DNA of 64,000 nt from Bacilli bacterium (GTDB lineage Bacteria > Bacillota_I > Bacilli_A > RFN20 > CAG-826). The position numbers and the translations under genes were made by a program. This document shows positions 1 to 64,000 of this stretch, piece by piece. The first letter of the stretch is position 1; every line of letters begins with the position of its first letter. The notes beneath the pieces were generated by a model, which saw nothing but the letters and a program-made list of their open reading frames with translations, was not told the origin of the DNA and did not search any database. The DNA is taken from contig JAFUXB010000004.1 of NCBI GenBank assembly GCA_017477255.1, positions 1-64,000 on the forward strand, read 5' to 3'.

Positions 1-13
1 CATTTTAAAAAAT

Positions 14-45
14 AACGAGATAATACCAAAATTATCTCGTTTTTA
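14..45. terminator. Bidirectional hairpin terminator
   Basis: An 11-bp perfect inverted repeat (14-24 and 31-41, loop ACCAAA) is followed by T runs on both strands. It can end the minus-strand two-component operon whose last stop is at 180, and a plus-strand gene left of the window. The 135 bases between it and the kinase stop show nothing else that I can identify. Confidence 0.75.
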
Positions 46-179
46 TTATATTTAGAGGCTTTTTTGATGTTTTAGTGATATTGAGAAATGGGTCCGTAAC
101 CAAATCGAAGCATCTATTTACAAGCTGAAAAACTGAATTAATTCCTGCAAAAGTCACAAGATGGTGAGTAACAGGTGTT

Positions 180-1490
180 TTAATTGCTTATTTTAACTGT
201 AAAGCCTTTGCTCAAATCAATGACTACCTCATAGCCTAACTGCTCTGCTTCGATATTAATGCTCTTTAGACCATTACCGAATATTATTTCATTAGGGACG
301 AACCCATCATTTGTAATCTCTAAACCTTTATCACGGATGAGTACATTGATATTTTTAGCATTCCCATGTCTAATTGCATTCGTCGAGCATTCCTTGATGG
401 CTTTAACGAATAAAGAAGAGGTGGACATGTCTTTGGGCAAATCGCCCTCAATGGTTAAGGTAACGCCTATATCTTTAAGAAGATCTTTTAAATAAGATAA
501 ATTGTCTTGCTTCAAATCTTTTGAGATGTTCAAATCTAATAAAAGTTTCTTAATCTCTTTTAAATCAGTGGATTTGTCCATAAGCAAAGTCATATGGAGA
601 ATGGATAGCTTCTGGGCTAATGAGTCATGGATATATCCCTTGACATTCAATAGCTCTTTTTCCTTTTGGATCTTATCAACATTTGATAATTGCTCTTTTA
701 AGTTTTCGTTGAGATTAGACAAAGTTTCTTTATTTGATTCCTCTTGTTTTAATAACAATTCTTCTTTGCTAACATCAAACGCGGTGACTTGGCCTAAGTC
801 GTTGCTAATCATGAATCGATAAGGGACATTATCGATTTCAATGACAAAGTCATGTTCAGAAATCTTTCTTGATGATTTATCTAATAATTGTTTATAGATA
901 ATGTTTATTTTTTCGTAACTATTAATGTCTAGTTCAGATAATAAATTAATCATCGACTTGTTGATATAGATGATTTGGTGGAATGTATTAGCGAATATCA
1001 CCCCTTCATTTAATTCATCTAGAGCGTATTTAATGGCCATGCTTCCAGGATATTCCTTGCTTTCCCTATGGGCCTTAAAGAAAATGAGGATAAGTCTAAT
1101 GATGAGATAACCAGTTGTGGCTCCCACAATATATCCGTAAAAAGGAATGAATTTAAAAAAACTGATATTAATTAATAGATAAACATCGTCAATAAATACC
1201 AGCCAGCTCTTATTCTTCAAATAGACAAATATTGATAAAACGATAGGAACGATATTAATCAGAGTTAAATAGTCACAAGCAACATCATTAAGGCCGTAGA
1301 TCAAAGGCGTTTTAATAATCGCGTTTACTAACGTAACAACGAATAAGCTAATTAAATAAGCGACTATGTACCTATTTCTTTTTGAAATGAAAACATAGGC
1401 AATTGAAAATAGTAAGAACGCCAAAGCAATCATAGTGAAGGCGAATATGGTGATTCTAGTGGAAGCAGGAAGTGACCAAATGCTATTCAT
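180..1490 (-). CDS. NarL-type sensor histidine kinase
   Basis: This membrane sensor kinase would autophosphorylate and pass phosphate to the response regulator of the same operon. Hydrophobic segments fill residues 10-140, and a PAS-like stretch lies around 150-240. After a coiled coil comes a HisKA_3-type motif, YIHDSLAQKL, with the probable phospho-acceptor His288. The ATPase domain has an N box (KECSTNAIRHG, Asn371) and a short G box (GNGLKSI, 405-411). Start: a GGAGG sits just upstream on the minus strand, and the gene overlaps the preceding one by 8 bases, so translation is probably coupled. It is the last gene of a three-gene operon and is followed by a hairpin terminator. The signal sensed is unknown; the neighbouring surface protein at 3887 is a candidate target. 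Family assignment is firm, function is inferred. Confidence 0.85.
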   Translation of the reverse strand: MNSIWSLPASTRITIFAFTMIALAFLLFSIAYVFISKRNRYIVAYLISLFVVTLVNAIIKTPLIYGLNDVACDYLTLINIVPIVLSIFVYLKNKSWLVFIDDVYLLINISFFKFIPFYGYIVGATTGYLIIRLILIFFKAHRESKEYPGSMAIKYALDELNEGVIFANTFHQIIYINKSMINLLSELDINSYEKINIIYKQLLDKSSRKISEHDFVIEIDNVPYRFMISNDLGQVTAFDVSKEELLLKQEESNKETLSNLNENLKEQLSNVDKIQKEKELLNVKGYIHDSLAQKLSILHMTLLMDKSTDLKEIKKLLLDLNISKDLKQDNLSYLKDLLKDIGVTLTIEGDLPKDMSTSSLFVKAIKECSTNAIRHGNAKNINVLIRDKGLEITNDGFVPNEIIFGNGLKSINIEAEQLGYEVVIDLSKGFTVKISN

Positions 1491-3078
1491 GGTTTACCTC
1501 CAAGATATGACAGATACCTTCATCATCGTTTTCGCTTATGGATCCTGATATGTTTTTGAGGTGTATGCCTTCGCCGATTATTCTTACTTTGCAGGAACTA
1601 TTTTCTGAATTAATGAACACAAGTAGCTCAGCATCATTGAAAGAATATGATTTGGCGACCTCGTGAATAAAGTCGTTAATCTTAGATAGGAATTTGATCT
1701 CAAAAGAATCGACTTTATTTAATTTAATCGCGACATCCTCATATCCGGCGCTAAGAATGTCCCTAGCGATGACGTTTAAAAGCAAAGAAGCTTGTTCATA
1801 ATTAAGGCTTGTCTCCTCTTTAGCGCGTAATAAAAGCATACATTTCTGCTTCATATAACCTAGTAGCATTGAGATATAACCGAGTTTATTTTTTGCATCC
1901 TCATTTAAAATATCTGGCAATTCCTCACTTAATTTAAGAATCTCATTTCTAGTGGAGGAGATGTTATTTTCGATTTCGTTTATCAAAGACAATCTATATT
2001 CAAGAGAGGCTTTTTCTTTATTGATTGCGATTAAGGATTTTAGGTTCTTATTCGCTTCATCGATTTGACTGGCTTCTTTCTTGATGTTTTCTTGAAGGAT
2101 GTTAATCGCGTTTAGATTTTCAATAATCGTTGCTTTATATGAACCTATTTCTTTGTTAATCACTTTTATATTTTTCTTTTCCAAATTGAAAGTAGGAGTG
2201 GAATAAATCAATTTTTCTTTCTCATTATAGATTCCCATTCCAATCGAGGCTTTAGAGAAGTTAGAGACGTATTGACCGTTATTTTGGATTAAGCCAATAC
2301 TGAGTAATGCTTCAAGTAGCAATGTTAATAACAAAGTTATGCATGTTGCGAAGTCCCTTAAAAATGGGATTCCTGAAAATACACCTGCGGTAAATAAAGC
2401 GATATAGATAATGATAAGTAAGAAAGAAATAGATACGTTTATAATCTGAGGGATGGATAATTGCTTCCTGCTTCCAATAGCGAAAGTGATAAAAGCTCCT
2501 AAAGAAACTAAACTAACAAACCCTAATGCCACATAGTGAAGCGGGCCATAGCTAGAGGTGATGATTTCAATATTAGGGTTTTCCCCATGTGAGAATTGAT
2601 AGTCTTTATAAACCAAATAGTGGAGCTGATTGGTTAAAACCAAAACGATGAGAAAATAGGCGAGAATGAACAATATCATATATATCGTTCTCTTCTTTTT
2701 AAATTCTGGATAGAAAGTATCCAAAGTCATCATAAAGAAGATGATAGGGATGACGGTCATCGGAACATAATAGAAGTAGTCGGCATAAATGCTTACGTAG
2801 TGGATGTTAGGTAACCATTTGATGAATCTTAAAATTATCCAAAAAAAGAATAATAAAACTAAAACGACGATATATATCCTTTGCTTTTTGAACTGGACTC
2901 GATAAATCATACTTATTCCCCAGAATAGGAGAATAAATGAAAGGATGATGGTGATTAGATATTCATAATCCCCACCTAAGATATATCCAGTAGGGAAAAT
3001 AATAGACAAAACGAAAATAGCGATAAATGCGGTTAATAAAATACTGATGAGCGTTATCTCTATTTTCCTAAGTTTCAT
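1483..3078 (-). CDS. Eight-TM protein with degenerate kinase-like C-terminus
   Basis: The N-terminal half (residues 1-270) has about eight hydrophobic helices, resembling the 7TM sensor regions of some histidine kinases. A long coiled coil follows (about 310-400). The C-terminal ~110 residues have the rhythm of a kinase dimerisation and ATPase fold, with an N-box-like helix near KINDFIHEVAKSY. However, I see no His-Asp phospho-acceptor motif and no G-rich ATP lid. It lies between the response regulator (2-base gap) and a genuine kinase (8-base overlap), so it probably works with that kinase as an inactive partner or signal receptor. That role is inference. I do not recognise a named family; length 531 residues. 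There is no strong ribosome-binding site, consistent with coupling to the upstream gene. Confidence 0.6.
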   Translation of the reverse strand: MKLRKIEITLISILLTAFIAIFVLSIIFPTGYILGGDYEYLITIILSFILLFWGISMIYRVQFKKQRIYIVVLVLLFFFWIILRFIKWLPNIHYVSIYADYFYYVPMTVIPIIFFMMTLDTFYPEFKKKRTIYMILFILAYFLIVLVLTNQLHYLVYKDYQFSHGENPNIEIITSSYGPLHYVALGFVSLVSLGAFITFAIGSRKQLSIPQIINVSISFLLIIIYIALFTAGVFSGIPFLRDFATCITLLLTLLLEALLSIGLIQNNGQYVSNFSKASIGMGIYNEKEKLIYSTPTFNLEKKNIKVINKEIGSYKATIIENLNAINILQENIKKEASQIDEANKNLKSLIAINKEKASLEYRLSLINEIENNISSTRNEILKLSEELPDILNEDAKNKLGYISMLLGYMKQKCMLLLRAKEETSLNYEQASLLLNVIARDILSAGYEDVAIKLNKVDSFEIKFLSKINDFIHEVAKSYSFNDAELLVFINSENSSCKVRIIGEGIHLKNISGSISENDDEGICHILEVNHE

Positions 3079-3080
3079 AT

Positions 3081-3701
3081 TTATTCTGGAAGGATTAATC
3101 CTTCTTTAATTACATAAATGGCTAGTTTTACAAGAGTTCTAAATCCTGTTTTTTCCAATATTGAGCTGATATGATTCTTGACCGATGAGATAGAAGCAGA
3201 CAATTCTTTAGCGATTTCGGTTCTATCATTACCAGCGCAGTAAAGTCTTAAAACCTTCATCTCAGTAGGGGTGAGGCTTCTTAATAATTCGGCATTGGCC
3301 CTTTCTTGGTTTGGGTAGATGATGTATCCGCTTGAAGTGTTTCTAATTAAATTAACTAACTCCTTAGTGGATGCGTTTTTGTAAATAAAGGAGTTCGCTC
3401 CGGCCTTTTTAGCTTTGTCGATGAAGGAAATATCAGGGAAGGAAGTGATAGCTACTACCTTGACGCTAGGGAATTCCTTCTTGATAGCAGGGATATAATC
3501 AAGTGCATTATGGTTGTTCTTGGTAATTATGTCGGTAAGGACAATATCAACATCTTTCTCTTTTAAAGTGGGAATGATATCTTCAGCATCAAAAATAGAA
3601 CTTACGACCTCCAGATCCTTTTCTTTGCTTAATGTTGAAGTGAGACCATCATTAAGAAGCTCGACGTCTTCACATAATAAAATCCTTATTATCTTTTCCA
3701 T
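3081..3701 (-). CDS. NarL/FixJ-family response regulator
   Basis: The receiver domain occupies residues 1-125, with acidic pocket Glu11/Asp12, phospho-acceptor Asp57 in VDIVLTDII, a Ser/Thr in AITSFPD, and the conserved Lys in FIYKNAS. A LuxR-type DNA-binding helix-turn-helix spans about 140-200 (LTPTEMKVLRLYCAG). It is the first gene of the minus-strand operon and would be phosphorylated by the kinase at 180-1490. The start is supported by an AGAGGA ribosome-binding site. The inverted repeat at 3814-3834, between this gene and the divergent surface-protein gene, is a plausible binding site. Family certain; target inferred. Confidence 0.92.
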   Translation of the reverse strand: MEKIIRILLCEDVELLNDGLTSTLSKEKDLEVVSSIFDAEDIIPTLKEKDVDIVLTDIITKNNHNALDYIPAIKKEFPSVKVVAITSFPDISFIDKAKKAGANSFIYKNASTKELVNLIRNTSSGYIIYPNQERANAELLRSLTPTEMKVLRLYCAGNDRTEIAKELSASISSVKNHISSILEKTGFRTLVKLAIYVIKEGLILPE

Positions 3702-3813
3702 AGGAAGTTCCTCTTTCTTAAAAACATTTTACCTGATGTTCATTTATAAATATATAGGACTTTTGGCTAATTTTTGTTGTCCTTTAGTCTAAAAATAATT
3801 GTCCCCATGGCTA

Positions 3814-3834
3814 TTAGTTTATTTTGTAAACTAA
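3814..3834. promoter_or_regulatory. Inverted repeat in divergent promoter region
   Basis: TTAGTTTA and TAAACTAA form a perfect 8-bp inverted repeat around a 5-base centre. It lies between the divergent response regulator and surface-protein genes. No T run follows, so it does not look like a terminator. An operator for the adjacent regulator is the simplest reading, but this is inference. Confidence 0.45.
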
Positions 3835-3886
3835 ATATAGAAATATATTGGGGGACTCGTAAGTAGCTCCTATGGGAGGAAAATAT

Positions 3887-6800
3887 ATGATGATACTCAC
3901 TAAATTACTTTTTGCTAGTATTCTTGCTATGTCAGTTGCTCCTAGAGAGGTTTTGTCGTTAAGTAAAAACACTTATGCTGCATTTGCCGATAGTGGAAGT
4001 GGTACAGAAGAAGATCCTTATATCGTATCGACATTTAAAGGCTTACGTGAGGCTTTAAAAAATGATAACGCCTATATTGTTGTCAATGAATTTGAAACTG
4101 ATAATTTAGATGAATGTGGTTATTACACACCCACACAAGAAGATTTAAATGTACAAGATGCGGTACGTTATTTTGATTTTTATTCAGGATATAAGATTAA
4201 TTTAACAATTAACTGCGATATCAAAATTAAACAATCTAGTTATCATCCAGAAGCAAGCACTTTATTTGGAGGTGGTGGAATACATCCAACTACTGGTAAA
4301 AAAACGAATGTTACTTTAAATGGTAATGGAACGCTTTCCTATAAAATAGCAACAAAAAATCAAGGTATAGTAAAAGCAATTATCAAAGCCAATGATACCA
4401 ATTTAACAATTAATGACAATTTAACTTTTCTTCCTGACGCTAGTAACACTCGTTATAGTGGCATAGGCGCATTAGGAATATCAGGCGATAGTGATGTTGT
4501 TATTAATGGCGGAACATTCTATTGCAGTAACTACGATATGTATTTCCCATGCTACTCCTTCCAGACTTCTTTATATGGTGGAGAAGCCAGCGTCATCATT
4601 AATGGTGGTAAATTTTTGCTTGATGAATGTAATACTTCCAATAGACCAGCGTATGGTTTATATATGATTGCTGAAAATGCTTCACAAAGTGAAAATGTAA
4701 AAATTTATGGTGGTGAATTTGAAGGATTGGCTTGCCGTAGCAATATCTTTGATATTAATTCAGTATTAGCCCAAGGCCATGAATTTGTTTTAGATGACGA
4801 TAGTATCGTCGAAGATGGCGTATTCGCCACTAAAGCGCATGTGATTGCTAAACCTGTAGTTAGTTATGATTATACAGTGACATTTGATCCTAATGGTGGA
4901 ATAGGAACAATGGAACCAGTTCCTGTTCATACTAAATTCTATACATTACCAGAATGTGACTACACTAATGGTGATGATTCCTTATTATTTAGAGGATGGA
5001 AATTATCCGCTGATAGCGAAGAATTATACGCTCCAGGAGAAAGCATTGAATTAGGAGTGGATACCACTTTCTATGCTTCATGGTCCGAAAAAGATATTTA
5101 CGAAGTTAAATATGATGATGGAAAAGGTAATTTCTTAGTATTTAATTCATTAGAAGGTACTTCGTTTAATGTGAGAACATTTGAAAGTACAGGATTTAAA
5201 ACTCCTGTCGGTAAATACTTTGCTCATTGGCATGAAAAATGGACTAAGAAAAATGTTTTACCAAACGAATCTTATACCATTCCCGATGATAATACATATT
5301 TCATTGCCGAATACGAATCAACTGGACAAACAGTTTATACACTTGATTTTGATAATTCAGGTGGAACTGGTGAAATGGAATCAGTCGATGTTATCGCAGG
5401 TACTTTTTATACCTTACCTGCGAACACTAAATTCTCAAAAGGTGGTGCGCCATTTATAGGATGGAATGTCGGCTCTTATGGATTAATGAATCCATATGAT
5501 AGCGTTTTCGTCCGTGGAAATATGGCAATATCCGCTGTTTGGGGAGAACCAGTCGGCATTGATGTTAAACCTATTAGACCCTATACCATTGATAAAATAA
5601 ATATATCTTTCGATAAATTAGAAGCCTATGTCTTATATGAAGATGGAACAAAAGACCTCATCGATCCAAAAAATGATTTAGATTTCTATGTTTTAAATGC
5701 ACAACAAGAATATGAATTAATTCCATATTTACCTTCCTATTATCCTGGCGATAATATCACCGCTCATATTAAAGCTGTATATAAAAATGATATCAGTTTA
5801 GAAAGTGAATTCGATATGCATTATGGTAATTATTGCTTCCTTTCGTTTGATCCAAATCTCGAAGATAAAGATACTTTTGTTGAATACTATATATCTGGAG
5901 AAACAACTTATCTACCAGAATTCCCTTATGAATTACCAGATGGATTAGAATTTACTGGTTGGGTAGATGTTATTGGTGCCATTCACCCCGCAAAAGAAGA
6001 AGTGACTGTTGATACTTCCGCCTATTATCAAGCAAGAATCTCTGGTAGCGATTATACTATTACCTTTGATCACGGATTAGGTAGTGGCAAAATGGATGAT
6101 AAAATTGCGCGCTATAATGGTAACTTCTATTTACCAAAACCAACCTTTAGTGCACCTAGTGGATACGAATTTGACCATTGGGAAATCGAAGGCGAAATAT
6201 ATCAAGCAAGCGTGAAATATCAATACACTTGGACAAAGGATATTACCGCGACAGCTATTTATAGAGAAAAAGAAGCCGCTATTTGCGTGATTAGTTATGA
6301 CGCAAATGGTGGAAGTAAAGAAGTTTTACCAATCGCTGTCAGTGAAGGTTCAAAATATAAACTTCCAAATGGCGATATCTTTGAGGCGCCAGATGGTTAT
6401 AAATTCAATTATTGGGAAGTGACTATTGGTAATGGTTCGCCAATAAAATTATATCCAAATCAATCTTTCAATGTATCCAGTGATACAAAAATCAAGGCGA
6501 TTTGGAAAGAAATTACTAAATGTACCATTACATTTATTTGTAGTGGTGGCGCTACTGGTACAATGGAACCAGTTAATAAAGATTATGGTAGTGAATATAC
6601 ATTACCTACTCCAACATTTACTCCTGATAGTGGAAAAGAATTTAAACATTGGGAAATTAATGGTGTGGAAGTTTTAACAAGTTCCATTACCATTACCGGT
6701 GATGTTGTATTAAATGCTGTTTATGGTGATATTTCTACCTCTCCAGTATTAAAATCCATTACCTTATCAGGAACTTATAAAACGACATTCACCGTCGGTG

Positions 6801-7174
6801 ATTCCTTTACAAGTGAAGGATTAGTGGTCACCGCTCATTATGATGGTAAAGAAGATGCTATAGTTAATACCTTCACCGTCGATTCATCAAAAGTCGATAT
6901 GAGTAAAGCGGGTGAATATACCGTTACAGTTTCTTATACCGAAGATACAATCACTAAAACCGCAACCTATAAAGTGAAGGTCAACGACAAAGACACACCA
7001 GTGAATCCTGATACTCCAACTAAATCAGGTAAAGGTGGATTGCCAGCTGGCGCAGTAGTGGGTATCGTTATTGGCTCCGCTTTAGTCGTAGGTGTTGGAG
7101 GATTCGCTCTAGTTTGGTTTGTTATCAAAAAGAAAACATGGGCAGATTTCTTAGCCTTATTCAAAAAGAAATAA
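3887..7174 (+). CDS. Secreted InlB-type repeat protein, membrane anchored
   Basis: A long cell-surface protein. After an N-terminal signal segment, residues ~35-320 look like a right-handed beta-helix with repeated turns such as NVTLNGNG, NLTINDN and DVVINGG. About seven Listeria-Bacteroides (InlB B) repeats follow, each with a TFDPNGG-like opening and a closing FxGW or FxHW. Then comes one bacterial Ig-like domain of the LKSITLSGTY...FTVGD type. The C-terminus is one membrane helix and a Lys-rich tail, with no LPXTG. Start: a GGGAGGA at 3874-3880 lies correctly for the ATG at 3887, whereas the ATG at 3872 precedes it, so 3887 is preferred. Such proteins usually adhere to host or polymer; the ligand is unknown. 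It stands alone, divergent from the two-component operon. Confidence 0.8.
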   Translation: MMILTKLLFASILAMSVAPREVLSLSKNTYAAFADSGSGTEEDPYIVSTFKGLREALKNDNAYIVVNEFETDNLDECGYYTPTQEDLNVQDAVRYFDFYSGYKINLTINCDIKIKQSSYHPEASTLFGGGGIHPTTGKKTNVTLNGNGTLSYKIATKNQGIVKAIIKANDTNLTINDNLTFLPDASNTRYSGIGALGISGDSDVVINGGTFYCSNYDMYFPCYSFQTSLYGGEASVIINGGKFLLDECNTSNRPAYGLYMIAENASQSENVKIYGGEFEGLACRSNIFDINSVLAQGHEFVLDDDSIVEDGVFATKAHVIAKPVVSYDYTVTFDPNGGIGTMEPVPVHTKFYTLPECDYTNGDDSLLFRGWKLSADSEELYAPGESIELGVDTTFYASWSEKDIYEVKYDDGKGNFLVFNSLEGTSFNVRTFESTGFKTPVGKYFAHWHEKWTKKNVLPNESYTIPDDNTYFIAEYESTGQTVYTLDFDNSGGTGEMESVDVIAGTFYTLPANTKFSKGGAPFIGWNVGSYGLMNPYDSVFVRGNMAISAVWGEPVGIDVKPIRPYTIDKINISFDKLEAYVLYEDGTKDLIDPKNDLDFYVLNAQQEYELIPYLPSYYPGDNITAHIKAVYKNDISLESEFDMHYGNYCFLSFDPNLEDKDTFVEYYISGETTYLPEFPYELPDGLEFTGWVDVIGAIHPAKEEVTVDTSAYYQARISGSDYTITFDHGLGSGKMDDKIARYNGNFYLPKPTFSAPSGYEFDHWEIEGEIYQASVKYQYTWTKDITATAIYREKEAAICVISYDANGGSKEVLPIAVSEGSKYKLPNGDIFEAPDGYKFNYWEVTIGNGSPIKLYPNQSFNVSSDTKIKAIWKEITKCTITFICSGGATGTMEPVNKDYGSEYTLPTPTFTPDSGKEFKHWEINGVEVLTSSITITGDVVLNAVYGDISTSPVLKSITLSGTYKTTFTVGDSFTSEGLVVTAHYDGKEDAIVNTFTVDSSKVDMSKAGEYTVTVSYTEDTITKTATYKVKVNDKDTPVNPDTPTKSGKGGLPAGAVVGIVIGSALVVGVGGFALVWFVIKKKTWADFLALFKKK

Positions 7175-7252
7175 TAAATAATTTTGTATGACCGAGGTCG
7201 GGCCATTTCATCTTGAAAAGTTTAAAGAGAATGTAATTTAGTTAAAATTTGT

Positions 7253-7280
7253 TTGCAATCTCCGCTAAATCCAATATAAT
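7253..7280 (+). promoter_or_regulatory. Promoter of the AbiE-SirTM operon
   Basis: TTGCAA (7253-7258) and TATAAT (7275-7280) are 16 bases apart and end 19 bases before the chosen start codon. The promoter overlaps a possible upstream in-frame start at 7249, which argues that the protein begins at 7300. Confidence 0.65.
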
Positions 7281-7299
7281 TGTATTTGGAGGTGCAAAT

Positions 7300-7902
7300 A
7301 TGATAATTACCACTTCAATGTTAAGAAGGAAGTACAGCGATTATAGCAATCCACTAGATAAAATCAAAAGAGATACAGATAGCGGTGTTCTTATCCGACT
7401 TACGAGGGGTATATATGAAACAGATGGTGGAGTAAATCCCTGTCTTTTGGCATCTTCGATCCTATCCCCCTCTTATCTTAGCTTTGATTGGGCATTGTCT
7501 TATTATGGATTGATACCTGAAAAGTCAGTGGCTGTGACATCCGCAACTTTAAACGTCAGAAAGAACAAGACATTTGTGAATAAGTTTGGCAGATATGAAT
7601 ACAGTGATATTCCTGCTTCCGCGTTCTCAGAAGGTTTGACTTATCTGGAAAGCGGGGAATATATCGTCAAGATTGCCACCAAGGAAAAAGCCATCTGTGA
7701 TTCTTTGTCTAAGTGGCGAGTAGTGAGAAACATCAAAGATCTGAAAGAACTGTTGTTTGTTGACAAAAGAATTGATGAAGATGAATTCTCTACTTGTGAT
7801 TTTAAATCAATGATGAGATTGGCAGTTCTATATAGGAAAACCAATTTGGATATGTTGATTAAATTGATCAGAAAGGAATATGACCATGAACAGTGTGATT
7901 GA
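7300..7902 (+). CDS. abiEi: AbiEi-type antitoxin
   Basis: This is the antitoxin of a type IV AbiE toxin-antitoxin pair. Such antitoxins neutralise the toxin without direct binding and repress their own promoter. The N-terminal 45 residues form the winged-helix part (GVLIRLTRGIYETD is typical), and the rest matches the AbiEi core (SYYGLIPE, then ATKEKAICDSL). Start: GGAGGT at 7288-7293 precedes ATG 7300, and an earlier in-frame start at 7249 would lie in the promoter. The gene overlaps the toxin gene by 17 bases. Base use is richer in G and C than in the downstream oxidase and macrodomain genes, which suggests transfer of the pair as a unit. Confidence 0.85.
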   Translation: MIITTSMLRRKYSDYSNPLDKIKRDTDSGVLIRLTRGIYETDGGVNPCLLASSILSPSYLSFDWALSYYGLIPEKSVAVTSATLNVRKNKTFVNKFGRYEYSDIPASAFSEGLTYLESGEYIVKIATKEKAICDSLSKWRVVRNIKDLKELLFVDKRIDEDEFSTCDFKSMMRLAVLYRKTNLDMLIKLIRKEYDHEQCD

Positions 7903-8779
7903 AACAATGCTGGATAGATATAGACCGCAAAACAACGAGGAAAGAGAAAACGCCATCAAAGAAATCATGCAAGAAATAGCTTTGGCTGGTCTGGCTCGCG
8001 GTGGTTTCTTCGACAAGGCGGCTTTTTATGGTGGAACATGCTTACGCATTTTTTATGGTTTGAATCGTTTCAGCGAAGATCTTGATTTCGCTTTACTGGA
8101 AAAAGATCCAAGCTTTCAATTGGAGGCTTATTTTCCTGCATTGGAAAAAGAATTCCAATCCTATGGGATAGGCATAAGCATCGAATCAAAAAACAAAGAC
8201 GAAAAAAAAGCCGTGCAAAGTGCTTTTCTCAAAGGAAACACGCTGATGCTCATGATGTCCTTTTTCCCAAAAAGCGAAGATGCAAGAAGAATAGTGTCCA
8301 ATCAAAAGATAAAGATCAAGTTTGAATTAGATACTGATAACCCAAGGGATGGTATCACTGAATTCAGATACCAAATGCTACCTGCTCCGTATGAAGTGCT
8401 TATATTTGATGAAGCCACTTTGTTTGCTGGCAAGATACATGCAATTTTATGCAGAAATTATAAAAACCATGTGAAGGGAAGAGATTATTATGATTATCTT
8501 TTCTATATTGGAAAAAGAAGCAAAATTAATCTCAAATATCTTGAAAACAAACTGAAGAATACTGGTGGAATCATTGATGACGATGAAATCCTGACATTGG
8601 ATAAAGTAAAAGAATTGCTGAAAGCCAAATTTGAATCTGTTGATTATGAAGAGGCTAAAACAGATGTCTCTAACTTCATCGACAACAAGGAAAGTCTAAT
8701 TTTTTGGAAAAAAGAACTGTTTGTTTCAACACTCAGTGAACTATCTGCCAGTGAATTAAATACGGAGGATAAACTATGA
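7886..8779 (+). CDS. abiEii: AbiEii-type nucleotidyltransferase toxin
   Basis: The toxin of the AbiE pair, a DNA-polymerase-beta-type nucleotidyltransferase. The characteristic motifs are present: GGTCLR near residue 48, SEDLDF about 15 residues later, and a C-terminal KIHAILCR...KGRDYYD block. Known AbiEii-family toxins transfer nucleotides, to tRNA in some members, and cause reversible growth arrest, often serving in phage defence. The ATG at 7880 is too close to the AAGGA ribosome-binding site, and the ATG at 7886 fits better. The stop overlaps the start of the next gene as ATGA, so the toxin pair is in one transcript with the three following genes, an unusual partnership. Confidence 0.85.
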   Translation: MNSVIETMLDRYRPQNNEERENAIKEIMQEIALAGLARGGFFDKAAFYGGTCLRIFYGLNRFSEDLDFALLEKDPSFQLEAYFPALEKEFQSYGIGISIESKNKDEKKAVQSAFLKGNTLMLMMSFFPKSEDARRIVSNQKIKIKFELDTDNPRDGITEFRYQMLPAPYEVLIFDEATLFAGKIHAILCRNYKNHVKGRDYYDYLFYIGKRSKINLKYLENKLKNTGGIIDDDEILTLDKVKELLKAKFESVDYEEAKTDVSNFIDNKESLIFWKKELFVSTLSELSASELNTEDKL

Positions 8780-9174
8780 ATAAAGTAGTAGAAGAATTAA
8801 AGAAAGTAAAAATATTTTATATTGCAACTGTTGAAGGTGATCAACCAAGAGTTAGACCATTTTCAAGTGTTGCTGAATTTGAAGGGCATGCCTATTTATG
8901 CACTGGCAAACATAAAGAGATTTATGAACAGATTTCTAAAAATCCAAAAGTCGAGTTATCTGGTATGTATGATGGTGGAACATGGCTTAGAGTATCTGCT
9001 ACTTTAGTAGAAGATGATAGGGTTGAAGCTCAAGAAGCAATATTAAATGATCCAACAGGACCTTCTCAATTATATAAACCAAATGATGGAAGATTTGTAG
9101 TTTATAAATTAACTAATGTAAAAGCATTAAAATATAATTTTTATGCAGCCCCTGAAGAAATCAAAGAGAATTAG
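8776..9174 (+). CDS. Pyridoxamine 5'-phosphate oxidase-like FMN protein
   Basis: A 132-residue split-barrel protein of the pyridoxamine-phosphate-oxidase-like family (motifs QPRVRPFSSV near residue 23 and TGKHKEIYEQISKNP near 49). These bind FMN or F420 and act as small oxidoreductases; the substrate cannot be read from the sequence. It is too short to be the true PdxH biosynthetic enzyme. GGAGG at 8764-8768 supports the start, which overlaps the toxin stop by four bases. The macrodomain gene begins 8 bases after its stop. Its place beside macrodomain and sirtuin genes suggests a redox role linked to ADP-ribosylation signalling, as proposed for the related operons of pathogens. That link is inference. 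Confidence 0.8.
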   Translation: MNKVVEELKKVKIFYIATVEGDQPRVRPFSSVAEFEGHAYLCTGKHKEIYEQISKNPKVELSGMYDGGTWLRVSATLVEDDRVEAQEAILNDPTGPSQLYKPNDGRFVVYKLTNVKALKYNFYAAPEEIKEN

Positions 9175-9182
9175 GTGATATT

Positions 9183-9926
9183 GTGACTTATTTAAATTGG
9201 TGTATAGATTATTTAAAAGATTATAACCATATTAATCAAACTTTAGAATATGATTGGCCTACTTTAAGAGCGCTTCTTAATATTACTATGCCATATAATT
9301 TAAGCGATGAATTCTATGATAAGCAAGATGAAGTAATAAAAGAGATTGTTGCTAAAAAAGAAATATTTGATGTTGCAACTTTAAATAATGGTATTTCTTT
9401 ATATAAAGGTGATATTACATTAATCAAAGCTGATGCAATTGTTAACGCTTGTAATAATAAATTATTAGGATGTTTTGTTCCAGGACATCATTGTATAGAT
9501 AATGCAATTCATTCTTTTGCTGGACTTGAAGTTAGAAGAGATTTAATGAAAGTCATGGAAGAGCAAGGTCGTTATGAAGTAAATGGCAAATGCAAAGTAA
9601 CAAAAGCTTATAATCTTCCATCGAAATATATTTTTCATACAGTAGGTCCTGTATATAGTGGCTTAAAACAAGATAATATAGATTTAGAATCGTGTTATTT
9701 ATCTTGTTTAAAAATGGCTGATAAAATGAAACTAGATTCTATTGTATTTTGTTCTTTATCTACAGGTATATTTGGATTTCCAATTGAAAAAGCCTCAGAA
9801 ATTGCAATAAAAACAGTAAAAAAATATTTAAAAGAAGAAAATAAAAATATTAAAAAGGTAATATTTAATTTATTTAGTGACGGAGATTATGATGTCTATA
9901 ATAGAAAAATTAAAGAAATTAATTGA
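9183..9926 (+). CDS. Zinc-containing macrodomain ADP-ribosyl hydrolase
   Basis: This protein should remove ADP-ribose from proteins. The N-terminal ~70 residues are a helical extension typical of the Zn-Macro group, and residues 70-247 are the macrodomain. The loop around 96-109 (GCFVPGHHCIDNAIH) carries the Cys-His-Cys pattern that binds catalytic zinc in this group. GGDI-like (KGDITLIKADAIVNACNN) and SLSTGIFGFP motifs for ADP-ribose binding are present. It overlaps the following sirtuin gene, the pairing known from streptococcal and staphylococcal operons, where the sirtuin adds ADP-ribose and the macrodomain removes it. Family recognition is strong; the protein target here is unknown. Confidence 0.9.
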   Translation: MTYLNWCIDYLKDYNHINQTLEYDWPTLRALLNITMPYNLSDEFYDKQDEVIKEIVAKKEIFDVATLNNGISLYKGDITLIKADAIVNACNNKLLGCFVPGHHCIDNAIHSFAGLEVRRDLMKVMEEQGRYEVNGKCKVTKAYNLPSKYIFHTVGPVYSGLKQDNIDLESCYLSCLKMADKMKLDSIVFCSLSTGIFGFPIEKASEIAIKTVKKYLKEENKNIKKVIFNLFSDGDYDVYNRKIKEIN

Positions 9927-10716
9927 TGAAGCTGAAGCTATAATCATAGGAGCAGGTGCAGGACTATCCTCGGCTGCAGGTTTTGAATATGGAGGGGAAT
10001 TTTTTAAAGAACATTTTCCTGAAATGTATAAATTAGGCTATAAAGACATATATTCTGCAGGATTTCATGATTTTGATAGTAGTGAAGAAAAATGGGCATA
10101 TTGGGCTAAACAAATATTTTATACCCGTTATCAAGGAGTCAAAGAATTATATAAAGAATTATTAGATGTTGTTAAAGATAAAAATTATTTTGTAATAACA
10201 ACAAATGTAGATCATCAATTTCAATTAGCAGGTTTTGATAAAAATAGACTATTTTATACTCAAGGCGATTATGGTTTATTTCAATGTTCTACGCCTTGTC
10301 ATAATAAAACATATGATAATGAAGATTTTATTCATAAAATGCTTAAGGAGACAAAAAATAATAAAATACCATCTTATTTAATCCCTATTTGTCCAATATG
10401 TGGAAAAGAGATGACGACTAATTTAAGATGCGATGATAAATTTGTTGAAGATGATGGATGGCATAAAGCTGCTGAAAATTATCAAAAATTTATAGAAGAT
10501 AACAAGAATAAGAAAATATTATTTTTAGAACTAGGAGTTGGATGGAATACCCCTGTAATTATCAAATATCCTTTTATGAGAATGACTTATCAATTTAACG
10601 ATGCTTATTATGTGTGTATAAATAAGGGTGATAATTATGTTCCTGATGAAATTAAAAATAGGTCATTAATAGTTAATGAAGATCTAAAAAAATTAATAGA
10701 GCTTATTAAGAAGTAA
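9892..10716 (+). CDS. Class M sirtuin (SirTM), protein ADP-ribosyltransferase
   Basis: An NAD-dependent Sir2-fold enzyme. GAGAGLSSAAG (residues 20-30) binds NAD. A TQGDYG motif places Gln124 where ordinary deacetylase sirtuins have the catalytic His. Asn105, Gln124 and Arg179 are spaced 19 and 55 residues apart, as in the characterised streptococcal SirTM, which ADP-ribosylates a lipoylated GcvH-like carrier. Two Cys pairs (CSTPC and CPIC) form the zinc site. ATG 9892 has GGAG at 9882-9885; an upstream GTG at 9877 is less likely. No GcvH-L or lipoate ligase gene lies in this operon, so the substrate is encoded elsewhere or differs. Confidence 0.9.
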   Translation: MSIIEKLKKLIDEAEAIIIGAGAGLSSAAGFEYGGEFFKEHFPEMYKLGYKDIYSAGFHDFDSSEEKWAYWAKQIFYTRYQGVKELYKELLDVVKDKNYFVITTNVDHQFQLAGFDKNRLFYTQGDYGLFQCSTPCHNKTYDNEDFIHKMLKETKNNKIPSYLIPICPICGKEMTTNLRCDDKFVEDDGWHKAAENYQKFIEDNKNKKILFLELGVGWNTPVIIKYPFMRMTYQFNDAYYVCINKGDNYVPDEIKNRSLIVNEDLKKLIELIKK

Positions 10717-10841
10717 GAATAAAACAGCATATATGCACAACAATGTATCACCTGAACTTTTTACACGAAAGGGTGTTTCACTTTTTAAAGGGTTGTTTCT
10801 TTGCATCCTTTTGGTGGTTTCTAGACAAAATCGTATAAAAT

Positions 10842-10866
10842 GTCTGAAACAATTCGGACTTTTTTA
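10842..10866 (+). terminator. Terminator of the AbiE-SirTM operon
   Basis: GTCTGAA and TTCGGAC form a 7-bp stem (one G-T pair) around a 4-base loop, followed by a T run. It lies about 125 bases after the sirtuin stop. Confidence 0.65.
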
Positions 10867-11016
10867 TTAAATAAAAAGGATTATTCGTATTTCGCAAATT
10901 TAATAATTGATGAAAAATGCGAAACAAAATAAAAGATGCTTGTCCTAAGATGCTATTTGCTAGAACTAAGCACTAAAGCATCCTTCTTGTTTTGGAGTTT
11001 TTTAAAAGTAAAACAA

Positions 11017-11045
11017 TTGTTAATAATACGAACTCGTAGTATAAT
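11017..11045 (+). promoter_or_regulatory. MarR promoter with embedded operator
   Basis: TTGTTA (11017-11022) and TATAAT (11040-11045) are separated by exactly 17 bases. The spacer contains TACGA-AC-TCGTA (11027-11038), a perfect dyad that is well placed for autorepression by the MarR protein. The start codon at 11052 is at the expected first transcribed base and has no ribosome-binding site, so the mRNA is probably leaderless. Confidence 0.7.
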
Positions 11046-11051
11046 TTTGAT

Positions 11052-11495
11052 ATGAATAAGAAAGAATTTTACACAAGATTAGGCAAAGCATCTTATGAGT
11101 ATGGCGCTCTTTATGAAACCTATTCAGCAAAAAACAATAAAAGATCAGATAATTTCATATGGATTTTATATGCTATTGATTTTAATGGGCTCGAAACACA
11201 AAAAGAGATTGCTGACCATTGGTCTATGCCTTCATCAACGGTGAACACTATCATCAAGCAAATGGAAAAGGAAGGTTATGTAGAACTCATTAAAAAAGAA
11301 GATGATGGCAGGGAAAGAAAAATAAAACTCACTGAAAAAGGCATTGAATATAGTAAAGACATTTTAAAAGATATTTATCTAGCTGAAGATAAAGCATATA
11401 AAAAGCTTAAAAATCCAAAAGAGCTTATAGAAGAATATGAAAAATTAGTTTTTGAAACAAAGAAAGCAATAAAGGAGGTTGATAACAATGACTAA
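11052..11495 (+). CDS. MarR-family transcriptional regulator
   Basis: A 147-residue winged-helix repressor. The helix-turn-helix covers about residues 55-85 (TQKEIADHWSMPSSTVNTII) and the wing DDGRERKIKLTEKG follows. MarR proteins repress a neighbouring operon and release DNA on binding a small phenolic or lipophilic ligand. The downstream hydrolase gene begins inside its last codons (8-base overlap), so they are co-transcribed. The promoter has a perfect dyad between -35 and -10, and the start codon coincides with the predicted transcription start. Family certain, ligand unknown. Confidence 0.9.
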   Translation: MNKKEFYTRLGKASYEYGALYETYSAKNNKRSDNFIWILYAIDFNGLETQKEIADHWSMPSSTVNTIIKQMEKEGYVELIKKEDDGRERKIKLTEKGIEYSKDILKDIYLAEDKAYKKLKNPKELIEEYEKLVFETKKAIKEVDNND

Positions 11496-12462
11496 ATTAA
11501 ATCTAACACAAGAACGGGATAAGGTATTCCCAAAAAATGAAAATGTGAATCATAAGAAAGTTACGTTTAAAAATCATTTTGGTATTGAACTTGCTGCGGA
11601 TATGTATTGGCCTAAAAAAGAAGGCAAATATCCTGCAATTGCTGTATCAGGTCCATTTGGTGCTGTAAAAGAACAAAGTAGTGGCTTATATGCTCAAGAA
11701 ATGGCATCACGCGGATTTTTAACAATTGCTTTTGACCCATCATTTGCAGGTGAATCAGGTGGAGAGGTTAGATATATGAATTCACCAGATATAAATGTAG
11801 AAGATTTCCAAGCTGCAGTTGATTTTTTATCTAATCTTGATAGCGTTGATAATGAAAAGATATCAATTATTGGAATTTGTGGCTGGGGTGGCATGGCTAT
11901 TCAAACAGCATGTATTGATACAAGAATAAAAGCCACAGTTGCAGTAACAATGTATGATATGTCAAGGGTGACAGGCAATGGATATTATGATAGTGCAGAT
12001 AATGAAGAAGCAAGATATAAGGCAAGAGTTGAGTTAAATAAACAAAGAACTTTAGACTTTAAAAATGGAACATATGCATTAGCAGGAGGGGTTCCAGATA
12101 TAGTTCCACAAGGAATGCCAGACTTCTTTAATATGTATCATGATTATTATAAAGTTCCAAGAGGTTATCATCCACGTTCATTAAACAGCAACGGAGGATG
12201 GAATAAAACAGCTTCATCATCACTTCTTAATACAAGATTATTCACATATGCATCAGAAATAAGAAGTGCAGTAATGATTGTCCATGGTGAAAAAGCACAC
12301 TCATTATATTTTGGTAAAGATGCATTTAAATTATTAAAAGGCGATAACAAAGAATTATTGATTGTACCTAATGCTGACCATTGTGATTTATATGATGGTG
12401 GAATTAACCATGACAAGATACCTTTTGATAAGATAGAAGAATTTATTAGAAAGAATATATAA
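11488..12462 (+). CDS. Alpha/beta hydrolase, dienelactone-hydrolase-like
   Basis: A cytosolic hydrolase of about 325 residues. The nucleophile elbow reads GICGWGG, so the nucleophile position is Cys rather than Ser, as in dienelactone hydrolases and YcjY-type proteins. The region LAADMYWPKKEG near residue 35 and the late NADHCDLYDG, with the probable catalytic His, fit the fold. The substrate is unknown, probably an ester or acyl compound to which the MarR regulator responds. Start: AAAGGAGG at 11471-11478 lies 9 bases before ATG 11488; a TTG at 11479 is rejected. A strong terminator follows the stop. Confidence 0.8.
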   Translation: MTKLNLTQERDKVFPKNENVNHKKVTFKNHFGIELAADMYWPKKEGKYPAIAVSGPFGAVKEQSSGLYAQEMASRGFLTIAFDPSFAGESGGEVRYMNSPDINVEDFQAAVDFLSNLDSVDNEKISIIGICGWGGMAIQTACIDTRIKATVAVTMYDMSRVTGNGYYDSADNEEARYKARVELNKQRTLDFKNGTYALAGGVPDIVPQGMPDFFNMYHDYYKVPRGYHPRSLNSNGGWNKTASSSLLNTRLFTYASEIRSAVMIVHGEKAHSLYFGKDAFKLLKGDNKELLIVPNADHCDLYDGGINHDKIPFDKIEEFIRKNI

Positions 12463-12469
12463 AAGTAAC

Positions 12470-12510
12470 AATAAGCCACTCTTAAGTGATAGGAGTGGCT
12501 TATTTATTTA
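12470..12510 (+). terminator. Terminator of the MarR-hydrolase operon
   Basis: A perfect 12-bp inverted repeat (12470-12481 and 12493-12504, arm AATAAGCCACTC) with an 11-base loop and a T-rich tail. Confidence 0.85.
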
Positions 12511-12644
12511 TAACGAAATGGTGTAGCAGGAGTTTATTTTTTATATACAACAGTGCTTCTAATTAATGATTTGTAAAAATTTGATAAAAATATGTGCAAA
12601 GCTAATTTTTTAAAATAATTTTTAAAGTGCAAAATAATAAAAAT

Positions 12645-12670
12645 TTGCACTTTGGAATTGCACTTTGGAA
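12645..12670. repeat. Two tandem copies of a 13-bp sequence
   Basis: TTGCACTTTGGAA occurs twice without a gap. The first copy is also one arm of an inverted repeat with 12624-12633. The function is unknown; a regulator-binding array or RNA stem is possible. Confidence 0.55.
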
Positions 12671-12758
12671 ATTATTTTTATAATTTCATCAATGCTTTAG
12701 ATAAGAACACAATTAAAAAATTGTTAAATTAAATTTATTACTTATTAATATAAAAAAT

Positions 12759-12783
12759 TGCTCGAATTTATCGAGCAGTTTTT
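12759..12783 (+). terminator. Orphan hairpin terminator
   Basis: TGCTCGA (12759-12765) and TCGAGCA (12771-12777) pair perfectly around ATTTA, and a T run follows. The preceding gene already has its own terminator 255 bases upstream, so this one may end a small RNA. Confidence 0.6.
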
Positions 12784-12837
12784 AATTTAACTTATTGTAA
12801 TTAAAATGTGTCATTTTGTCAGAATATTTATATTTCG

Positions 12838-12885
12838 TTATGCCAAATTGTCATATTATCATTTTAATATTTATGCCAATTGTAC
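12838..12885 (+). promoter_or_regulatory. Direct repeat upstream of cupin-CMD gene
   Basis: TTATGCCAAATTGTCA (12838-12853) and TTATGCCAATTGTAC (12871-12885) are near-identical and start 33 bases apart, about three helical turns. They end 23 bases before the start codon. This is a plausible activator- or repressor-binding pair; the regulator is unknown. Confidence 0.4.
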
Positions 12886-12908
12886 TAAAATAATCATGGA
12901 GAATTTAT

Positions 12909-13661
12909 ATGCATAAAGAAGAATTATTAACTGTACCTTTTGGATTAGGAAATGAAAATCCTTATGGAAAATATTTTACTGGAACATCTTATTTAAATGT
13001 TTTACATACTGATGGAGTTTTGGTATGTAATGTAACATTTGAAAAAGGATGTCGCAATTTTTATCATGTTCATAAAGCTAGTAAAAATGGCGGGCAAATT
13101 TTAATTGCAACTTATGGAAGAGGATATTATAAAGAAGAAAATAAAGATCCAATCGAATTATTACCTGGTGATTTTATTTATATTAAGCCTGGTGTAAAAC
13201 ATTGGCATGGTGCTAGTAAAGATAGTGTTTTTTGTCATATTGCTATTGAAGTACCTGGAGAAAACAGTTCTACTGAATGGCTTGAAGAAGTTAGTGAGGA
13301 AGAATATTTAGAGGTTAATAAATTTCATAAACAAAACAAAATAATTCAAACTGCAGGAAGAGATCAATTAAATGAAATTGCTCCTGAATTTGCAAAATTG
13401 AATGATGACATTTTATTTGGAGAAATTTGGTCAAGAGCATCATATTTATCAATAAAACAAAGATGTATTCTTACTATTGTTGCTTTAACTTCAACAGGAA
13501 TTGTTGATTCATCTTTGAAATATCATATTCAAAATGCTAAAAATAATGGAGTTAGTATTAATGAATTAAGTGAATCTTTAACACATATTGCTATGTATGT
13601 TGGTTGGCCTAAAATTTGGGCTGCTTTTAGATATATAAAAGAAATTTATACAGAGGAATAA
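12909..13661 (+). CDS. Cupin fused to carboxymuconolactone-decarboxylase-like domain
   Basis: Residues ~25-125 form a cupin barrel with metal-ligand histidines in YHVHKASKNGG and a later GVKHWHGA. Residues ~160-250 form an alkylhydroperoxidase/CMD-like helical domain. Such fusions are usually annotated as oxidoreductases or detoxifying enzymes; the exact substrate is unknown. The usual CxxC of peroxidase-type CMD proteins is absent (RCILTIVALTSTG has one Cys), so redox cycling of that type is unlikely. GGAGA precedes the start. The flavodoxin gene starts 6 bases after its stop, and the two are probably one transcript. Confidence 0.8.
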   Translation: MHKEELLTVPFGLGNENPYGKYFTGTSYLNVLHTDGVLVCNVTFEKGCRNFYHVHKASKNGGQILIATYGRGYYKEENKDPIELLPGDFIYIKPGVKHWHGASKDSVFCHIAIEVPGENSSTEWLEEVSEEEYLEVNKFHKQNKIIQTAGRDQLNEIAPEFAKLNDDILFGEIWSRASYLSIKQRCILTIVALTSTGIVDSSLKYHIQNAKNNGVSINELSESLTHIAMYVGWPKIWAAFRYIKEIYTEE

Positions 13662-13666
13662 CAAAA

Positions 13667-14186
13667 ATGAAAGCATTAGTTATTTATTTTTCACGTGCAG
13701 ATGAAAATTATTTTGGAGGTTCAATGCGCTATATTTCTAAAGGAAATACAGAGATTATCGCAGAATTTATTAAAGAATTAGTTGGAGCAGATTTATTTAA
13801 AGTAGAAAGAAAAATTCCATATTCAAAAAATTATATGGCTTGCATTAAAGAAGCTCAAGATGAACAAAGAAACAATGAAAGACCTGAACTCGTTAATTAT
13901 TTAGATAATATAGATAAATATGATGTTATTTTTGTTGGTTCACCTATTTATTGGGGAACAATGCCTCAACCAATGTTTACTTTATTAGAAAAATTAGATT
14001 TTAAAAATAAAATTGTTATGCCTTTTACAACTCATGAAGGCAGTGGTTTAGCTAACGTAGTAAGTAAGAGATATTACTAAAATTGCAAAAGGTGCAACTA
14101 TCAAAGAAGGTTTAGCAATTGTTGGTTCCACAGTTAATAGTTCTAAAAATAAAGTTGCAGCATGGATCAAGAACAATATTGTATAA
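13667..14186 (+). pseudogene. Flavodoxin gene broken by 4-bp duplication
   Basis: The first 130 residues are a flavodoxin: the N-terminal strand MKALVIYFSRADEN, then VGSPIYWGTMPQPMF and PFTTHEGSG near 120. The frame then closes at 14080. In another frame the missing C-terminus follows directly (DITKIAKGATIKEGLAIVG up to a TAA at 14184-14186). At 14059-14068 the sequence reads GTAGTAAGTAAG; removing one GTAA unit restores a continuous 171-residue protein of normal family length. The shortened product would lack the last strand and helix. Either this strain has lost the electron carrier, or the difference is a phase-variable or assembly error. It follows the cupin-CMD gene closely. Confidence 0.8.
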
Positions 14187-14404
14187 GTAAGAAACTTTTT
14201 TATAAACTTTTTAATATTATTATTTTGTTTTCTTAATATTTGCAAAATGCTCATAAAAGTTACATAAAATGCAAATATATGTCACAAAGTTAAAAAATAT
14301 TAAACTTATGTTACTTAAACTGATAAATACTAAAAAACATCCATGTCTAGTATGCTCATTTGAGGGAACTATTGAATTTAGCATCTATTAATTAATTATT
14401 TGTA

Positions 14405-14439
14405 TTGACAACGTAATTACAAAAGTGTATTATGTAATT
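14405..14439 (+). promoter_or_regulatory. Promoter and operator of RelB/PIN pair
   Basis: TTGACA (14405-14410) and TATTAT (14428-14433) are 17 bases apart. AATTACA (14415-14421) and TGTAATT (14433-14439) form an inverted repeat across the -10 region, and GTAATTAC (14413-14420) is itself a palindrome. This is typical of antitoxin autorepression. An AGGAGG site precedes the start codon. Confidence 0.65.
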
Positions 14440-14462
14440 GAAATAATACAGGAGGAATAGAC

Positions 14463-14753
14463 ATGGCTTTGTTACAAATAAGAGTTGATGAAGAATTAAA
14501 GAATCAAGCAAATGCAATATACAATGAACTTGGAATAGATTTATCTACAGCTATAAGAATGTTTTTAAAAAAGAGTGTAATAGAAGGCGGTATTCCATTT
14601 TCTACTAAAGTTGATCAATTAACATTAAACACAATTCTAGCTGTTGATAAAATGAGAACTACATCAGAAAACAACGGAAATTCTGAAATGAGTTTAGAAG
14701 AAATAAATGAAGAAATTAAATTAGCAAGAACGGAAAGAAAAAATAGAAAATGA
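14463..14753 (+). CDS. RelB/DinJ-family antitoxin
   Basis: A 96-residue protein whose first 50 residues are a ribbon-helix-helix DNA-binding domain (LLQIRVDEELKNQANAIY, then LGIDLSTAIRMFLKKSV), the DinJ/RelB signature. The charged C-terminal part would wrap the toxin. It should repress its own promoter through the inverted repeat just upstream. It overlaps the toxin gene by four bases (ATGA). RelB-type antitoxins usually pair with RelE/YafQ toxins, so pairing with a PIN toxin is less usual. Confidence 0.85.
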   Translation: MALLQIRVDEELKNQANAIYNELGIDLSTAIRMFLKKSVIEGGIPFSTKVDQLTLNTILAVDKMRTTSENNGNSEMSLEEINEEIKLARTERKNRK

Positions 14754-15166
14754 AATATTATGCAGTAATTGACACAAATGTAATTGTATCCTCAATGTTA
14801 AAACATGATTCAATTCCTGGCGAGATATTAGATCTTGTTATATCGAAAACAATTGTTCCATTATTAAATAAAGAGATTATCGAAGAATATGAGGATGTTT
14901 TAAAAAGAAATAAATTTGGATTTTCTAATGATGAAGTTGATAAACTAATTACTAATTTAAAAACTAATTCTATATTCCTAGAAAGAGAGCAAACGCTAGA
15001 AGAATTTGTTGACGAAGATGATATTGTTTTCTATGAAATTGTAATGAGCGCTAGACATACAATGGATGCATTTTTAATCACTGGAAACATTAAGCATTAT
15101 CCAATTAGAAATTATGTTGTTACACCAAAACAAATGATTGAAATCATCAAATCAAAAGACTTTTAA
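14750..15166 (+). CDS. PIN-domain ribonuclease toxin (COG1569-like)
   Basis: A 138-residue PIN-fold protein, predicted to cut RNA with a metal-ion cluster. Acidic residues are visible at Asp8 (VIDTNVIVSSM), Glu42-45 (NKEIIEEYEDVL) and near residue 106 (HTMDAFLITGN). It belongs to the COG1569 type of putative toxins. It follows its antitoxin with an ATGA overlap and is closed by a hairpin terminator at 15197. The target RNA is unknown. Confidence 0.82.
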   Translation: MKYYAVIDTNVIVSSMLKHDSIPGEILDLVISKTIVPLLNKEIIEEYEDVLKRNKFGFSNDEVDKLITNLKTNSIFLEREQTLEEFVDEDDIVFYEIVMSARHTMDAFLITGNIKHYPIRNYVVTPKQMIEIIKSKDF

Positions 15167-15196
15167 AATAAAACAAATAAATCTAAAAAAACACAT

Positions 15197-15228
15197 AGCA
15201 CCAGAGATTATTTCAAAGGTGCTTTTTT
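15197..15228 (+). terminator. Terminator of the RelB/PIN operon
   Basis: AGCACC (15197-15202) pairs with GGTGCT (15218-15223), followed by six T. Confidence 0.75.
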
Positions 15229-15502
15229 CATATCATCCTTATCTAGCTTATTCATTAGAGCAAGATAGATTAGGAATTTTGTTTTGTAATAACAATTTAT
15301 ATGTAATAGTAAATATTGTATACTAACTCGATTGTTGTGAACTAAAAGTAATCATTTGGAAAAATAAATAGAAAGATTGTTGAATAAATTCCTTTGTTTA
15401 TTAACAAAAATAAGACATTTGTTTTATATTGTTAATGTATTTTTTGCAAACATTTATAATTGAATATTAATTATTATAATTTTTTAAAAAAGTAAAATTA
15501 AT

Positions 15503-15532
15503 AAAAATACTCAAGTTTTGCAGGGTTTTTGA
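15503..15532 (-). repeat. Dispersed 3'-end element, copy 1
   Basis: Read on the minus strand it begins TCAAAAACCCTGCA and ends in a T run. It starts directly at the stop codon of the minus-strand DUF1848 gene (15533). Confidence 0.7.
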
Positions 15533-16462
15533 TTAAAACAAGGTAATTTGCATTGATTTATTTGATGATTGTTTAGCTTCCTTTATTGTGTCATTTTCAT
15601 TAATATTACCTATTAATAATGGTGAGTTGTCATCATGATTTTTATAATTTTTTAAAATTGTTTCTTTTGATCCGTTTGCATAACAATAAGAACAGAAGTG
15701 CAAACAGGAATTATAAGCACCAATATCATTCGCTAAGTAACAAGCGCAATATCCTTTTCTTCCTTGAGATTTCTTATCAATATTTAAATTTGCATTAATT
15801 GCTTTTTCATAATCACTAATTTTCATACATCCTGAAGCGTCAACACCATATTCACTAAGCCATTTTTCTTTTGAACATAGTTTAAGAGTTAAATTATATT
15901 TTTTAGCTATCTTAATAAACTCTTTTGTTAATGTGATTTTGTCTTCATCGGAACAATCTTTTATTTCTGGATGATTAGCTATTAATTTATCATAAAAATC
16001 TATAAAACCATAGATAACTGTGTCAGTAAAGTTAGAAACGCTTTTAGCGATGTAGTCGAATGTTTTTAAGTGTCTTTCAATTGTGTATTTTTCATTTATT
16101 ATGATTGGAGTATAGCGCCAAACAATAGCATTTTTGCCTACTATATTTGATATATATTGAAAATCTTTTATGACTTCATCAATTGGTGGAACGTTAGGTT
16201 CAATATCTTTATCAAAAGCAGTAATTGTAATTGACCGATATTGTCCAAAAGGTTTCAAAAGATCCATATATTGAAGCAGAGGACGAGGATTTTTAGTGCA
16301 AAATCCAATTAAATCTACAACATCTGGAGTTAATTTAAATTTTGTAACTATATTAGGTACAAATGGATTTCTAACCATAACAAAGCCTTCTTTTATTCTA
16401 TTTATAAACCATTTTGAATAAAATGCAGGTATATCAGTTCTTTGTCCAGTATTTATAATCAT
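15533..16462 (-). CDS. DUF1848 family protein
   Basis: A 309-residue protein of the DUF1848 family. The N-terminus (INTGQRTDIPAFYSKW) and the C-terminal cysteine cluster CACYLANDIGAYNSCLHFC followed by SYCYA are diagnostic. That cluster could hold an iron-sulfur centre, and the fold is thought to be related to radical-SAM-type barrels, but the reaction is not known. There is no ribosome-binding site; a TATGAT-like -10 lies only 11 bases before the ATG, so the mRNA may be almost leaderless. It is divergent from the small gene at 16568. Both genes are followed immediately by a copy of the dispersed element. Confidence 0.8.
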   Translation of the reverse strand: MIINTGQRTDIPAFYSKWFINRIKEGFVMVRNPFVPNIVTKFKLTPDVVDLIGFCTKNPRPLLQYMDLLKPFGQYRSITITAFDKDIEPNVPPIDEVIKDFQYISNIVGKNAIVWRYTPIIINEKYTIERHLKTFDYIAKSVSNFTDTVIYGFIDFYDKLIANHPEIKDCSDEDKITLTKEFIKIAKKYNLTLKLCSKEKWLSEYGVDASGCMKISDYEKAINANLNIDKKSQGRKGYCACYLANDIGAYNSCLHFCSYCYANGSKETILKNYKNHDDNSPLLIGNINENDTIKEAKQSSNKSMQITLF

Positions 16463-16567
16463 GTATAAATTTTATCATATTGATTTTATTTATTTTTAAA
16501 TTTGCATCGATAATAATTTATATATGAAATTAATTTGCTATAATTTTAGTGAATTAAGGAGGTTTGC

Positions 16568-16873
16568 ATGATTACTAAAGAAAAACGAGTTACATCAAGA
16601 AAATACTTAAGATATTCAGGTTTAAGGAAATATAGATTAAAAGCTGATAAAAATCTTAAGACTATAGCAAGAATGATTGTTGAGCATGAAGAAGGTATTC
16701 TTCAATTTGAATTTGTAAATAGTAAAGGTATTAAGGAATTAGACGAAGTCAGCTCAGGTGTATATGAATTTGAATTAATTCCTGATGAAATTAATAAATT
16801 AAGCGTATATGCTCATGATGCAAAAGGATCATATTCTATTAAAAAAATTATATATTTAGAAAATGATAAATAA
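16568..16873 (+). CDS. Hypothetical 101-residue protein
   Basis: I do not recognise this protein. It is small, basic at the N-terminus (KEKRVTSRKYLRYSGLRKYR) and otherwise beta-rich, with no signal peptide or membrane segment. The pattern of the last 70 residues (VNSKGIKELDEVSSGVYEFEL, then VYAHDAKGSYSIKKI) looks like an Ig-like or fibronectin-type strand order. The start is supported by AAGGAGG at 16558 and a TATAAT at 16539-16544. It stands between the divergent DUF1848 gene and the S41 lipoprotein gene. A copy of the dispersed element follows its stop by one or two bases. Confidence 0.65.
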   Translation: MITKEKRVTSRKYLRYSGLRKYRLKADKNLKTIARMIVEHEEGILQFEFVNSKGIKELDEVSSGVYEFELIPDEINKLSVYAHDAKGSYSIKKIIYLENDK

Positions 16874-16874
16874 G

Positions 16875-16905
16875 TCAAAAACCCTGCAGAACTCAAGTAT
16901 TTTTT
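16875..16905 (+). repeat. Dispersed 3'-end element, copy 2
   Basis: TCAAAAACCCTGCAGAACTC begins 1 base after the TAA of the 101-residue protein and ends in six T. It is in the sense orientation relative to that gene. Confidence 0.75.
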
Positions 16906-16982
16906 CTGAAATTAGAGGTTTTTTATAATTTTTATTTGATATAATTTATAAAATTGATATTTAGTAATGGTAAAATAATATT

Positions 16983-18710
16983 ATGAAAAAAAGAGAGAAA
17001 TTTTTATTTATAAGTATTGGTTTGTTAACTGTTTCTTTGTTGACTGGTTGTAAGAAGAAAAATTTTGTTCATGATACAACTAGTTATTTTTCATTAGAAA
17101 CTGGTGTCGGCCCAGTTTATAGAAAAGAAGCATCAGATAAAACTAAAATTGATGTATATTTTGCTGAAGGTGAAAAACTTGTTCCTTATATAAGTGTAAA
17201 GTCATTTAGCTCTATGTTTAATGGTTTTATGTCACAAGGTTTTAAAAGCACTATTGAAGATTATAAATATTCTACTGTGTGGACAATAAGTTATGAAAAA
17301 ACACCTGTATTTGCGGCAGAATTTCAATGGAGAGCTGGTGTTATTGAATATCTTGGAAGTATTGATGTGGCCTTAGAAAGCTATGCTACATTAGATGTAT
17401 CAAAATCATCTTTGTACTATAATGCATTTCTTGATGGAAAAGTATTAGATGTAGGAAAATATGAAGGAACAACTGGTTGTTCATATAGAAAGAGTGGTTT
17501 TAGTGATGTTTTTAAAGAAGGAGCACACCATTTACCATTAGCTGTATATGATATTTCTTTTAAAGAAGCTACAAGCAAAAACTTTATTTATGATTATTCA
17601 AACATTGTAATAACTGATGATATTCAAAATTATTTTAATGATAGTTCAGTTTCTTATTCTGTTGTAGATTCAATGAAAAAGATTATTGATGAGCAATATC
17701 AAGATGGAGCACCTTATTATTTTCTTGAATACAATATGAATTGTATGAGATTAATAATGCTTTATTATTACGGTCTTACTAAAGAAAAAAATATAACGAG
17801 TTTTAAATTAAGTAAAGCAAGTTTTAGAAATGCATTTACTGATTTAAATAAAGATAAAAGAGTAGAAAATTATTATAATTTCATAGCTTCATTAGATGAT
17901 GATCACACTCTTTTTGTTGGATCAAAAGCTTGGGATGAAGTCTTATCTCCAATGCCAAGAGGTTCAAATAGCTATAATAGAAGTGAAAAAAATAAGAGAT
18001 TAACTGAAAAAAGACGCGAGAAAACTTCTGATTTATTGGACGTTGTTTATTATAGTAATACTGGAAAAACAGCAATGTTTTATTTAGATGAATTTATATT
18101 TGATGAAACTCAAACATATGTTGTTAAAGGAATGATAAAATCACCAGAAGCTTATAAATATGACACTTATGTTTATGTTGAGAAACTATTAAAAGAAATT
18201 TCTAAATTAGATAATGTCGATAAAGTCGTTATTAATTTAGCTTTAAATGGTGGTGGAGTAGTTGGAGTAATGGCTAAAACATTATCTTTATTAAATGCAG
18301 GAAAAATAACAAATATCGGATATTTTAATTCAAATTCTTATGTTTCTATGGTACTAAAAGCTGAATTAATGAATAAACATGATTATTTAGCAAATAAACA
18401 ATTATATTTATTAACTTCTGATTGTTCATTTTCTTGTGGTAATGCTCTTCCATTTTTTGCTCAACAAATGGGTATTGCAAAAATCATTGGTGAAAAAAGT
18501 GGTGGAGGAGAATGTAGTGTTTCCGTGAAAATCCTTCCTAATTTATCATATTTATATCACTCAAGCACAACGCATTTAACCCATTTTATTAATGGTGATT
18601 ATTCGTATAAAAATAGAATTGGCGCTGATAGAAGAGCAATTCCAGACATTGAAATAAGTGAAGACAACTATTTTGATGTAAATTTAATTGAAAAAGAACT
18701 TAATAAATAA
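16983..18710 (+). CDS. S41 (tail-specific-type) protease lipoprotein
   Basis: A 575-residue lipoprotein: signal peptide with lipobox LLTGC, then a ~300-residue N-terminal region that I cannot assign, then a peptidase S41 domain in about the last 230 residues. The latter shows NLALNGGGVVG, then the nucleophile region TSDCSFSCGNALPF, then GEKSGGG. These match the substrate strand, catalytic Ser and following loop of C-terminal-processing proteases. No PDZ domain is obvious. The mRNA may be leaderless: an extended -10 (TGGTAAAAT, 16968-16976) ends 6 bases before the ATG and no ribosome-binding site is seen. A bidirectional terminator follows. The substrate is unknown. Confidence 0.75.
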   Translation: MKKREKFLFISIGLLTVSLLTGCKKKNFVHDTTSYFSLETGVGPVYRKEASDKTKIDVYFAEGEKLVPYISVKSFSSMFNGFMSQGFKSTIEDYKYSTVWTISYEKTPVFAAEFQWRAGVIEYLGSIDVALESYATLDVSKSSLYYNAFLDGKVLDVGKYEGTTGCSYRKSGFSDVFKEGAHHLPLAVYDISFKEATSKNFIYDYSNIVITDDIQNYFNDSSVSYSVVDSMKKIIDEQYQDGAPYYFLEYNMNCMRLIMLYYYGLTKEKNITSFKLSKASFRNAFTDLNKDKRVENYYNFIASLDDDHTLFVGSKAWDEVLSPMPRGSNSYNRSEKNKRLTEKRREKTSDLLDVVYYSNTGKTAMFYLDEFIFDETQTYVVKGMIKSPEAYKYDTYVYVEKLLKEISKLDNVDKVVINLALNGGGVVGVMAKTLSLLNAGKITNIGYFNSNSYVSMVLKAELMNKHDYLANKQLYLLTSDCSFSCGNALPFFAQQMGIAKIIGEKSGGGECSVSVKILPNLSYLYHSSTTHLTHFINGDYSYKNRIGADRRAIPDIEISEDNYFDVNLIEKELNK

Positions 18711-18730
18711 GTTTAAATTTTTAAAATAAA

Positions 18731-18755
18731 ACCACTTCAAATTGAAGTGATTTTT
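18731..18755. terminator. Bidirectional terminator between convergent genes
   Basis: CACTTCA-AAT-TGAAGTG (18733-18749) is a perfect dyad. A T run follows on the plus strand and a T-rich run on the minus strand, serving both the S41 gene and the YwaF-like gene. Confidence 0.75.
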
Positions 18756-18772
18756 CATATAAATTTTAGTTA

Positions 18773-19609
18773 TCAGTTAAGTTGGCTTTCTTCGACTGGT
18801 TCGTTATTATTTTTTGCAGGTTTATGTTCAATTTTGTGTATAACAAATGATAATCCTTTATATACACAAATAATAATAAGTGCAAGTGGAATGTATGTTA
18901 CAAGCATAATAATTGTGTAGATCCATCTTAATCCTTTTGAAGCTAAATTTGCAGCTAAAGTTGAATAAAGTGGAACTCCACCACCTTCGTAAAGCTGCAT
19001 ATAATCAGCGCCATAAACATAATTTAATGGAATAGCAACTATAGAAAGAATTAAAATTGGAATCCAAGCTTTTAAACAGTCAATCCATTCTAATTTTTTA
19101 TATTTTGTTGCTAATAAGAAAGTTCCAGTAAAGAACATTGATAAGTGGAAGAATAATGAATAGAATCCACCAAATGTCCAGAATGGATAAAAATTAAGGC
19201 CATTACAATAAATAACGCCAATAATTCCTGTTAATAAGCTTACTGTTGTTAAAAATGATAAACATACATCTTGAACTTTTCCTTTAGTCCAAGCAGCAAT
19301 AATAGTTGTATAAATATATAAAGAACAAGTATAAACTGGAATAATTCCAATAACATTAAATCCAGCGCCTGTTTTAATATCGTAATATGTTTCCCAACTA
19401 ACTTTTGTAATTTCTAAGATAAGAACTACAAATGACATTATTTTTAAATAAATGCCTGCATATTCCTTTTTAATTTTTCTACCAAAGGCAATAATTAATC
19501 CTACGCCTACAAAAGCTAAGACAATAAAGATGATATGAGGAATGCTAAACATATCATGTTTAAATTCTTCAGGAATAAAGCCTTTATAATCAAAAAAATG
19601 ATAACCCAT
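18773..19609 (-). CDS. YwaF/TIGR02206-like integral membrane protein
   Basis: A protein of about 278 residues with seven or so membrane helices. The N-terminal HDMFSIPHIIFIVLAF and the central IIPVYTCSLYIY are typical of the YwaF/TIGR02206 family of unknown function. The C-terminal tail is hydrophilic. Start: an in-frame codon at 19657 exists, but GAGGAAA at 19615-19621 points to ATG 19609 (MGYHFFDYK), which is where the family begins. It lies downstream of the MATE gene on the same strand, and a copy of the dispersed element is between them. Confidence 0.75.
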   Translation of the reverse strand: MGYHFFDYKGFIPEEFKHDMFSIPHIIFIVLAFVGVGLIIAFGRKIKKEYAGIYLKIMSFVVLILEITKVSWETYYDIKTGAGFNVIGIIPVYTCSLYIYTTIIAAWTKGKVQDVCLSFLTTVSLLTGIIGVIYCNGLNFYPFWTFGGFYSLFFHLSMFFTGTFLLATKYKKLEWIDCLKAWIPILILSIVAIPLNYVYGADYMQLYEGGGVPLYSTLAANLASKGLRWIYTIIMLVTYIPLALIIICVYKGLSFVIHKIEHKPAKNNNEPVEESQLN

Positions 19610-19697
19610 AATTTTTCCTCGCCCATAAATCAAACCATAATTACAAAGCAAATACAATTGATATTATTTCGACAAATTAAAAATATTTTATTTTTAA

Positions 19698-19728
19698 GAA
19701 AAATAGTTGAGTTCTGCAGGGTTATTGA
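19698..19728 (-). repeat. Dispersed 3'-end element, copy 3
   Basis: Read on the minus strand, the MATE stop codon TAA forms the first bases of the element, which continues CCCTGCAGAACTCAACT and ends in T5. The usual AAAAA start is replaced by AATAA, the stop itself. Confidence 0.75.
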
Positions 19729-21125
19729 GAAATTTCAGTATTTTGCAACCTTTTTAAATCTTTCGGTACTAATATTAAAATACCACCAATATTTGAAAAA
19801 GTAGCAAGTGCCCAAGTTATTGGATATAAAGCATAAAGCCAAGTAAGAGTGTGGAAGTAGTCCATTTTAAATAAAGTTAAAATTAAAATAATTCTAACTA
19901 TTGTACAGAATATAAGAGTTGAAAACATTGGAAGATTTGATCTTTTTAAACCTCTTAAAATAGCAGCACTACCATGCATAGTAAATTGGAAAATATATAA
20001 ATAACCAGATAAACACAGTCTTTCATATCCTGCTTGTAAAGCTTCTTCATTATCAACAAATAATCTTAATATTGGTCTATTTAAAGTTAATGTAATTAAT
20101 GCAATTAAGGCACAAGCAATTACACCCCAAATGAAGCCATAAAGGACGCATTTCTTGATGTTTTCTGGTTTTTTAGCTCCAACATTAGCGGCAATAAAAG
20201 TCATCATTGCAACACTTATTGCATCAGTTATTGCATAGAAATAACCTTCAACATTTGATCCTGCACTAGCACCGTTTTCTAAGTTTGCGTTTCCTGGACT
20301 AATTGAATATAAACTTGATTGAATAAAAACATTTGGTAAAGAGAAGAAAAAACCTTGCAAACCTGCAGGTAGTCCAACTTTTAATATATCAATTAAAGCA
20401 TCTTTATGAATTCTAAGTTTTTTAGGATTTAAACTTACATAATTATTTTTGCCTTTAATTAAAACAAATACACAAATAGCTGCACTAATTCCTTCAGCAA
20501 TAATTGTTGCAAAACCTACACCAGCAACACCCATATGTAAAGGAAATACAAATAAACAGTCAAAACCTACATTAATTAATCCTGCAATTGTTAAAGCAAT
20601 AAAAGGAGTTCTTGAATCACCTTGAGCTCTTAATAGTTGTGAAGCATAATTAAAAACCATTAAAAATGGAAGTCCAGCAAAATAAATTCTTAAATATAAA
20701 GCTGCTTTTGTAAGATAATGTTCTTCAGTTCCCATTAAAACAAGTAGGTTATCTGAAACGAAAAAACCTACGATGCCAACGATAATCCCGGTTATAACTG
20801 AAAATAAAATTGAAGTATGAACAACCCTTTCAGCTTTTTCTTTATTATCTGCACCTTTAGCTTCAGATAAAACAACATTTGAACCAATTGCAATACCAGT
20901 AAAAACAATAACTATTAGGTTAATAAGTGCATTATTTGATGCAATTGCCCCCATTGATTCAGCGCTATCTCCATAATGAACTGTAGTTAAATCAATTGAA
21001 ACATATAAAAGTTGCATTATAGTTGCAAACATTGAAGGTATAGCAAAAAGAATGATTTTTAGGAATAAATTTCCTGAAGTCATGTCTCTTAAATACTCTT
21101 GGTGTTTTTTAAGTAAATTTGCCAT
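19722..21125 (-). CDS. MATE-family multidrug/cation efflux transporter
   Basis: A 467-residue transporter with twelve hydrophobic segments in two similar halves. The start of the core (FLKIILFAIPSMFATIMQLLY) and the middle (SQLLRAQGDSRTPFI) are typical of the MATE/NorM family, which exports cationic compounds in exchange for Na+ or H+. Substrate cannot be deduced. It lies between the uridine kinase gene upstream (36-base gap filled by a dispersed element) and the YwaF-like gene downstream, all on the minus strand. The start has no strong ribosome-binding site. Confidence 0.9.
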   Translation of the reverse strand: MANLLKKHQEYLRDMTSGNLFLKIILFAIPSMFATIMQLLYVSIDLTTVHYGDSAESMGAIASNNALINLIVIVFTGIAIGSNVVLSEAKGADNKEKAERVVHTSILFSVITGIIVGIVGFFVSDNLLVLMGTEEHYLTKAALYLRIYFAGLPFLMVFNYASQLLRAQGDSRTPFIALTIAGLINVGFDCLFVFPLHMGVAGVGFATIIAEGISAAICVFVLIKGKNNYVSLNPKKLRIHKDALIDILKVGLPAGLQGFFFSLPNVFIQSSLYSISPGNANLENGASAGSNVEGYFYAITDAISVAMMTFIAANVGAKKPENIKKCVLYGFIWGVIACALIALITLTLNRPILRLFVDNEEALQAGYERLCLSGYLYIFQFTMHGSAAILRGLKRSNLPMFSTLIFCTIVRIILILTLFKMDYFHTLTWLYALYPITWALATFSNIGGILILVPKDLKRLQNTEISQ

Positions 21126-21129
21126 ATTT

Positions 21130-21160
21130 AAAAAAATAGTTTAGTTCTGCAGGGTTTTTA
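21130..21160 (-). repeat. Dispersed 3'-end element, copy 4
   Basis: It begins 1-2 bases after the uridine-kinase stop (AAAACCCTGCAGAACTAAAC on the minus strand), ends in a run of seven T and is directly followed by the MATE start codon. It therefore lies between two genes of one apparent operon. Confidence 0.75.
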
Positions 21161-21161
21161 C

Positions 21162-21776
21162 TTATTTTTCTAGCATATTCATTAATACACTTGCTAAAAC
21201 ATCAATAGATTTTTCGCTATATCCATCGTTATTAATAATTAAATCTGCATAATATTGAGAAGGAGCAATGATTTCTTCATACATTGGTAAAACAGTTTCA
21301 AAATATTGTTTTACAACACTTTCGTAAGTTCTACCTCTTTCTTTTATATCTCTATCAATTCGTCTTACAAGTCTTCTTTCTCTTGAAGCACTGATAAAAA
21401 CACTTAAATCTCCAAGTGCTCTTAAATCTTTATTAACTAAAGCCATAATTCCTTCAATTATTATTAATTCTTTTGGTTCAACAATTTCGGTTTTATTGCT
21501 TCTAGTATGAATTGTAAAATCATAAATTGGTTTTTCGATTGGATTTCCGTTTTTAAGTTCTTTAAGTTGAACATTCATTAATTTCCAATCAAATGCTTTT
21601 GGATGATCATAATTTACTTTTGTTCTTTCTTCAAAAGGCATATCAGACAAATCTTTATAATAATCATCTAATGAAATTAAACATACTTTTTCTGAAGGTA
21701 TTTTAGAAAGTACCTTTTTTAAAACATAAGTTTTTCCACTGGCAGAGCCACCACCTATCAAAATTACTTTACTCAT
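21162..21776 (-). CDS. udk: Uridine kinase
   Basis: A 204-residue P-loop kinase that phosphorylates uridine and cytidine in pyrimidine salvage. The Walker A motif GGGSASGKTYV is at residues 8-18, DDYYKDLSDMPFEER near 38-52 and YDHPKAFDW follow, and IIIEGIMAL is the Walker B region. The Arg-rich lid RRLVRRIDRDIKERGR is present. Length and motifs are those of Udk. GGAGG lies just before the start. It is first on the minus strand, divergent from the lipoprotein gene at 21924. Confidence 0.9.
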   Translation of the reverse strand: MSKVILIGGGSASGKTYVLKKVLSKIPSEKVCLISLDDYYKDLSDMPFEERTKVNYDHPKAFDWKLMNVQLKELKNGNPIEKPIYDFTIHTRSNKTEIVEPKELIIIEGIMALVNKDLRALGDLSVFISASRERRLVRRIDRDIKERGRTYESVVKQYFETVLPMYEEIIAPSQYYADLIINNDGYSEKSIDVLASVLMNMLEK

Positions 21777-21923
21777 AATCCCTCCATAACTTCATTTATT
21801 TTAAACTATTAACAAAATAAAAAAATAGGAATATTAAGAAATTAACTAAATATTAAAATATTTAGTAAATTATTTTACTTTTTTGACACTTACGATATAA
21901 TTTAAACGTTTGCGGAGGTATGT

Positions 21924-24737
21924 ATGAAAAAGTTTAGCAAAATATTAATGTTTAGTGCTCTTGCTTTAGCTTCCCTTGCTTCATGTTCTAAGAAATCAGC
22001 TGAAAAAATTGAGATTTCTGGAAATACAGAATGGGGTGTCGGTGGTGTTACCACTTTAAAAGCAAGTGTAGAAGGTGTTACTTGGAGTTCAAGTGACGAA
22101 AGTGTTGCTACAGTTTCAGAAAACGGACAATTAAAAGGTGTTTCTGCTGGTACTGTTACAATTACTGCATCAAAAGATAATTATATTTCAGGATCTTTAG
22201 AAGTTCTTATCAAAGATTATGAAACATTAACTGCAGAAGAATATGGTGTATTTTTAGATACATTTATTAGCAATGAATTAGGATTTTTAACAGTTAGTGA
22301 AGGTAATTTAGTTGTTTCATCATTTGATGGTAGTGAAGATCAAATTTTCTATGTTACTTCAATTTCAGAAGAAACTGTATTTAAGAAAATTTATGATGAT
22401 CAAGGTAATTTAATTAAACTTGAAGAAGTTACAAATACTTATGTTAATTATGGATTTGAACATAATGAAGTCGCTGCAAGACTTAGTATTGTCGATGATG
22501 AAGAAACTTTACTCGGTAGTGTTCTTTTAGAAATTACTGAAAATGGCGAATATAAAGAAGTTGGTACTTATAGACCACAAGTTAGTGAATTTGCTGGTGC
22601 TTATAATGGACTTTCTTCAGAAGATTTAAGTCCTACAAACTATGTTTATTTCTTCGATAGCATGTATGATTTTGATTATGAAGGTTATACTATAGGTTCA
22701 TATTATGATGGAAGCTATGGATTTACAGGTTTTGTATTACAAGGTGGTTTCTATCAAACTAAACAAGGTTATAAGAAAGGTGCTGTCATTTATGATAGTA
22801 GTGATGAAGCTTATTTTGAAGGTACATATGCCTTACCAAAAGATGGCGTAATCGACATGGTTGATCCAAATGGAGATTATGGTTATTTCTATGCTGATGC
22901 TTCAATTTATTTCACTGATATCGTTGATGAAGAAGGCACACTTTATGAAAATAAATATGACTTTGATGAAAATGGAAAGATTCATTATTACGTCAATGAA
23001 AACGAAGTTCAAGTAAGCTATAGCAATACTGAAAATGGCTTAGTTGTCAGTGTTAAAGAAGATGGAAAAGAAGATAAAGAACTTTATATCAATGCTTCAT
23101 CACTTGTAGTTGTTGAAGGTGAAAAAGATTATTATTTCTCGCCAGTTTCAACATTTGATTCAATTTATGATGCTGGTTATATTGAATACGGCGGTGGAAT
23201 TATTGTTACTGATGGTCAATTACAAGACAAGATTACATTTGGTCTTATGATGGATGAAGACTGGAACGATATTGAAACTGTTTTATATAATGATGAATCA
23301 GTTGAGTATAAAATAGTTGCTAGTGATAAAGTTTATGCTAAATTAACATTTACATCTAGTGCAGGTGAAAAAGTAGAAGTCATGAAACTTGGCGACATTT
23401 TCTATAATGTTGTTAAAGAAACTGAAGAAGAATCTAGTGAAGCTCTTTACTTTAATTACAATGCAATCTTCAATTATTTTGGTAGAGATTTTGTTAATTT
23501 TGGTACTACAACCGAAGAATTTAGTTTTGATTTCTCAGCTGAAGAAATTAATTTTGAAATAGTTTATAGTCCAGAATATGGTTTAACTTTAGAATCAGAA
23601 AAAGGATCATTATCATTAATTAATCCTGAAATTGGTTTATTTGCTTTATTTACTAGTGATACAGATTACTCATTAGTTCTTGATAAACAATATTTAGAAA
23701 ATGCTGAAGGTACTTTTACAAATAATGGTACTGATACATTTACATTTGAAGATTTAAAACTTACATATAATGGTGAAGAAGTTAAATACTCACTTGAACT
23801 TTTGCAAACACAAAATGGTTATATTTATGGATTCCTTGGTGGAAATAAATTCTTTATTCCTCAATTTAATGGAGTTTATCAAGTATATTCAGTTAGTGGT
23901 GGTTCAATTTCAGGACTTTCATATTATGTAAGTTCACCAATTTTTGAACAATTTGTCGGTGATTATTCTTACGAAGGAACTAATGGAGTAGAAACTATTA
24001 CCTTTACTGAAGATGGAAAATTATTACTTCCAAATCAACAAGATGTTTCTAAACAAGATGAATATAAGTATTCATTTGGTAAAAATAGTAATAATCAATT
24101 TATGCTTAATGTAAGTGTTAGTTCAACAAGCACACTTGCTATTACTTTATTAAATTATGCTTATAAGATTGGTCCTTTATATTATGTAGATCACAATTTA
24201 TTCTTATTAAATGGTGGTTATGGAGATAAAACTTCAAATACAACATTATTTATTTCAAAAACTGTTGTTATAGTTAATGAAAAAAGTGAAAACATTGTTG
24301 ATGTTGAAAGAGAAGAAAATGAAATTAAACTTACAACATCAGCTCACTATATTGTTGCTGCTTTAGATGAAAATGAAAAAGTTAGCACAATTAAAGTTGC
24401 TCCAGTTACTGATAAAGAAAACTTAACAACTTTAGGTGATAGACTTGATTCAGTCTTTAATAATTTAGATGGTTTAACAGCTACTTATAAAGATGGAGAA
24501 ACTGAATACACTATTACTTCAAAATTTAGTGATGCAAATGGAAATATCTTACTTCAAAGCTATGAAAACGATAAGATGTTTGCTCCAACAAACGCATTTG
24601 TTTGTAGATATGTTGATGACAAATTATGTTTAGTTAGTGAACTTAACATGCCAATTTTCAAAACATGCACAACTTATGTATTTGCATATAGTGAAGCAGA
24701 TGGAGTAACAGTTACTAGAACTGTAGTTAAAGGTTAA
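21924..24737 (+). CDS. Large lipoprotein with Big_2 domain, function unknown
   Basis: A 937-residue exported protein: signal peptide with lipobox ASLASC, then a bacterial Ig-like Big_2 domain (residues ~30-105, WSSSDESVATVSENGQLKGV). The long acidic remainder is rich in Tyr, Glu and Asp and appears to repeat a beta-sheet pattern (for example YEGYTIGSYYDGSYGF). I recognise no catalytic motif. It is probably an anchored binding or structural protein. CGGAGG precedes the ATG, and TATAAT at 21896-21901 is the likely -10. A hairpin terminator follows. Confidence 0.75.
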   Translation: MKKFSKILMFSALALASLASCSKKSAEKIEISGNTEWGVGGVTTLKASVEGVTWSSSDESVATVSENGQLKGVSAGTVTITASKDNYISGSLEVLIKDYETLTAEEYGVFLDTFISNELGFLTVSEGNLVVSSFDGSEDQIFYVTSISEETVFKKIYDDQGNLIKLEEVTNTYVNYGFEHNEVAARLSIVDDEETLLGSVLLEITENGEYKEVGTYRPQVSEFAGAYNGLSSEDLSPTNYVYFFDSMYDFDYEGYTIGSYYDGSYGFTGFVLQGGFYQTKQGYKKGAVIYDSSDEAYFEGTYALPKDGVIDMVDPNGDYGYFYADASIYFTDIVDEEGTLYENKYDFDENGKIHYYVNENEVQVSYSNTENGLVVSVKEDGKEDKELYINASSLVVVEGEKDYYFSPVSTFDSIYDAGYIEYGGGIIVTDGQLQDKITFGLMMDEDWNDIETVLYNDESVEYKIVASDKVYAKLTFTSSAGEKVEVMKLGDIFYNVVKETEEESSEALYFNYNAIFNYFGRDFVNFGTTTEEFSFDFSAEEINFEIVYSPEYGLTLESEKGSLSLINPEIGLFALFTSDTDYSLVLDKQYLENAEGTFTNNGTDTFTFEDLKLTYNGEEVKYSLELLQTQNGYIYGFLGGNKFFIPQFNGVYQVYSVSGGSISGLSYYVSSPIFEQFVGDYSYEGTNGVETITFTEDGKLLLPNQQDVSKQDEYKYSFGKNSNNQFMLNVSVSSTSTLAITLLNYAYKIGPLYYVDHNLFLLNGGYGDKTSNTTLFISKTVVIVNEKSENIVDVEREENEIKLTTSAHYIVAALDENEKVSTIKVAPVTDKENLTTLGDRLDSVFNNLDGLTATYKDGETEYTITSKFSDANGNILLQSYENDKMFAPTNAFVCRYVDDKLCLVSELNMPIFKTCTTYVFAYSEADGVTVTRTVVKG

Positions 24738-24760
24738 TTAATATAGAAAAATTTTCGAAA

Positions 24761-24786
24761 AGGCCTCAGATCTGAGGTCTTTTTTG
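24761..24786 (+). terminator. Terminator of the Big_2 lipoprotein gene
   Basis: AGGCCTCAGA/TCTGAGGTCT forms a 10-bp dyad (one G-T pair) at 24761-24780, followed by T6. Confidence 0.75.
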
Positions 24787-24898
24787 AAATTTTCATTTAA
24801 AGCATTAAATATTTTAAATATTTTTTAGTATTAAAAATATGGCCTCATTTATTTTTATAAAATAAAAGGTTATAATTTATAAAAAGCGAGGAAAAATT

Positions 24899-25540
24899 AT
24901 GAATAAGATTATTAACAAAACTCTTTTATGTTTAGCAACTTTATCTTTAACTGGTTGTGCCTTAATTAATAAGGTAGGAGATAAAGAAGTTAGCTATACT
25001 GAATGGCATCAAAAAGCAGAAGAATTAAAAGTTGAGCAAGAAAAACAATTCTTTACTAAAGTTGTCTATGATATGAATGGAACAATGCTTGATGAAAAAA
25101 CTGATGAAACATATAGTGCAAAAGTTCACATGGAACTTGTTTATAGTGAAGAAACAAAGGAATTAGAAGTAGATAAAGAAAAATCAACTAATTTTGATGA
25201 TCCAGAAGATACAAGAACCGATGAACAAAAACTTGGTTTAGGTTTAATGGTTGCATTTATGTGTGGCACTCCAGCTGATAAGATGGAAGAATTTAAAATA
25301 GAAAAAGATGATGATGAAGATAAATCAGATGGAACTGTTAAATACTTCATCAATAATTTACAAAAACATGAAACTTTAAAGGTTGAAATTAATCAAACCA
25401 TAGATAAAGAAGGAAATAAAGTAGATTGGAAAAATGTAATGTGCTACAACGAATTCGGTTTATTAAGTAGCGCAACTATGAAAGCTGATAGAACTGATGT
25501 AACAATTACTGCATCATATACATATGCTCCAAAAGCTTAG
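24899..25540 (+). CDS. Small lipoprotein, function unknown
   Basis: A 213-residue exported lipoprotein (lipobox SLTGC). The mature part is very acidic and hydrophilic, predicted to be beta-sheet, with a stretch EKDDDEDKSDG in the middle and a C-terminal ASYTYAPKA. I recognise no family. A TATAAT at 24871-24876 and a GAGGA site near 24888 support the start. A dispersed element follows the stop, then the GH127 gene; whether they share a transcript depends on whether that element terminates. Confidence 0.65.
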   Translation: MNKIINKTLLCLATLSLTGCALINKVGDKEVSYTEWHQKAEELKVEQEKQFFTKVVYDMNGTMLDEKTDETYSAKVHMELVYSEETKELEVDKEKSTNFDDPEDTRTDEQKLGLGLMVAFMCGTPADKMEEFKIEKDDDEDKSDGTVKYFINNLQKHETLKVEINQTIDKEGNKVDWKNVMCYNEFGLLSSATMKADRTDVTITASYTYAPKA

Positions 25541-25546
25541 TTTTTT

Positions 25547-25577
25547 ATAAAAACCCTGCAGAACTCAGCTATTTTTC
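25547..25577 (+). repeat. Dispersed 3'-end element, copy 5
   Basis: AAAAACCCTGCAGAACTCAG starts about 8 bases after the lipoprotein stop, ends in T5, and is in the sense orientation. It ends 30 bases before the GH127 start codon. Confidence 0.75.
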
Positions 25578-25607
25578 ATAAAATTACTAATTTATGGAGT
25601 CATTAAA

Positions 25608-28600
25608 ATGATTAAGAAGAAATCGTTATTGTTACTATTAACAAGTTTTTTAATGATTTGTAGTTTTGTTTCGTGCACAAGAAAAGAACCAGAGAAAGAT
25701 AATACTCAACCTAGTGATCAAGAAGAATCTAAAGATAAAGATTTAATCTATAACTTAAAATTCTTAAATAGTATTAAAGAAAATAATGTTAAAAACGAAT
25801 TTAAAGATGCTGAAGTTACAGGAGGCAATGTAACTTTAGAAAAAGAGCATCATAAAGATGCAGGTATATTATCTTTTGAAAATGCATCTTATGACGATTC
25901 TTATTTAATTTTACCTGCTGAAATATTAGAAAATGATGTGACCACAATAGCTACATGGGTATTAATGCCTGAAAACATTGAGGATTTTAATGATCAATCC
26001 CCATTATTTTCATTTGGATATTCTAGTGATGGATATTTTTATCCTTCACCATTTGATAGAACAACTTGGTTTGGATATTCAATTAATTCTAAACTTCCTG
26101 GTCAAAAAAAGAAAAATTTAACTCTTGCTCCTATAAGTTATGATACATATTGGGAAAATACACCAATTAGTGGAACATTACAATCACCTGCTGGAGCTTG
26201 GCAACTTATAGGATTTACATTTACATCTAATTATTTAAATGTATATCAAAATGGTAAATTAATGCTCCATTTTGAAGGTGATTATAATATAAAGGATAAA
26301 GGAGCAGAATTCTTTTATATAGGAAATAACCCATTAGTAAATACTACTAAAGATTTTAATGCTAAAATAAGTGATTTTAGAGTATATAAAAGTGAATTAA
26401 GTGAAAAAGATTATATTAAAGAATTTGATTTAACATATGATGATTTTTTAACTACTTATTATGAATTTAATGAATCATATGATGAAGAAATTAGAGGATT
26501 TGATGTAAAACCACAAGGAAATGTTAAATTTGCTACAAAAGATGATAAAGAAGTTCTTTATTTAGATGGTTCAGTTAAAAATAATCAAGTTAGTGGAAGA
26601 ACTTCATTAACTTTACCAAAACAAGTTTATATGGGACATAATGAAATAACTGTCTCAACTGATATTTATTTGATTAATTCTCAAGATAGATACCAAAGAG
26701 TATTTGAATTTTCTATTAAAGGTAAAAGATATTTTGCTTTATTTATTGGATTTAGTGATGTTAATGATTTAAAACTTGAATGGGTACCAAATGAAGCAAA
26801 AGTTAGACACATTGTTTTAAAATCTGGTTATAAAGTACCTACAGATAAGTGGATTAATATTACAGTTACTGCAAATAAAGAAAAAGGTATCATATATGTT
26901 GATGGTGTACCTGTTGCTGAATGTTTAGATTATGCTTATGATCCAGTAATTGAATATTATTATCCAGATATAACATGTACAATTGGTAGAACTGATTTTT
27001 ATAATGATAAACCATTAAGTGCTTATATAGATAATTTTAAAATGTATAGTGTAGCTTTAAGTGAAAAAGAAGTAATGTTAGCAAATAATGTTATTTCTAT
27101 AGAAGATGATAATGAAGCAGTTAATAAAGCAATGAATGAATTTGAATTAACTTATAAACATGAAACTTTACTTAATTTACCAACATATGGAGTAGAAGGA
27201 GTTAAATTAAGTTATTCAAGTGATAATCCAGACTTAATTGATTCATATGGAAATATTTATAAAGACGATGAAAGACATGAAGTTGGATTTAATGTTACAT
27301 TTACAAGAGGTGAAGTGAGTATGACTAAAAAGTTTGATATAGTCTTAGAAAAACGAAATAAAGTAGAAAGATATGTAGAAGATGCAAGTTTAGATAAAGT
27401 TACTTATGACGATTCAAGTTATTTTAATGAAACAATGCTATCTAACATTGATTATATGTTTAGTTTAAATACTGAAAGATTACTATATAACTATAGATTA
27501 AATGCTGGTTTACCTACTAAAGGAGTTAGTAGTTATGGTGGTTGGATTTCGACTAGTAGTGGTGGAGCAAGCCAATTTGAATCACAATACGTCGGAGCTT
27601 TAGCTAGATATGCTTTAACTAAACCAAATTATGTTGCATCAACAGCAAAAGATGCATATAACACACCTTTAAAACGATTAACTTACATGTTAAATGAAAT
27701 TAGAAAGTGTCAAGTTGCTTATGGTGAAAAATATCCAGAACAAAAAGGATATTTATGTGGATTTACTCATTTATGTATGAAAGCTGTTGAAAGCGGAACA
27801 ACTGCTGTAAGTGGTGGTGATGGAATTCATGGACAAATACCAATTGGTGGAGTTAATGCTTGGGTTCCTTTCTATATGTATCATAAGAATTTAATGATGT
27901 GTTATGATGTTTATACTTATGCTCCAGATGAAGATCTTAAAGCCTTAGCTTTAACTATGTTAATAGATGCTAGTGATTGGGTATATAATGAAATTTCTAG
28001 TTTAAACGAAACAGAAAGAAGCAATACATTAGGATTTGAATATGGTGGTATGCCAGAAGTATCATATTTAACTTATAAAGTAACAAATGATAAAAAATAT
28101 CTGAGAACTGCAAGGTTTTTTGAACAAGAAAGTCTTTTAGATAGTTTATATAAAAACGTTAATTGTTTACAAGGAATACATTCAAATACAACAATTCCAA
28201 AGATTTTAGGATGTGCGATAGCTTATGAAGTTACTGGTAGTGAATATTATAGAGTAATATGTGAAAACTTCTTTAATATGATTAAAAATGATATGAGTTA
28301 TGTAAATGGTGGAGTAAGTAAAGATGAACATTTTGAAAAACCAGGTGTAACTAGTCAATGTTGTTATGGCGAAGAAACTTGTTGTTCATACAACATGTTA
28401 ATGCTTACTAATTATTTATATAGATGGACTGGTAAAGCTAGTTATATGGATTATTTTGAGAATGTATTTTATAACCACATTATGGCCTCAATTGATCCAA
28501 GTACTGGTGGGAAAACATATCCAAACCCAACTAATTTCGGATATCATAAGATTTTTAGTGCTGCAGAAGACGCTTTCTGGTGTTGCTGTTGCACTGGACA

Positions 28601-29282
28601 AGAAACATTCTCTAAGTTAGTTTATGGAAATATTCATGAAAATAATGATGCAGTTTTTGTTGATATGTATAATCCAATTTCTTATGAATTTGGAAACAGT
28701 AATGCATTAGTAATAAAAGGAAACTTATTTATTGATGAAAAAGTACATATTAGTTTTAGAAATAGTGGTCCACAAAGTTTAAGACTTAGAAAACCAAGCT
28801 GGACAACTCCTATTTTAAAATTAAATGGTAGCGAAATTGATTATAATGTTGATGACAACGGCTATATTATTGTAGATAAGACATGGTCATCATCAGATGA
28901 TTTAATAGTTGAACTTCCAATGAAAGCTAGACTTGAAGCTCAAAAAGGAACTTCAAATAGTTATGCTTTATTCTATGGCCCATTAATGTGTGTTGCTAAT
29001 TTAGGAAAACAAACTGGAGACGTTTATATTTCAACAAATCAATCACAAACATATAAAAATGGAGGTTGGGTATATTTTGATGGCGAATATACTGGGCCAT
29101 TATCACAAACCATTTATATTAATGGATTTGATAAAGAAAATATTAATGATTATGTAACAAGAGATGTTTCAACTGGCAAATTAGTTTTGACTATTGTTGG
29201 AAGAAATGAAACTGTTAATTTTATTCCTTGGATGGATTGCATATACGAAAGATATTCCATGTATATGTATTATAGGAGCTAA
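25608..29282 (+). CDS. GH127 (DUF1680) glycosidase lipoprotein with LamG domains
   Basis: A 1224-residue surface enzyme. After a lipobox (SFVSC) come two concanavalin/LamG-like domains (about 50-275 and 300-500), an Ig-like spacer (about 515-590) and a GH127 catalytic region (about 600-1220). GH127 beta-L-arabinofuranosidases use a zinc-bound Cys nucleophile in a Glu-Cys-Cys-Cys site. Here GEETCCSYNM supplies the Glu and first Cys, and FWCCCCTGQE the paired Cys with the nucleophile. A first CCYGEE adds another Cys pair. LamG domains would bind polysaccharide. The likely substrate is a beta-L-arabinofuranoside, but GH127 also has other specificities. It leads the first carbohydrate locus. Confidence is high for the family and moderate for the substrate. 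Confidence 0.85.
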   Translation: MIKKKSLLLLLTSFLMICSFVSCTRKEPEKDNTQPSDQEESKDKDLIYNLKFLNSIKENNVKNEFKDAEVTGGNVTLEKEHHKDAGILSFENASYDDSYLILPAEILENDVTTIATWVLMPENIEDFNDQSPLFSFGYSSDGYFYPSPFDRTTWFGYSINSKLPGQKKKNLTLAPISYDTYWENTPISGTLQSPAGAWQLIGFTFTSNYLNVYQNGKLMLHFEGDYNIKDKGAEFFYIGNNPLVNTTKDFNAKISDFRVYKSELSEKDYIKEFDLTYDDFLTTYYEFNESYDEEIRGFDVKPQGNVKFATKDDKEVLYLDGSVKNNQVSGRTSLTLPKQVYMGHNEITVSTDIYLINSQDRYQRVFEFSIKGKRYFALFIGFSDVNDLKLEWVPNEAKVRHIVLKSGYKVPTDKWINITVTANKEKGIIYVDGVPVAECLDYAYDPVIEYYYPDITCTIGRTDFYNDKPLSAYIDNFKMYSVALSEKEVMLANNVISIEDDNEAVNKAMNEFELTYKHETLLNLPTYGVEGVKLSYSSDNPDLIDSYGNIYKDDERHEVGFNVTFTRGEVSMTKKFDIVLEKRNKVERYVEDASLDKVTYDDSSYFNETMLSNIDYMFSLNTERLLYNYRLNAGLPTKGVSSYGGWISTSSGGASQFESQYVGALARYALTKPNYVASTAKDAYNTPLKRLTYMLNEIRKCQVAYGEKYPEQKGYLCGFTHLCMKAVESGTTAVSGGDGIHGQIPIGGVNAWVPFYMYHKNLMMCYDVYTYAPDEDLKALALTMLIDASDWVYNEISSLNETERSNTLGFEYGGMPEVSYLTYKVTNDKKYLRTARFFEQESLLDSLYKNVNCLQGIHSNTTIPKILGCAIAYEVTGSEYYRVICENFFNMIKNDMSYVNGGVSKDEHFEKPGVTSQCCYGEETCCSYNMLMLTNYLYRWTGKASYMDYFENVFYNHIMASIDPSTGGKTYPNPTNFGYHKIFSAAEDAFWCCCCTGQETFSKLVYGNIHENNDAVFVDMYNPISYEFGNSNALVIKGNLFIDEKVHISFRNSGPQSLRLRKPSWTTPILKLNGSEIDYNVDDNGYIIVDKTWSSSDDLIVELPMKARLEAQKGTSNSYALFYGPLMCVANLGKQTGDVYISTNQSQTYKNGGWVYFDGEYTGPLSQTIYINGFDKENINDYVTRDVSTGKLVLTIVGRNETVNFIPWMDCIYERYSMYMYYRS

Positions 29283-29298
29283 TTAAAGCAGAAAATTT

Positions 29299-29329
29299 GA
29301 AAAACCCTGCAAATCTAAATTATTTTTTT
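29299..29329 (+). repeat. Dispersed 3'-end element, copy 6
   Basis: AAAAACCCTGCAAATCTAAA follows the GH127 stop by about 16 bases and ends in T7. This copy is the most divergent (CTGCAA for CTGCAG). Confidence 0.65.
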
Positions 29330-29371
29330 AAAAATAAATTGATTATAAACAATATTAAGAGGTATATATTT

Positions 29372-30268
29372 ATGGAAAAAATGCGTTTACATATTCTTAT
29401 TTTAATAGGAGTTTTCTTAATTACTTTTATAATTGGAAGTTTTTTAGATTTAAATATTTCTCAATTAATAGCAAGTAGTTCAAATAACTTTGCAATTTTA
29501 ATGCCCCATATTGGTTTAATTCCTGGATATGGAGTTTTAGCTTTTATTGGTGGTGGATTTTTATTTTTAGGAATTAAAAAATATGAAAAAGTATGGGTTA
29601 AAATTATTTTTATTTTAGCTGCTATTGCTTTTGTTGGTGTTCCAATCTTTTATATAGGAAGAGAATTTTTTGGTGCTAATGGATTTGAAGGAAAAGCACC
29701 AAAATGGATTGGTTATTTAATTAGTACTCCAGTTGTAGCAGGAATAACAGTTTTAGGTTATTTTATTACAACTAAATGCAAAAACGATAAGATTTGGATT
29801 GTTTTTGTCCTTGTTGGAATAATTTCAGCTCTTGCTTTAATTGGTGGAACAACAGTATTAAAAAGTATTTTCCATAGACCTAGATATAGAGCAGTTTACG
29901 CTTATGGTATTGATTTTTATCCATGGTATCAAAGATGTACAAATTATAAAGAATTAATGGAAATTTTAAATATTAAGAGTGAAGAATTTAAATCATTCCC
30001 AAGTGGACATGCTTGTGGAGCTGCTTTATTTGTAGTAGGTGTTACTTTCTTCCCATTAATGAATGAAGAATATGAAAAATTCCATTTGCCATTATTCTAT
30101 TTTGCAGCTTTATGGTTAGTTTTAGTTTGTGTATCAAGAATTATGGCAGCAGCTCATTACTTAAGTGATGTTTCAATGGGATCACTTATTATGCTAATCT
30201 TCTTATTTATTGGAAATGAAATTTTAATTAATACTAAATTAATAAAGAAAAAAGAAGAATTAAATTAA
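29372..30268 (+). CDS. PAP2-family membrane phosphatase
   Basis: A membrane protein of about 298 residues with six helices and the three-part acid-phosphatase signature: KSIFHRPRYR, then PSGHA, then SRIMAAAHYLSDV. The His residues in parts two and three are catalytic in the family. Substrates are lipid phosphates such as phosphatidate or undecaprenyl pyrophosphate. Start: the TTG at 29297 would translate the dispersed element; AAGAGG at 29357-29362 points to ATG 29372 instead. It follows GH127 but has no obvious link to sugar use. A terminator follows at 30354. Confidence 0.85.
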   Translation: MEKMRLHILILIGVFLITFIIGSFLDLNISQLIASSSNNFAILMPHIGLIPGYGVLAFIGGGFLFLGIKKYEKVWVKIIFILAAIAFVGVPIFYIGREFFGANGFEGKAPKWIGYLISTPVVAGITVLGYFITTKCKNDKIWIVFVLVGIISALALIGGTTVLKSIFHRPRYRAVYAYGIDFYPWYQRCTNYKELMEILNIKSEEFKSFPSGHACGAALFVVGVTFFPLMNEEYEKFHLPLFYFAALWLVLVCVSRIMAAAHYLSDVSMGSLIMLIFLFIGNEILINTKLIKKKEELN

Positions 30269-30353
30269 TTAGTGAAATAAAAACAAGCGAATGATGTACT
30301 GAACCCCATTTAGTTCACAAGAAATAAAAAGCTCTTAGCTTAAAATAAATGTT

Positions 30354-30396
30354 AAAGGTACCCCAAATTCTAGACATTAGGAAAAGGGTACCTTTT
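30354..30396 (+). terminator. Hairpin terminator before the isomerase operon
   Basis: AAAGGTACCC (30354-30363) and GGGTACCTTT (30386-30395) form a perfect 10-bp stem around a 22-base loop, with T-rich sequence after it. Confidence 0.65.
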
Positions 30397-30508
30397 ATTA
30401 AAAGCTTTCTTTTTGTTATTTTTCATGCTTAGTCATAGTTTATTTGCGAAATAATTCTGTTTTAAGCAATTAAGTTTCTTTATAAATAATGAATTATTAT
30501 TGAATTGA

Positions 30509-30536
30509 TTGACAATTTATATACAAATTATAAAAT
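30509..30536 (+). promoter_or_regulatory. Promoter of the isomerase-MsmK-ROK operon
   Basis: TTGACA (30509-30514) and TAAAAT (30531-30536) are 16 bases apart. The -35 overlaps a possible upstream start codon, confirming that translation begins at 30575. Confidence 0.65.
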
Positions 30537-30540
30537 ATTA

Positions 30541-30557
30541 TTATCAATTATTGATAA
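30541..30557 (+). promoter_or_regulatory. Candidate ROK operator, site 1
   Basis: TTATCAA-TTA-TTGATAA is a 7-3-7 palindrome at the expected transcription start. A second copy (TTATCAA-TAA-TTGACAA) overlaps the -35 of the importer promoter at 38027. The only local repressor that would need both is the ROK protein at 34505; this pairing is inference. Confidence 0.6.
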
Positions 30558-30574
30558 AATTATTGGAGAATAAT

Positions 30575-32020
30575 ATGAGAATTAAAATCGGTTTAGTTGG
30601 TACAAGCCAAAAATCATTTCCAGGACCAAAAGAAGAGGTCTATGCAAAGATTTGTGAGCAAATGAAACAAAACGCCCAAGAAATGGGTTTTGATTTTGTT
30701 GCTTGGGAAAAACAAGTTATTTACGAAAATGAAGCAAAAGAATGCGTAAAATTTATGGAGGAACAACACGTTGATTTCTTCATGGTATTAAATGTTTCAT
30801 ATTCGGCAGGGTTTTTAACACCAATTTTTTATAAAATAAAAGGAGCTAAAGTAGGTATTTGGTCAATACCAGAGCCTCATGAGGGTGTTACATTATTTAA
30901 TTCATTCTGTTCAAATAACATGTACCAAGGAATTAATACACAATATTTCAAAGATTTTGGAATTAAGTGTAAATGGTTCTATGGAATGGCAGATGATCCT
31001 CAATTTAAACGTAGATTGTGGGTTACAGTTAAAGCATTAGGCGCAATTAAGAAATTAAAGAATAGTAAAGTTGCTTTAATTGGTGGTTTTGCTCCTGGTT
31101 TCTATGATTTATATTTTGATGAAAGATCAGTTATTACTAAACTCGATGGTATTCAAATTAATAGACTCCATGAATATGATGAGATTATTAAACTTGCTAA
31201 TGAAGTAACCGACGAAGAAGTTAAGCCATTCTTAGATGACTTAGATAAAAAAGGCATTAAATGCACCCCTAATGTTATGAAACTTAGAGGTTGGTCAATT
31301 AAAATGTATTTAGCATATAAGAAATTTATAGATATGTATCATTACGATGCAATCGCTGTTTCTTGTTGGCCAAAATTCCAAGATGATTACAAATATTCAG
31401 TATGTTCTGTTCTTGGAATGTTAAACGATGATGGTGTTGTTGCTGCTTGTGAAGGTGATTTAATGAGTGCAATTTCAATGGTTGCTTTACAAGATATTTC
31501 TGATGAAAGCACATCATTAATGGATTTTGCTGCATTTGATAATAGTGATGATTCAATTATGCTTTGGCATTGTGGTCCAGGTTCACTTAAGTTCTGTAGA
31601 CATAATGGTTATACATTAGATGAAAACTATAGTGGTATGGAACATCCAAAAGGAAAAATCGTTGGTACTGCAGTAGTTAGAAACATGGTTTTTGATCCAA
31701 ACAAAATAACTGTATTTAGATTCTCAGGTGATATGGATAGATACATTAATTTAACTGGTGAATTTATGGGTGATGTTAAACCATCAAACTGTGGTTCACG
31801 TGGTTGGATGAATCATCTTAAGTTAAATAATAAAGAAATTAATGCACAAGATTTTACAAATACTGTTTTATCAAGTGGAATTGAGCACCATTATCCAATG
31901 TGTTTAGGAGATTATGGTGAAGTAATTACTGAGATGAACAAATGGTTAGGTATTAAACCTGTAAGAAAGATTAAGTACGAAAATTATTTACAAGATAGTG
32001 AGGATATGGAAAATGAATAA
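30575..32020 (+). CDS. L-fucose/L-arabinose isomerase-superfamily protein
   Basis: A cytosolic protein of about 480 residues related to FucI and AraA (COG2407 type), which interconvert aldoses and ketoses with a divalent metal. Typical stretches are VLNVSYSAGF, IGGFAPGFYD, the metal-site region ACEGDLMSAISM and DIMLWHCGP-like SIMLWHCGPGS. Given the surrounding arabinofuranosidases, an arabinose-to-ribulose reaction is plausible. FucI also accepts D-arabinose, so the enantiomer is open. TTGGAGAA at 30564-30570 supports ATG 30575. It overlaps the next gene by 8 bases. No ribulokinase is encoded nearby, which is odd for an isomerase operon. Confidence 0.75.
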   Translation: MRIKIGLVGTSQKSFPGPKEEVYAKICEQMKQNAQEMGFDFVAWEKQVIYENEAKECVKFMEEQHVDFFMVLNVSYSAGFLTPIFYKIKGAKVGIWSIPEPHEGVTLFNSFCSNNMYQGINTQYFKDFGIKCKWFYGMADDPQFKRRLWVTVKALGAIKKLKNSKVALIGGFAPGFYDLYFDERSVITKLDGIQINRLHEYDEIIKLANEVTDEEVKPFLDDLDKKGIKCTPNVMKLRGWSIKMYLAYKKFIDMYHYDAIAVSCWPKFQDDYKYSVCSVLGMLNDDGVVAACEGDLMSAISMVALQDISDESTSLMDFAAFDNSDDSIMLWHCGPGSLKFCRHNGYTLDENYSGMEHPKGKIVGTAVVRNMVFDPNKITVFRFSGDMDRYINLTGEFMGDVKPSNCGSRGWMNHLKLNNKEINAQDFTNTVLSSGIEHHYPMCLGDYGEVITEMNKWLGIKPVRKIKYENYLQDSEDMENE

Positions 32021-33287
32021 TAAAATTACGTTTAGAGAAATGATGGAAGCTTCAAAAGCTCTCCATAAAGAAGGCGACAAATTTACTCACATTGGTATTG
32101 GGCCAATGTCTAAAAATCTTTTAAAAGCAGTATTAGAACTTGCTAAAGAAAAAGATTTCCCTGTTATTTTAATTGCAAGCCGTAACCAAGTTGATAGTGA
32201 TAAATTTGGTGGTGGATATGTATGTGGTTTTGATCAAAAAAGATTTGTCGAAACTACAAATAAAATAGCAAAAGAAGTGGGTTTTGATGGACTTTGTTAT
32301 TTTTGCAGAGATCATGGTGGTCCATGGCAAAGAGATAAAGAAAGAAATGACAAATTACCAGTTGCTGAGGCAATGGAAATTGCTAAAGAATCATATTTAG
32401 ATGATGCAATCGCTGGTTTTGATTTATTGCATATTGATCCAACTAAAGATCCACAATATTCAACAGTTGTTCCATTAGATATTGTTTTAGATAGAACAAT
32501 GGAATTAATTGAATATATTGAAGCAAAAAGAGTTGAACTTGGATTAAAAGAATTAGCATATGAAGCTGGTACTGAAGAAACTTTAGGTGGACTTATTGAA
32601 CCTGCAGCATATGAAGGATTTATTAAAGAATTATTTAGAAGATTAAACGAAAAACATCTTCCATTACCATTATTTGTTGTAGGACAAACTGGTACACTTA
32701 CAAGATTAACTAGTAATGTTGGACATTATGATACAAAAACTGCTTCAACATTATCAGAAATTACTAAAAAATATGGAACAGGACTTAAGGAACACAATGG
32801 TGATTATTTAAGAAACGCTATTTTACTTGAGCACCCAGTTATTGATTTAGCAGCAATGAATGTTGCTCCAGAATTTGGTTTAGTTGAAACTGAAGCATAT
32901 TTAGATTTAATTGAAATTGAAGAAAAATTTGTTAAAAACCCTGCAGATCTCAGTCATTTAGGTGAAATTTTAACAAAATATGCTTTAAATGGACAAAGAT
33001 GGAGAAAGTGGATGATTGGTGAAAAACGTACAGCTCCAGTTAGTGAAATTGCTAAAAATGCAGAGGATGTTAAACTTATCACTCATATGTGTGGACATTA
33101 CACATTAGAAGAAAAAGAAGTTAAAGAAGCTGTTGCTAAATTATTTAAGAATATAGAAAAATTAGGTCTTGATCCTGAATTCTATGTAATTAAGAAGATT
33201 AAAGACTCAATTGATCGTTATATTTATTGTTTTAATTTATACGGAACAACAACTAGATTAATAAAAAAGGCAAATGAATTAAAATAA
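32013..33287 (+). CDS. GatZ/KbaZ-like (tagatose-bisphosphate aldolase subunit family) protein
   Basis: A 424-residue TIM-barrel protein of the class II tagatose-bisphosphate aldolase non-catalytic-subunit family (IASRNQVDSDKFGGGYVCG near residue 47; NVAPEFGLVETE near 290). In enterobacteria this subunit supports the catalytic GatY/KbaY, but no such partner is encoded here. Related barrels act as ketose or ketonate epimerases, so an independent sugar-epimerase role is possible. It is translationally coupled to the isomerase (start within its last codons), so both probably act on the same sugar. Start at 32013 is preferred over a GTG at 31998. Family moderate to high, reaction unknown. Confidence 0.75.
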   Translation: MNNKITFREMMEASKALHKEGDKFTHIGIGPMSKNLLKAVLELAKEKDFPVILIASRNQVDSDKFGGGYVCGFDQKRFVETTNKIAKEVGFDGLCYFCRDHGGPWQRDKERNDKLPVAEAMEIAKESYLDDAIAGFDLLHIDPTKDPQYSTVVPLDIVLDRTMELIEYIEAKRVELGLKELAYEAGTEETLGGLIEPAAYEGFIKELFRRLNEKHLPLPLFVVGQTGTLTRLTSNVGHYDTKTASTLSEITKKYGTGLKEHNGDYLRNAILLEHPVIDLAAMNVAPEFGLVETEAYLDLIEIEEKFVKNPADLSHLGEILTKYALNGQRWRKWMIGEKRTAPVSEIAKNAEDVKLITHMCGHYTLEEKEVKEAVAKLFKNIEKLGLDPEFYVIKKIKDSIDRYIYCFNLYGTTTRLIKKANELK

Positions 33288-33303
33288 TAGTAGGTGGTTT
33301 AAT

Positions 33304-34500
33304 ATGGCAAATGTAAAACTTCAAAATGTTTATAAATATTACCCAGGTAATGAAGTACCTGCAGTAGTAGATTTTAATTTGGAAGTAAAAGATAAAGAGT
33401 TTGTCGTATTTGTTGGACCTTCTGGATGTGGAAAATCAACTACTTTAAGAATGATTGCTGGTCTTGAAGATATTTCACAAGGAACTATTGAAATTGATGA
33501 TGTCGTTGTAAATGATATGGAGCCAAAAGATAGGGATATTGCTATGGTTTTCCAAAATTATGCGCTTTATCCACATATGACTGTATATCAAAATATTGCT
33601 TTTGCTTTAAAGCATAAAAGAATAATAGATATTAAAAAAGATAAAGAAGGCAACCCAATTTTAGATAAAGAAGGAAAAGAAATTCAATATAAAAGAAAAT
33701 ACACTAAGGCTGAAATTAATGAAAAAGTAATGGAAGCTGCCGAAACTTTAGAAATTACTGAATATTTAAAACGTAAACCTAAAGCTTTATCAGGTGGTCA
33801 AAGACAAAGAGTTGCGATTGGTAGAGCAATTGTTAGAAAACCAAAAGCTTTCTTAATGGATGAACCTTTAAGTAATCTTGATGCAAAACTTCGTAATCAA
33901 ATGAGAGCAGAAATTATTCTTTTAAGAAAAAGAATTAATTCTACATTCATTTATGTTACTCATGATCAAGTAGAAGCAATGACTTTAGGCGATAGAATTG
34001 TTGTTATGAAAGATGGAGTAATTCAACAAGTTGGAACACCTAATGAAGTATTTGAAATGCCTTCCAATTTATTTGTTGCTGGATTTATTGGTAGTCCAAA
34101 AATGAATTTTATTGATTGTGAATTAGAGGAAAATAAAGGCGTTTACAGCATTAATATTTTGGGTGAAAAACTCAAAATCTCTGCAGAACTCAATCAAAAA
34201 TTGTTAAATAAAGGAATTAAAGCCCAATCAATAGTTCTTGGAATTCGACCTGAACACATTCAATTAAATGAAAATGGTTCATTAAAAGCTAATGTTAATA
34301 TTACTGAAATGATGGGAAGTCAATTACTTGTCCATGCAGTTGGAAAAAACGGAAAAGATTTAGTTATTTCTGTTCCAAATATTGGTATAAAAGGTGAATT
34401 AAAAGATACTTTATATAACAACGGAGAAATTAAATTTAACTTACAAGAAGAATCAATTCATCTTTTTGATATAGAAAACGGTGAAAATTTGTTAAAATAA
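33304..34500 (+). CDS. msmK: Sugar ABC transporter ATPase, MsmK/UgpC type
   Basis: A 398-residue ATPase of carbohydrate importers. Walker A is GPSGCGKST (residues 38-46), the Q-loop follows in VFQNYALYPHM, the signature is LSGGQRQR, Walker B is FLMDEPLSNLDAK and the switch His is in YVTHDQVEAM. A TOBE/OB regulatory domain fills the last 150 residues. An unusual charged insert (about residues 110-135) precedes the signature region. MsmK proteins commonly power several importers, and this window has two SBP-permease sets but only this one ATPase of the right kind. It lies in the isomerase operon with an AGGTGG site before ATG. Confidence 0.9.
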   Translation: MANVKLQNVYKYYPGNEVPAVVDFNLEVKDKEFVVFVGPSGCGKSTTLRMIAGLEDISQGTIEIDDVVVNDMEPKDRDIAMVFQNYALYPHMTVYQNIAFALKHKRIIDIKKDKEGNPILDKEGKEIQYKRKYTKAEINEKVMEAAETLEITEYLKRKPKALSGGQRQRVAIGRAIVRKPKAFLMDEPLSNLDAKLRNQMRAEIILLRKRINSTFIYVTHDQVEAMTLGDRIVVMKDGVIQQVGTPNEVFEMPSNLFVAGFIGSPKMNFIDCELEENKGVYSINILGEKLKISAELNQKLLNKGIKAQSIVLGIRPEHIQLNENGSLKANVNITEMMGSQLLVHAVGKNGKDLVISVPNIGIKGELKDTLYNNGEIKFNLQEESIHLFDIENGENLLK

Positions 34501-34504
34501 ATTT

Positions 34505-35644
34505 ATGAATAAATTTAACAAAGAAACCGAAACAAACAATTTGTGGAAATTATTTCAAATCATACAAAATGAAAGCCCTATTTCCCGTAATGATTTACAA
34601 AAAAAGAGTGGATTAAGCTGGGGAAGCGTTTCCACAATGATTACAAAATTATATAAAAAAGGTTTCATAGATAAAAAACAAAGAGACGAAAAAGTTGTTG
34701 GAAGAAATCCCGACTATTTTTCAATTTGCACTGAAAATAATTTTTGCCTTGGAATTGATATTAATGTTTCAGGTTTAACCTTTGTAATTTGTGATTTAGG
34801 TTGGGAAGTTCATCAACTTATAAAAGTCAATTTATTATCACGAAAAAAGGAAGATATAATCGAACAACTCACGCTTAATACAAATGAACTTTTAGCGAAA
34901 TATAAGAGTATTTTGTTTATTTCTTTATCTGTTCAAGGAACATTAAATCAAAAGAAAGATTTATCTACATTTGATGGATTTAAAGGTTGGAATGAAGTTC
35001 CTTTAAAAAAGATTTTTGAAGAAAAATTCAAAATCCCAACATTCCTTTATCATGATCCAGATTGTTTAATGATGTATCATCAAAAAGAGAAACATATTCC
35101 ATCAAAGGCTTTAGCAACTTATTTACTTTTAAAACTTGATGATGGTATTGGTATGTCATTAGTCATTAATAATGAAATTTTTGAATCACATGCAGGATTG
35201 GTTTGTGAAATAGGTCACATTTGCGTTGAAAATAATGGAAGAAAGTGTAGTTGTGGCAATAAAGGTTGTCTAGAAGCGTATTGTTCACTATATGGTTTAA
35301 TTAATATTTATAATGAAAAATTTAATAAAAAAATATCTATTAGTGATTTTACTCATCTATTAGATAAAAACGATAAAGAAGCTACAAAATTATTATTAGA
35401 CAATTTTAAATATCTCAATATGACTATTGGAAATTTGGCAATGCTTTTTAATCCTCATAGATTTATTATAGATGGCAAACTTGCTAAATATTCCGATTTA
35501 TTCTTACCAAAATTAGAAGAATATTTAAGAAGCACTGTTCCTAATAAGTGTAAATTTTATATTGCTGAATTTAAAACAGAAGCTTGTGCATTAGGTGCTT
35601 GTGTTTTAACAATTAACAATAGATTAAAAGACTTAATAAATTAA
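34505..35644 (+). CDS. ROK-family transcriptional repressor (XylR/NagC type)
   Basis: A 379-residue regulator: a winged helix-turn-helix in residues ~15-70 (ISRNDLQKKSGLSWGSVSTMI) and a ROK sugar-kinase-like domain after it. The zinc motif is present: GHICVENNGRKCSCGNKGC. ROK repressors bind a sugar and leave their operator. The operator is probably the palindrome shared by 30541-30557 and 38027-38043, which would place both the operon containing this gene and the importer/GH43 operon under its control. It lies 4 bases after msmK. Confidence 0.88.
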   Translation: MNKFNKETETNNLWKLFQIIQNESPISRNDLQKKSGLSWGSVSTMITKLYKKGFIDKKQRDEKVVGRNPDYFSICTENNFCLGIDINVSGLTFVICDLGWEVHQLIKVNLLSRKKEDIIEQLTLNTNELLAKYKSILFISLSVQGTLNQKKDLSTFDGFKGWNEVPLKKIFEEKFKIPTFLYHDPDCLMMYHQKEKHIPSKALATYLLLKLDDGIGMSLVINNEIFESHAGLVCEIGHICVENNGRKCSCGNKGCLEAYCSLYGLINIYNEKFNKKISISDFTHLLDKNDKEATKLLLDNFKYLNMTIGNLAMLFNPHRFIIDGKLAKYSDLFLPKLEEYLRSTVPNKCKFYIAEFKTEACALGACVLTINNRLKDLIN

Positions 35645-35645
35645 T

Positions 35646-36380
35646 ATGGCTATTGTTGAAATTAAAAATCTTAAATCAGGATACATAGTTAATAAGGAAT
35701 ATGTGCCCGTTTTTAATGATTTTAACTTAGAGATAGAAGAAAATAAAATAACAGCGATTTTAGGCCCAAATGGATGTGGTAAAACAACACTTTTAAAAAT
35801 TATAGCTGGTTTACATTTTTATGAAGAAGGAGATGTAATCTTAGATAATAAAAGTGTAGAAAAGATACCAATTCAAAAAAGAGATTTATCATATATTGCG
35901 CAAGACATTGCGCTTTTTCCTCATTGGAGTGTATTTGAAAATATTGCTTATCCTTTAAGAAGTCACAAAGTTAAAGCTGCTGAAATATTTAAAAAAGTAG
36001 AAGATATTGCAAAAGAATTTGAAATTGAACATTTACTTTCAAGAAATCCTAGTGAACTTTCACTAGGCCAGCAACAAAAAGTAATATTAGCAAGAGCGAT
36101 TATTAGAGATGCTAAATTATATTTATTTGATGAGCCATTTTCAAATATTGATGAAGAAAATAAGCAGGTTTTGCTAGGGTTTTTAAAAAAAGAGAAAGAA
36201 AAAAGAAATCTTTCGATAATTTTTGTTACGCATAAATTACAAGATATTTTTGCAATTGCAGATAATCTAGTTGTTATGAATAAGGGCCAGAATCTTCAAT
36301 CTGGAAAACTTGATGAAGTTTTAAAGCACCCTAATTCTTTTGAAACTTTAGAAATATTGAAGGAGTATCATGAAGAATAA
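35646..36380 (+). CDS. ABC transporter ATP-binding protein
   Basis: A compact 244-residue ATPase: Walker A GPNGCGKTT (39-47), Q-loop IAQDIALFPHWS, signature LSLGQQQK, Walker B LYLFDEPFSNID and switch VTHKLQD. It lacks the TOBE domain of MsmK and most resembles importers for inorganic ions, polyamines or similar compounds. No permease with a matching coupling helix is adjacent; the next gene, a six-helix membrane protein, overlaps it by 11 bases and could be its partner. Specificity unknown. Confidence 0.85.
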   Translation: MAIVEIKNLKSGYIVNKEYVPVFNDFNLEIEENKITAILGPNGCGKTTLLKIIAGLHFYEEGDVILDNKSVEKIPIQKRDLSYIAQDIALFPHWSVFENIAYPLRSHKVKAAEIFKKVEDIAKEFEIEHLLSRNPSELSLGQQQKVILARAIIRDAKLYLFDEPFSNIDEENKQVLLGFLKKEKEKRNLSIIFVTHKLQDIFAIADNLVVMNKGQNLQSGKLDEVLKHPNSFETLEILKEYHEE

Positions 36381-37221
36381 ACATTCATCATCGGATTTTA
36401 CTATAAATAACTTGCCTCATAGTAGGATTCAAGCTTTTTTCGATATATTAAAAACGCAATGGAGAAAAATGCTTTGGAATTTTTTGTTTTTCTTTTTAGG
36501 AGCCTTACCATTTATTATTGTTTCAATCTTAAATTTAAGAGGAATTACATATGGTTTTCAATCAATTAGCAGTGGAAGTGCTAATGAAAACGAAGTCTAT
36601 TTTAATATGTTTTCAGTAAACAATTATTCTAATTTGTTTAACATTGGATCTTTCTTAGTTTTTACAATAGTAATTAGTGGATTAAGTAGAATTTATACAA
36701 AGCTATGTTGGCAAAAAGGTATGCTTTATTTCAGCGATTTTGGTTTAGGAATTAAGCAAAACCTATTGCAAAACGCATTCTTTTCGATAATTATACCTAT
36801 AATGGTGTTTCTTGTTGGGATGTTTCATTCCTTTGCTCATTTTAATTTGAATTCACTTATGCCATTAGTTTTTGTTTTTTATGGAATTATAATTTTTGTA
36901 TTTTTACCTTGGTATTTTATTTTTACAAGCATGTCAGCAATTTATGAAGAAAAATTTATACCTAAACTTAGAAATTCATTTTCAATATTGATTAGAGTTT
37001 TCATCCCGTTAGGTGGATTTATTATTGTTTTAGTATTACCATTTGGCCTTTTATTTATTGGTAATTTTATTGTAAACATCTTTACATTTGCTTTATTCTT
37101 TTTAATTTATTTTCCTATTTGGTATTTAGCATATAATTTATATATAAATAAAGTTTTTGATAAATACATAAATCAAAGATTTTATCCAGAAATCGTTAAT
37201 AGAGGTATTTGGAGGATTTAA
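36370..37221 (+). CDS. Six-helix membrane protein, DUF624/YesL-like
   Basis: A 283-residue protein with about six membrane helices, starting MLWNFLFFFLGALPFIIV and ending in a positively charged tail. The layout and its position within a sugar-importer locus resemble DUF624 (YesL) proteins, a family of unknown role often found with glycoside importers. Alternatively it is the membrane partner of the overlapping ATPase. AAGGAG precedes the start. Family assignment is tentative. Confidence 0.55.
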   Translation: MKNKHSSSDFTINNLPHSRIQAFFDILKTQWRKMLWNFLFFFLGALPFIIVSILNLRGITYGFQSISSGSANENEVYFNMFSVNNYSNLFNIGSFLVFTIVISGLSRIYTKLCWQKGMLYFSDFGLGIKQNLLQNAFFSIIIPIMVFLVGMFHSFAHFNLNSLMPLVFVFYGIIIFVFLPWYFIFTSMSAIYEEKFIPKLRNSFSILIRVFIPLGGFIIVLVLPFGLLFIGNFIVNIFTFALFFLIYFPIWYLAYNLYINKVFDKYINQRFYPEIVNRGIWRI

Positions 37222-38001
37222 ATGAAATATTTAAAAGAAAAAGATTTTATTCTTGCTGAATTTAAAAATGCTTTTAATAAGTTTTATTTTAATAATCCCG
37301 CACAAGATAAAAAAAGTGATTTTGACGTGGTTACTAAAATCGATAAAGACATTGAAAAATATTTAATAAAAAGAATAGAAGTAGAATTTCCAGGTGATGT
37401 TGTTATTAGTGAAGAAACCCATCAAAAAGTAAAAATAGGCGTGAGAACACGGGTTATTGATCCAATTGATGGTACTTTTAATATGGCTAGAGGTAGTAAG
37501 ATTTTTGGCTGCCAATGTGCTTTAATTGTTGATAATGAACTTGTTATGTCCATAGTTTATGCTCCATTTTTAAATGAAGAGTATTATGCAATAAAAGGAG
37601 AAGGAGCATATAAAAATGGTGTAAAAATACCAAAATTTAATGGTGAAACGCCTCTTTCAATTTCAATAATTGATTTTGGTGATTTCCCTCATTCATTACC
37701 TGAAATTTTAAATAAACAACTTATTTGGTATCAAAATATAATTAAATCTGTTGGAAAAATTAGAATGTTTGGAGCCGCATGCTTAGAATTTTCATTTTTA
37801 GCGACCCATTTAGTTGACGCTTATATCATACCAACAAGAAATTTATGGGACTTATTACCTGGACTTTTAATCGCAAAAGAGTGTGGTGCTATAATATCAA
37901 ACCTAAAAGGTGAGCCATATAAATTTGGAGATTTAGGAGTCATAGCTGCAAATAGTGAGGGTTTGCATAGGTTTTTGGTTGAAAATATTAGCTCAGAATA
38001 A
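37222..38001 (+). CDS. Inositol-monophosphatase-family phosphatase
   Basis: A 259-residue Mg2+-dependent phosphatase. The metal site is present: SEETHQ (near residue 65), DPIDGTFNMARG (86-97) and a C-terminal NLWDLLPGLLIAKECGA with its Asp. Family members hydrolyse inositol phosphate, sugar phosphates, bisphosphonucleotides or fructose 1,6-bisphosphate. In this locus a sugar phosphate is likely, but nothing fixes it. The start codon follows the previous stop directly, with GGAGG inside that gene's end. It closes the first operon; a new promoter begins just after. Confidence 0.85.
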   Translation: MKYLKEKDFILAEFKNAFNKFYFNNPAQDKKSDFDVVTKIDKDIEKYLIKRIEVEFPGDVVISEETHQKVKIGVRTRVIDPIDGTFNMARGSKIFGCQCALIVDNELVMSIVYAPFLNEEYYAIKGEGAYKNGVKIPKFNGETPLSISIIDFGDFPHSLPEILNKQLIWYQNIIKSVGKIRMFGAACLEFSFLATHLVDAYIIPTRNLWDLLPGLLIAKECGAIISNLKGEPYKFGDLGVIAANSEGLHRFLVENISSE

Positions 38002-38026
38002 CTAATTTTTTTCTTTTTAAATATTT

Positions 38027-38043
38027 TTATCAATAATTGACAA
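38027..38043 (+). promoter_or_regulatory. Candidate ROK operator, site 2
   Basis: TTATCAA-TAA-TTGACAA matches site 1 (30541-30557) in both arms except one base and keeps the 3-base centre. It overlaps the -35 box, so binding would block transcription. Confidence 0.6.
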
Positions 38044-38066
38044 AAATAATTTTATTAGTCTATAAT
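38037..38066 (+). promoter_or_regulatory. Promoter of the importer/GH43 operon
   Basis: TTGACA (38037-38042) and TATAAT (38061-38066) are 18 bases apart, 36 bases before the start codon at 38103. The -35 lies within a palindromic operator candidate. Confidence 0.75.
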
Positions 38067-38102
38067 AGAGTTATAGTAAAATATTTCAAAAGGGGTACAT
38101 TT

Positions 38103-39713
38103 ATGAGAAAATCAATTTTGTTATCGATTTTTAGTATAGGTCTTCTTTCATTGTGTTCATGTAGAGGTGGAAATAATAATCAACATGGAGGAGAAACAGT
38201 AACTTTTTGGGGTTATGGTGAACCAACTGAAATTAAAATTTTCCGTGATCTAGTTGATACATTTAATGCAGCTCATGAAGGCGAGATTTATGTTGAATAT
38301 GTTACTAAACCAGGAAGTAGTTATTATGGAACAGTCCAACAAGTTATTGCTGGAAATCGTTGCCCAGATGTTGTTTATGTCGGTGATGATATTTGTAAAT
38401 CTTGGGCTGATAATGACTACATTATTCCTTTAGATGATTATGTTAAAAATAGCGAAATAATTAAATTAGATGAAATTTGGGAAAGTGGTATTGAAAGATA
38501 TCGTTTTAACCCACAAAATAGAAAATCTGGTGGGAATGAACCTTTATGGGCACTACCAAAAGATATTGGACCTAGCGTTTTATATTATAATGTTAAATAT
38601 TTTAATCAAATGGGAATCCATATTATAAGCAAAGATAAGGATGAAATCACTGATGCTTTTGTTGATCAATTCAATAATGAAAATGCAACTCATTTTACAA
38701 GAGAACAAATGCAAAGAGGTTTTTATAGAGATAGAATCGATGATACTTCATCATGGAGTGCTCCAGGTGAAGATGAAGAAATGATTTTCAATAATAGAAT
38801 TCCAATGAGTTGGGATGAAAGTGAAAACTTATTTAAAATTTTTACTCAATCATATAATTCAAAAGCTCCAAGTAAATATGGTTTCTTCACCGAATGGTGG
38901 TTTTCATACGGTTGGTCAGTTGGTGGCGACTGTATGAAATGGAGTGAAAGCGACCAACGCTATTATTTTACATTAGGTGATGATACTCAACTTTACCAAA
39001 AAGATGGCGAGTTTTTTGAATCTCCAGTAGTTGGTTCAAAACCAGTTCCAACACAACTTGAAGCATTTACTAAATTTGTTCAATTATCTCAACCAAGAAC
39101 AGTTGATGTTGATGGAAAAGGTAATTATGGATTGGAGGTTACTCCATCACCAAATACATTAAATACTGTTGGTAAAGAAGCTTACTTTACAAGTGGAAAA
39201 GTTGCAATTATGGATGATAGAAGAGCAGCAGTTCCAGTTTATAGACAAACAGCATCATTAGAATTTGACTGTGCACCACATCCAGTTGCACCAAATGGAA
39301 TTCAAGCTGGTCACTCTGGTTCAGTTGGTTTCTGTATTCCAACAAATTCAAAACATCACGATGCAGCCTTTAAATTTATTGAATATTTAGCTGGTCCAGA
39401 AGGTCAATCAAAACAAGCTGAATCCGGTTTCAATATTCCAAATCAAAAAGATATTTCAATGACAGAAACGTTCTTACAAACAGATAAATGTCCAAAGAAT
39501 TCAATAATTTTTGTTAGAGCAGCTGAATATCAAAGAGCTGGTGACTGGAATTATTTAATGGATGATTTATGGATTGATGTTTGGGCAGACAGATTAAACG
39601 ATGAAGTAAGAAACGGTAAATGGAATTTAACTCGTTTCTTTAATGAAATTACTGAAGCTTCAAATGCTGCACTAGATCCTGCAGTACATCCTGAATATTA
39701 TAGGAAAGTTTAG
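38103..39713 (+). CDS. Sugar ABC transporter substrate-binding lipoprotein
   Basis: A 536-residue extracellular solute-binding protein (family 1 type). The lipobox LSLCSC gives a mature lipoprotein starting at Cys. TFWGYGEPTEIKIF opens the first domain, and YLAGPEGQSKQAESGFNIP near residue 450 is a typical late signature. It is larger than most family members, as often seen for oligosaccharide binders. Start: AAAAGGGG (38088-38095) points to ATG 38103, and an upstream in-frame ATT/ATG region covers the promoter. It heads an operon with two permeases and GH43 genes. Confidence 0.88.
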   Translation: MRKSILLSIFSIGLLSLCSCRGGNNNQHGGETVTFWGYGEPTEIKIFRDLVDTFNAAHEGEIYVEYVTKPGSSYYGTVQQVIAGNRCPDVVYVGDDICKSWADNDYIIPLDDYVKNSEIIKLDEIWESGIERYRFNPQNRKSGGNEPLWALPKDIGPSVLYYNVKYFNQMGIHIISKDKDEITDAFVDQFNNENATHFTREQMQRGFYRDRIDDTSSWSAPGEDEEMIFNNRIPMSWDESENLFKIFTQSYNSKAPSKYGFFTEWWFSYGWSVGGDCMKWSESDQRYYFTLGDDTQLYQKDGEFFESPVVGSKPVPTQLEAFTKFVQLSQPRTVDVDGKGNYGLEVTPSPNTLNTVGKEAYFTSGKVAIMDDRRAAVPVYRQTASLEFDCAPHPVAPNGIQAGHSGSVGFCIPTNSKHHDAAFKFIEYLAGPEGQSKQAESGFNIPNQKDISMTETFLQTDKCPKNSIIFVRAAEYQRAGDWNYLMDDLWIDVWADRLNDEVRNGKWNLTRFFNEITEASNAALDPAVHPEYYRKV

Positions 39714-39718
39714 TTTTA

Positions 39719-40645
39719 ATGAGACAAAAAAGGCAAATTAAGTTTTCAAGAAAAGGAAGTAAACACGAAGCTCGTGTTGGCTTTGCTTTAGGAACTGTGC
39801 CTATGATTGGCTTTGCCTTGTTTTCATTACTTCCAATTATACTTGCAATAATTATGTCTTTTATGAAAATTAAAGGATTCAATTTTAACAATGCAACGTG
39901 GGTTGGGTTTGATAATTATATTAAATTATTCCAAGATCCTAAATTTGGAAAATCTATTAAAATTACATTTTTAGAGGCACTTGCGCTACCTTTTTCAATA
40001 ATTATCTCACTTTTAATTGCTACTTTACTTAATAGAAAAGTTAAAGGAACAAAGGCGTTTAGAACAATTTATTTTATTCCTTTTGTTTGTTCAGTAGTTG
40101 CTGTTTCTACAATGTGGAAGTGGTTGTTTGAAGAACAATTTGGAATTTTAAATCAAATTAGAGAAGCTTTTGGTCAAGCTCCTATTGGTTGGCTAAGTGA
40201 TAGTAAATATGCACCATGGTCAATGGCAATTATTAATTTATGGAGTGGACCTGCTTTAGGAATTATTTTATATAGTGCAGCACTAGGTAATGTTCCAAAA
40301 TCATATTACGAAGCTGCATCAATTGATGGAGCTAGCAAGGTTTCACAATTTTTTGAAATTACTTTACCAGCTGTTTCACCAACAACATTTTATCTATTAG
40401 TTACAGGAACAATTAGTTTTCTTCAAGATTTTACAAGATATCAAGTTATATTAGGAAACAATGCTGGACCAAATAATAGTGGTTTAACTATGGTATTTTA
40501 CGTTTGGCAAATGGTCTTTAAATACAACACAACGATGGGAATGGGCATTGCATCTGCATTTTCAATCATAATCGGATTAATTATTGGAATTATTACTGCT
40601 TTATATTATTCAACAAGTAGATTCTGGGTGAGTTATGACTATTGA
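39719..40645 (+). CDS. Sugar ABC transporter permease (MalF/UgpA type)
   Basis: A 308-residue permease with six membrane helices. The EAA coupling motif reads YYEAASIDGASKVSQFFEITLP near residue 200. The N-terminal domain includes LPIILAIIMSF. It pairs with the overlapping second permease to form the channel for the oligosaccharide delivered by the preceding lipoprotein; the ATPase is probably MsmK at 33304. Five-base gap from the binding-protein gene. Confidence 0.9.
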   Translation: MRQKRQIKFSRKGSKHEARVGFALGTVPMIGFALFSLLPIILAIIMSFMKIKGFNFNNATWVGFDNYIKLFQDPKFGKSIKITFLEALALPFSIIISLLIATLLNRKVKGTKAFRTIYFIPFVCSVVAVSTMWKWLFEEQFGILNQIREAFGQAPIGWLSDSKYAPWSMAIINLWSGPALGIILYSAALGNVPKSYYEAASIDGASKVSQFFEITLPAVSPTTFYLLVTGTISFLQDFTRYQVILGNNAGPNNSGLTMVFYVWQMVFKYNTTMGMGIASAFSIIIGLIIGIITALYYSTSRFWVSYDY

Positions 40646-41516
40646 TAAAAAGAAAAGTAAGATTATTAACAAAAGAGTAGCTGATGTATTTACATATATT
40701 GGCCTTGTTATTTATGCTCTTGTTATTTTAGTTCCTTTCTATATTATTTTAGTTACATCTTTTAAAACCAACTCAGAAGCTGTTACAATTCCATTTACTT
40801 GGTTCCCACAAACATTTAATTTTAAAGGTTACCATACAGTTTTATTTGATGATGCAAGCGGAGGAGCGATTGGAGTTAGTACAGTTTTACTTGGATTTGG
40901 AAATACTTTATTAACTGTTTTACCAACGACTTTAATTGGTTTATTAACATCAGCTTTAGCAGCATATGCTTTTGCTAAACTAAGATTCCCAGGCAAAAAT
41001 ATTATGTTTGGAATACTTTTAGCTTCGATGATGATTCCAGGAATTGTTACATTAATGCCATCATATTTAATTTATGACACATTATATTTAACAAATACGT
41101 TTTTCCCAATTATGGTTCCTGGATTATTTGGTGGAGCTGCATGTATTTTCTTTTTAAGACAATATTTTAGTGCAATTCCAGATGATTTAATTGAAGCAGC
41201 AAAAGTTGATGGTGTTTCATATATTGGTATCTTCTTTAAAATCATAGTTCCTTTATCGGTTGCAGCTTTAATTGCGCAAGGAATCTTATGGTTTTTAAAT
41301 GGATATAACGATTATTTAGGTCCATATTTATACTTATGGGATGCTGATAAATATACATTACAAATTGCTTTAATGTTCTCAGTCGGCTTATATGATACTG
41401 ACTGGTCAGCTGTTATGGCAGGATGTGTAATTGCTTTACTTCCAATGTTAATTTTATATTTATTTGCACAACGATATTTTATTGAAGGTATCGCAACAAC
41501 TGGATTAAAAATCTAG
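40635..41516 (+). CDS. Sugar ABC transporter permease (MalG/UgpE type)
   Basis: A 293-residue second permease half with six helices. The EAA loop is LIEAAKVDGVSYIGIFFKI near residue 190 and the C-terminus ends in GIATTGLK, the usual ending of this family. It overlaps the first permease by 11 bases, showing coupled translation. Confidence 0.9.
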   Translation: MTIDKKKSKIINKRVADVFTYIGLVIYALVILVPFYIILVTSFKTNSEAVTIPFTWFPQTFNFKGYHTVLFDDASGGAIGVSTVLLGFGNTLLTVLPTTLIGLLTSALAAYAFAKLRFPGKNIMFGILLASMMIPGIVTLMPSYLIYDTLYLTNTFFPIMVPGLFGGAACIFFLRQYFSAIPDDLIEAAKVDGVSYIGIFFKIIVPLSVAALIAQGILWFLNGYNDYLGPYLYLWDADKYTLQIALMFSVGLYDTDWSAVMAGCVIALLPMLILYLFAQRYFIEGIATTGLKI

Positions 41517-41525
41517 GGGGTTTTT

Positions 41526-44500
41526 ATGAAAAGAAAAGGATTATTTTTTACAATCATTACTTTGCTAATTGGTACTCTTACTGGTTGTTCAGGAAAGAAT
41601 CTTTTAGATTATGTTAATTACAATAATTTAGACAAAAACGATCGTTTGAACTATAACGGCGATTTATTTTATCGTAACGATTTAGTAACAACTGCCCCAG
41701 ATCCAAGCGTAATTATGGTTGATGATGGATTTGGTAAAAATATTTTTTATATGTATGCAACTAGTAACGAAATTAATGGAACTGGTGTACAAGTTTGGAA
41801 AAGTTATGATTTAAATGCTTGGGAATGTCAAGGTATTGCTTTTTCTCCTGAAGAAGCAAGTTGGTGTCATAGAGATATTTGGGCACCAGAAGTTTTACCA
41901 TATGAAGGCAAATACTACATGTGTTTTTCAGGAAGAAACAATAACGATCCTCAAAATAGATTATCATTAAATTTAGCTATTGCAGATAAACCTACAGGTC
42001 CATTTATTCAATATAGTGGAATAAATTCTGATGGAAGAACAGTTGGACTTGGTGATGTCTGGGTTCCAAATAACTTATTTGATGAAAAATTAACTGTTTA
42101 TGGTCAAGAAATGATTGATGCTGATTTATTTGTTGATGATGATGGTGAAATTTATTTATATTTCTGCTCAACTAGTGATAGTGAAGGTTCATCAATTTGG
42201 GGAATTCATATGAAAGATATGTTTACTCCAGATTATTCAACTGCAACAAAACTTTTAAGAACAAGAAGAAAAAATGTTGATGATTTGTCTCAAACATTAA
42301 CAATTGTTGATGAAAACTATACAAATGAAGGACCATTTATGATTAAAGAAGATGGTCAATATTATTTAACTTTTAGTGTTCATGATTTTAGATCTAAAAA
42401 CTATTCAGTAAAACAAGCTATTGGAACAAGTCCATTAGGAAAATTTACGAAAGTTGATTTAAATCATGGTGGAAAGATTTTAGCAGCAGTTGAAAATCAA
42501 GATGGAAGATATTACACAAATGAAAGTGGTAAAAGAATTGCAATTGATGATTATGATCAAATGAGTGGAACTGGTCACCACTGTTTCTTAAGAGTAGATA
42601 ATCAACTTTATTGTATATATCACGCTCATATTGATAGAGCTTATGGCGGAGGATCAGAAAGAGCTGTCGCAATCGATAAAGTCCACTTTATTAAAAACGA
42701 TATAGGCGAAAAAATAATGTATATTAATGGACCAACTTGGTCTATTCAACCATTGCCTAAGAAAGTTAGCGGTTATGAAAATATCGCACCTTTAGCTTCA
42801 GTAAGAGCAAAAAATACAAGAAGTTCATCTAGTGTTCATTATTTAAATGATGATTTAATTAAGATGCACAATGATTCAATGGTAAATGATTATGTTGCCG
42901 AAAGAGGAACAACAATTAAATTAACTTTGCCTGAGTATTATAATGTTACAGCTGTTTTAGTTTATAATTCATTCTATTACGATAAACTCTGGGAAAAAGT
43001 TGATCAAATTCAATTTAAAACCGATAAAAATTTAGTTGGTCATAGTAAATTAACAATTGAAAATATCTATTATGATCATAATTGGGGTGTTGATGAAGAA
43101 TGGCAATTTGTTAGGGCTGGTCAAGCAGCTATTGCTGAATTTAATGAAATACCTGTAAAAGAAGTATCAATTAAAATTAATTCTAAAAAACCTATTGCAA
43201 TTGGTGATATTTGTATTTTAGGAAGACCTTTAAATGAACATAAGGGTTCGTATGATTTAAGAAACCACAAAATAAATCCTCCAGTTTATTCAAGTTTTGA
43301 TTGGAGAGATATTCAACTTGATGAAGGTATTGTTATTGATGGTGATGTCACTGAAGAAGAATATAAAGGAAATAGATGGCTTGATTTTGGTGGAATTATT
43401 AGCGATGATTATAACTGCAAATTTACAACAAAAATTGGTGAAGAAGGTGTTTATTTTGCTGCAATAATTACTGATCCATTTGTTTCTTGGAATCCAGCAA
43501 AAGCCCTCTATCAAAATTCCTCTTTAGAGATACAGTTTTGTGAATCTTCAATTTCAACTGTTTCGTATAATGTTTTACAACTTCGTGTTGGATGTAATGG
43601 AACAATCGAACAATATCGTGGTTTTTATTCTGGACATGGACTTGTAAAGGATAGTTATAGATGGACAATTTCCAGTTATCCAGCAATGGCTAGAACAAAA
43701 GGACTTGGGTTTGATATTAAACACTTACAAAAAAATGTCGATGTAAGTAACGTACAAGGTTATTCAGTTGAAGCTTATGTTCCTTTTAATGTATTTACAA
43801 CATCAGATTCACTTGATAATTTTCATGTACTTCCAACATTTAATACACTCCCAAATTTTACATCAACAAACAGAACTTCAAATGTTCCTTATGGAATTCC
43901 ATTTGATGCTGTAGGTTCATATTTTACTTTTGGTAATGATGGACTTGAAAATGTATTAGACAATGAAAACTTAGGTTCATTAAAGAATAGAATTACAACG
44001 ACTGGATTTGATATTTCTCATGATGAAGGGGAAAATCCATACGCAATTGCTCAGGCACCTGATCAACAATATGCTTTCTTTAAGAATGTATATTCAACAA
44101 GTTTTGTAGTTTCAACAAATATAACTATAAATCAAGTTTATCAAAACGATAGCTATCCTAAGTTTGGACTTATTTCTTATACTGATAGTCAGACTTTATT
44201 TTATTGTATTGAAGCTCCAGGTTTAACAAATAATAAACCAACAATGGCCTTTACCGGAGGACTAGGAACTGGTGATTGGAACTGGAATGAAATAGGTTCA
44301 TATACATATAACAGTGTATCAACAGGTTCTTATACTGGTAATGATTCAGTTAAATTAACCATGGTTAGACAAGGACCAAATTTTTATTTCTTCGTAAATG
44401 ATACTTATGCAGGAAAACGTGAAGGAGTACCTGGTTTTAGCACTAATTTTAAATCTTATCCAGGATTTTTATGTATGAATATTGGCGCTAAATTCTTTAA

Positions 44501-44558
44501 TTATGAAGCTTCAACAGATGAAGCAAAGATAAATTCGTATATGTCAAAAGTTAATTAG
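41526..44558 (+). CDS. Multidomain GH43 glycosidase lipoprotein
   Basis: A 1010-residue surface enzyme. After lipobox TLTGC, residues ~50-410 are a GH43 five-bladed propeller with the acidic triad in APDPSV (base), DADLFVDDDGE (modulator) and NEGPFM (acid). Residues ~415-595 look like an F5/8-type binding domain and ~605-830 a CBM9-like domain (IVIDGDVTEEEY). The last ~160 residues match two domains in the next protein (SYPKFGLI, GSYTGND, NYEAST). GH43 members are mostly arabinofuranosidases, arabinanases or xylosidases, and arabinofuranoside cleavage fits the locus. AGGGGGT precedes the start. Confidence 0.82.
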   Translation: MKRKGLFFTIITLLIGTLTGCSGKNLLDYVNYNNLDKNDRLNYNGDLFYRNDLVTTAPDPSVIMVDDGFGKNIFYMYATSNEINGTGVQVWKSYDLNAWECQGIAFSPEEASWCHRDIWAPEVLPYEGKYYMCFSGRNNNDPQNRLSLNLAIADKPTGPFIQYSGINSDGRTVGLGDVWVPNNLFDEKLTVYGQEMIDADLFVDDDGEIYLYFCSTSDSEGSSIWGIHMKDMFTPDYSTATKLLRTRRKNVDDLSQTLTIVDENYTNEGPFMIKEDGQYYLTFSVHDFRSKNYSVKQAIGTSPLGKFTKVDLNHGGKILAAVENQDGRYYTNESGKRIAIDDYDQMSGTGHHCFLRVDNQLYCIYHAHIDRAYGGGSERAVAIDKVHFIKNDIGEKIMYINGPTWSIQPLPKKVSGYENIAPLASVRAKNTRSSSSVHYLNDDLIKMHNDSMVNDYVAERGTTIKLTLPEYYNVTAVLVYNSFYYDKLWEKVDQIQFKTDKNLVGHSKLTIENIYYDHNWGVDEEWQFVRAGQAAIAEFNEIPVKEVSIKINSKKPIAIGDICILGRPLNEHKGSYDLRNHKINPPVYSSFDWRDIQLDEGIVIDGDVTEEEYKGNRWLDFGGIISDDYNCKFTTKIGEEGVYFAAIITDPFVSWNPAKALYQNSSLEIQFCESSISTVSYNVLQLRVGCNGTIEQYRGFYSGHGLVKDSYRWTISSYPAMARTKGLGFDIKHLQKNVDVSNVQGYSVEAYVPFNVFTTSDSLDNFHVLPTFNTLPNFTSTNRTSNVPYGIPFDAVGSYFTFGNDGLENVLDNENLGSLKNRITTTGFDISHDEGENPYAIAQAPDQQYAFFKNVYSTSFVVSTNITINQVYQNDSYPKFGLISYTDSQTLFYCIEAPGLTNNKPTMAFTGGLGTGDWNWNEIGSYTYNSVSTGSYTGNDSVKLTMVRQGPNFYFFVNDTYAGKREGVPGFSTNFKSYPGFLCMNIGAKFFNYEASTDEAKINSYMSKVN

Positions 44559-44573
44559 AAAGGAGATTAAAAA

Positions 44574-46343
44574 ATGAAAATCAAAAAACTTTTTGCGTTA
44601 ATTTTATCTTTATTTTTTGTAAGTTCTGGTTTAGTCGGCTGTAAAAATAGTGGCCAGGAAAATAACCCTGGAACTCAAGTCGAAGAAGAGTTTAATGTTG
44701 TAGTTGATTCTACAATTACAAACGGAACTGTCGTACCAGACAAATTAAAAGCAAAATATAAGGAAATCGTTACTTTAACCGTCACACCTAATGAAGGCTA
44801 TAAATTAAAGAAAAATTCTTTACTTTGTAATGGTGATTATGTAGAAGACAACCAATTTGAAATGCCAAAGGAAGATGCACATATTACTGCTGAATTTGAA
44901 AAAGTAAGTTATAAAATTTCAATTGGTTCTTTAGAAAATGGTGAAATCGCTGTTAATAAACGTAAAGCTAATTTTGGTGATTTAATCGAGGTTTATATTA
45001 CTCCTGCGGTTGGTTATAAATTAGAAGAAGGATCATTAAAATATGATGATACTCCAATCACAAATAATGCTTTTACAATGCCAGCAAAAGACATTACAAT
45101 TACTGGTAATTTCATTGTAAATACAGATGCTAATATTGGTAATTTAACAATTGGAACAAACACATATAACACAACATCTGGTTTTGATTTAAATAAGGAT
45201 AATTCAACTGATAGAACTGTTCGTGTTGATTCAGATTCTCAAGAATATGCATTCTTAAAGAACTCTGTTGGTAATAATGTTTATGCTAAAACATTTATTA
45301 ATGTTCATGGCAAAGACGAAAACGATGCTTATCCAAGATTTGGACTTGCTATGATTAACGAAAATGATGATGCACTTATTTTTAATGTAGAAGGAAGTAA
45401 TAATTTAACTGGACAACAATCACGTGTTGAAACTGCTGATTATATTAGAAGTGGTTCATACTGCGATAATTTCGTCTGGGGCGCATATATGATGAAAAAT
45501 AATGTTGGATCATATACCGGTGAAAATAAAATGTTGTTTGAAATTATTAAATACGATGGTTATGTATACTTTATGATTAATGAAATTTTAGTTGGTTATA
45601 GAGAATTTAAAGGATTTGATAATGATAGCAAAGTATGTGTTGCTCTTGTTACTATGGCAACACATGCAACATTTACTGAATATGAAGCAACAACTGATTT
45701 AGATTTTATTAAGAGTAAGGTACCATTTGATACAACAGATATGAAATTAGGTAGTGTTACACTTAATAATAATCTATTCGCTTCAACAGCAGGATTTGAT
45801 TTATCAAGCGATCACGCTACTAATAGAAAAGCAAGTGTTGCAGTTGATGGACAACAATTTGCTTTCTTTAGAGGCGTAGCTGGAAAAACTATTTATGCAA
45901 AAGCATCAATTAATGTTACAGGTAAAAAAGCTGGTGAAGCATATCCTCGTTTTGGATTATCATTAATTAATAGTTCAAGATCAACAATTATTTTCAATGT
46001 TGAAGGAAGTAACGAGTTAACAGGACAACAATCTCGTGTTGAGATGGGCACATATAATCTAAATGGTTATGTTGAAGGCTTTACTTGGGGTAAATATATG
46101 TTTGCTAATAATGTTGGCGCATATACTGGTGAAAACGTTTTAACATTTGAAATTATTAAATATGGTTCAAAAATCGCATTTTTGATTAATGGCAATGAGG
46201 TTGGTAAAGAAGAAGTTGCTGGATTTGGTGAAAATGATGAATGTGTTGTTGCTTTAACTACATTTGAAACACATGCAACATTTACAAATTATGAAGCAAC
46301 ATCAAACTCTGAAGAAGTTGCTAAACATGTTTCACTTTCCTAA
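44574..46343 (+). CDS. Lipoprotein with InlB-type repeats and duplicated domain
   Basis: A 589-residue lipoprotein (lipobox GLVGC). Residues ~40-180 contain two divergent InlB-type repeats (GTVVPDKLKAKYKEIVTL; ENGEIAVNKRKANFGDLIEV). Residues ~190-385 and ~388-585 are two copies of a ~195-residue domain that I do not recognise. Both contain AYPRFGL, EGSN.LTGQQSRVE, YTGEN followed by FEIIKY, and THATFT.YEAT. The same domain is at the C-terminus of the GH43 protein just upstream. The beta-rich pattern without catalytic signature suggests carbohydrate binding. GAAAGGAG lies before the start. Confidence 0.75.
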   Translation: MKIKKLFALILSLFFVSSGLVGCKNSGQENNPGTQVEEEFNVVVDSTITNGTVVPDKLKAKYKEIVTLTVTPNEGYKLKKNSLLCNGDYVEDNQFEMPKEDAHITAEFEKVSYKISIGSLENGEIAVNKRKANFGDLIEVYITPAVGYKLEEGSLKYDDTPITNNAFTMPAKDITITGNFIVNTDANIGNLTIGTNTYNTTSGFDLNKDNSTDRTVRVDSDSQEYAFLKNSVGNNVYAKTFINVHGKDENDAYPRFGLAMINENDDALIFNVEGSNNLTGQQSRVETADYIRSGSYCDNFVWGAYMMKNNVGSYTGENKMLFEIIKYDGYVYFMINEILVGYREFKGFDNDSKVCVALVTMATHATFTEYEATTDLDFIKSKVPFDTTDMKLGSVTLNNNLFASTAGFDLSSDHATNRKASVAVDGQQFAFFRGVAGKTIYAKASINVTGKKAGEAYPRFGLSLINSSRSTIIFNVEGSNELTGQQSRVEMGTYNLNGYVEGFTWGKYMFANNVGAYTGENVLTFEIIKYGSKIAFLINGNEVGKEEVAGFGENDECVVALTTFETHATFTNYEATSNSEEVAKHVSLS

Positions 46344-46358
46344 TTTACGGTTAAGTTT

Positions 46359-47294
46359 ATGAGTGAAAAGATTGTTTCAACACTTATTACACAAATCGGT
46401 GATCCTTTTGTTTTACATGCAAGTGATGGCAAATATTACATGTATGCAACAGAATCTGAAAGAGAATGTCGTTTTGATGTGTATGTAAGCGAAAACATTA
46501 AAGATTGGAAAAAAGTTGGTACATGTTATAAACCTACTGAAAGATCATTTGGTTATAAGAATTTTTGGGCACCAGAAGTTGTTGAACACAATGGAAAATT
46601 TATAATGCACTATACTGCTAGATGGAAGAAAAATCATTCATTAAGAATGGGTGTAGCAGTTAGTGATTCTCCATTAGGACCATTTATTGATGTTTATGAT
46701 AATGAACCAATGTTTGATCCAGGATATGCTTCAATAGATGGGGATGTATTTATTGACGATGATGGAAAAGCATATTTATATTTTTCAAGAGATTGCTGTG
46801 ATAACGTTGCTAAAAATGGTGAACACCAAAGCCACATTTATTGCGTAAGACTTACAAAAGACTTATTAAGAACTATTGGAAAACCAAAATTCATTTGTGG
46901 TCCAGATCCTAAATTAGAGCATGAAATGCATGAAAATTTATTTAATGAAGGAAGTTTTAAATGGAATGAAGGACCATTTGTTTTTAAAATAAATGGTGAA
47001 TACTTATTAATGTATTCAGCAAACTTTGTTTGGACTAAATATTATTGTATATGTGGAGCAAAAGCTAAATCACCTTGGGGTCCTTTTGAAAAATATGATA
47101 AGCCAATTGCACAATATATAGAAGGAAAAGTTAGTGGTCCTGGCCATAACTGCGTATTTAAAGATGACAAAGGTCAAATGTATTGTGCTTATCACTGTCA
47201 TACTGATCCAAATTTAGCATGTAATGATAGAAAGTTTTGCATTGATAAATTAGATTATGTTGATGGAAAACTAAAAATGAAAATTACATTATAA
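46359..47294 (+). CDS. Intracellular GH43 glycosidase
   Basis: A 311-residue single-domain GH43 enzyme with no signal peptide, so cytosolic. The triad is visible: IGDPFVL (base Asp), SIDGDVFIDDDGKAYLYF (modulator) and NEGPFVF (acid Glu). GPGHNCVFKD carries the propeller His. It would finish oligosaccharides brought in by the importer encoded just upstream. Substrate is probably an arabinofuranoside or xyloside. It ends the operon; a bidirectional terminator separates it from plsY. Confidence 0.87.
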   Translation: MSEKIVSTLITQIGDPFVLHASDGKYYMYATESERECRFDVYVSENIKDWKKVGTCYKPTERSFGYKNFWAPEVVEHNGKFIMHYTARWKKNHSLRMGVAVSDSPLGPFIDVYDNEPMFDPGYASIDGDVFIDDDGKAYLYFSRDCCDNVAKNGEHQSHIYCVRLTKDLLRTIGKPKFICGPDPKLEHEMHENLFNEGSFKWNEGPFVFKINGEYLLMYSANFVWTKYYCICGAKAKSPWGPFEKYDKPIAQYIEGKVSGPGHNCVFKDDKGQMYCAYHCHTDPNLACNDRKFCIDKLDYVDGKLKMKITL

Positions 47295-47315
47295 AAAAAC
47301 TGATCTGTTAAATAA

Positions 47316-47352
47316 AACGGGGAGTACGTTTAAGAGACTCCCTGTTTTTTTA
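47316..47352. terminator. Bidirectional terminator between GH43 and plsY
   Basis: CGGGGAGT (47318-47325) pairs with ACTCCCTG (47337-47344), flanked by A and T runs that give poly-U on both strands. Confidence 0.8.
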
Positions 47353-47365
47353 TCTAACAAAATAA

Positions 47366-48004
47366 CTAAAATACTTTATTTTCTGTATGATTTTTTAATC
47401 TTATAAAATTAGGAATATGTTTAATAACAATTAATATTAATAAAATTAATAAGCAAATTGGATACAAAAAATTATTATAAGCTATAGGAAATAAAATAAA
47501 TGAAGTAATAGTAGCTAAAGTTCCTCCAATTACTGAACCAAGTGAAACATATTTAGTAATTAATACAACTAATATAAAAACTAAAATTATACCTAAAGCT
47601 AAATATGGAAAAGTAACTAAAACTACACCTAAAGAAGTAGCAACACCTTTTCCTCCTTTAAATTTTAAATATATAGAAAAACAATGTCCAAATACTGCAG
47701 GCATCCCATATAAAATATAAAAGAAAGATGAAGAAGGAAATAATAAATTATTATAAAGATTATTCTTTATTAATAAGTAAGTAATAATAATTATTATTGA
47801 TCCTTTTAATACATCTAAAAAAGCAGCTAACATTCCAGGCCAAAAGCCTAATACTCTAAAAGCATTAGTAGAACCTATATTTCCACTGCCTTCTTTTCTT
47901 AAATCTATTTTCTTTATTTTACTTATTATTAGTCCAAAAGGAATTGCTCCTAATAGGTATGAAGCAAGTAATAAAGATATACAAATCAAAATATCATTAA
48001 TCAT
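47366..48004 (-). CDS. plsY: Acyl-phosphate glycerol-3-phosphate acyltransferase
   Basis: A 212-residue membrane enzyme that moves an acyl group from acyl phosphate to glycerol 3-phosphate in phospholipid synthesis. The three PlsY loops are seen: GSGNIGSTNAFRVLG, HCFSIYLKFKGGKGVATSLG, and the last loop after helix five. Five or so membrane helices. It is a housekeeping gene that sits between the two carbohydrate loci and is convergent with the first one. Confidence 0.93.
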   Translation of the reverse strand: MINDILICISLLLASYLLGAIPFGLIISKIKKIDLRKEGSGNIGSTNAFRVLGFWPGMLAAFLDVLKGSIIIIITYLLIKNNLYNNLLFPSSSFFYILYGMPAVFGHCFSIYLKFKGGKGVATSLGVVLVTFPYLALGIILVFILVVLITKYVSLGSVIGGTLATITSFILFPIAYNNFLYPICLLILLILIVIKHIPNFIRLKNHTENKVF

Positions 48005-48060
48005 GGTTTATATGTTATCACAACATTGTTGTTTTCGTTATAATTTTTTATTTTTATTCT

Positions 48061-48098
48061 ATTTACAAAAAGTGCAAGAACTTGCAAAAAAAGTAAAT
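48061..48098. promoter_or_regulatory. Nested palindrome upstream of plsY
   Basis: ATTTAC (48061-48066), TGCAAG (48073-48078), CTTGCA (48081-48086) and GTAAAT (48093-48098) are exactly symmetrical about one centre. The outer arms are one helical turn from the inner ones. It lies 57-94 bases upstream of the plsY start on the minus strand. An operator is likely, but the protein is unknown. Confidence 0.5.
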
Positions 48099-48150
48099 AG
48101 GATTTTAAATATAAAAAGAGAAATATGGTTAATTAAAGTTAATAAATTAT

Positions 48151-48180
48151 AAAAATAGTTGAGTTCTGCAGGGTTTTTGA
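48151..48180 (-). repeat. Dispersed 3'-end element, copy 7
   Basis: A near-consensus copy in the minus orientation. It has no intact gene directly upstream of it on that strand, only the short open stretch noted for this gap, so its gene may have been lost. Confidence 0.75.
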
Positions 48181-48301
48181 TTAAATTAACCAGAAATTTG
48201 TATATTTATCTCTAAATGAAAATTCTTACATTTACATTGATTAATTATTTTGATTTGATTCAACTACTAAAAATTTTTGCGTATTTTTACCAAAATTTTA
48301 A

Positions 48302-48327
48302 AAACCTCTCAAATTAATGAGAGGTTT
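48302..48327 (-). terminator. Terminator of the GH43 lipoprotein gene
   Basis: AAACCTCTC and GAGAGGTTT form a perfect 9-bp stem around AAATTAAT; T4 follows in the minus direction. Confidence 0.8.
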
Positions 48328-48349
48328 ATTTAATATTAACTAAACTAAT

Positions 48350-50050
48350 TTAATAAGCTAAAACTTGAACTTCATTAATTCTTAAAGGTTCTTCAGTTCT
48401 AAAACAAATTGTAACTTTATTAGCTTTTATTTCTTTATCTATTTCAAATACAAAAGCACTTACAGGATAAACAAATTCTTTTACATCATTAACACAAGAA
48501 TAAGGGAATGTACTATATCCAAATGCATCACCATTTGAAAAAGCCACATATTCTAAATCTTTAACATATGAATCATAATATGCACTGTTATTTATAGCTA
48601 ATCCACCAATTGTGTATTCTTTATCAAATGTTAATTCAATAAATGAATATCCTTTTCCAAGTTTAACTTCATTACTTCCATCTTCAAGGTTATAGCAATC
48701 AGTAACATATAAATCATTAATTGCTTTTTCATTAGTTACATTTTCAACTCTTATTTTAGCTTTAGGAGCGATATTTGAATAATCACTTAATGGTTCTGGT
48801 AAAGGTTGAGGTGAATAAGTAGGACCATTAATAAATGGAGTTCCATCTTCTTTAGTATAAACTGGATCCATTGCAAAATATCTACCAACCCATCCACTAG
48901 AATTTTGGTTATAGTTTCTATTTTTATGAGCATGATAACCAATCATCATTTGATCACCAATTTTAAAGAAGCAGTGGTGACCAGTTCCTGAATGGAAACC
49001 TGACCATTGATCATAAACTGGGTCACTAGTATCATCAGTGCAAGGAACACCCATCAATAAATTAGTCCATAATTCACCTTCTTTATAAGGTTTAGTAAAT
49101 GTTCCTAGTGGACTATCTGAGACAGCATAACAAACATTATAATATTTATTCCAACATCCATTTACTGAATAAGTCATATAATATTTACCTTTAGATTTAA
49201 ACATAAATGGACCTTCAGCAATTGGACCATACTCACCTCTATAAGCATATTCCCATTCTAAAACTTTATCTTCAGGATCGGCATTATTATCGATTGTACC
49301 TGGTAAAACAATATATTTTTTGGTTGAAAAATCAGCTTCATAAGGAGATTTTAATTTAACTCCATAAATTGATTGACCATTAATTGATTGGGAATAATAC
49401 ATATACATTTCGCCATCATCATCAACAAATAAAGTTGAATCTAAGACTGCACCTTTTTCATTATCGAAGAATAAAGGAGCTTTGTAACCATCGACGTCAT
49501 CGTTTTTAATTGGTTCATAAGGTCCTAAAACATTATCAGACCAAACTACAGAATTTCTACGCTTTCCACTAGATTGTTCTATTGCACTATAGTAGAGGTA
49601 ATATTTATCTTTAACTTTATAAAGTTCAGGTGCATAAATTAGTGGATTACTTTTTTGTTCCCAAGTGCTAGCAAAATTTCCTGGATTAAAAATTACTTGT
49701 TTTTCATAAGAGATAAAATCTGTCGTGTAATAACAAGTTACATATCTACATGAAGAACCATCATCAGTTCCAACAATATAATAAGTATCATCTTCAACAT
49801 AAACTTGAGGATCAGGTAAAGGAACTTTATCTAAAGTATTAATATACCATCTAGTTTTATCATATTCCCATTTATAATTTGAAGAAGGACTTAAATCGCT
49901 ATAATCTTCTCCAAGTTCCATTGTAGTTTTAACGCTTTTTTTAAATGGTTCATCTTGATCTTTTGGTGTTTCTTCTGAATTTGATTTACATGCAAAAATA
50001 GTTAAACTAAGTGGAAGAAGTAAAGCAAAATATAATTTTTTATTATTCAT
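48350..50050 (-). CDS. GH43 glycosidase lipoprotein
   Basis: A 566-residue surface enzyme with lipobox TIFAC. GH43 occupies about residues 60-410: LPDPQVYVEDD (base), DSTLFVDDDGEMYMYY (modulator), AEGPFMFKSKGKYYMTYS (acid) and GTGHHCFFK. The last ~145 residues form an F5/8-type beta-sandwich (APKAKIRVENV; SFIELTFDKEYTIGGLAI), as in the larger GH43 protein at 41526. It probably acts on the same arabinofuranoside-type polymer but is transcribed alone, on the opposite strand. A GGGGTTT-type site precedes the ATG. Confidence 0.85.
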   Translation of the reverse strand: MNNKKLYFALLLPLSLTIFACKSNSEETPKDQDEPFKKSVKTTMELGEDYSDLSPSSNYKWEYDKTRWYINTLDKVPLPDPQVYVEDDTYYIVGTDDGSSCRYVTCYYTTDFISYEKQVIFNPGNFASTWEQKSNPLIYAPELYKVKDKYYLYYSAIEQSSGKRRNSVVWSDNVLGPYEPIKNDDVDGYKAPLFFDNEKGAVLDSTLFVDDDGEMYMYYSQSINGQSIYGVKLKSPYEADFSTKKYIVLPGTIDNNADPEDKVLEWEYAYRGEYGPIAEGPFMFKSKGKYYMTYSVNGCWNKYYNVCYAVSDSPLGTFTKPYKEGELWTNLLMGVPCTDDTSDPVYDQWSGFHSGTGHHCFFKIGDQMMIGYHAHKNRNYNQNSSGWVGRYFAMDPVYTKEDGTPFINGPTYSPQPLPEPLSDYSNIAPKAKIRVENVTNEKAINDLYVTDCYNLEDGSNEVKLGKGYSFIELTFDKEYTIGGLAINNSAYYDSYVKDLEYVAFSNGDAFGYSTFPYSCVNDVKEFVYPVSAFVFEIDKEIKANKVTICFRTEEPLRINEVQVLAY

Positions 50051-50170
50051 AATAAACCCCTTTTAAAAGTTTTTTATCTTTTATATTTTATTTTAATGAA
50101 ATAAATATTTCAATAAAGCCATTAAGTTAAAGCTATAAATAAGATACAACTATTTCAATATCTTGATTAA

Positions 50171-50279
50171 AATCTCTCGGAATGAAAAGTCGAAATCATT
50201 CGGAACAAAATCTTAAAATCTCTCGGAATGAAAAGTCGAAATCATTCGGAACAAAAACTTAAAATCTTTCGGAATGAAA
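50171..50279. repeat. 46-bp tandem repeat, 2.4 copies
   Basis: Units at 50171-50216 and 50217-50262 differ at one base, and a partial third unit starts at 50263. Each unit is itself two ~23-bp half-units of the form AAATCNNTCGGAANNAAA. The third unit runs into the ATPase remnant, whose TTTCGGAATGAAA is the probable seed of the repeat. Confidence 0.8.
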
Positions 50280-50386
50280 TTGATGTGATTGTTGAATTAG
50301 AAGACGGTTCTTGGTGTGAGATAGAAATAAAATTAGGAGCAAATCAAATTGGAAAAGCAGCTCTAGTAAATAATTCTGTTAATTAA
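50267..50386 (+). pseudogene. C-terminal remnant of DUF4143/AAA_14-type ATPase
   Basis: Frame from 50267 reads FRNEIDVIVELEDGSWCEIE followed by IKLGANQIGKAA and stops at 50384. This is the typical end of DUF4143-containing AAA_14 ATPases, where a nuclease-like strand VELxDGxWxxIEIKLG closes the protein. Everything upstream is lost and replaced by the tandem repeat, so only about 39 codons survive. Such ATPases are common, frequently decayed accessory genes. A dispersed element follows the stop. Confidence 0.7.
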
Positions 50387-50392
50387 TATTTT

Positions 50393-50423
50393 AAAAAATA
50401 GTTGAGATTTGCAGGGTTTTTGA
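50393..50423 (-). repeat. Dispersed 3'-end element, copy 8
   Basis: On the minus strand it starts about 25 bases after the AraC stop (CAAAAACCCTGCAAATCTCA) and ends in T6. It lies back to back with the end of the ATPase remnant. Confidence 0.7.
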
Positions 50424-50448
50424 AAAAAATATACATGATTTAAACTGT

Positions 50449-51297
50449 TTATGAACTTCTTTTTCTATAAGAAGAAGGCGAAACACCGACCTCTTTTTTA
50501 AAGACTTTAGTAAAATAATAGATATCTTTATAACCAACTTCATTAGCAATATTTATAATCTTCATATCAGTTTTATTTAATAAAGTCTTAGCGTGATCTA
50601 TTCGTTTTGAAATTATGTAATTAACAGGAGTAACTCCTAATGTAGATTTAAATAAACGAGCAATATAATATTTAGAAAATGGTAGTGTTTCATAATACTT
50701 ATCTAGATCAATTTCTTCAAGATAGTGCTTGTCTAAATAATCTTGTATTTTTTGCACATATTCGTTTGTAGCAGCTTTTTTATTTCCTGATGAGAATAAC
50801 TGAAGTATTTTTAAAATTATTGTTTTAGCAATGCAATTTGTAATATTTGAAGTATAGTTTAATTCTTCATTTTTAGATTCTTGAATAAGTAAATTAAATA
50901 ATTTTCTAAATGTCTTATTATTTGTTCCTGTATGTAAAATATATTCTTCGTTACAGTTTGCAAACATTTTTTTAAGAGGTTCTTTATATTTAACTGCAAA
51001 AAATAAAGCATGCATAATAGTCCCATTATCTGAATATTCTTTATGCATGTTAGAAGGGAAATATAAGATGATATCGTCAGTTTTTGCTTTATATTTTATA
51101 TTATTAATCTCAATTGTTCCTGATCCACTATCAATAAACATTATTTCTAAAAAGGTATGCTTATGTGGATTTAAGTTTTGTTTTTCTAATGCACTAAAAG
51201 TTCCAGTATAATAAGCTTCAATTTTGCTATCTAATGTAGCTAATCTTTTAATTGGATAGTGTCTTCTTTCTTTTGAATCTTGTAAATGAATTCTCAT
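50449..51297 (-). CDS. AraC-family transcriptional regulator
   Basis: A 282-residue regulator. The N-terminal cupin-like sensing domain includes NPHKHTFLEIMFIDSGSG near residue 41, and the C-terminal AraC double helix-turn-helix has YYIARLFKSTLGVTPVNYII and IANEVGYKDIYYFTKVFKKE. Proteins of this type bind a sugar and activate a nearby operon. It is divergent from the kinase-isomerase gene at 51426 and is the evident regulator of the D-arabinan locus. AGAAGG precedes the start. Confidence 0.9.
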   Translation of the reverse strand: MRIHLQDSKERRHYPIKRLATLDSKIEAYYTGTFSALEKQNLNPHKHTFLEIMFIDSGSGTIEINNIKYKAKTDDIILYFPSNMHKEYSDNGTIMHALFFAVKYKEPLKKMFANCNEEYILHTGTNNKTFRKLFNLLIQESKNEELNYTSNITNCIAKTIILKILQLFSSGNKKAATNEYVQKIQDYLDKHYLEEIDLDKYYETLPFSKYYIARLFKSTLGVTPVNYIISKRIDHAKTLLNKTDMKIINIANEVGYKDIYYFTKVFKKEVGVSPSSYRKRSS

Positions 51298-51390
51298 ATT
51301 TTTACCTTCTAATTTGTCTAAAATTGTCCTTAAAAAATAACAAAAAAATCTATTTATATTATAAGGTATCGAGAGTAAAATTAAAGTATA

Positions 51391-51415
51391 AAAGGAAAGG
51401 TCTAAGTTTTTAGAC
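51391..51415 (+). promoter_or_regulatory. Ribosome-binding site followed by a hairpin
   Basis: AAAGGAAAGG (51391-51400) is 25 bases from the ATG at 51426, too far for normal initiation. GTCTAA/TTAGAC (51400-51405, 51410-51415) forms a hairpin between them that would shorten the effective spacing to about 10 bases. This may tune translation of the first gene of the locus. Confidence 0.45.
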
Positions 51416-51425
51416 GAAAAATAAT

Positions 51426-53018
51426 ATGCAAAAATCTATTTTAGTTGTAGGGTCTTTTGTCGAAGATCTTATAGTTCAAACAAGTAAATTTCCTTCAGCT
51501 GGTGAAAGTGTAATAGGAAATAAATTTTCACGTGCTGATGGAGGAAAAGGTGCAAACCAAGCAGTTCAAATTGCTCGTTTAAACACCCCTGTTAAATTAA
51601 TTGGGAAAGTTGGTTCTGATAGTTTTTCAAAAAGCCTTGTTTCTACATGTTTAAAAAGCGGTGTAAACGTTGAAGAAGTTATTCAAGATGAAGGAAATCC
51701 TGGAATTTCTGTTGTTGTTTTAGAAGAAGTTAAAGAAGGATTTCAAAATAGAATAATAATGACTCCTGGAGCAAATAATCGTTTAACTGTAGAAGATGTT
51801 AAATATTTGGAAAACGAAATTGAAAATTATGAAGCAATAGTTTTACAATTTGAAATTCCTCAAGAAGTTAATGATTATTTAGCTGAAATCGCTTATAAAA
51901 AAGGAGTAAAAGTAATTGTAAATCCTGCACCTTATAGAGAAGTAAGTGATGAATTTTTAAAGAATGTTACTTATTTAATTCCAAATGAAACTGAATTTTT
52001 AGGTCTTATTAAATCAAATAAAAATATTGATGAGTTCTCAGAAAACGACTTTAAAGAAGGAGCAAAAATTCTTCTTGATAAAGGTGTTAAAAATGTAATT
52101 ATTACTTTAGGATCTAAAGGATGTTGCATAGCTAATAAAGAAAATTGCCAATGTTTTGAAAGTGTTAAAAATGTTAAGTCTGTTGATCCTACAGCAGCTG
52201 GTGATTCATTTATTGGTGCATTTACTTCATTTTTAAGTCGTGGATATAGCGAAAAAGAAGCAATACTTTTAGCTAATGCAGTTGGTTCATTAACTGTACA
52301 AAAATTAGGTGCTATGCCTTCTTTATGTACACTTGAAGAATTAACTGATTATGTTAAAGGATTAAAATATGCACCATATAAAGGATTATATGCATTATTA
52401 AAGAATAATAATTTTGAATCAGTTGACGTCTTAGATGTATTTAAATCAACTGTTTTATCTGAAATTACATATACTTTAGGCACATTAAATAAAGAATTTT
52501 ATGAAAGTGCATTAGATTTAATTTTAAAAGCAAAAGAAAATGGCAATAGAGTTCATATTACTGGTATTGGTAAACCATCTCACATTGCTCAATATTTTGC
52601 TTCACTTTTCTCATCAACTGGAACGCCAACTTATTATTTACATGGAACTGAAGCAGTTCATGGAAGTTGTGGCCAATTAGTTAGAGGAGATGTAGTCATT
52701 GCTATTTCAAATAGTGGAAATACAAGTGAATTAATCAATACAATTGAAGCTTGTAAAAGAAATGGTTGCAAAATAATTGGAGTAACAGGTAATGAATCAA
52801 GTAAACTTGCAAAATTATCTGATGCCCATTTACTTGCTCATATAGAAAATGAAGGTGGTCCTTTAAATAGAGCACCACGTTCATCAATTTTAGCTGAAAC
52901 TTTAGTTCTTCAAGGCTTATCTGTCTTACTTCAAGAAGATGCTAAAGTTACTCCAAAGCAATACGTTAAATGGCATCCAGGTGGTGCTTTAGGCAAAATA
53001 AGAGATAATGAAAAATAA
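51426..53018 (+). CDS. Ribokinase-SIS fusion: probable D-arabinose kinase/arabinose-5-phosphate isomerase
   Basis: A 530-residue two-domain enzyme. Residues 1-310 are a PfkB-family ribokinase with GGKGANQA (38-45) and the catalytic DPTAAGDSFIGAF. Residues 330-530 are a SIS-domain sugar-phosphate isomerase of the KdsD/KpsF/GutQ type: GIGKPSHIAQYFASLFSSTG, SNSGNTSELI and the diagnostic HPGGALGK at the end. CBS domains of KdsD are missing. KdsD interconverts D-arabinose 5-phosphate and D-ribulose 5-phosphate, so the fusion would phosphorylate D-arabinose at C5 and isomerise the product. Each family is clear; the sugar is inferred from the neighbouring GH183 and GH172 genes. It heads the operon. 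Confidence 0.85.
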   Translation: MQKSILVVGSFVEDLIVQTSKFPSAGESVIGNKFSRADGGKGANQAVQIARLNTPVKLIGKVGSDSFSKSLVSTCLKSGVNVEEVIQDEGNPGISVVVLEEVKEGFQNRIIMTPGANNRLTVEDVKYLENEIENYEAIVLQFEIPQEVNDYLAEIAYKKGVKVIVNPAPYREVSDEFLKNVTYLIPNETEFLGLIKSNKNIDEFSENDFKEGAKILLDKGVKNVIITLGSKGCCIANKENCQCFESVKNVKSVDPTAAGDSFIGAFTSFLSRGYSEKEAILLANAVGSLTVQKLGAMPSLCTLEELTDYVKGLKYAPYKGLYALLKNNNFESVDVLDVFKSTVLSEITYTLGTLNKEFYESALDLILKAKENGNRVHITGIGKPSHIAQYFASLFSSTGTPTYYLHGTEAVHGSCGQLVRGDVVIAISNSGNTSELINTIEACKRNGCKIIGVTGNESSKLAKLSDAHLLAHIENEGGPLNRAPRSSILAETLVLQGLSVLLQEDAKVTPKQYVKWHPGGALGKIRDNEK

Positions 53019-53028
53019 GGAGAAGATT

Positions 53029-54408
53029 ATGAAAACAAGAAGTTTATCAAAATTTATCGTTCCAGCTTTATTTGTTGTAGCTTTAACTGCTGGTTGTAAA
53101 AGCAAAAGTAAAGATCCAGTCGAAGAAGGCGCAACTATTATTACAATGTATTTAAGAAACTTTGAAGACTGGTCAAATGAATACATGAACAAAAGAGTTA
53201 AAGAATTTAATAGCAATATGGAAGATGGAATTCAATTAAGTGTTAAATTCTTTGAAGATGAAGCATATACTGATGCTTTTAAAGTTGCTAAAGAAAATGG
53301 TTCAGCTCCTGATATTTTTATGTGTTCTTATGGAAACATTTATCATGACGTAGTTGAAACTGGTGATGGAGTACCATTAAATGATTTAATTAAACAAGAA
53401 TATATCGATGATATTTCAGATAACATTAAACCAATGGTTACATATAATGATAAAGTTTATGGTTATCCTCAACTTAGTGAACCAAGTAGTATTTTCTTCT
53501 ATCGTAAAAGTATGTTAAATACTGCTGGAGTAGCAAGTGCTCCTTCAACTTGGGCTGAGCTTTTAGAAGCTTGTAGTAAAATTAAACCTACACTTAAAAG
53601 AGGACAATATTGTGTTGGAATTCCAATTGGAAGTGCATTAAGTTGGTCAACTTATGGTCTTCAATATAATTTAACTGGTGGTTTAGCTTTAAACGATGAC
53701 TGGACTCAAAGTAGAGTAGGAACAGAAGAAGGATTTAAAGATATTGCTGGTTTATGGTATGACCTATATGGAAATGGTTATGTACCAAATGGTGCAATTT
53801 CTCCAAAAGGAAGTTATAACGATATTATCGAAGGTATGATGATGGGTAAGGTTGCTATGACTTTTGCTGGATCTTGGTCAATTGCTGAAATTATGCATAC
53901 TTATAGTGATTTAGCTAGTGATGTTGGAGTTTCAGTTATTCCAACTAAAGATGGAAATACATCAAAAGTAACTGCATCTAATGGTGGATGGACTTATGCA
54001 ATTTCATCACAATCTGATAAAGAACATCAACAAAAAGCAGCAAAAGTAATCGAATGGTTATTTGCTGAAAGTCCAGAAAGAACTGCTGGATTCTTCGAAG
54101 CCGCTTATTATTCAAAAGCCGCTGTTACTAATTCAGTAAAAGCTTATATTAGCGAACATGTCGAAGATAATTTAAAAGAATGGACTAATGTTATTAATGA
54201 TGTTGCTTCAAAAGCAATTCCTGAAGCTACATATCCTTGGTCAATTTCAGTAGCAGTTGGTACTATTTTTGAAACTTGTGGATTAAATGCAGATTTAAAT
54301 AAAGGTGAAAGTTATAAAACTACAACAATAAATAATGCAATTAAAACTGCAGATGATTCAATTAATGCAATTATTCATAGTTCGTCTTGGGAAGGAAAAC
54401 CATTCTAA
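53029..54408 (+). CDS. Sugar ABC transporter substrate-binding lipoprotein
   Basis: A 459-residue family 1 solute-binding protein with lipobox ALTAGC. EEGATIITMYLRNFEDW opens the mature domain, and GMMMGKVAMTFAGSWSIAEI near residue 280 is the usual signature. It would capture D-arabino-oligosaccharides released at the surface. Start: ATAAGGAGA at 53014-53022 points to ATG 53029, 10 bases after the kinase stop. It is followed by two permeases but no ATPase. Confidence 0.88.
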   Translation: MKTRSLSKFIVPALFVVALTAGCKSKSKDPVEEGATIITMYLRNFEDWSNEYMNKRVKEFNSNMEDGIQLSVKFFEDEAYTDAFKVAKENGSAPDIFMCSYGNIYHDVVETGDGVPLNDLIKQEYIDDISDNIKPMVTYNDKVYGYPQLSEPSSIFFYRKSMLNTAGVASAPSTWAELLEACSKIKPTLKRGQYCVGIPIGSALSWSTYGLQYNLTGGLALNDDWTQSRVGTEEGFKDIAGLWYDLYGNGYVPNGAISPKGSYNDIIEGMMMGKVAMTFAGSWSIAEIMHTYSDLASDVGVSVIPTKDGNTSKVTASNGGWTYAISSQSDKEHQQKAAKVIEWLFAESPERTAGFFEAAYYSKAAVTNSVKAYISEHVEDNLKEWTNVINDVASKAIPEATYPWSISVAVGTIFETCGLNADLNKGESYKTTTINNAIKTADDSINAIIHSSSWEGKPF

Positions 54409-54417
54409 TAAATTTTT

Positions 54418-55344
54418 ATGATTTATACAGAAGACAAATTTCAATTAGTAGACAAAAAGCGCCACAATAGATATAAATATCGTGGACAAACAACAGCATA
54501 TTTAATGCTTCTTCCAGCTTTTGTTTTGCTTAGTATTTTTGTTATTCTGCCTTTAATCTTAGCTATTATAAGAAGTTTTCAAGATTATAATACTAAAGCT
54601 TTTGTAGGATTTAGTAATTATGTATATCTATTTGAAATGGATACATTATTTTATAAATCTTTCTTAACAGCTTTACTAATGACAACGATAATTTCTGTAA
54701 TTTTACTTGTTATTTCATTTGGTTTTGCGCTTGTTTTAAAAGCAATGGATAACAAATTTGGGAAACTAGTAAAAGTTTTAATTTATGTTCCTTTCTTTAT
54801 TTCAGGAATTATTGCTAGTGTTATATTTAATTTAATTTTTAATTATGGAGGAGGACTTATTTCAAGTATTTGTGTTTTACTTGATAAAGATCCAATTTCA
54901 TTTACAAATGATACAACTCTTGCATATATTTCAATTATTGTTCCTACAATATGGCTTGGATTTGGATATAACACGCTTGTAATGTATGCAGGACTTATTA
55001 ATATTCCAGAAGATTATTATCAAGCAGCAAATGTTGATGGAGCAAATTGGTTCCAAAAATTATGGTTTATTACAATACCAAATATGAGGAATTATATTGT
55101 TTTACTTGTAATTAATATGGTCACAGGTTATATGCAAATGATGGAAATTCCAATGATGATGACTGGTGGAGGACCATTAAATACAACATTAACACCTGTT
55201 TTATATTTATTTAATTCATTTAGAGATCCAAGTAGACCAGATAATGTCACAATTGCTGGAGCCATTTTAATTATGATTTTTATTATGGCAGTTAATATAT
55301 TTGTTTTTAAAACAATTAAAACAAGAAGAAGTGAGGATGTTTAA
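54418..55344 (+). CDS. Sugar ABC transporter permease (MalF/UgpA type)
   Basis: A 308-residue six-helix permease. The EAA coupling loop is DYYQAANVDGANWFQKLWFI near residue 200. It forms the importer with the next gene and the preceding binding protein. No strong ribosome-binding site is visible, so translation probably depends on the upstream gene 9 bases away. It should dock on a shared MsmK ATPase. Confidence 0.9.
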   Translation: MIYTEDKFQLVDKKRHNRYKYRGQTTAYLMLLPAFVLLSIFVILPLILAIIRSFQDYNTKAFVGFSNYVYLFEMDTLFYKSFLTALLMTTIISVILLVISFGFALVLKAMDNKFGKLVKVLIYVPFFISGIIASVIFNLIFNYGGGLISSICVLLDKDPISFTNDTTLAYISIIVPTIWLGFGYNTLVMYAGLINIPEDYYQAANVDGANWFQKLWFITIPNMRNYIVLLVINMVTGYMQMMEIPMMMTGGGPLNTTLTPVLYLFNSFRDPSRPDNVTIAGAILIMIFIMAVNIFVFKTIKTRRSEDV

Positions 55345-55345
55345 T

Positions 55346-56188
55346 ATGAATAAAAGAAAAGTTATTAAAACATTAATACTTTCATTAATTTGTTTAATTG
55401 TTGTTGCAATTATTCTTTTCCCTATAATTTGGATGCTTCCTGCTGCATTTAAAGGAAAAGTAGAGATTTGGGCTCTTCCAAATACTTGGCTTCCAAAAGT
55501 TTTTAAATTTGATAATTTTGAAAAAATATTTAGTGATAACTTAATGAATGATATAAGCTTTGTTTCTTCACTTGGAGCAACAAGTTTAGTTAGTGTTATT
55601 GCTGTTGTTTGTTCACTTATTGTAAATATGTTTGCAGCTTATGTATTTGCAAACTTTGAATTTAGAGGGAAAAATTTCCTTTGGTATTATTTCCTTATTA
55701 CGATGTTTATTCCAGGAATTACAATTTTATTAACTTCAATTAGAGTTGTTTCTGTATTAAAAATGACTGATACAATCGCTGTTTTAATTATTCCTGGTTT
55801 AGTTAGTGCTTATAATATTTTCTTCTTTAGACAATTCTATTTTGGAATTCCTAGAAGCTTAGAAGAAGCTGCAATTATTGATGGATGTTCAAGATTTAGA
55901 ATATTCTTCAAAGTGTTTTTGCCAATGAGTGTTACTCCAATGGTTATTATTGGAGTCAGTGTATTTATGGGTTATTGGAACTCATTTATGTGGCCAACTT
56001 TAACTATTGTAAATAATTCAGCAATAGCCCAAGTTATGCAAGTAATTAGACAATTAAATAGTACATATTCTGGAGAATATGGAGTTGTTATTGCTGCTAC
56101 ATTAATTTCAATTTTAATTCCTTTAACTTTATTTACTATATTCCAAAAGAAAATTATTGCTGGTATTGCAATTAGTGGACTTAAATAG
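55346..56188 (+). CDS. Sugar ABC transporter permease (MalG/UgpE type)
   Basis: A second six-helix permease of about 280 residues. EAA loop: SLEEAAIIDGCSRFRIFFKV; C-terminus GIAISGLK. GAGG at 55333-55336 fits ATG 55346, the base after the previous stop; earlier in-frame ATGs at 55301 and 55337 are less suitable. GH172 follows after 9 bases. Confidence 0.88.
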   Translation: MNKRKVIKTLILSLICLIVVAIILFPIIWMLPAAFKGKVEIWALPNTWLPKVFKFDNFEKIFSDNLMNDISFVSSLGATSLVSVIAVVCSLIVNMFAAYVFANFEFRGKNFLWYYFLITMFIPGITILLTSIRVVSVLKMTDTIAVLIIPGLVSAYNIFFFRQFYFGIPRSLEEAAIIDGCSRFRIFFKVFLPMSVTPMVIIGVSVFMGYWNSFMWPTLTIVNNSAIAQVMQVIRQLNSTYSGEYGVVIAATLISILIPLTLFTIFQKKIIAGIAISGLK

Positions 56189-56197
56189 GAGGTCAAT

Positions 56198-57304
56198 ATG
56201 GATTCAACAAATATTACAAATATCTTTAAAACATTAAATTTCAAAAGAAAAAGATTTTCAAGTTATGATAGAAAAGGTGGTAATGACGATAGATTCTATG
56301 TTAAACCACATGAAACTATGACTTTTGGCGAAATTGATAAGCCAGGAGTTGTTAGACATATTTGGATTACTATTAATAACATCATGGATGATGTTTGGGA
56401 AATAGAAAAAAATGCTTTAAGAAAGGTAGTTTTAAGAATTTATTGGGATGATCAAAAAACTCCAGCAGTTGAAGCTCCTTTAGGTGATTTCTTTGGAATG
56501 GGTCATGCAATGTGTCATAACTTTGTTAGTGTTCCTTTACAAATGTCACCTGAAAATGGAAGAGGTTTTAATTCATGGTGGCCAATGCCATTTAAAAAAG
56601 CAAGATTTGAAGTAACTAATGATTGTAATAACGTACTCGTTTTATATTTCTATATTGATTATGAAGAAAGAGAAGTTGATGAAGAAATGAGATTCCATGC
56701 AAGATGGAGAAGAGTATGTCCAACTAAGGGAATTAGTGAAGAAAATAGACATGAAGATAATTTATTCTATTGTCATGGTGGAGAAAATGTCGATGGTAAG
56801 GACAATTTCTTAATTTTACATACAACTGGTAAAGGACATTATTGTGGTTGTAATTTAAATATTCATAATTTATCTAATTCTACTGAATGGGATTGGGTTG
56901 GTGAAGGTGATGATATGATTTTTATCGATGGTGATAAACTTCCTACACTAAATGGAACTGGAACTGAAGATTATTTCAACACTTCCTGGTGCCCAACTCA
57001 AGAATATAATGCCCCATATCATGGTGTAATTTTACCTGGAAAAGATAACTGGAAAGGAAAGATAACATATTATCGTTATCATATTTTAGATCCTATTCCA
57101 TTTGAAAAAGAAATTTTAGTGAGCATTGAACATGGTCACGCAAATCATAGAAGTGATGATTTCTCTGTCACAGCATATTGGTATCAAATTGGTGAAGCTT
57201 CATTTAGAGAAGAAATGCCAAGTGTTGAAGAAAGAATGCCTGTAGACGAAGAAATTTTAAAACAAAACAAAATTGTTAAGGAGGACGTTTCTATAGATAA
57301 ATAA
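56198..57304 (+). CDS. GH172 (DUF2961) exo-D-arabinofuranosidase candidate
   Basis: A 368-residue cytosolic protein, with no signal peptide. The DUF2961 jelly-roll core is clear: YDRKGGNDDRF near 23, GPGVVRHIWIT-like PGVVRHIWIT near 49, LGDFFGMGH near 95, then WVGEGDDMIFIDGD and GTGTEDYF. Glu236 and Glu257 are 21 residues apart and fit the catalytic pair of characterised GH172 enzymes. GH172 includes exo-alpha-D-arabinofuranosidases and difructose-dianhydride enzymes; the GH183 neighbours favour D-arabinofuranose. It would release D-arabinose from imported oligosaccharides. AGGAGG precedes the start. Family strong, substrate inferred. Confidence 0.87.
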   Translation: MDSTNITNIFKTLNFKRKRFSSYDRKGGNDDRFYVKPHETMTFGEIDKPGVVRHIWITINNIMDDVWEIEKNALRKVVLRIYWDDQKTPAVEAPLGDFFGMGHAMCHNFVSVPLQMSPENGRGFNSWWPMPFKKARFEVTNDCNNVLVLYFYIDYEEREVDEEMRFHARWRRVCPTKGISEENRHEDNLFYCHGGENVDGKDNFLILHTTGKGHYCGCNLNIHNLSNSTEWDWVGEGDDMIFIDGDKLPTLNGTGTEDYFNTSWCPTQEYNAPYHGVILPGKDNWKGKITYYRYHILDPIPFEKEILVSIEHGHANHRSDDFSVTAYWYQIGEASFREEMPSVEERMPVDEEILKQNKIVKEDVSIDK

Positions 57305-57356
57305 AAAAGGTTAATTAATTTAAAACTATGCACATTATTAAAGAAAGGAGAAAAAT

Positions 57357-59792
57357 ATGTTTAAAAGTGTACTAGGAATGACTTTAGCTGCATTGATAGG
57401 CGTTGGCGCTGCTCATACGGTTCCTCAAAATAATGTTAGAAGAGCTTTTGAGCCATTAGCTGAAACTGTTGATGTATACGGGACACACAATTACTTTACT
57501 GGTGATGGTGGTGTTTTTAACGGAAATGGAAATGCGCTTTTGAAAGATCAAGTTGAGGGTGATATTACTTATACTCGTTTAACTAATGCAAATGGCGCAG
57601 ATAATTGTTATTTATTAATGGACAATGAAGAAAAACATGCAGGAAACTACATCTTCACCGCCAAAATGAGAGTTAGTGAAGGATTCACTGACGAAAATAT
57701 TGGCTTTGGCTTCTGGGCTGGAGGTCGTATTAAAGATACTACTATTTCATCTCAATTAAAAGCAGGTGAATGGACAGACGTTGAAGTAAGATTCGAATTT
57801 AATGAAGATGAAGCAAGCAAAACTGATTCAATTCACATGTGGATTTTACTTGCAGGTGGTCATATCGATTTTTATGATATGCAATTTAGACAACTCTTTG
57901 TTGGTAATTTAGGCGAAAACATCTTCAAAGATGAAGGTTTTGAAAATGTCGATTTATCAGGCGGAGATAGAACTGGTTGGAACGATAGACATAGTGGTGT
58001 TATCGGATGTAAAGCAAATCAACTTCTTTGGACAAGTGAAGGAGAAGGTGATGAGAAAAACCAATTCTTAAGAATGAGATATACTGGAGAAGGAGACGTA
58101 CAATTTGTCGATTTCTGTTCATTCTTTAATGATTATAATGGTTCATGGCCAAAAGGTATTGAAGCTGGCGAATATTATGTTGAAATGGATGTAAGAACAA
58201 ATGATTTATTTGATTCAGATAATGTTGGTTTTGCATTCTATTCAAGTGCAGGTCCAAGAATTGAAAGAGACTTTACTCCACAAGTAAAAGCCGCTAAAAA
58301 AGGTGAGTGGACTCATATTACTTATAGATATCCAGATTTAGGAGTTGAATTAACTCAAGCCTATGCTGATGGTGTCGACACTATTCAATTCTGGGCAAAT
58401 TCAAAAAATATTGTTGGTTGGAATTTAGATATTGATAACGTTACTATTAGAAAAGTAACATTAGCAGTTGATGAAAGACCTGAATTTGACGGTGGCGTCT
58501 ATTCATTCCAATGGGTAGAAGCAGATGATGAAGATGTTGTAATCACTTTAAAAGATTTACATGGTCACGAAGATCTTAAGATTTTATCTGGTGAATATGA
58601 ATTACTTAAAGGTGAAGAATATACTTTATCAGGAAATACTTTAACTATTAAAAAAGAATTTTTAGCTGATTATGACGATGGTGTTCATGAATTTAAAGCA
58701 GTAACAAGTGGTGGTGAAAGAGCATTTACTATCGAAGTTACTCATATTCAAGAAGACTTACCTTCAATTGAAGATTATGAATTAGAAGAAACTGTCTTTG
58801 GCGGTGACTTCAAGGATCTTGATGTTGGTTATAGAATGAGTGCAGATCAAACTCAATATGCTTGGGGTGCTGTTTCTCAATATGATGATGGCGGTTTAGT
58901 CATTGAAGAAACTGATGGAAGCCGTGCATTACAATTTAAAAAACCTGCAGATTCAACAAAAGCTTACTCTTCATCATTTGTAATTTATCATCCAGAAAAG
59001 ATCGTTGAAAATACAATCGTAACTATGGAGTTTGATTACAAATATGTTGGAAATGATACAGATGGTGCTGTTAACGTTTCATGGGTTGGTTCAAGTAACG
59101 TTTCATACCACTTAATTAATTTAAATGGTTCTAAGAATGCAAAAACTATCGAACCAGAAGCAAAATATAGACAATGGGAAATTGAATATAGTGAAGCAAA
59201 ACTTGGTTATACTCACGTTAAAGTTTCTATGAGAATTGATGCAGCTACAGTTACTGCAACTAACTCAATTAGATTCTTAATGAAATATAATGGTCAAGAT
59301 ACTCAAGAATTAAGAATTACTAATATGTCCTTAAAGAAATGGGTTAAATCATTAGGAAGCATTACTCCAGTAGAAGCTACATTTAACAAAGCTGAACCAA
59401 AAGATGTCGAAGCAGTCGTTAAATTTGCTGATGGCTTAGAATTATATGCTGTTGCTATTGATGGAAAGACAAACTATATTCCAGAAGAAAATTATGTTGC
59501 AACTCCAGCAAACACTGAAGGCGAATACAAATTAACAATTAAGAAAGAATATTTAGCTACTTTAGCAAACGGTGAACACACTATTTATGTTTCATCAAGT
59601 GAAAATGCAAGTGGCGAATATGCTGAACTTGAATTAAAACTTACAGTTACTGGCGAAGCAAAAGGTGATGAAAAACCAGCCCCAGCTAAAAAAGGTTGTG
59701 GTGGTTCAATCGTTGCTGTCGGTGGACTTACTTGTTTAATTGCTGCAATTGGTGTAGCAGTCGTTGCTCTTAAAAAAAGAGAAGAAAAATAA
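57357..59792 (+). CDS. Secreted carbohydrate-binding protein with X2 modules
   Basis: An 811-residue cell-surface protein without recognised catalytic motif. After the signal peptide there are galactose-binding-like beta-sandwiches at ~40-180, ~190-375 and ~485-665. Two CBM_X2-type modules follow the second and third of them (ILSGEYELLKGEEYTLSGN near 415; AIDGKTNYIPEENYVATP near 700). The C-terminus has KKGCGGS, a membrane helix and KKREEK. A conserved Gly-Cys-Gly-Gly before a C-terminal helix may be a lineage-specific anchoring signal. It probably holds D-arabinan close to the surface GH183 enzymes that follow. AAAGGAG precedes the start. Confidence 0.75.
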   Translation: MFKSVLGMTLAALIGVGAAHTVPQNNVRRAFEPLAETVDVYGTHNYFTGDGGVFNGNGNALLKDQVEGDITYTRLTNANGADNCYLLMDNEEKHAGNYIFTAKMRVSEGFTDENIGFGFWAGGRIKDTTISSQLKAGEWTDVEVRFEFNEDEASKTDSIHMWILLAGGHIDFYDMQFRQLFVGNLGENIFKDEGFENVDLSGGDRTGWNDRHSGVIGCKANQLLWTSEGEGDEKNQFLRMRYTGEGDVQFVDFCSFFNDYNGSWPKGIEAGEYYVEMDVRTNDLFDSDNVGFAFYSSAGPRIERDFTPQVKAAKKGEWTHITYRYPDLGVELTQAYADGVDTIQFWANSKNIVGWNLDIDNVTIRKVTLAVDERPEFDGGVYSFQWVEADDEDVVITLKDLHGHEDLKILSGEYELLKGEEYTLSGNTLTIKKEFLADYDDGVHEFKAVTSGGERAFTIEVTHIQEDLPSIEDYELEETVFGGDFKDLDVGYRMSADQTQYAWGAVSQYDDGGLVIEETDGSRALQFKKPADSTKAYSSSFVIYHPEKIVENTIVTMEFDYKYVGNDTDGAVNVSWVGSSNVSYHLINLNGSKNAKTIEPEAKYRQWEIEYSEAKLGYTHVKVSMRIDAATVTATNSIRFLMKYNGQDTQELRITNMSLKKWVKSLGSITPVEATFNKAEPKDVEAVVKFADGLELYAVAIDGKTNYIPEENYVATPANTEGEYKLTIKKEYLATLANGEHTIYVSSSENASGEYAELELKLTVTGEAKGDEKPAPAKKGCGGSIVAVGGLTCLIAAIGVAVVALKKREEK

Positions 59793-59806
59793 TTAATTAA
59801 CTTTTT

Positions 59807-59839
59807 AGAGGAGAGGTAACCCCTCTCCTCTTTAGGAGG
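59807..59839 (+). promoter_or_regulatory. Intercistronic hairpin beside GH183 ribosome-binding site
   Basis: AGAGGAGAGG (59807-59816) pairs perfectly with CCTCTCCTCT (59822-59831). The same downstream arm can instead pair CTCCT (59825-59829) with AGGAG (59834-59838) of the ribosome-binding site. The two folds exclude each other. The long stem leaves the site free; only T3 follows, so it is not a normal terminator. Confidence 0.6.
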
Positions 59840-59844
59840 AAAAT

Positions 59845-61134
59845 ATGAAACGTAAAGTAAGATTACTATTTTCATTGCTTAGTATGTTATGTTTAGTATC
59901 TTGTGGTGGTAATGAAGGAAATAAAGAAAATCCAAGTGTTAATCCTCCAAGTGGACAAACAGACGATAATGACGATCCATTCAAAGTTATTCCACAAGAT
60001 AGTTGGAATATAGATGATAGTGGAAAAATTAAATACGTAAGAATTAATAGTACAGCTGCAGGATTAAATGCAGCCACAGATACCTCGCAATATGGAGCAG
60101 GTGGAACTGATTTAGGTTTCCCTTGGTATGATGAAGAGGCTAAAAGATTATATGTAACTTTTGGCGATTCTTTTGTACAACACAAAATGGGTGGAGAATG
60201 GAATAGTAATGTTACTTTATATACAAATAATTTTGATTTTACTAAAGGTGTTAAATGGGAAGGAGCACTAAATGGTTCTTTTGGTGCAACTAGACAAATA
60301 ACCCCTGTAACTCAAAATGTAGCAAATAGAAATGGTTGGACTGCATCAAGTTCAGATATTTGTTCACCATTAACATCAACAACAATTCCTACTGGTGGAA
60401 TCGTTGTTAATGGAACTTATTATTTGTTTTATATGGAAGTTTATAAATTTAATCAAGTTCATGAAAGTCCAGGAATTACAAGAAATGGTATGTGGGACAC
60501 ATTTAATTCACGTGTAGTTAAATCAACTGATAAAGGAAAAACATGGACTTTATGCGATAAATTAGTATGGCAATGTCATGGTAGTGAATTTAATTGTTTA
60601 AATGGTGAGCCATTTGCTCAAATTCATCCTCTTGATATAGGAGATGAATATATTTATATTTATGGAATTAAAGGCGGAAGAGAATCTGGAGTTTCAATGG
60701 CTAGAGTTTTAAAAACCAAAATTGAAGATTTTAATGAATATGAATATTTTTGCGGCATAAATAAAACAACAAAAGAACCAACATATAGAAAAGGTGAGCA
60801 AGGTTTAGCTTATATTAAAGGAAAATCAAATTGTTTAGTAATTAGTGGAAAATGTGGAGAATTGTCACTTTCTTATAATCCATATTTTAAAAAATATATG
60901 ATTTTCTATCTTTCAAGCCAATCTCAAATTGTTTATAGATTAATGAATAATCCTTATGATTTTGGTGCACCAGTTTCAATTGCTGGACAAGGAAATATTC
61001 CATTTTTATATGGTGGAGCAACACATGAAGTAATGTTTGATAATAACGGTCAAAGAATGTTTATGTTTATTGCTCAATGGTCAGATAAAATTTATTCAAC
61101 TCATTTAGTAGAAGTAGTATTTAATAAAAAATAA
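59845..61134 (+). CDS. GH183 (DUF4185) lipoprotein, endo-D-arabinanase candidate 1
   Basis: A 429-residue lipoprotein (lipobox LVSC). The DUF4185 five-bladed propeller is recognised from GGTDLGFPWYD (86-96), TFGDSF (105-110), EWNSN (118-122), IPTGGI (181-186), the Asp-box STDKGKTW and CGELSLSYNPYFKKYM. GH183 enzymes cut alpha-D-arabinan of mycobacterial arabinogalactan and lipoarabinomannan from within. Anchored on the cell surface, it would make oligosaccharides for the importer encoded upstream. AGGAGGA (59834-59840) precedes the start. Family strong; activity inferred from family. Confidence 0.87.
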   Translation: MKRKVRLLFSLLSMLCLVSCGGNEGNKENPSVNPPSGQTDDNDDPFKVIPQDSWNIDDSGKIKYVRINSTAAGLNAATDTSQYGAGGTDLGFPWYDEEAKRLYVTFGDSFVQHKMGGEWNSNVTLYTNNFDFTKGVKWEGALNGSFGATRQITPVTQNVANRNGWTASSSDICSPLTSTTIPTGGIVVNGTYYLFYMEVYKFNQVHESPGITRNGMWDTFNSRVVKSTDKGKTWTLCDKLVWQCHGSEFNCLNGEPFAQIHPLDIGDEYIYIYGIKGGRESGVSMARVLKTKIEDFNEYEYFCGINKTTKEPTYRKGEQGLAYIKGKSNCLVISGKCGELSLSYNPYFKKYMIFYLSSQSQIVYRLMNNPYDFGAPVSIAGQGNIPFLYGGATHEVMFDNNGQRMFMFIAQWSDKIYSTHLVEVVFNKK

Positions 61135-61135
61135 T

Positions 61136-62263
61136 ATGAAGATAAAAAGTGTCGAATTTAGGGGTATTTTTAGTGGAGAACTAAGTTATAATGACACCAA
61201 AGCTTATAAAGTTGGTGGGTGTGATTTAGGGTTTCCTTTATATGATGAAAAAAAAGATAAATTATATCTTCTTTTTGGAGACACTTTTCAAGAAAATAAC
61301 TTCAAATATGATTGGCGCAGCAATACGATGTGTTTAATTAAAGAAGTTACTGATGAAGGAAGAATTATAATAGATTATTTCTTAAATAATTTAGAAAATA
61401 AAGCTTATGCATTAAGTGAAGGTCATCATCAAGATGGTTTTGAAATGACTAGAATTCCTACAGGTGCAATTGCAGCAAATAATAATTATTATTTTTATTA
61501 TTTTTCAATGAATAACTGGAAATTACCTCCTGATGAAAGAATGAATATGGGAGGGCTAGTAAAATCTAGTGATGAAGGAAAAACCTGGGAAAAAGTAAAT
61601 GAAGTTAGTTTTTTAAATGATTTAGAAAAAGAAAGCGCTGAAAAGCTATTAAATGAAGATAATAATCAAAAAGAAATTGAAAATAAAATTGATCCAAAAT
61701 CTAAATTAAATCATTCATTTACGCAAGTGTTTCCTAAAAAAGAGGGGGACTATGCATATCTTTTTGCTGAAAGTGGCTATAGAAATAACCCTTTAAGACT
61801 AGGAAGAGTAAAGTTAGAAAATATTGAAAAATATGAAGAATATGAATATTTAGTCGAGTTTAAAGATGGTAAACCAATATTTAAAAAAGGAGATGAAGCT
61901 CGACTTTTAATGCATAATAAAAAAACACCTACGATTTGCGATGGTTTTATGGGTGAAATGAGTGTTATATATAATAAATATTTGAATAAATATTGTTTAT
62001 TCACAGTAACAACTCATCCTGAAAAAGATAAAGAAGATCATGGTTTATTTATGTATTTTAGCGATACAATTTATGGACCATATAAAGACTATATTAAAAT
62101 TTGTTCATATGATGATCCAAGATTTAATATTGAGGGAATGTATGCTCCAATGACTCATGAAAAATTAACAAAAGAAGATGGAAAAATAGTTTATCTTCTT
62201 TTGTCTCAATGGATTCCTCTATATAATCCAATCGTTATGAAAATAGAATTTGAGGAAAAATAA
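61136..62263 (+). CDS. GH183 (DUF4185) protein without signal peptide
   Basis: A 375-residue paralogue that starts directly at the domain (VGGCDLGFPLYDEKKDKL, 26-43), with LFGDTF, DWRSN, IPTGAI, Asp-box SSDEGKTWEKV, and GEMSVIYNKYLNKYC. It has no signal peptide or lipobox, so it should be cytosolic, unlike its three neighbours. It may shorten long imported oligosaccharides for GH172. It begins 1 base after the first GH183 gene and shares its last base with the start of the next gene. The Thr of GGTDLG is Cys here. Confidence 0.85.
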   Translation: MKIKSVEFRGIFSGELSYNDTKAYKVGGCDLGFPLYDEKKDKLYLLFGDTFQENNFKYDWRSNTMCLIKEVTDEGRIIIDYFLNNLENKAYALSEGHHQDGFEMTRIPTGAIAANNNYYFYYFSMNNWKLPPDERMNMGGLVKSSDEGKTWEKVNEVSFLNDLEKESAEKLLNEDNNQKEIENKIDPKSKLNHSFTQVFPKKEGDYAYLFAESGYRNNPLRLGRVKLENIEKYEEYEYLVEFKDGKPIFKKGDEARLLMHNKKTPTICDGFMGEMSVIYNKYLNKYCLFTVTTHPEKDKEDHGLFMYFSDTIYGPYKDYIKICSYDDPRFNIEGMYAPMTHEKLTKEDGKIVYLLLSQWIPLYNPIVMKIEFEEK

Positions 62264-63522
62264 TGAGGTTTTGTAGGTTTTTTTCAATCATTTCTGTGAT
62301 TTTACTTGTAGGTTGTAAGGTAAAAGAGCCAGAAGTATTTTTAAGTTATGATGAAAAAGTTAAAAATATTAAACGTATAAATTATGTAACAGGAGCTGAA
62401 GCTACCTATAATACAATGGAATTTGGCCTTGGAAGTTGCGATTTAGGATATCCTTTATATATTGATGATACAGATGAAATGTATTTTTTCTTTGGAGATT
62501 CTTTTAGTCAAAATAATCAATCAGGAATGTGGAGAAGTAATGTTGTAGGAATTTCAAAAGATTTTGATTTTAGTGATGGTCTTACAATTGATAATGCACT
62601 TTTAACAAGTAGTGGTTATTTAATGGCTATTTATAATGGACATCATATGGATGAAGGAAGTGAAGTTACTAAGATTCCAACTGGTGTAATTTATTTAAAC
62701 AAAACTATTTATATGTATTATTTTTCAATGCATAACTGGAGTTTTTCTAGAGATACCAAAATGAATTATGGTGGTTGTATAAAATCAACTGATTTAGGAA
62801 AAACGCGGGAAAGAATTTATGATTTAACATGGGTTAATTTAGCACCAGACAAATCAAATGGAACAGGAAATAATGCAAATAACTACGAAAATTTAAAAGT
62901 ATTAATAAATGAAGATATAAATAATACTGAAAGAACTGAAGATTTAATTGAACTCGATGATCATTTAGGTTTTGATGCAACTCAAATATTCCCTTATTTA
63001 AATAAAGATGGCTATGTTTATTTATTTTTAGAAGGTGGATATAGAAATAGAAATTTAAAACTTGGAAGAGTCTTACCTGAAAATATTGAAAAATTCGAAG
63101 AAATTGAATATTTACAAGGGTATAAAGATAATGGAGATCCTATTTATATTAAAGGTTATGATGGTTTAAAAGCTTTATATAACAATAAAAATTCAGAAAT
63201 TACTGAAGTTCCTTTTGGAGAAATGAGTGCATTCTTTAATCCTTATTTTAATAAATATTGTTTGTTAACTGTTACAACTGGATCAGTTGATATGTTTATG
63301 TCAGAAAATATTTATGGTCCTTATAAAGAAAAAGTCCATTTATATTCACAAGGTCAAGTACCTGCTCCTATTTCTTCAACAACTGGAGAACCAATTTTAA
63401 GTGCATATGCTCCATTATCTCATGAAAAAATGTTAAAAGATGGTGGAAAGACAATGTATATGCTTACGTCTACATGGATTCCATGCTATAATCCTAGTTT
63501 ATATGAGGTGAAATTTAAATGA
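62263..63522 (+). CDS. GH183 (DUF4185) lipoprotein 2
   Basis: A 419-residue lipoprotein (lipobox ILLVGC). Domain marks are GSCDLGYPLYI, FFGDSF, MWRSN, KIPTGVI and GEMSAFFNPYFNKYC. Its Asp-box reads STDLGKTRE: the usual Trp is Arg, which could be a single T-to-C change (CGG for TGG). An insert of about 20 residues (LAPDKSNGTGNNANN) follows it. It is closest to the cytosolic and last paralogues, so the array arose by tandem duplication. Start and stop overlap both neighbours (1 and 4 bases). Confidence 0.85.
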   Translation: MRFCRFFSIISVILLVGCKVKEPEVFLSYDEKVKNIKRINYVTGAEATYNTMEFGLGSCDLGYPLYIDDTDEMYFFFGDSFSQNNQSGMWRSNVVGISKDFDFSDGLTIDNALLTSSGYLMAIYNGHHMDEGSEVTKIPTGVIYLNKTIYMYYFSMHNWSFSRDTKMNYGGCIKSTDLGKTRERIYDLTWVNLAPDKSNGTGNNANNYENLKVLINEDINNTERTEDLIELDDHLGFDATQIFPYLNKDGYVYLFLEGGYRNRNLKLGRVLPENIEKFEEIEYLQGYKDNGDPIYIKGYDGLKALYNNKNSEITEVPFGEMSAFFNPYFNKYCLLTVTTGSVDMFMSENIYGPYKEKVHLYSQGQVPAPISSTTGEPILSAYAPLSHEKMLKDGGKTMYMLTSTWIPCYNPSLYEVKFK

Positions 63523-64000
63523 AATCAAAGTATTTAAAAATATTCTTAATTCCGCTTTTATCGATTGCATCAATTGTTTCTTGTTCTCAAAATAATGAAG
63601 AAAAGAAAGAAGATGATGAAAAAGTAGAGCCAACTCCAAAACCAGAAGAAGAAAAAACGTCTTTTGATAGACTCGTTGATAATGTAGAAAATTTAGGATT
63701 TGTAACTGGTGATGAGGCTCCTGGAAAAACTACTGATTTTGATGTAGGTGGCACTGATTTAGGCTACCCTTTATATGTTAAAGAACTTAAGAAAACATAT
63801 TTTTTCTTTGGTGATACATTTACAAAAAATCAAACTGGAAACTGGAGAAGCAATGTTGTAGGAATTTCGGAAGATGATAATTTAAGTGATGGTTTGACAC
63901 TTTCTTCTTTTATTTCCTCCTCTGCTGGATATACAACTTTTGCAATTAACGGACACCATGATAGAAATGGAGTGAATGAAGTTACTAAAATTCCAACAGG
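63519..64000 (+). CDS. GH183 (DUF4185) lipoprotein 3, cut by window end
   Basis: 160 codons are visible. The signal peptide ends with lipobox SIVSC, followed by a Glu/Lys/Pro-rich linker and the domain start VGGTDLGYPLYVKELKK (76-92), FFGDTF, NWRSN and KIPT at the window edge. The ATG overlaps the previous stop as ATGA. It is the fourth GH183 gene in a row; the remaining two thirds and any further genes lie outside the window. Confidence 0.85.
   Translation, partial: MKSKYLKIFLIPLLSIASIVSCSQNNEEKKEDDEKVEPTPKPEEEKTSFDRLVDNVENLGFVTGDEAPGKTTDFDVGGTDLGYPLYVKELKKTYFFFGDTFTKNQTGNWRSNVVGISEDDNLSDGLTLSSFISSSAGYTTFAINGHHDRNGVNEVTKIPT

Follow-up and report, generated by a model that had tools for sequence, protein, structure and literature searches.

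A probable alpha-D-arabinan utilisation operon of a Bacilli bacterium with a proposed kinase-first route for D-arabinose

The window analysed here is a stretch of 64,000 nucleotides from a Bacilli bacterium, and its last part carries a regulator gene and a divergent operon that runs past the window end. All of the genes that a first-pass annotation had named from the sequence were recovered as ORFs and by a Pfam search (positions from the first letter of the window; matches in brackets):

50449..51297, minus strand: AraC-family regulator, divergent from the operon (HTH_18 1.9e-20, AraC_binding 9.2e-6)
51426..53018, plus strand: PfkB kinase - SIS isomerase fusion (PfkB 3.8e-60, SIS 9.7e-23)
53008..54408, plus strand: lipoprotein solute-binding protein (SBP) of an ABC sugar importer (SBP_bac_8 5.8e-29; lipobox read by eye)
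54418..55344, plus strand: ABC importer permease A (BPD_transp_1 4.9e-14)
about 55334..56188, plus strand: ABC importer permease B (BPD_transp_1 1.7e-13)
56198..57304, plus strand: GH172 (DUF2961) without signal peptide (PF11175 5.2e-82)
57357..59792, plus strand: predicted surface glycan-binding protein (CBM_X2 2e-16, two stretches)
59845..61134, plus strand: GH183a (DUF4185), lipoprotein (PF13810 2.1e-52)
61136..62263, plus strand: GH183b (DUF4185), without signal peptide, predicted cytosolic (PF13810 8.5e-44)
62263..63522, plus strand: GH183c (DUF4185), lipoprotein (PF13810 1.9e-42)
63519..64000, on to C7:64787, plus strand: GH183d (DUF4185), lipoprotein (PF13810 3.6e-52, genome search)

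The locus had been described as an almost gapless array on one strand, which holds for the operon genes, whose gaps range from -44 to +52 bases, but not for the AraC regulator, which lies on the opposite strand. The window end cuts GH183d, and its ORF is complete in the genome at C7:63519-64787. Beyond the window on contig C7 lie further genes of the same operon, for an ATPase, a small lipoprotein and a membrane protein. A second ATPase (MalK/UgpC-type) and a fifth GH183, GH183e (C7:69671-70819), are encoded in a convergent unit past the operon. A GH32-like gene lies downstream of the locus at C7:76988. The source genome (G000) is 837 kb in size and 53% complete, so absences from it alone carry little weight. 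It gives ten DUF4185 hits, and we rejected the reading of these as two separate locus copies: contigs C3 and C7 show two differences across a shared stretch of at least 51,356 bases, so we treated them as a single locus, with redundant assembly as the probable cause.

Searches for GH183 were made family-, order- and class-wide, and full-length GH183 genes proved rare and patchy across the class. Thirteen genomes of the class (the source genome and 12 relatives, the relatives each at least 90% complete) have the common order SBP, permease A, permease B, GH172, surface protein, GH183. The conserved gene order that the first-pass annotation had suggested looking for was thus found in several class members, above all in a Bacilli MAG from horse faeces (G095; same family, other genus), which contains the entire locus in identical order with 49-86% protein identity, arguing that the arrangement is not due to chance. 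One relative, G470, departs from the order in that its GH172 is placed after GH183, and the retrieved stretch of another, G222, ends within the SBP gene. Most of the operons have an AraC-like gene at their head; the regulator adjoins the operon in G095 too (49% identity), several homologous loci have other AraC-type regulators at the corresponding position, and in G317 none was recognised in front and a LacI-like gene lies behind. The surface protein has a signal peptide, CBM_X2 domains and a C-terminal membrane anchor, and a homologue occupies the equivalent position in 12 related loci. Its structure prediction, run on two sequences, gave a mean pLDDT of 45 and was left out of the interpretation.

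The GH183 and GH172 assignments of the first-pass annotation stand (PF13810 2e-52 to 2e-42; PF11175 5.2e-82), and the catalytic acids are conserved in the four GH183 genes of the window and in the GH172. A profile of 32 GH183 proteins matched EndoMA1 (8hhv), an endo-D-arabinanase of solved structure, at 4.6e-61, with Asp33, Asp51, Arg198 and Glu243, whose roles are given in PMC10509167, aligned. The equivalents of Asp33, Asp51 and Arg198 are invariant (32/32), and that of Glu243 is present in 30 of the 32 sequences. D30, D49, R216 and E274 of GH183b correspond to D33, D51, R198 and E243 of EndoMA1, and the catalytic D, D and E are all present in GH183a, c and d, so that GH183a-d are predicted to be retaining endo-D-arabinanases. 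The two exceptions at the Glu243 position are GH183e of the source genome and GH183e of G095, both with Asn; since the E243A and E243Q mutants of EndoMA1 are nearly inactive (PMC10509167), we predict impaired activity for GH183e, or a role in binding instead of cutting. Lipobox inspection bore out the localisation proposed at first: GH183a, c and d are lipoproteins, and GH183b, GH183e and GH172 are without signals. Related operons also hold signal-less GH183s, and the GH183 tree requires at least three changes of location. A search for relatives of GH183b on plasmids or phages gave no match.

The catalytic residues E233, E254 and D255 of DgGH172c correspond to E236, E257 and D258 of the GH172 here and are invariant in 14 GH172 sequences. 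The GH172 family also contains alpha-D-fructofuranosidases, and the best bit score of the protein is with one of these, alphaFFase1 (253.9 vs 212.3 for DgGH172c). Together with the GH32-like gene at C7:76988, this score would fit a locus for a fructan-like or difructose anhydride substrate, with the GH172 as an alpha-D-fructofuranosidase, but we regard this as very improbable. At the pocket position whose residue can block the hydroxymethyl group of Fruf (Asn253 in ExoMA1, Gly299 in alphaFFase1), and which may separate alpha-D-arabinofuranosidases from alpha-D-fructofuranosidases, the protein has Cys265, as in the D-arabinofuranosidase DgGH172c, and not Gly. In addition, homologous operons encode a fucose isomerase and an FGGY kinase (described below), which are unneeded for fructose, and we know of no GH183 that acts on fructans. 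The G470 operon has an ExoMA1-type GH172, with Asn at the specificity position, in place of the DgGH172c type, which also points to alpha-D-Araf. The GH172 is thus a predicted intracellular exo-alpha-D-arabinofuranosidase.

The best PDB matches of the PfkB-SIS fusion are ribokinases and phosphosugar or D-arabinose-5-phosphate (A5P) isomerases, and its AlphaFold model (pLDDT 80) matches ribokinases in the first half. In the SIS half, the residues matching Lys59, His88, Glu111, Glu152 and His193 of KdsD, its putative active-site residues, are invariant in 18 SIS sequences. The domain scores below the NCBIfam cut-offs of the KdsD and GutQ equivalogs and the KpsF subfamily (117.1/505, 94.3/481 and 125.3/203.7), and a Pfam search found no CBS domains in the fusion. 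A role of the SIS half in Kdo synthesis was rejected: Kdo-8-P synthase is above the cut-off in none of the 13 genomes, making it unlikely that the isomerase serves Kdo making. The kinase half reaches 291.3 bits against the ribokinase equivalog model TIGR02152, just below the cut-off of 299.65, and keeps the ribokinase pocket residues D14, G40, K41, N44, E143 and D260. In the pocket examined, no residue was found that fixes D-arabinose over D-ribose. We set aside kinase specificity from pocket residues as not diagnostic, because human ribokinase likewise departs from the bacterial Asn.

The near-threshold score and the retained pocket would also suit an ordinary ribokinase, with the SIS half acting elsewhere and D-arabinose leaving by another way or not being the growth sugar of what would still be a D-arabinan locus. 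We consider this unlikely, since a ribokinase has no need of a SIS partner, the genome has separate ribokinase paralogues, and the related operons keep the pair together or replace it as a unit. SIS and PfkB genes are present in 10 of the 13 genomes, fused only in the source genome and G095 and as separate neighbours in the 8 further GH183 operons. The other three operons (G317, G378 and G526) have an L-fucose isomerase and an FGGY kinase in place of SIS and PfkB, and in the one of the three that was tested both enzymes score above their respective NCBIfam cut-offs (L-fucose isomerase, ribulokinase). L-fucose isomerase accepts D-arabinose and E. coli-type ribulokinase accepts D-ribulose, so that these operons can be read as converting D-arabinose to D-ribulose and on to D-ribulose 5-phosphate. 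Genome-wide, fucose isomerase occurs in all three genomes whose operons are without SIS and PfkB and in one of the other ten, there outside the operon (one-sided exact probability 0.0035, uncorrected for kinship). At least two changes of module have to be placed on the transporter tree, and both kinds occur within one family (f19). As both modules would yield D-ribulose 5-phosphate from D-arabinose, their swapping argues for D-arabinose as the substrate and for a kinase-first fusion, and backs the first reading of the fusion as the module that makes D-ribulose 5-phosphate. We therefore propose that the fusion is a D-arabinose 5-kinase joined to an A5P isomerase. In a midpoint-rooted tree with long branches, its SIS half forms a clade distinct from the separate SIS genes of the operons, suggesting, within the limits of that rooting and those branches, that operons may have recruited the kinase-first module on more than one occasion.

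From the gene content and order, the conservation of catalytic residues and the module swapping, all observed directly, we infer the activities, the transported species and the route of an alpha-D-arabinan utilisation operon with a kinase-first last step, an explanation that we hold to be probable as a whole. For its parts, D-arabinan is very likely the substrate, and passage through D-arabinose 5-phosphate is the likely form of the last step. The lipoproteins GH183a, c and d would cut the D-arabinan chain at the surface, assisted by the membrane-anchored CBM_X2 protein, and the SBP-permease-ATPase importer would bring in oligosaccharides. Cytosolic GH183b would shorten these and cytosolic GH172 would release D-arabinofuranose. 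The PfkB half would then turn the freed D-arabinose into D-arabinose 5-phosphate, from which the SIS half would make D-ribulose 5-phosphate. The product would join the pentose phosphate pathway through Rpe, which is present in 12 of the 13 genomes.

Mycobacterial D-arabinan ends in beta-D-Araf, and a GH116 exo-beta-D-arabinofuranosidase gave no PF04685 match above the cut-off in the source genome (53% complete) or in the 12 relatives (at least 90% complete), with two matches below threshold. The beta-D-Araf caps may therefore stay uncut, or the natural substrate may be without them. D-Araf motifs are also found in LPS and pili (PMC10115798), and it is a real if less favoured possibility that the glycan is another alpha-D-arabinofuranose glycan, such as an LPS O-chain, a pilin glycan or gut corynebacterial wall fragments, instead of mycobacterial arabinogalactan or lipoarabinomannan (LAM). 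However, all the soluble GH183 enzymes tested in PMC10115798 act on arabinogalactan or LAM, GH116 subfamily 4 may escape PF04685, and there are the two weak matches.

Neighbouring PfkB and SIS genes are found in Erysipelotrichaceae, Treponema and Lachnospiraceae as well, there without GH183. In several such clusters the pair is accompanied by a DapA-superfamily aldolase, an RbsD/FucU mutarotase or a transporter (some of these names come from sequence reading alone), and one such aldolase is above the N-acetylneuraminate lyase cut-off. N-acetylneuraminate lyases are able to form Kdo from D-arabinose and pyruvate (PMC4016182), and from this chemistry these clusters may be Kdo-catabolic, releasing D-arabinose. 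We tentatively suggest, at somewhat less than even chances, that the PfkB-SIS pair serves bacteria generally as a module for using free D-arabinose via D-arabinose 5-phosphate, both in D-arabinan operons and in clusters with a NanA/DapA-type aldolase, mutarotase or transporter, which would break Kdo down to pyruvate and D-arabinose.

The envelopes of mycobacteria and corynebacteria depend on D-arabinan, and the organisms known to use it as food are few; to these the present operon adds a predicted lineage, small-genome gut-type Bacilli. The stand-alone enzymes are potential tools on LAM and arabinogalactan. Outside this route we know D-arabinose 5-phosphate as an LPS and capsule precursor, and its place in D-arabinose catabolism is predicted here. 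Because two non-homologous modules swap, the kinase-first prediction can be tested directly on one fusion protein.

An ABC-importer D-arabinan locus, which the first-pass annotation had presented as a counterpart to the known loci, is not new: one with GH183, GH172, GH116, an isomerase and a kinase was published in 2023 for Microbacterium arabinogalactanolyticum (PMC10509167). A literature search, with most subscription journals outside its reach, found no description of a catabolic route by a D-arabinose kinase and an A5P isomerase. The M. arabinogalactanolyticum PUL also has four GH183 genes, GH172, an SBP_bac_8 ABC importer and downstream metabolic genes, and the same scheme, predicted here, of extracellular endo cleavage, import and intracellular exo cleavage (PMC10509167). 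The gene set of a Gram-positive D-arabinan PUL (GH183, GH172, ABC importer and D-arabinose conversion genes) is likewise clustered here, with no GH116 above the cut-off. The Microbacterium PUL differs in holding GH116 and an isomerase plus a kinase where we found the PfkB-SIS fusion and no GH116, and only the present locus has two signal-less GH183s (one with E243 replaced), a DgGH172c-like GH172 and a Bacilli host. PUL42 of Dysgonomonas gadei (PMC10115798) shares GH183 and GH172, and the GH172 here is nearest to its DgGH172c in the pocket, but PUL42 comes from a Bacteroidota species and encodes a predicted fucose isomerase that is abundant (PMC10115798), along with three GH172 enzymes, two GH183 enzymes and, as PMC10509167 notes, a putative GH116. 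The SIS half shares its domain and putative active-site residues with the A5P isomerases KdsD, GutQ and KpsF, whereas it is without CBS domains, joined to a PfkB kinase and placed in a catabolic operon, in genomes with no Kdo synthase above the cut-off. The fucose isomerase / D-ribulokinase route of the three relatives has the same start and end compounds and sits in the corresponding operons, but it isomerises first, via D-ribulose, whereas the fusion is proposed to phosphorylate first, via D-arabinose 5-phosphate. The operon type is thus already known, and what seems new is a kinase-first last step that exchanges with isomerase-first enzymes in related operons.

In both genera, a fifth GH183 carries Asn at the position of Glu243, the residue essential in the solved endo-D-arabinanase EndoMA1, and this protein may be a pseudoenzyme or an enzyme of changed specificity:

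C7:69671-70819, minus strand, fifth GH183, signal-less (source genome)
L063:4195-5457, its counterpart, also signal-less (second genus)

The following large secreted proteins finish with a KKGC(G/K)G motif followed by a hydrophobic stretch and then lysines, possibly a common surface-anchoring signal:

window 57357-59792 (C-terminus of the CBM_X2 surface protein)
C7:86569-89631
L063:15427-17907
L067:14347-16833

Contigs C3:70000-121355 and C7:36184-87539 of the source genome match over at least 51,356 bases and differ in only two places; at one of these, codon 259 of the lipoprotein gene GH183a reads TAA on C3 instead of CAA. The overlap reflects either a mistake in assembly or a redundant contig that carries a strain variant.

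Upstream of the GH183 operon lie two further features, the repeat separating the AraC gene from that of the GH43 lipoprotein:

window 30509-47294, second sugar operon (GatZ/KbaZ-like protein, SBP, permeases, two GH43 proteins), not conserved beside the GH183 operon of the horse-faeces genome G095
window 50167-50279, tandem repeat of a 46-base unit (2.5 copies, 97% matches)

In Candidatus Caccousia, which is not among the Bacilli loci of this analysis, PfkB and SIS coding sequence immediately adjoins an ExoMA1-like GH172 gene (L107:1017-3855). Elsewhere, PfkB and SIS pairs (near position 10000 of L101, L102, L105, L106, L111-L113 and L117) neighbour aldolase, RbsD/FucU or TRAP/ABC transporter genes, and these clusters of Erysipelotrichaceae, Treponema and Lachnospiraceae are possibly Kdo-degrading.

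Follow-up and report, generated by a model that had tools for sequence, protein, structure and literature searches.

What does a protein that joins a ribokinase-like kinase to an SIS domain of the KdsD/KpsF type do in a bacterium of the class Bacilli? The gene lies in the window, by which we mean the whole stretch of 64,000 nucleotides analysed, and an earlier note on this DNA had proposed that it serves D-arabinose breakdown. Judging from sequence and gene context, we consider it highly probable that the fusion serves D-arabinan catabolism as a bifunctional enzyme, which would convert D-arabinose to D-arabinose 5-phosphate and then to D-ribulose 5-phosphate. D-arabinan is the sugar polymer found in the arabinogalactan and lipoarabinomannan of mycobacterial cell walls. 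This reading is based on the domains, the intact catalytic residues, the conserved operon, the co-occurrence of the genes and the altered residues in the sugar site of the kinase.

A single gene encodes the kinase-SIS fusion

Positions 51426-53018 of the forward strand form a single intact ORF of 530 amino acids with an ATG start and no internal stops (0), and the opposite strand has stops throughout. Pfam profiles recognized a PfkB and an SIS domain (Table 1), the kinase half carrying the AAGD motif as DPTAAGDSF and the SIS half the motif HPGGALGK, and neither Pfam nor NCBIfam profiles detected a CBS domain in the protein. The NCBIfam model kpsF (TIGR00393) scored 125 bits against an equivalog cut-off of 203.7, with the match confined to the SIS part. 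An AlphaFold2 model of the protein displayed two well-formed domains with a mean pLDDT of 87. An ortholog at locus L011 of G209, a MAG from horse faeces, is likewise a single ORF, 68% identical over the full length and located in the same operon, indicating that the fusion is real and no sequencing accident. The architecture described in the earlier note was thus confirmed, and the survey of PfkB-SIS fusions and their neighbours that it had suggested produced this second example. In the host's order, 2 of the 279 genomes searched have the fusion, namely the host and G209; no further fused copies were found in class-level samples, so that one other species among those searched has it.

A second, identical copy of the fusion gene is present on contig C3 of the host, within a 41-kb stretch that matches the window contig C7 at 99.995% identity (G000 C7:36184-77538 and C3:80001-121355, covering window positions 36184-64000 and beyond). 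Since this near-identical stretch stops at a contig end, redundancy of the assembly or of strains probably explains the second copy, and a true gene duplication was rejected on this ground. On contig C3, the first GH183 gene contains an in-frame TAA. A chance fusion or a frameshift was also rejected, as the ortholog and the redundant copy agree.

Table 1 Features of the fusion locus (window positions unless a contig is named)
Feature	Position	Strand	Basis
Probable local regulator (AraC family), divergent from fusion gene	50449..51297	-	HTH_18/AraC_binding
Kinase half, ribokinase-like PfkB, proposed D-arabinose 5-kinase	51426..52358	+	Residues 1-311; Pfam PfkB 3.8e-60 (residues 3-299)
SIS half, KpsF/KdsD type without CBS, proposed D-arabinose-5-phosphate isomerase	52428..53018	+	Residues 335-530; Pfam SIS 9.7e-23 (residues 374-495)
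Solute-binding lipoprotein of ABC sugar importer (SBP_bac_8)	53008..54408	+	Lipobox TAGC; start overlaps end of fusion gene
ABC permease 1	54418..55344	+	BPD_transp_1
ABC permease 2	55301..56188 (true start probably ~55340)	+	ORF; 86% identical ortholog in L011
GH172 (DUF2961) lacking a signal peptide; intracellular exo-alpha-D-arabinofuranosidase (proposed)	56198..57304	+	PF11175 5.2e-82
CBM_X2 protein, C-terminal hydrophobic anchor, proposed surface glycan-binding protein	57357..59792	+	PF03442; C-terminus
GH183 (DUF4185) lipoprotein, proposed endo-D-arabinanase	59845..61134	+	PF13810 2.1e-52; D88/D106 = EndoMA1 D33/D51
GH183 without signal peptide	61136..62263	+	PF13810 8.5e-44; both Asp motifs kept
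GH183 lipoprotein	62263..63522	+	PF13810 1.9e-42; both Asp motifs kept
Fourth GH183, past window end	C7:63720-64751		

The fusion gene heads an operon with D-arabinanase families

The fusion gene opens a closely packed operon in which the importer, GH172, CBM_X2 and GH183 genes lie downstream, and the divergent AraC-type gene has an ortholog (49% identical) in the same position in L011. A promoter scan gave no reliable signal. GH172 comprises exo- and GH183 endo-D-arabinofuranosidases of D-arabinan degraders (PMC10115798, PMC10509167), and in the Microbacterium locus the exo-beta-D-arabinofuranosidase belongs to GH116 (PMC10509167). We recognized a D-arabinan locus by endo-acting GH183 and exo-acting GH172 enzymes together with an uptake system, and the window contains all of these. 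All three GH183 proteins of the window keep the catalytic aspartates of EndoMA1 (D33 and D51), and no GH116 was found among the window genes scanned, whereas it is present in loci L018, L083 and L169. The GH183 gene without a signal peptide lies between two lipoprotein GH183 genes, which suggests intracellular endo-cleavage of imported D-arabinan fragments.

Upstream, window positions 25608-47294 form a second carbohydrate locus with a 1224-aa GH127 protein, a GatZ/KbaZ-like protein, a ROK protein, an importer and GH43 genes; one of its ORFs (30509-32020) had no Pfam match. These GH43 and GH127 genes raise the alternative that the kinase and isomerase act on L-arabinose. D-fructose released from alpha-D-fructofuranosides would be another candidate, because GH172 also has alpha-D-fructofuranosidase activity and, among the PDB matches of the window GH172, which include alphaFFase1, DgGH172c (8ah3) and ExoMA1 (8ic8), the closest is the alpha-D-fructofuranosidase alphaFFase1. 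Action on either sugar appears quite improbable. The conserved unit in L011 begins at the AraC gene, with no GH43 gene adjoining the fusion there, and on this basis L-arabinose use through the GH43 neighbours was rejected. In addition, D-arabinanase is the sole GH183 activity in the literature that we found, and to our knowledge no KdsD-type SIS enzyme acts on fructose or L-arabinose phosphates.

The SIS half retains the catalytic positions of KdsD

KdsD residues K59, H88, E111, E152 and H193, which we take from work on KdsD to be the catalytic ones, correspond to K383, H412, E435, E476 and H517 of the fusion, so that five of five positions are kept. The best solved match to the SIS half was 5uqi (1e-28), presumably E. 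coli CFT073 c3406, followed by KdsD (2xhz), both among the phosphosugar/arabinose-5-phosphate isomerases. The SIS half thus resembled isomerases and not the sensors or aldolases whose kinship the earlier note had named as speaking against its proposal. SIS domains do serve as sensors in RpiR-type regulators, NCBIfam models of which match the fusion weakly, and the SIS half might in principle sense a sugar phosphate and regulate the kinase without catalysis of its own. The intact catalytic positions, the isomerase identity of the nearest solved relatives and the lack of a DNA-binding domain make this very improbable.

The window SIS half is only 37% identical to 5uqi and belongs to a divergent subfamily, and we therefore only infer its substrate. 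In the SIS tree it falls in a long-branched subfamily with the kinase-SIS pairs of Treponema, Erysipelotrichaceae and Clostridia. At 15 positions that are otherwise fixed, this subfamily departs from known arabinose-5-phosphate isomerases. Its members are also encoded in operons without D-arabinanases (TRAP, PTS and lyase contexts), and the window SIS may therefore accept another pentose phosphate. In six other loci of the host's order, the SIS proteins share 55-57% identity with 5uqi and cluster with it (support 93/82). The presence of two different SIS branches in the same type of operon argues for a shared function.

Kinship with the KdsD/KpsF/GutQ family would also be expected if the SIS half supplied D-arabinose 5-phosphate for the synthesis of Kdo or a different surface sugar. 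We consider this extremely improbable, because the domain is joined to a kinase and encoded in a catabolic operon, and the nearest named relative is classed in Bacilli, a group without LPS. The fusion is the only KpsF-like SIS protein in the host (G000) and G619, and no CBS-type KdsD was found in either genome. Three loci of the host's order (L170:8735-9319, L171:2866-3450 and L172:8819-9445) hold SIS genes adjoining nucleotidyltransferase-like and HAD-like genes, a module looking, by eye, like one for surface-polysaccharide sugar phosphates; these SIS genes form a separate, distant branch. The earlier note had argued that a KdsD-type enzyme is likely to have a catabolic use in a cell without an outer membrane. 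The catabolic context supports this, but such an enzyme is not in itself new in a cell without LPS, as an arabinose-5-phosphate isomerase from Clostridium tetani is cited in PMC11301363.

The kinase half departs from ribokinases in its sugar site

The kinase half keeps the catalytic Asp of EcRK (D255, here D260 in DPTAAGD) and most of the sugar contacts (equivalents of D16, G42, K43, N46, E143 and D255), but deviates from the canonical ribose site at two positions, N14 being replaced by V12 and A98 by S95. Position 14 was Val or Met in all 11 kinases of D-arabinan loci and Asn in 21 of 25 control ribokinases, while position 98 was Gly or Ser in 10 of the 11 and Ala in every control (Fisher p = 2e-6 and 4e-8, respectively, both inflated by kinship; the control set includes three near-copies). 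D-arabinose is a very poor substrate of wild-type EcRK (KM 470 mM, kcat 1.9 per s); in simulation the Asn14 of this enzyme makes no hydrogen bond to arabinose, whereas Ala98 lies nearest to the 2'-OH of arabinose and crowds it, and A98G lifts kcat 15-fold (PMC9604405). The lid position that aligns with it is where the solved Thermus ribokinase mutant A92G (8cqx) and its wild type differ. The window kinase carries Ser rather than Gly at position 98, which counts against the D-arabinose reading.

The protein might alternatively be an ordinary ribokinase joined to an SIS isomerase that acts on D-ribose and ribose 5-phosphate, lying beside D-arabinan genes by chance. It scored 291.3 bits with the NCBIfam ribokinase model (TIGR02152), slightly under the cut-off of 299.65, and the structural matches of its modelled kinase half in the PDB include ribokinases. 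We nevertheless regard this alternative as quite unlikely: both N14 and A98 are altered, the latter change being absent from the 25 controls, the linkage with GH172, GH183 or GH116 recurs in different arrangements, and KdsD-type SIS enzymes use the arabinose configuration. The kinase-site substitutions, together with the GH172/GH183 operon, which the earlier note had not mentioned, support its proposal of catabolic D-arabinose use.

Kinase and SIS genes accompany GH183 in several arrangements

We surveyed 279 genomes of the host's order, counting GH183 where it was full-length. Full-length GH183 occurred in eight genomes, all of which (8/8) carry a related SIS and kinase in the same locus, fused in two and as separate genes, SIS then kinase, in six. 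By comparison, the SIS was found in 6 of the 271 genomes without full-length GH183 (Fisher p 3.6e-12, relatedness ignored). Partial DUF4185 matches (G155, G264 and G035) were left out of the GH183 loci; if they are counted, p becomes 5.7e-10.

Five arrangements were found in total, including two in Clostridia with GH116/GH172. The kinase and SIS are fused in the window and G209, and SIS-kinase pairs adjoin GH183 in L093, L163-L165, L167 and L168. Outside the host's order, L018 (Candidatus Caccousia) has the order GH116-GH172-kinase-SIS, and in L083 (G857) the kinase and SIS stand at opposite ends of a GH172/GH3/GH172/GH116/GH183/importer operon. The fifth, L169 of the host's order, combines GH116 with SIS-kinase and a weak mutarotase match, no GH183 being found in its genome. 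The D-arabinan label requires four changes on the SIS tree and five on the kinase tree, so that the two genes were probably brought together repeatedly.

Related genes also occur in other settings. Unfused kinase-SIS pairs (L013:9089-11603 and L016:9056-12145), and in L082:8901-16780 an SIS alone, adjoin N-acetylneuraminate-lyase/DHDPS-family proteins and an RbsD/FucU mutarotase. Because cleavage of Kdo would give pyruvate and D-arabinose, these loci could, from their gene context, be Kdo salvage operons; a search for Kdo aldolases found nothing relevant. SIS genes of the window subfamily without a kinase lie in operons that encode a PTS and proteins of the DHDPS and KDPG-aldolase families (L025:8592-12159, L027, L085 and L086), in Bacillus subtilis DE0224, Clostridia and a Coriobacteriia MAG; the PTS may stand in for the kinase there. 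A broader reading, for and against which we see about equal chances, is that Bacillota usually feed on D-arabinan by kinase-first use of D-arabinose, with at least two recruitments of the kinase-isomerase pair from different SIS branches and a single fusion, and that the same module is reused for D-arabinose from other sources, such as Kdo cleaved by a sialate-lyase-like enzyme.

Fucose isomerase is absent from most genomes with these loci

In D. gadei grown on D-arabinan, a predicted fucose isomerase was the most abundant carbohydrate-active enzyme (PMC10115798). Fucose isomerase (PF07881) was absent from G000, G209, G089, G090, G110, G136, G137, G857 and G626, while the E. coli positive control was detected; G239 and G057 have it on contigs other than that of the locus, and its presence in G239 weighs against our reading. 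Because the host MAG is 52.8% complete, absences there carry little weight, and they rest on G209 (94%) and the relatives. These findings support the suggestion of the earlier note that the fucose-pathway route is bypassed.

Discussion

In the pathway that we propose, surface GH183 endo-D-arabinanases would cut D-arabinan, the ABC importer would take up the oligosaccharides and intracellular GH172 would release D-arabinose, the roles of importer and GH172 being predicted from families and context. The kinase half would then phosphorylate D-arabinose at O5, and the SIS half would isomerise the resulting D-arabinose 5-phosphate to D-ribulose 5-phosphate, which would enter the pentose phosphate pathway; the substrates of both halves and the direction of flux through the second are likewise predicted. 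The fusion could channel D-arabinose 5-phosphate, any benefit of the fusion being presumed.

Both chemistries are known, and the novelty appears to lie in the fusion and in assigning it to D-arabinan operons: our literature search, which covered a minority of subscription journals, retrieved no description of the fusion or of kinase-first D-arabinose use in D-arabinan loci. The analysis yields candidate genes for both a D-arabinose kinase and an arabinose-5-phosphate isomerase with a catabolic role, and would account for an isomerase of this type in bacteria without LPS. Natural Gly or Ser at the lid position that has been engineered for D-arabinose use makes these kinases candidate catalysts for arabinoside synthesis. 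Furthermore, gut Bacillota would have the means to feed on mycobacterial-type D-arabinan, along a route unlike that of the characterised Dysgonomonas.

The kinase half shares with ribokinase (RbsK, TIGR02152, PfkB) the fold, the ATP/Mg site, the catalytic Asp and most sugar contacts, and differs in Val for N14, Ser for A98 and the C-terminal SIS domain. The SIS half has the five catalytic positions of KdsD/KpsF/GutQ and of the single-domain arabinose-5-phosphate isomerases (5uqi, Bacteroides fragilis 3etn and the Clostridium tetani enzyme), and like the latter lacks CBS domains, but is set apart by its low identity to 5uqi, its 15 subfamily-specific positions, its fusion to a kinase and its catabolic operon. 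The same two reactions were reportedly found in another Gram-positive bacterium, Propionibacterium pentosaceum, in biochemical work of 1959-1962 on a D-arabinokinase (EC 2.7.1.54) and a phosphoarabinoisomerase; we know of no gene for either, and the fusion would supply sequences for such a route. The D-arabinan loci of Dysgonomonas gadei and Microbacterium arabinogalactanolyticum combine GH172, several GH183 and an uptake system, as does the window, and the latter shares with it an SBP_bac_8 ABC importer. For the Microbacterium locus, PMC10509167 mentions a 'putative isomerase and kinase'. Whereas D. gadei has a predicted fucose isomerase (PMC10115798), the window would place the kinase first and the isomerase second, in one protein.
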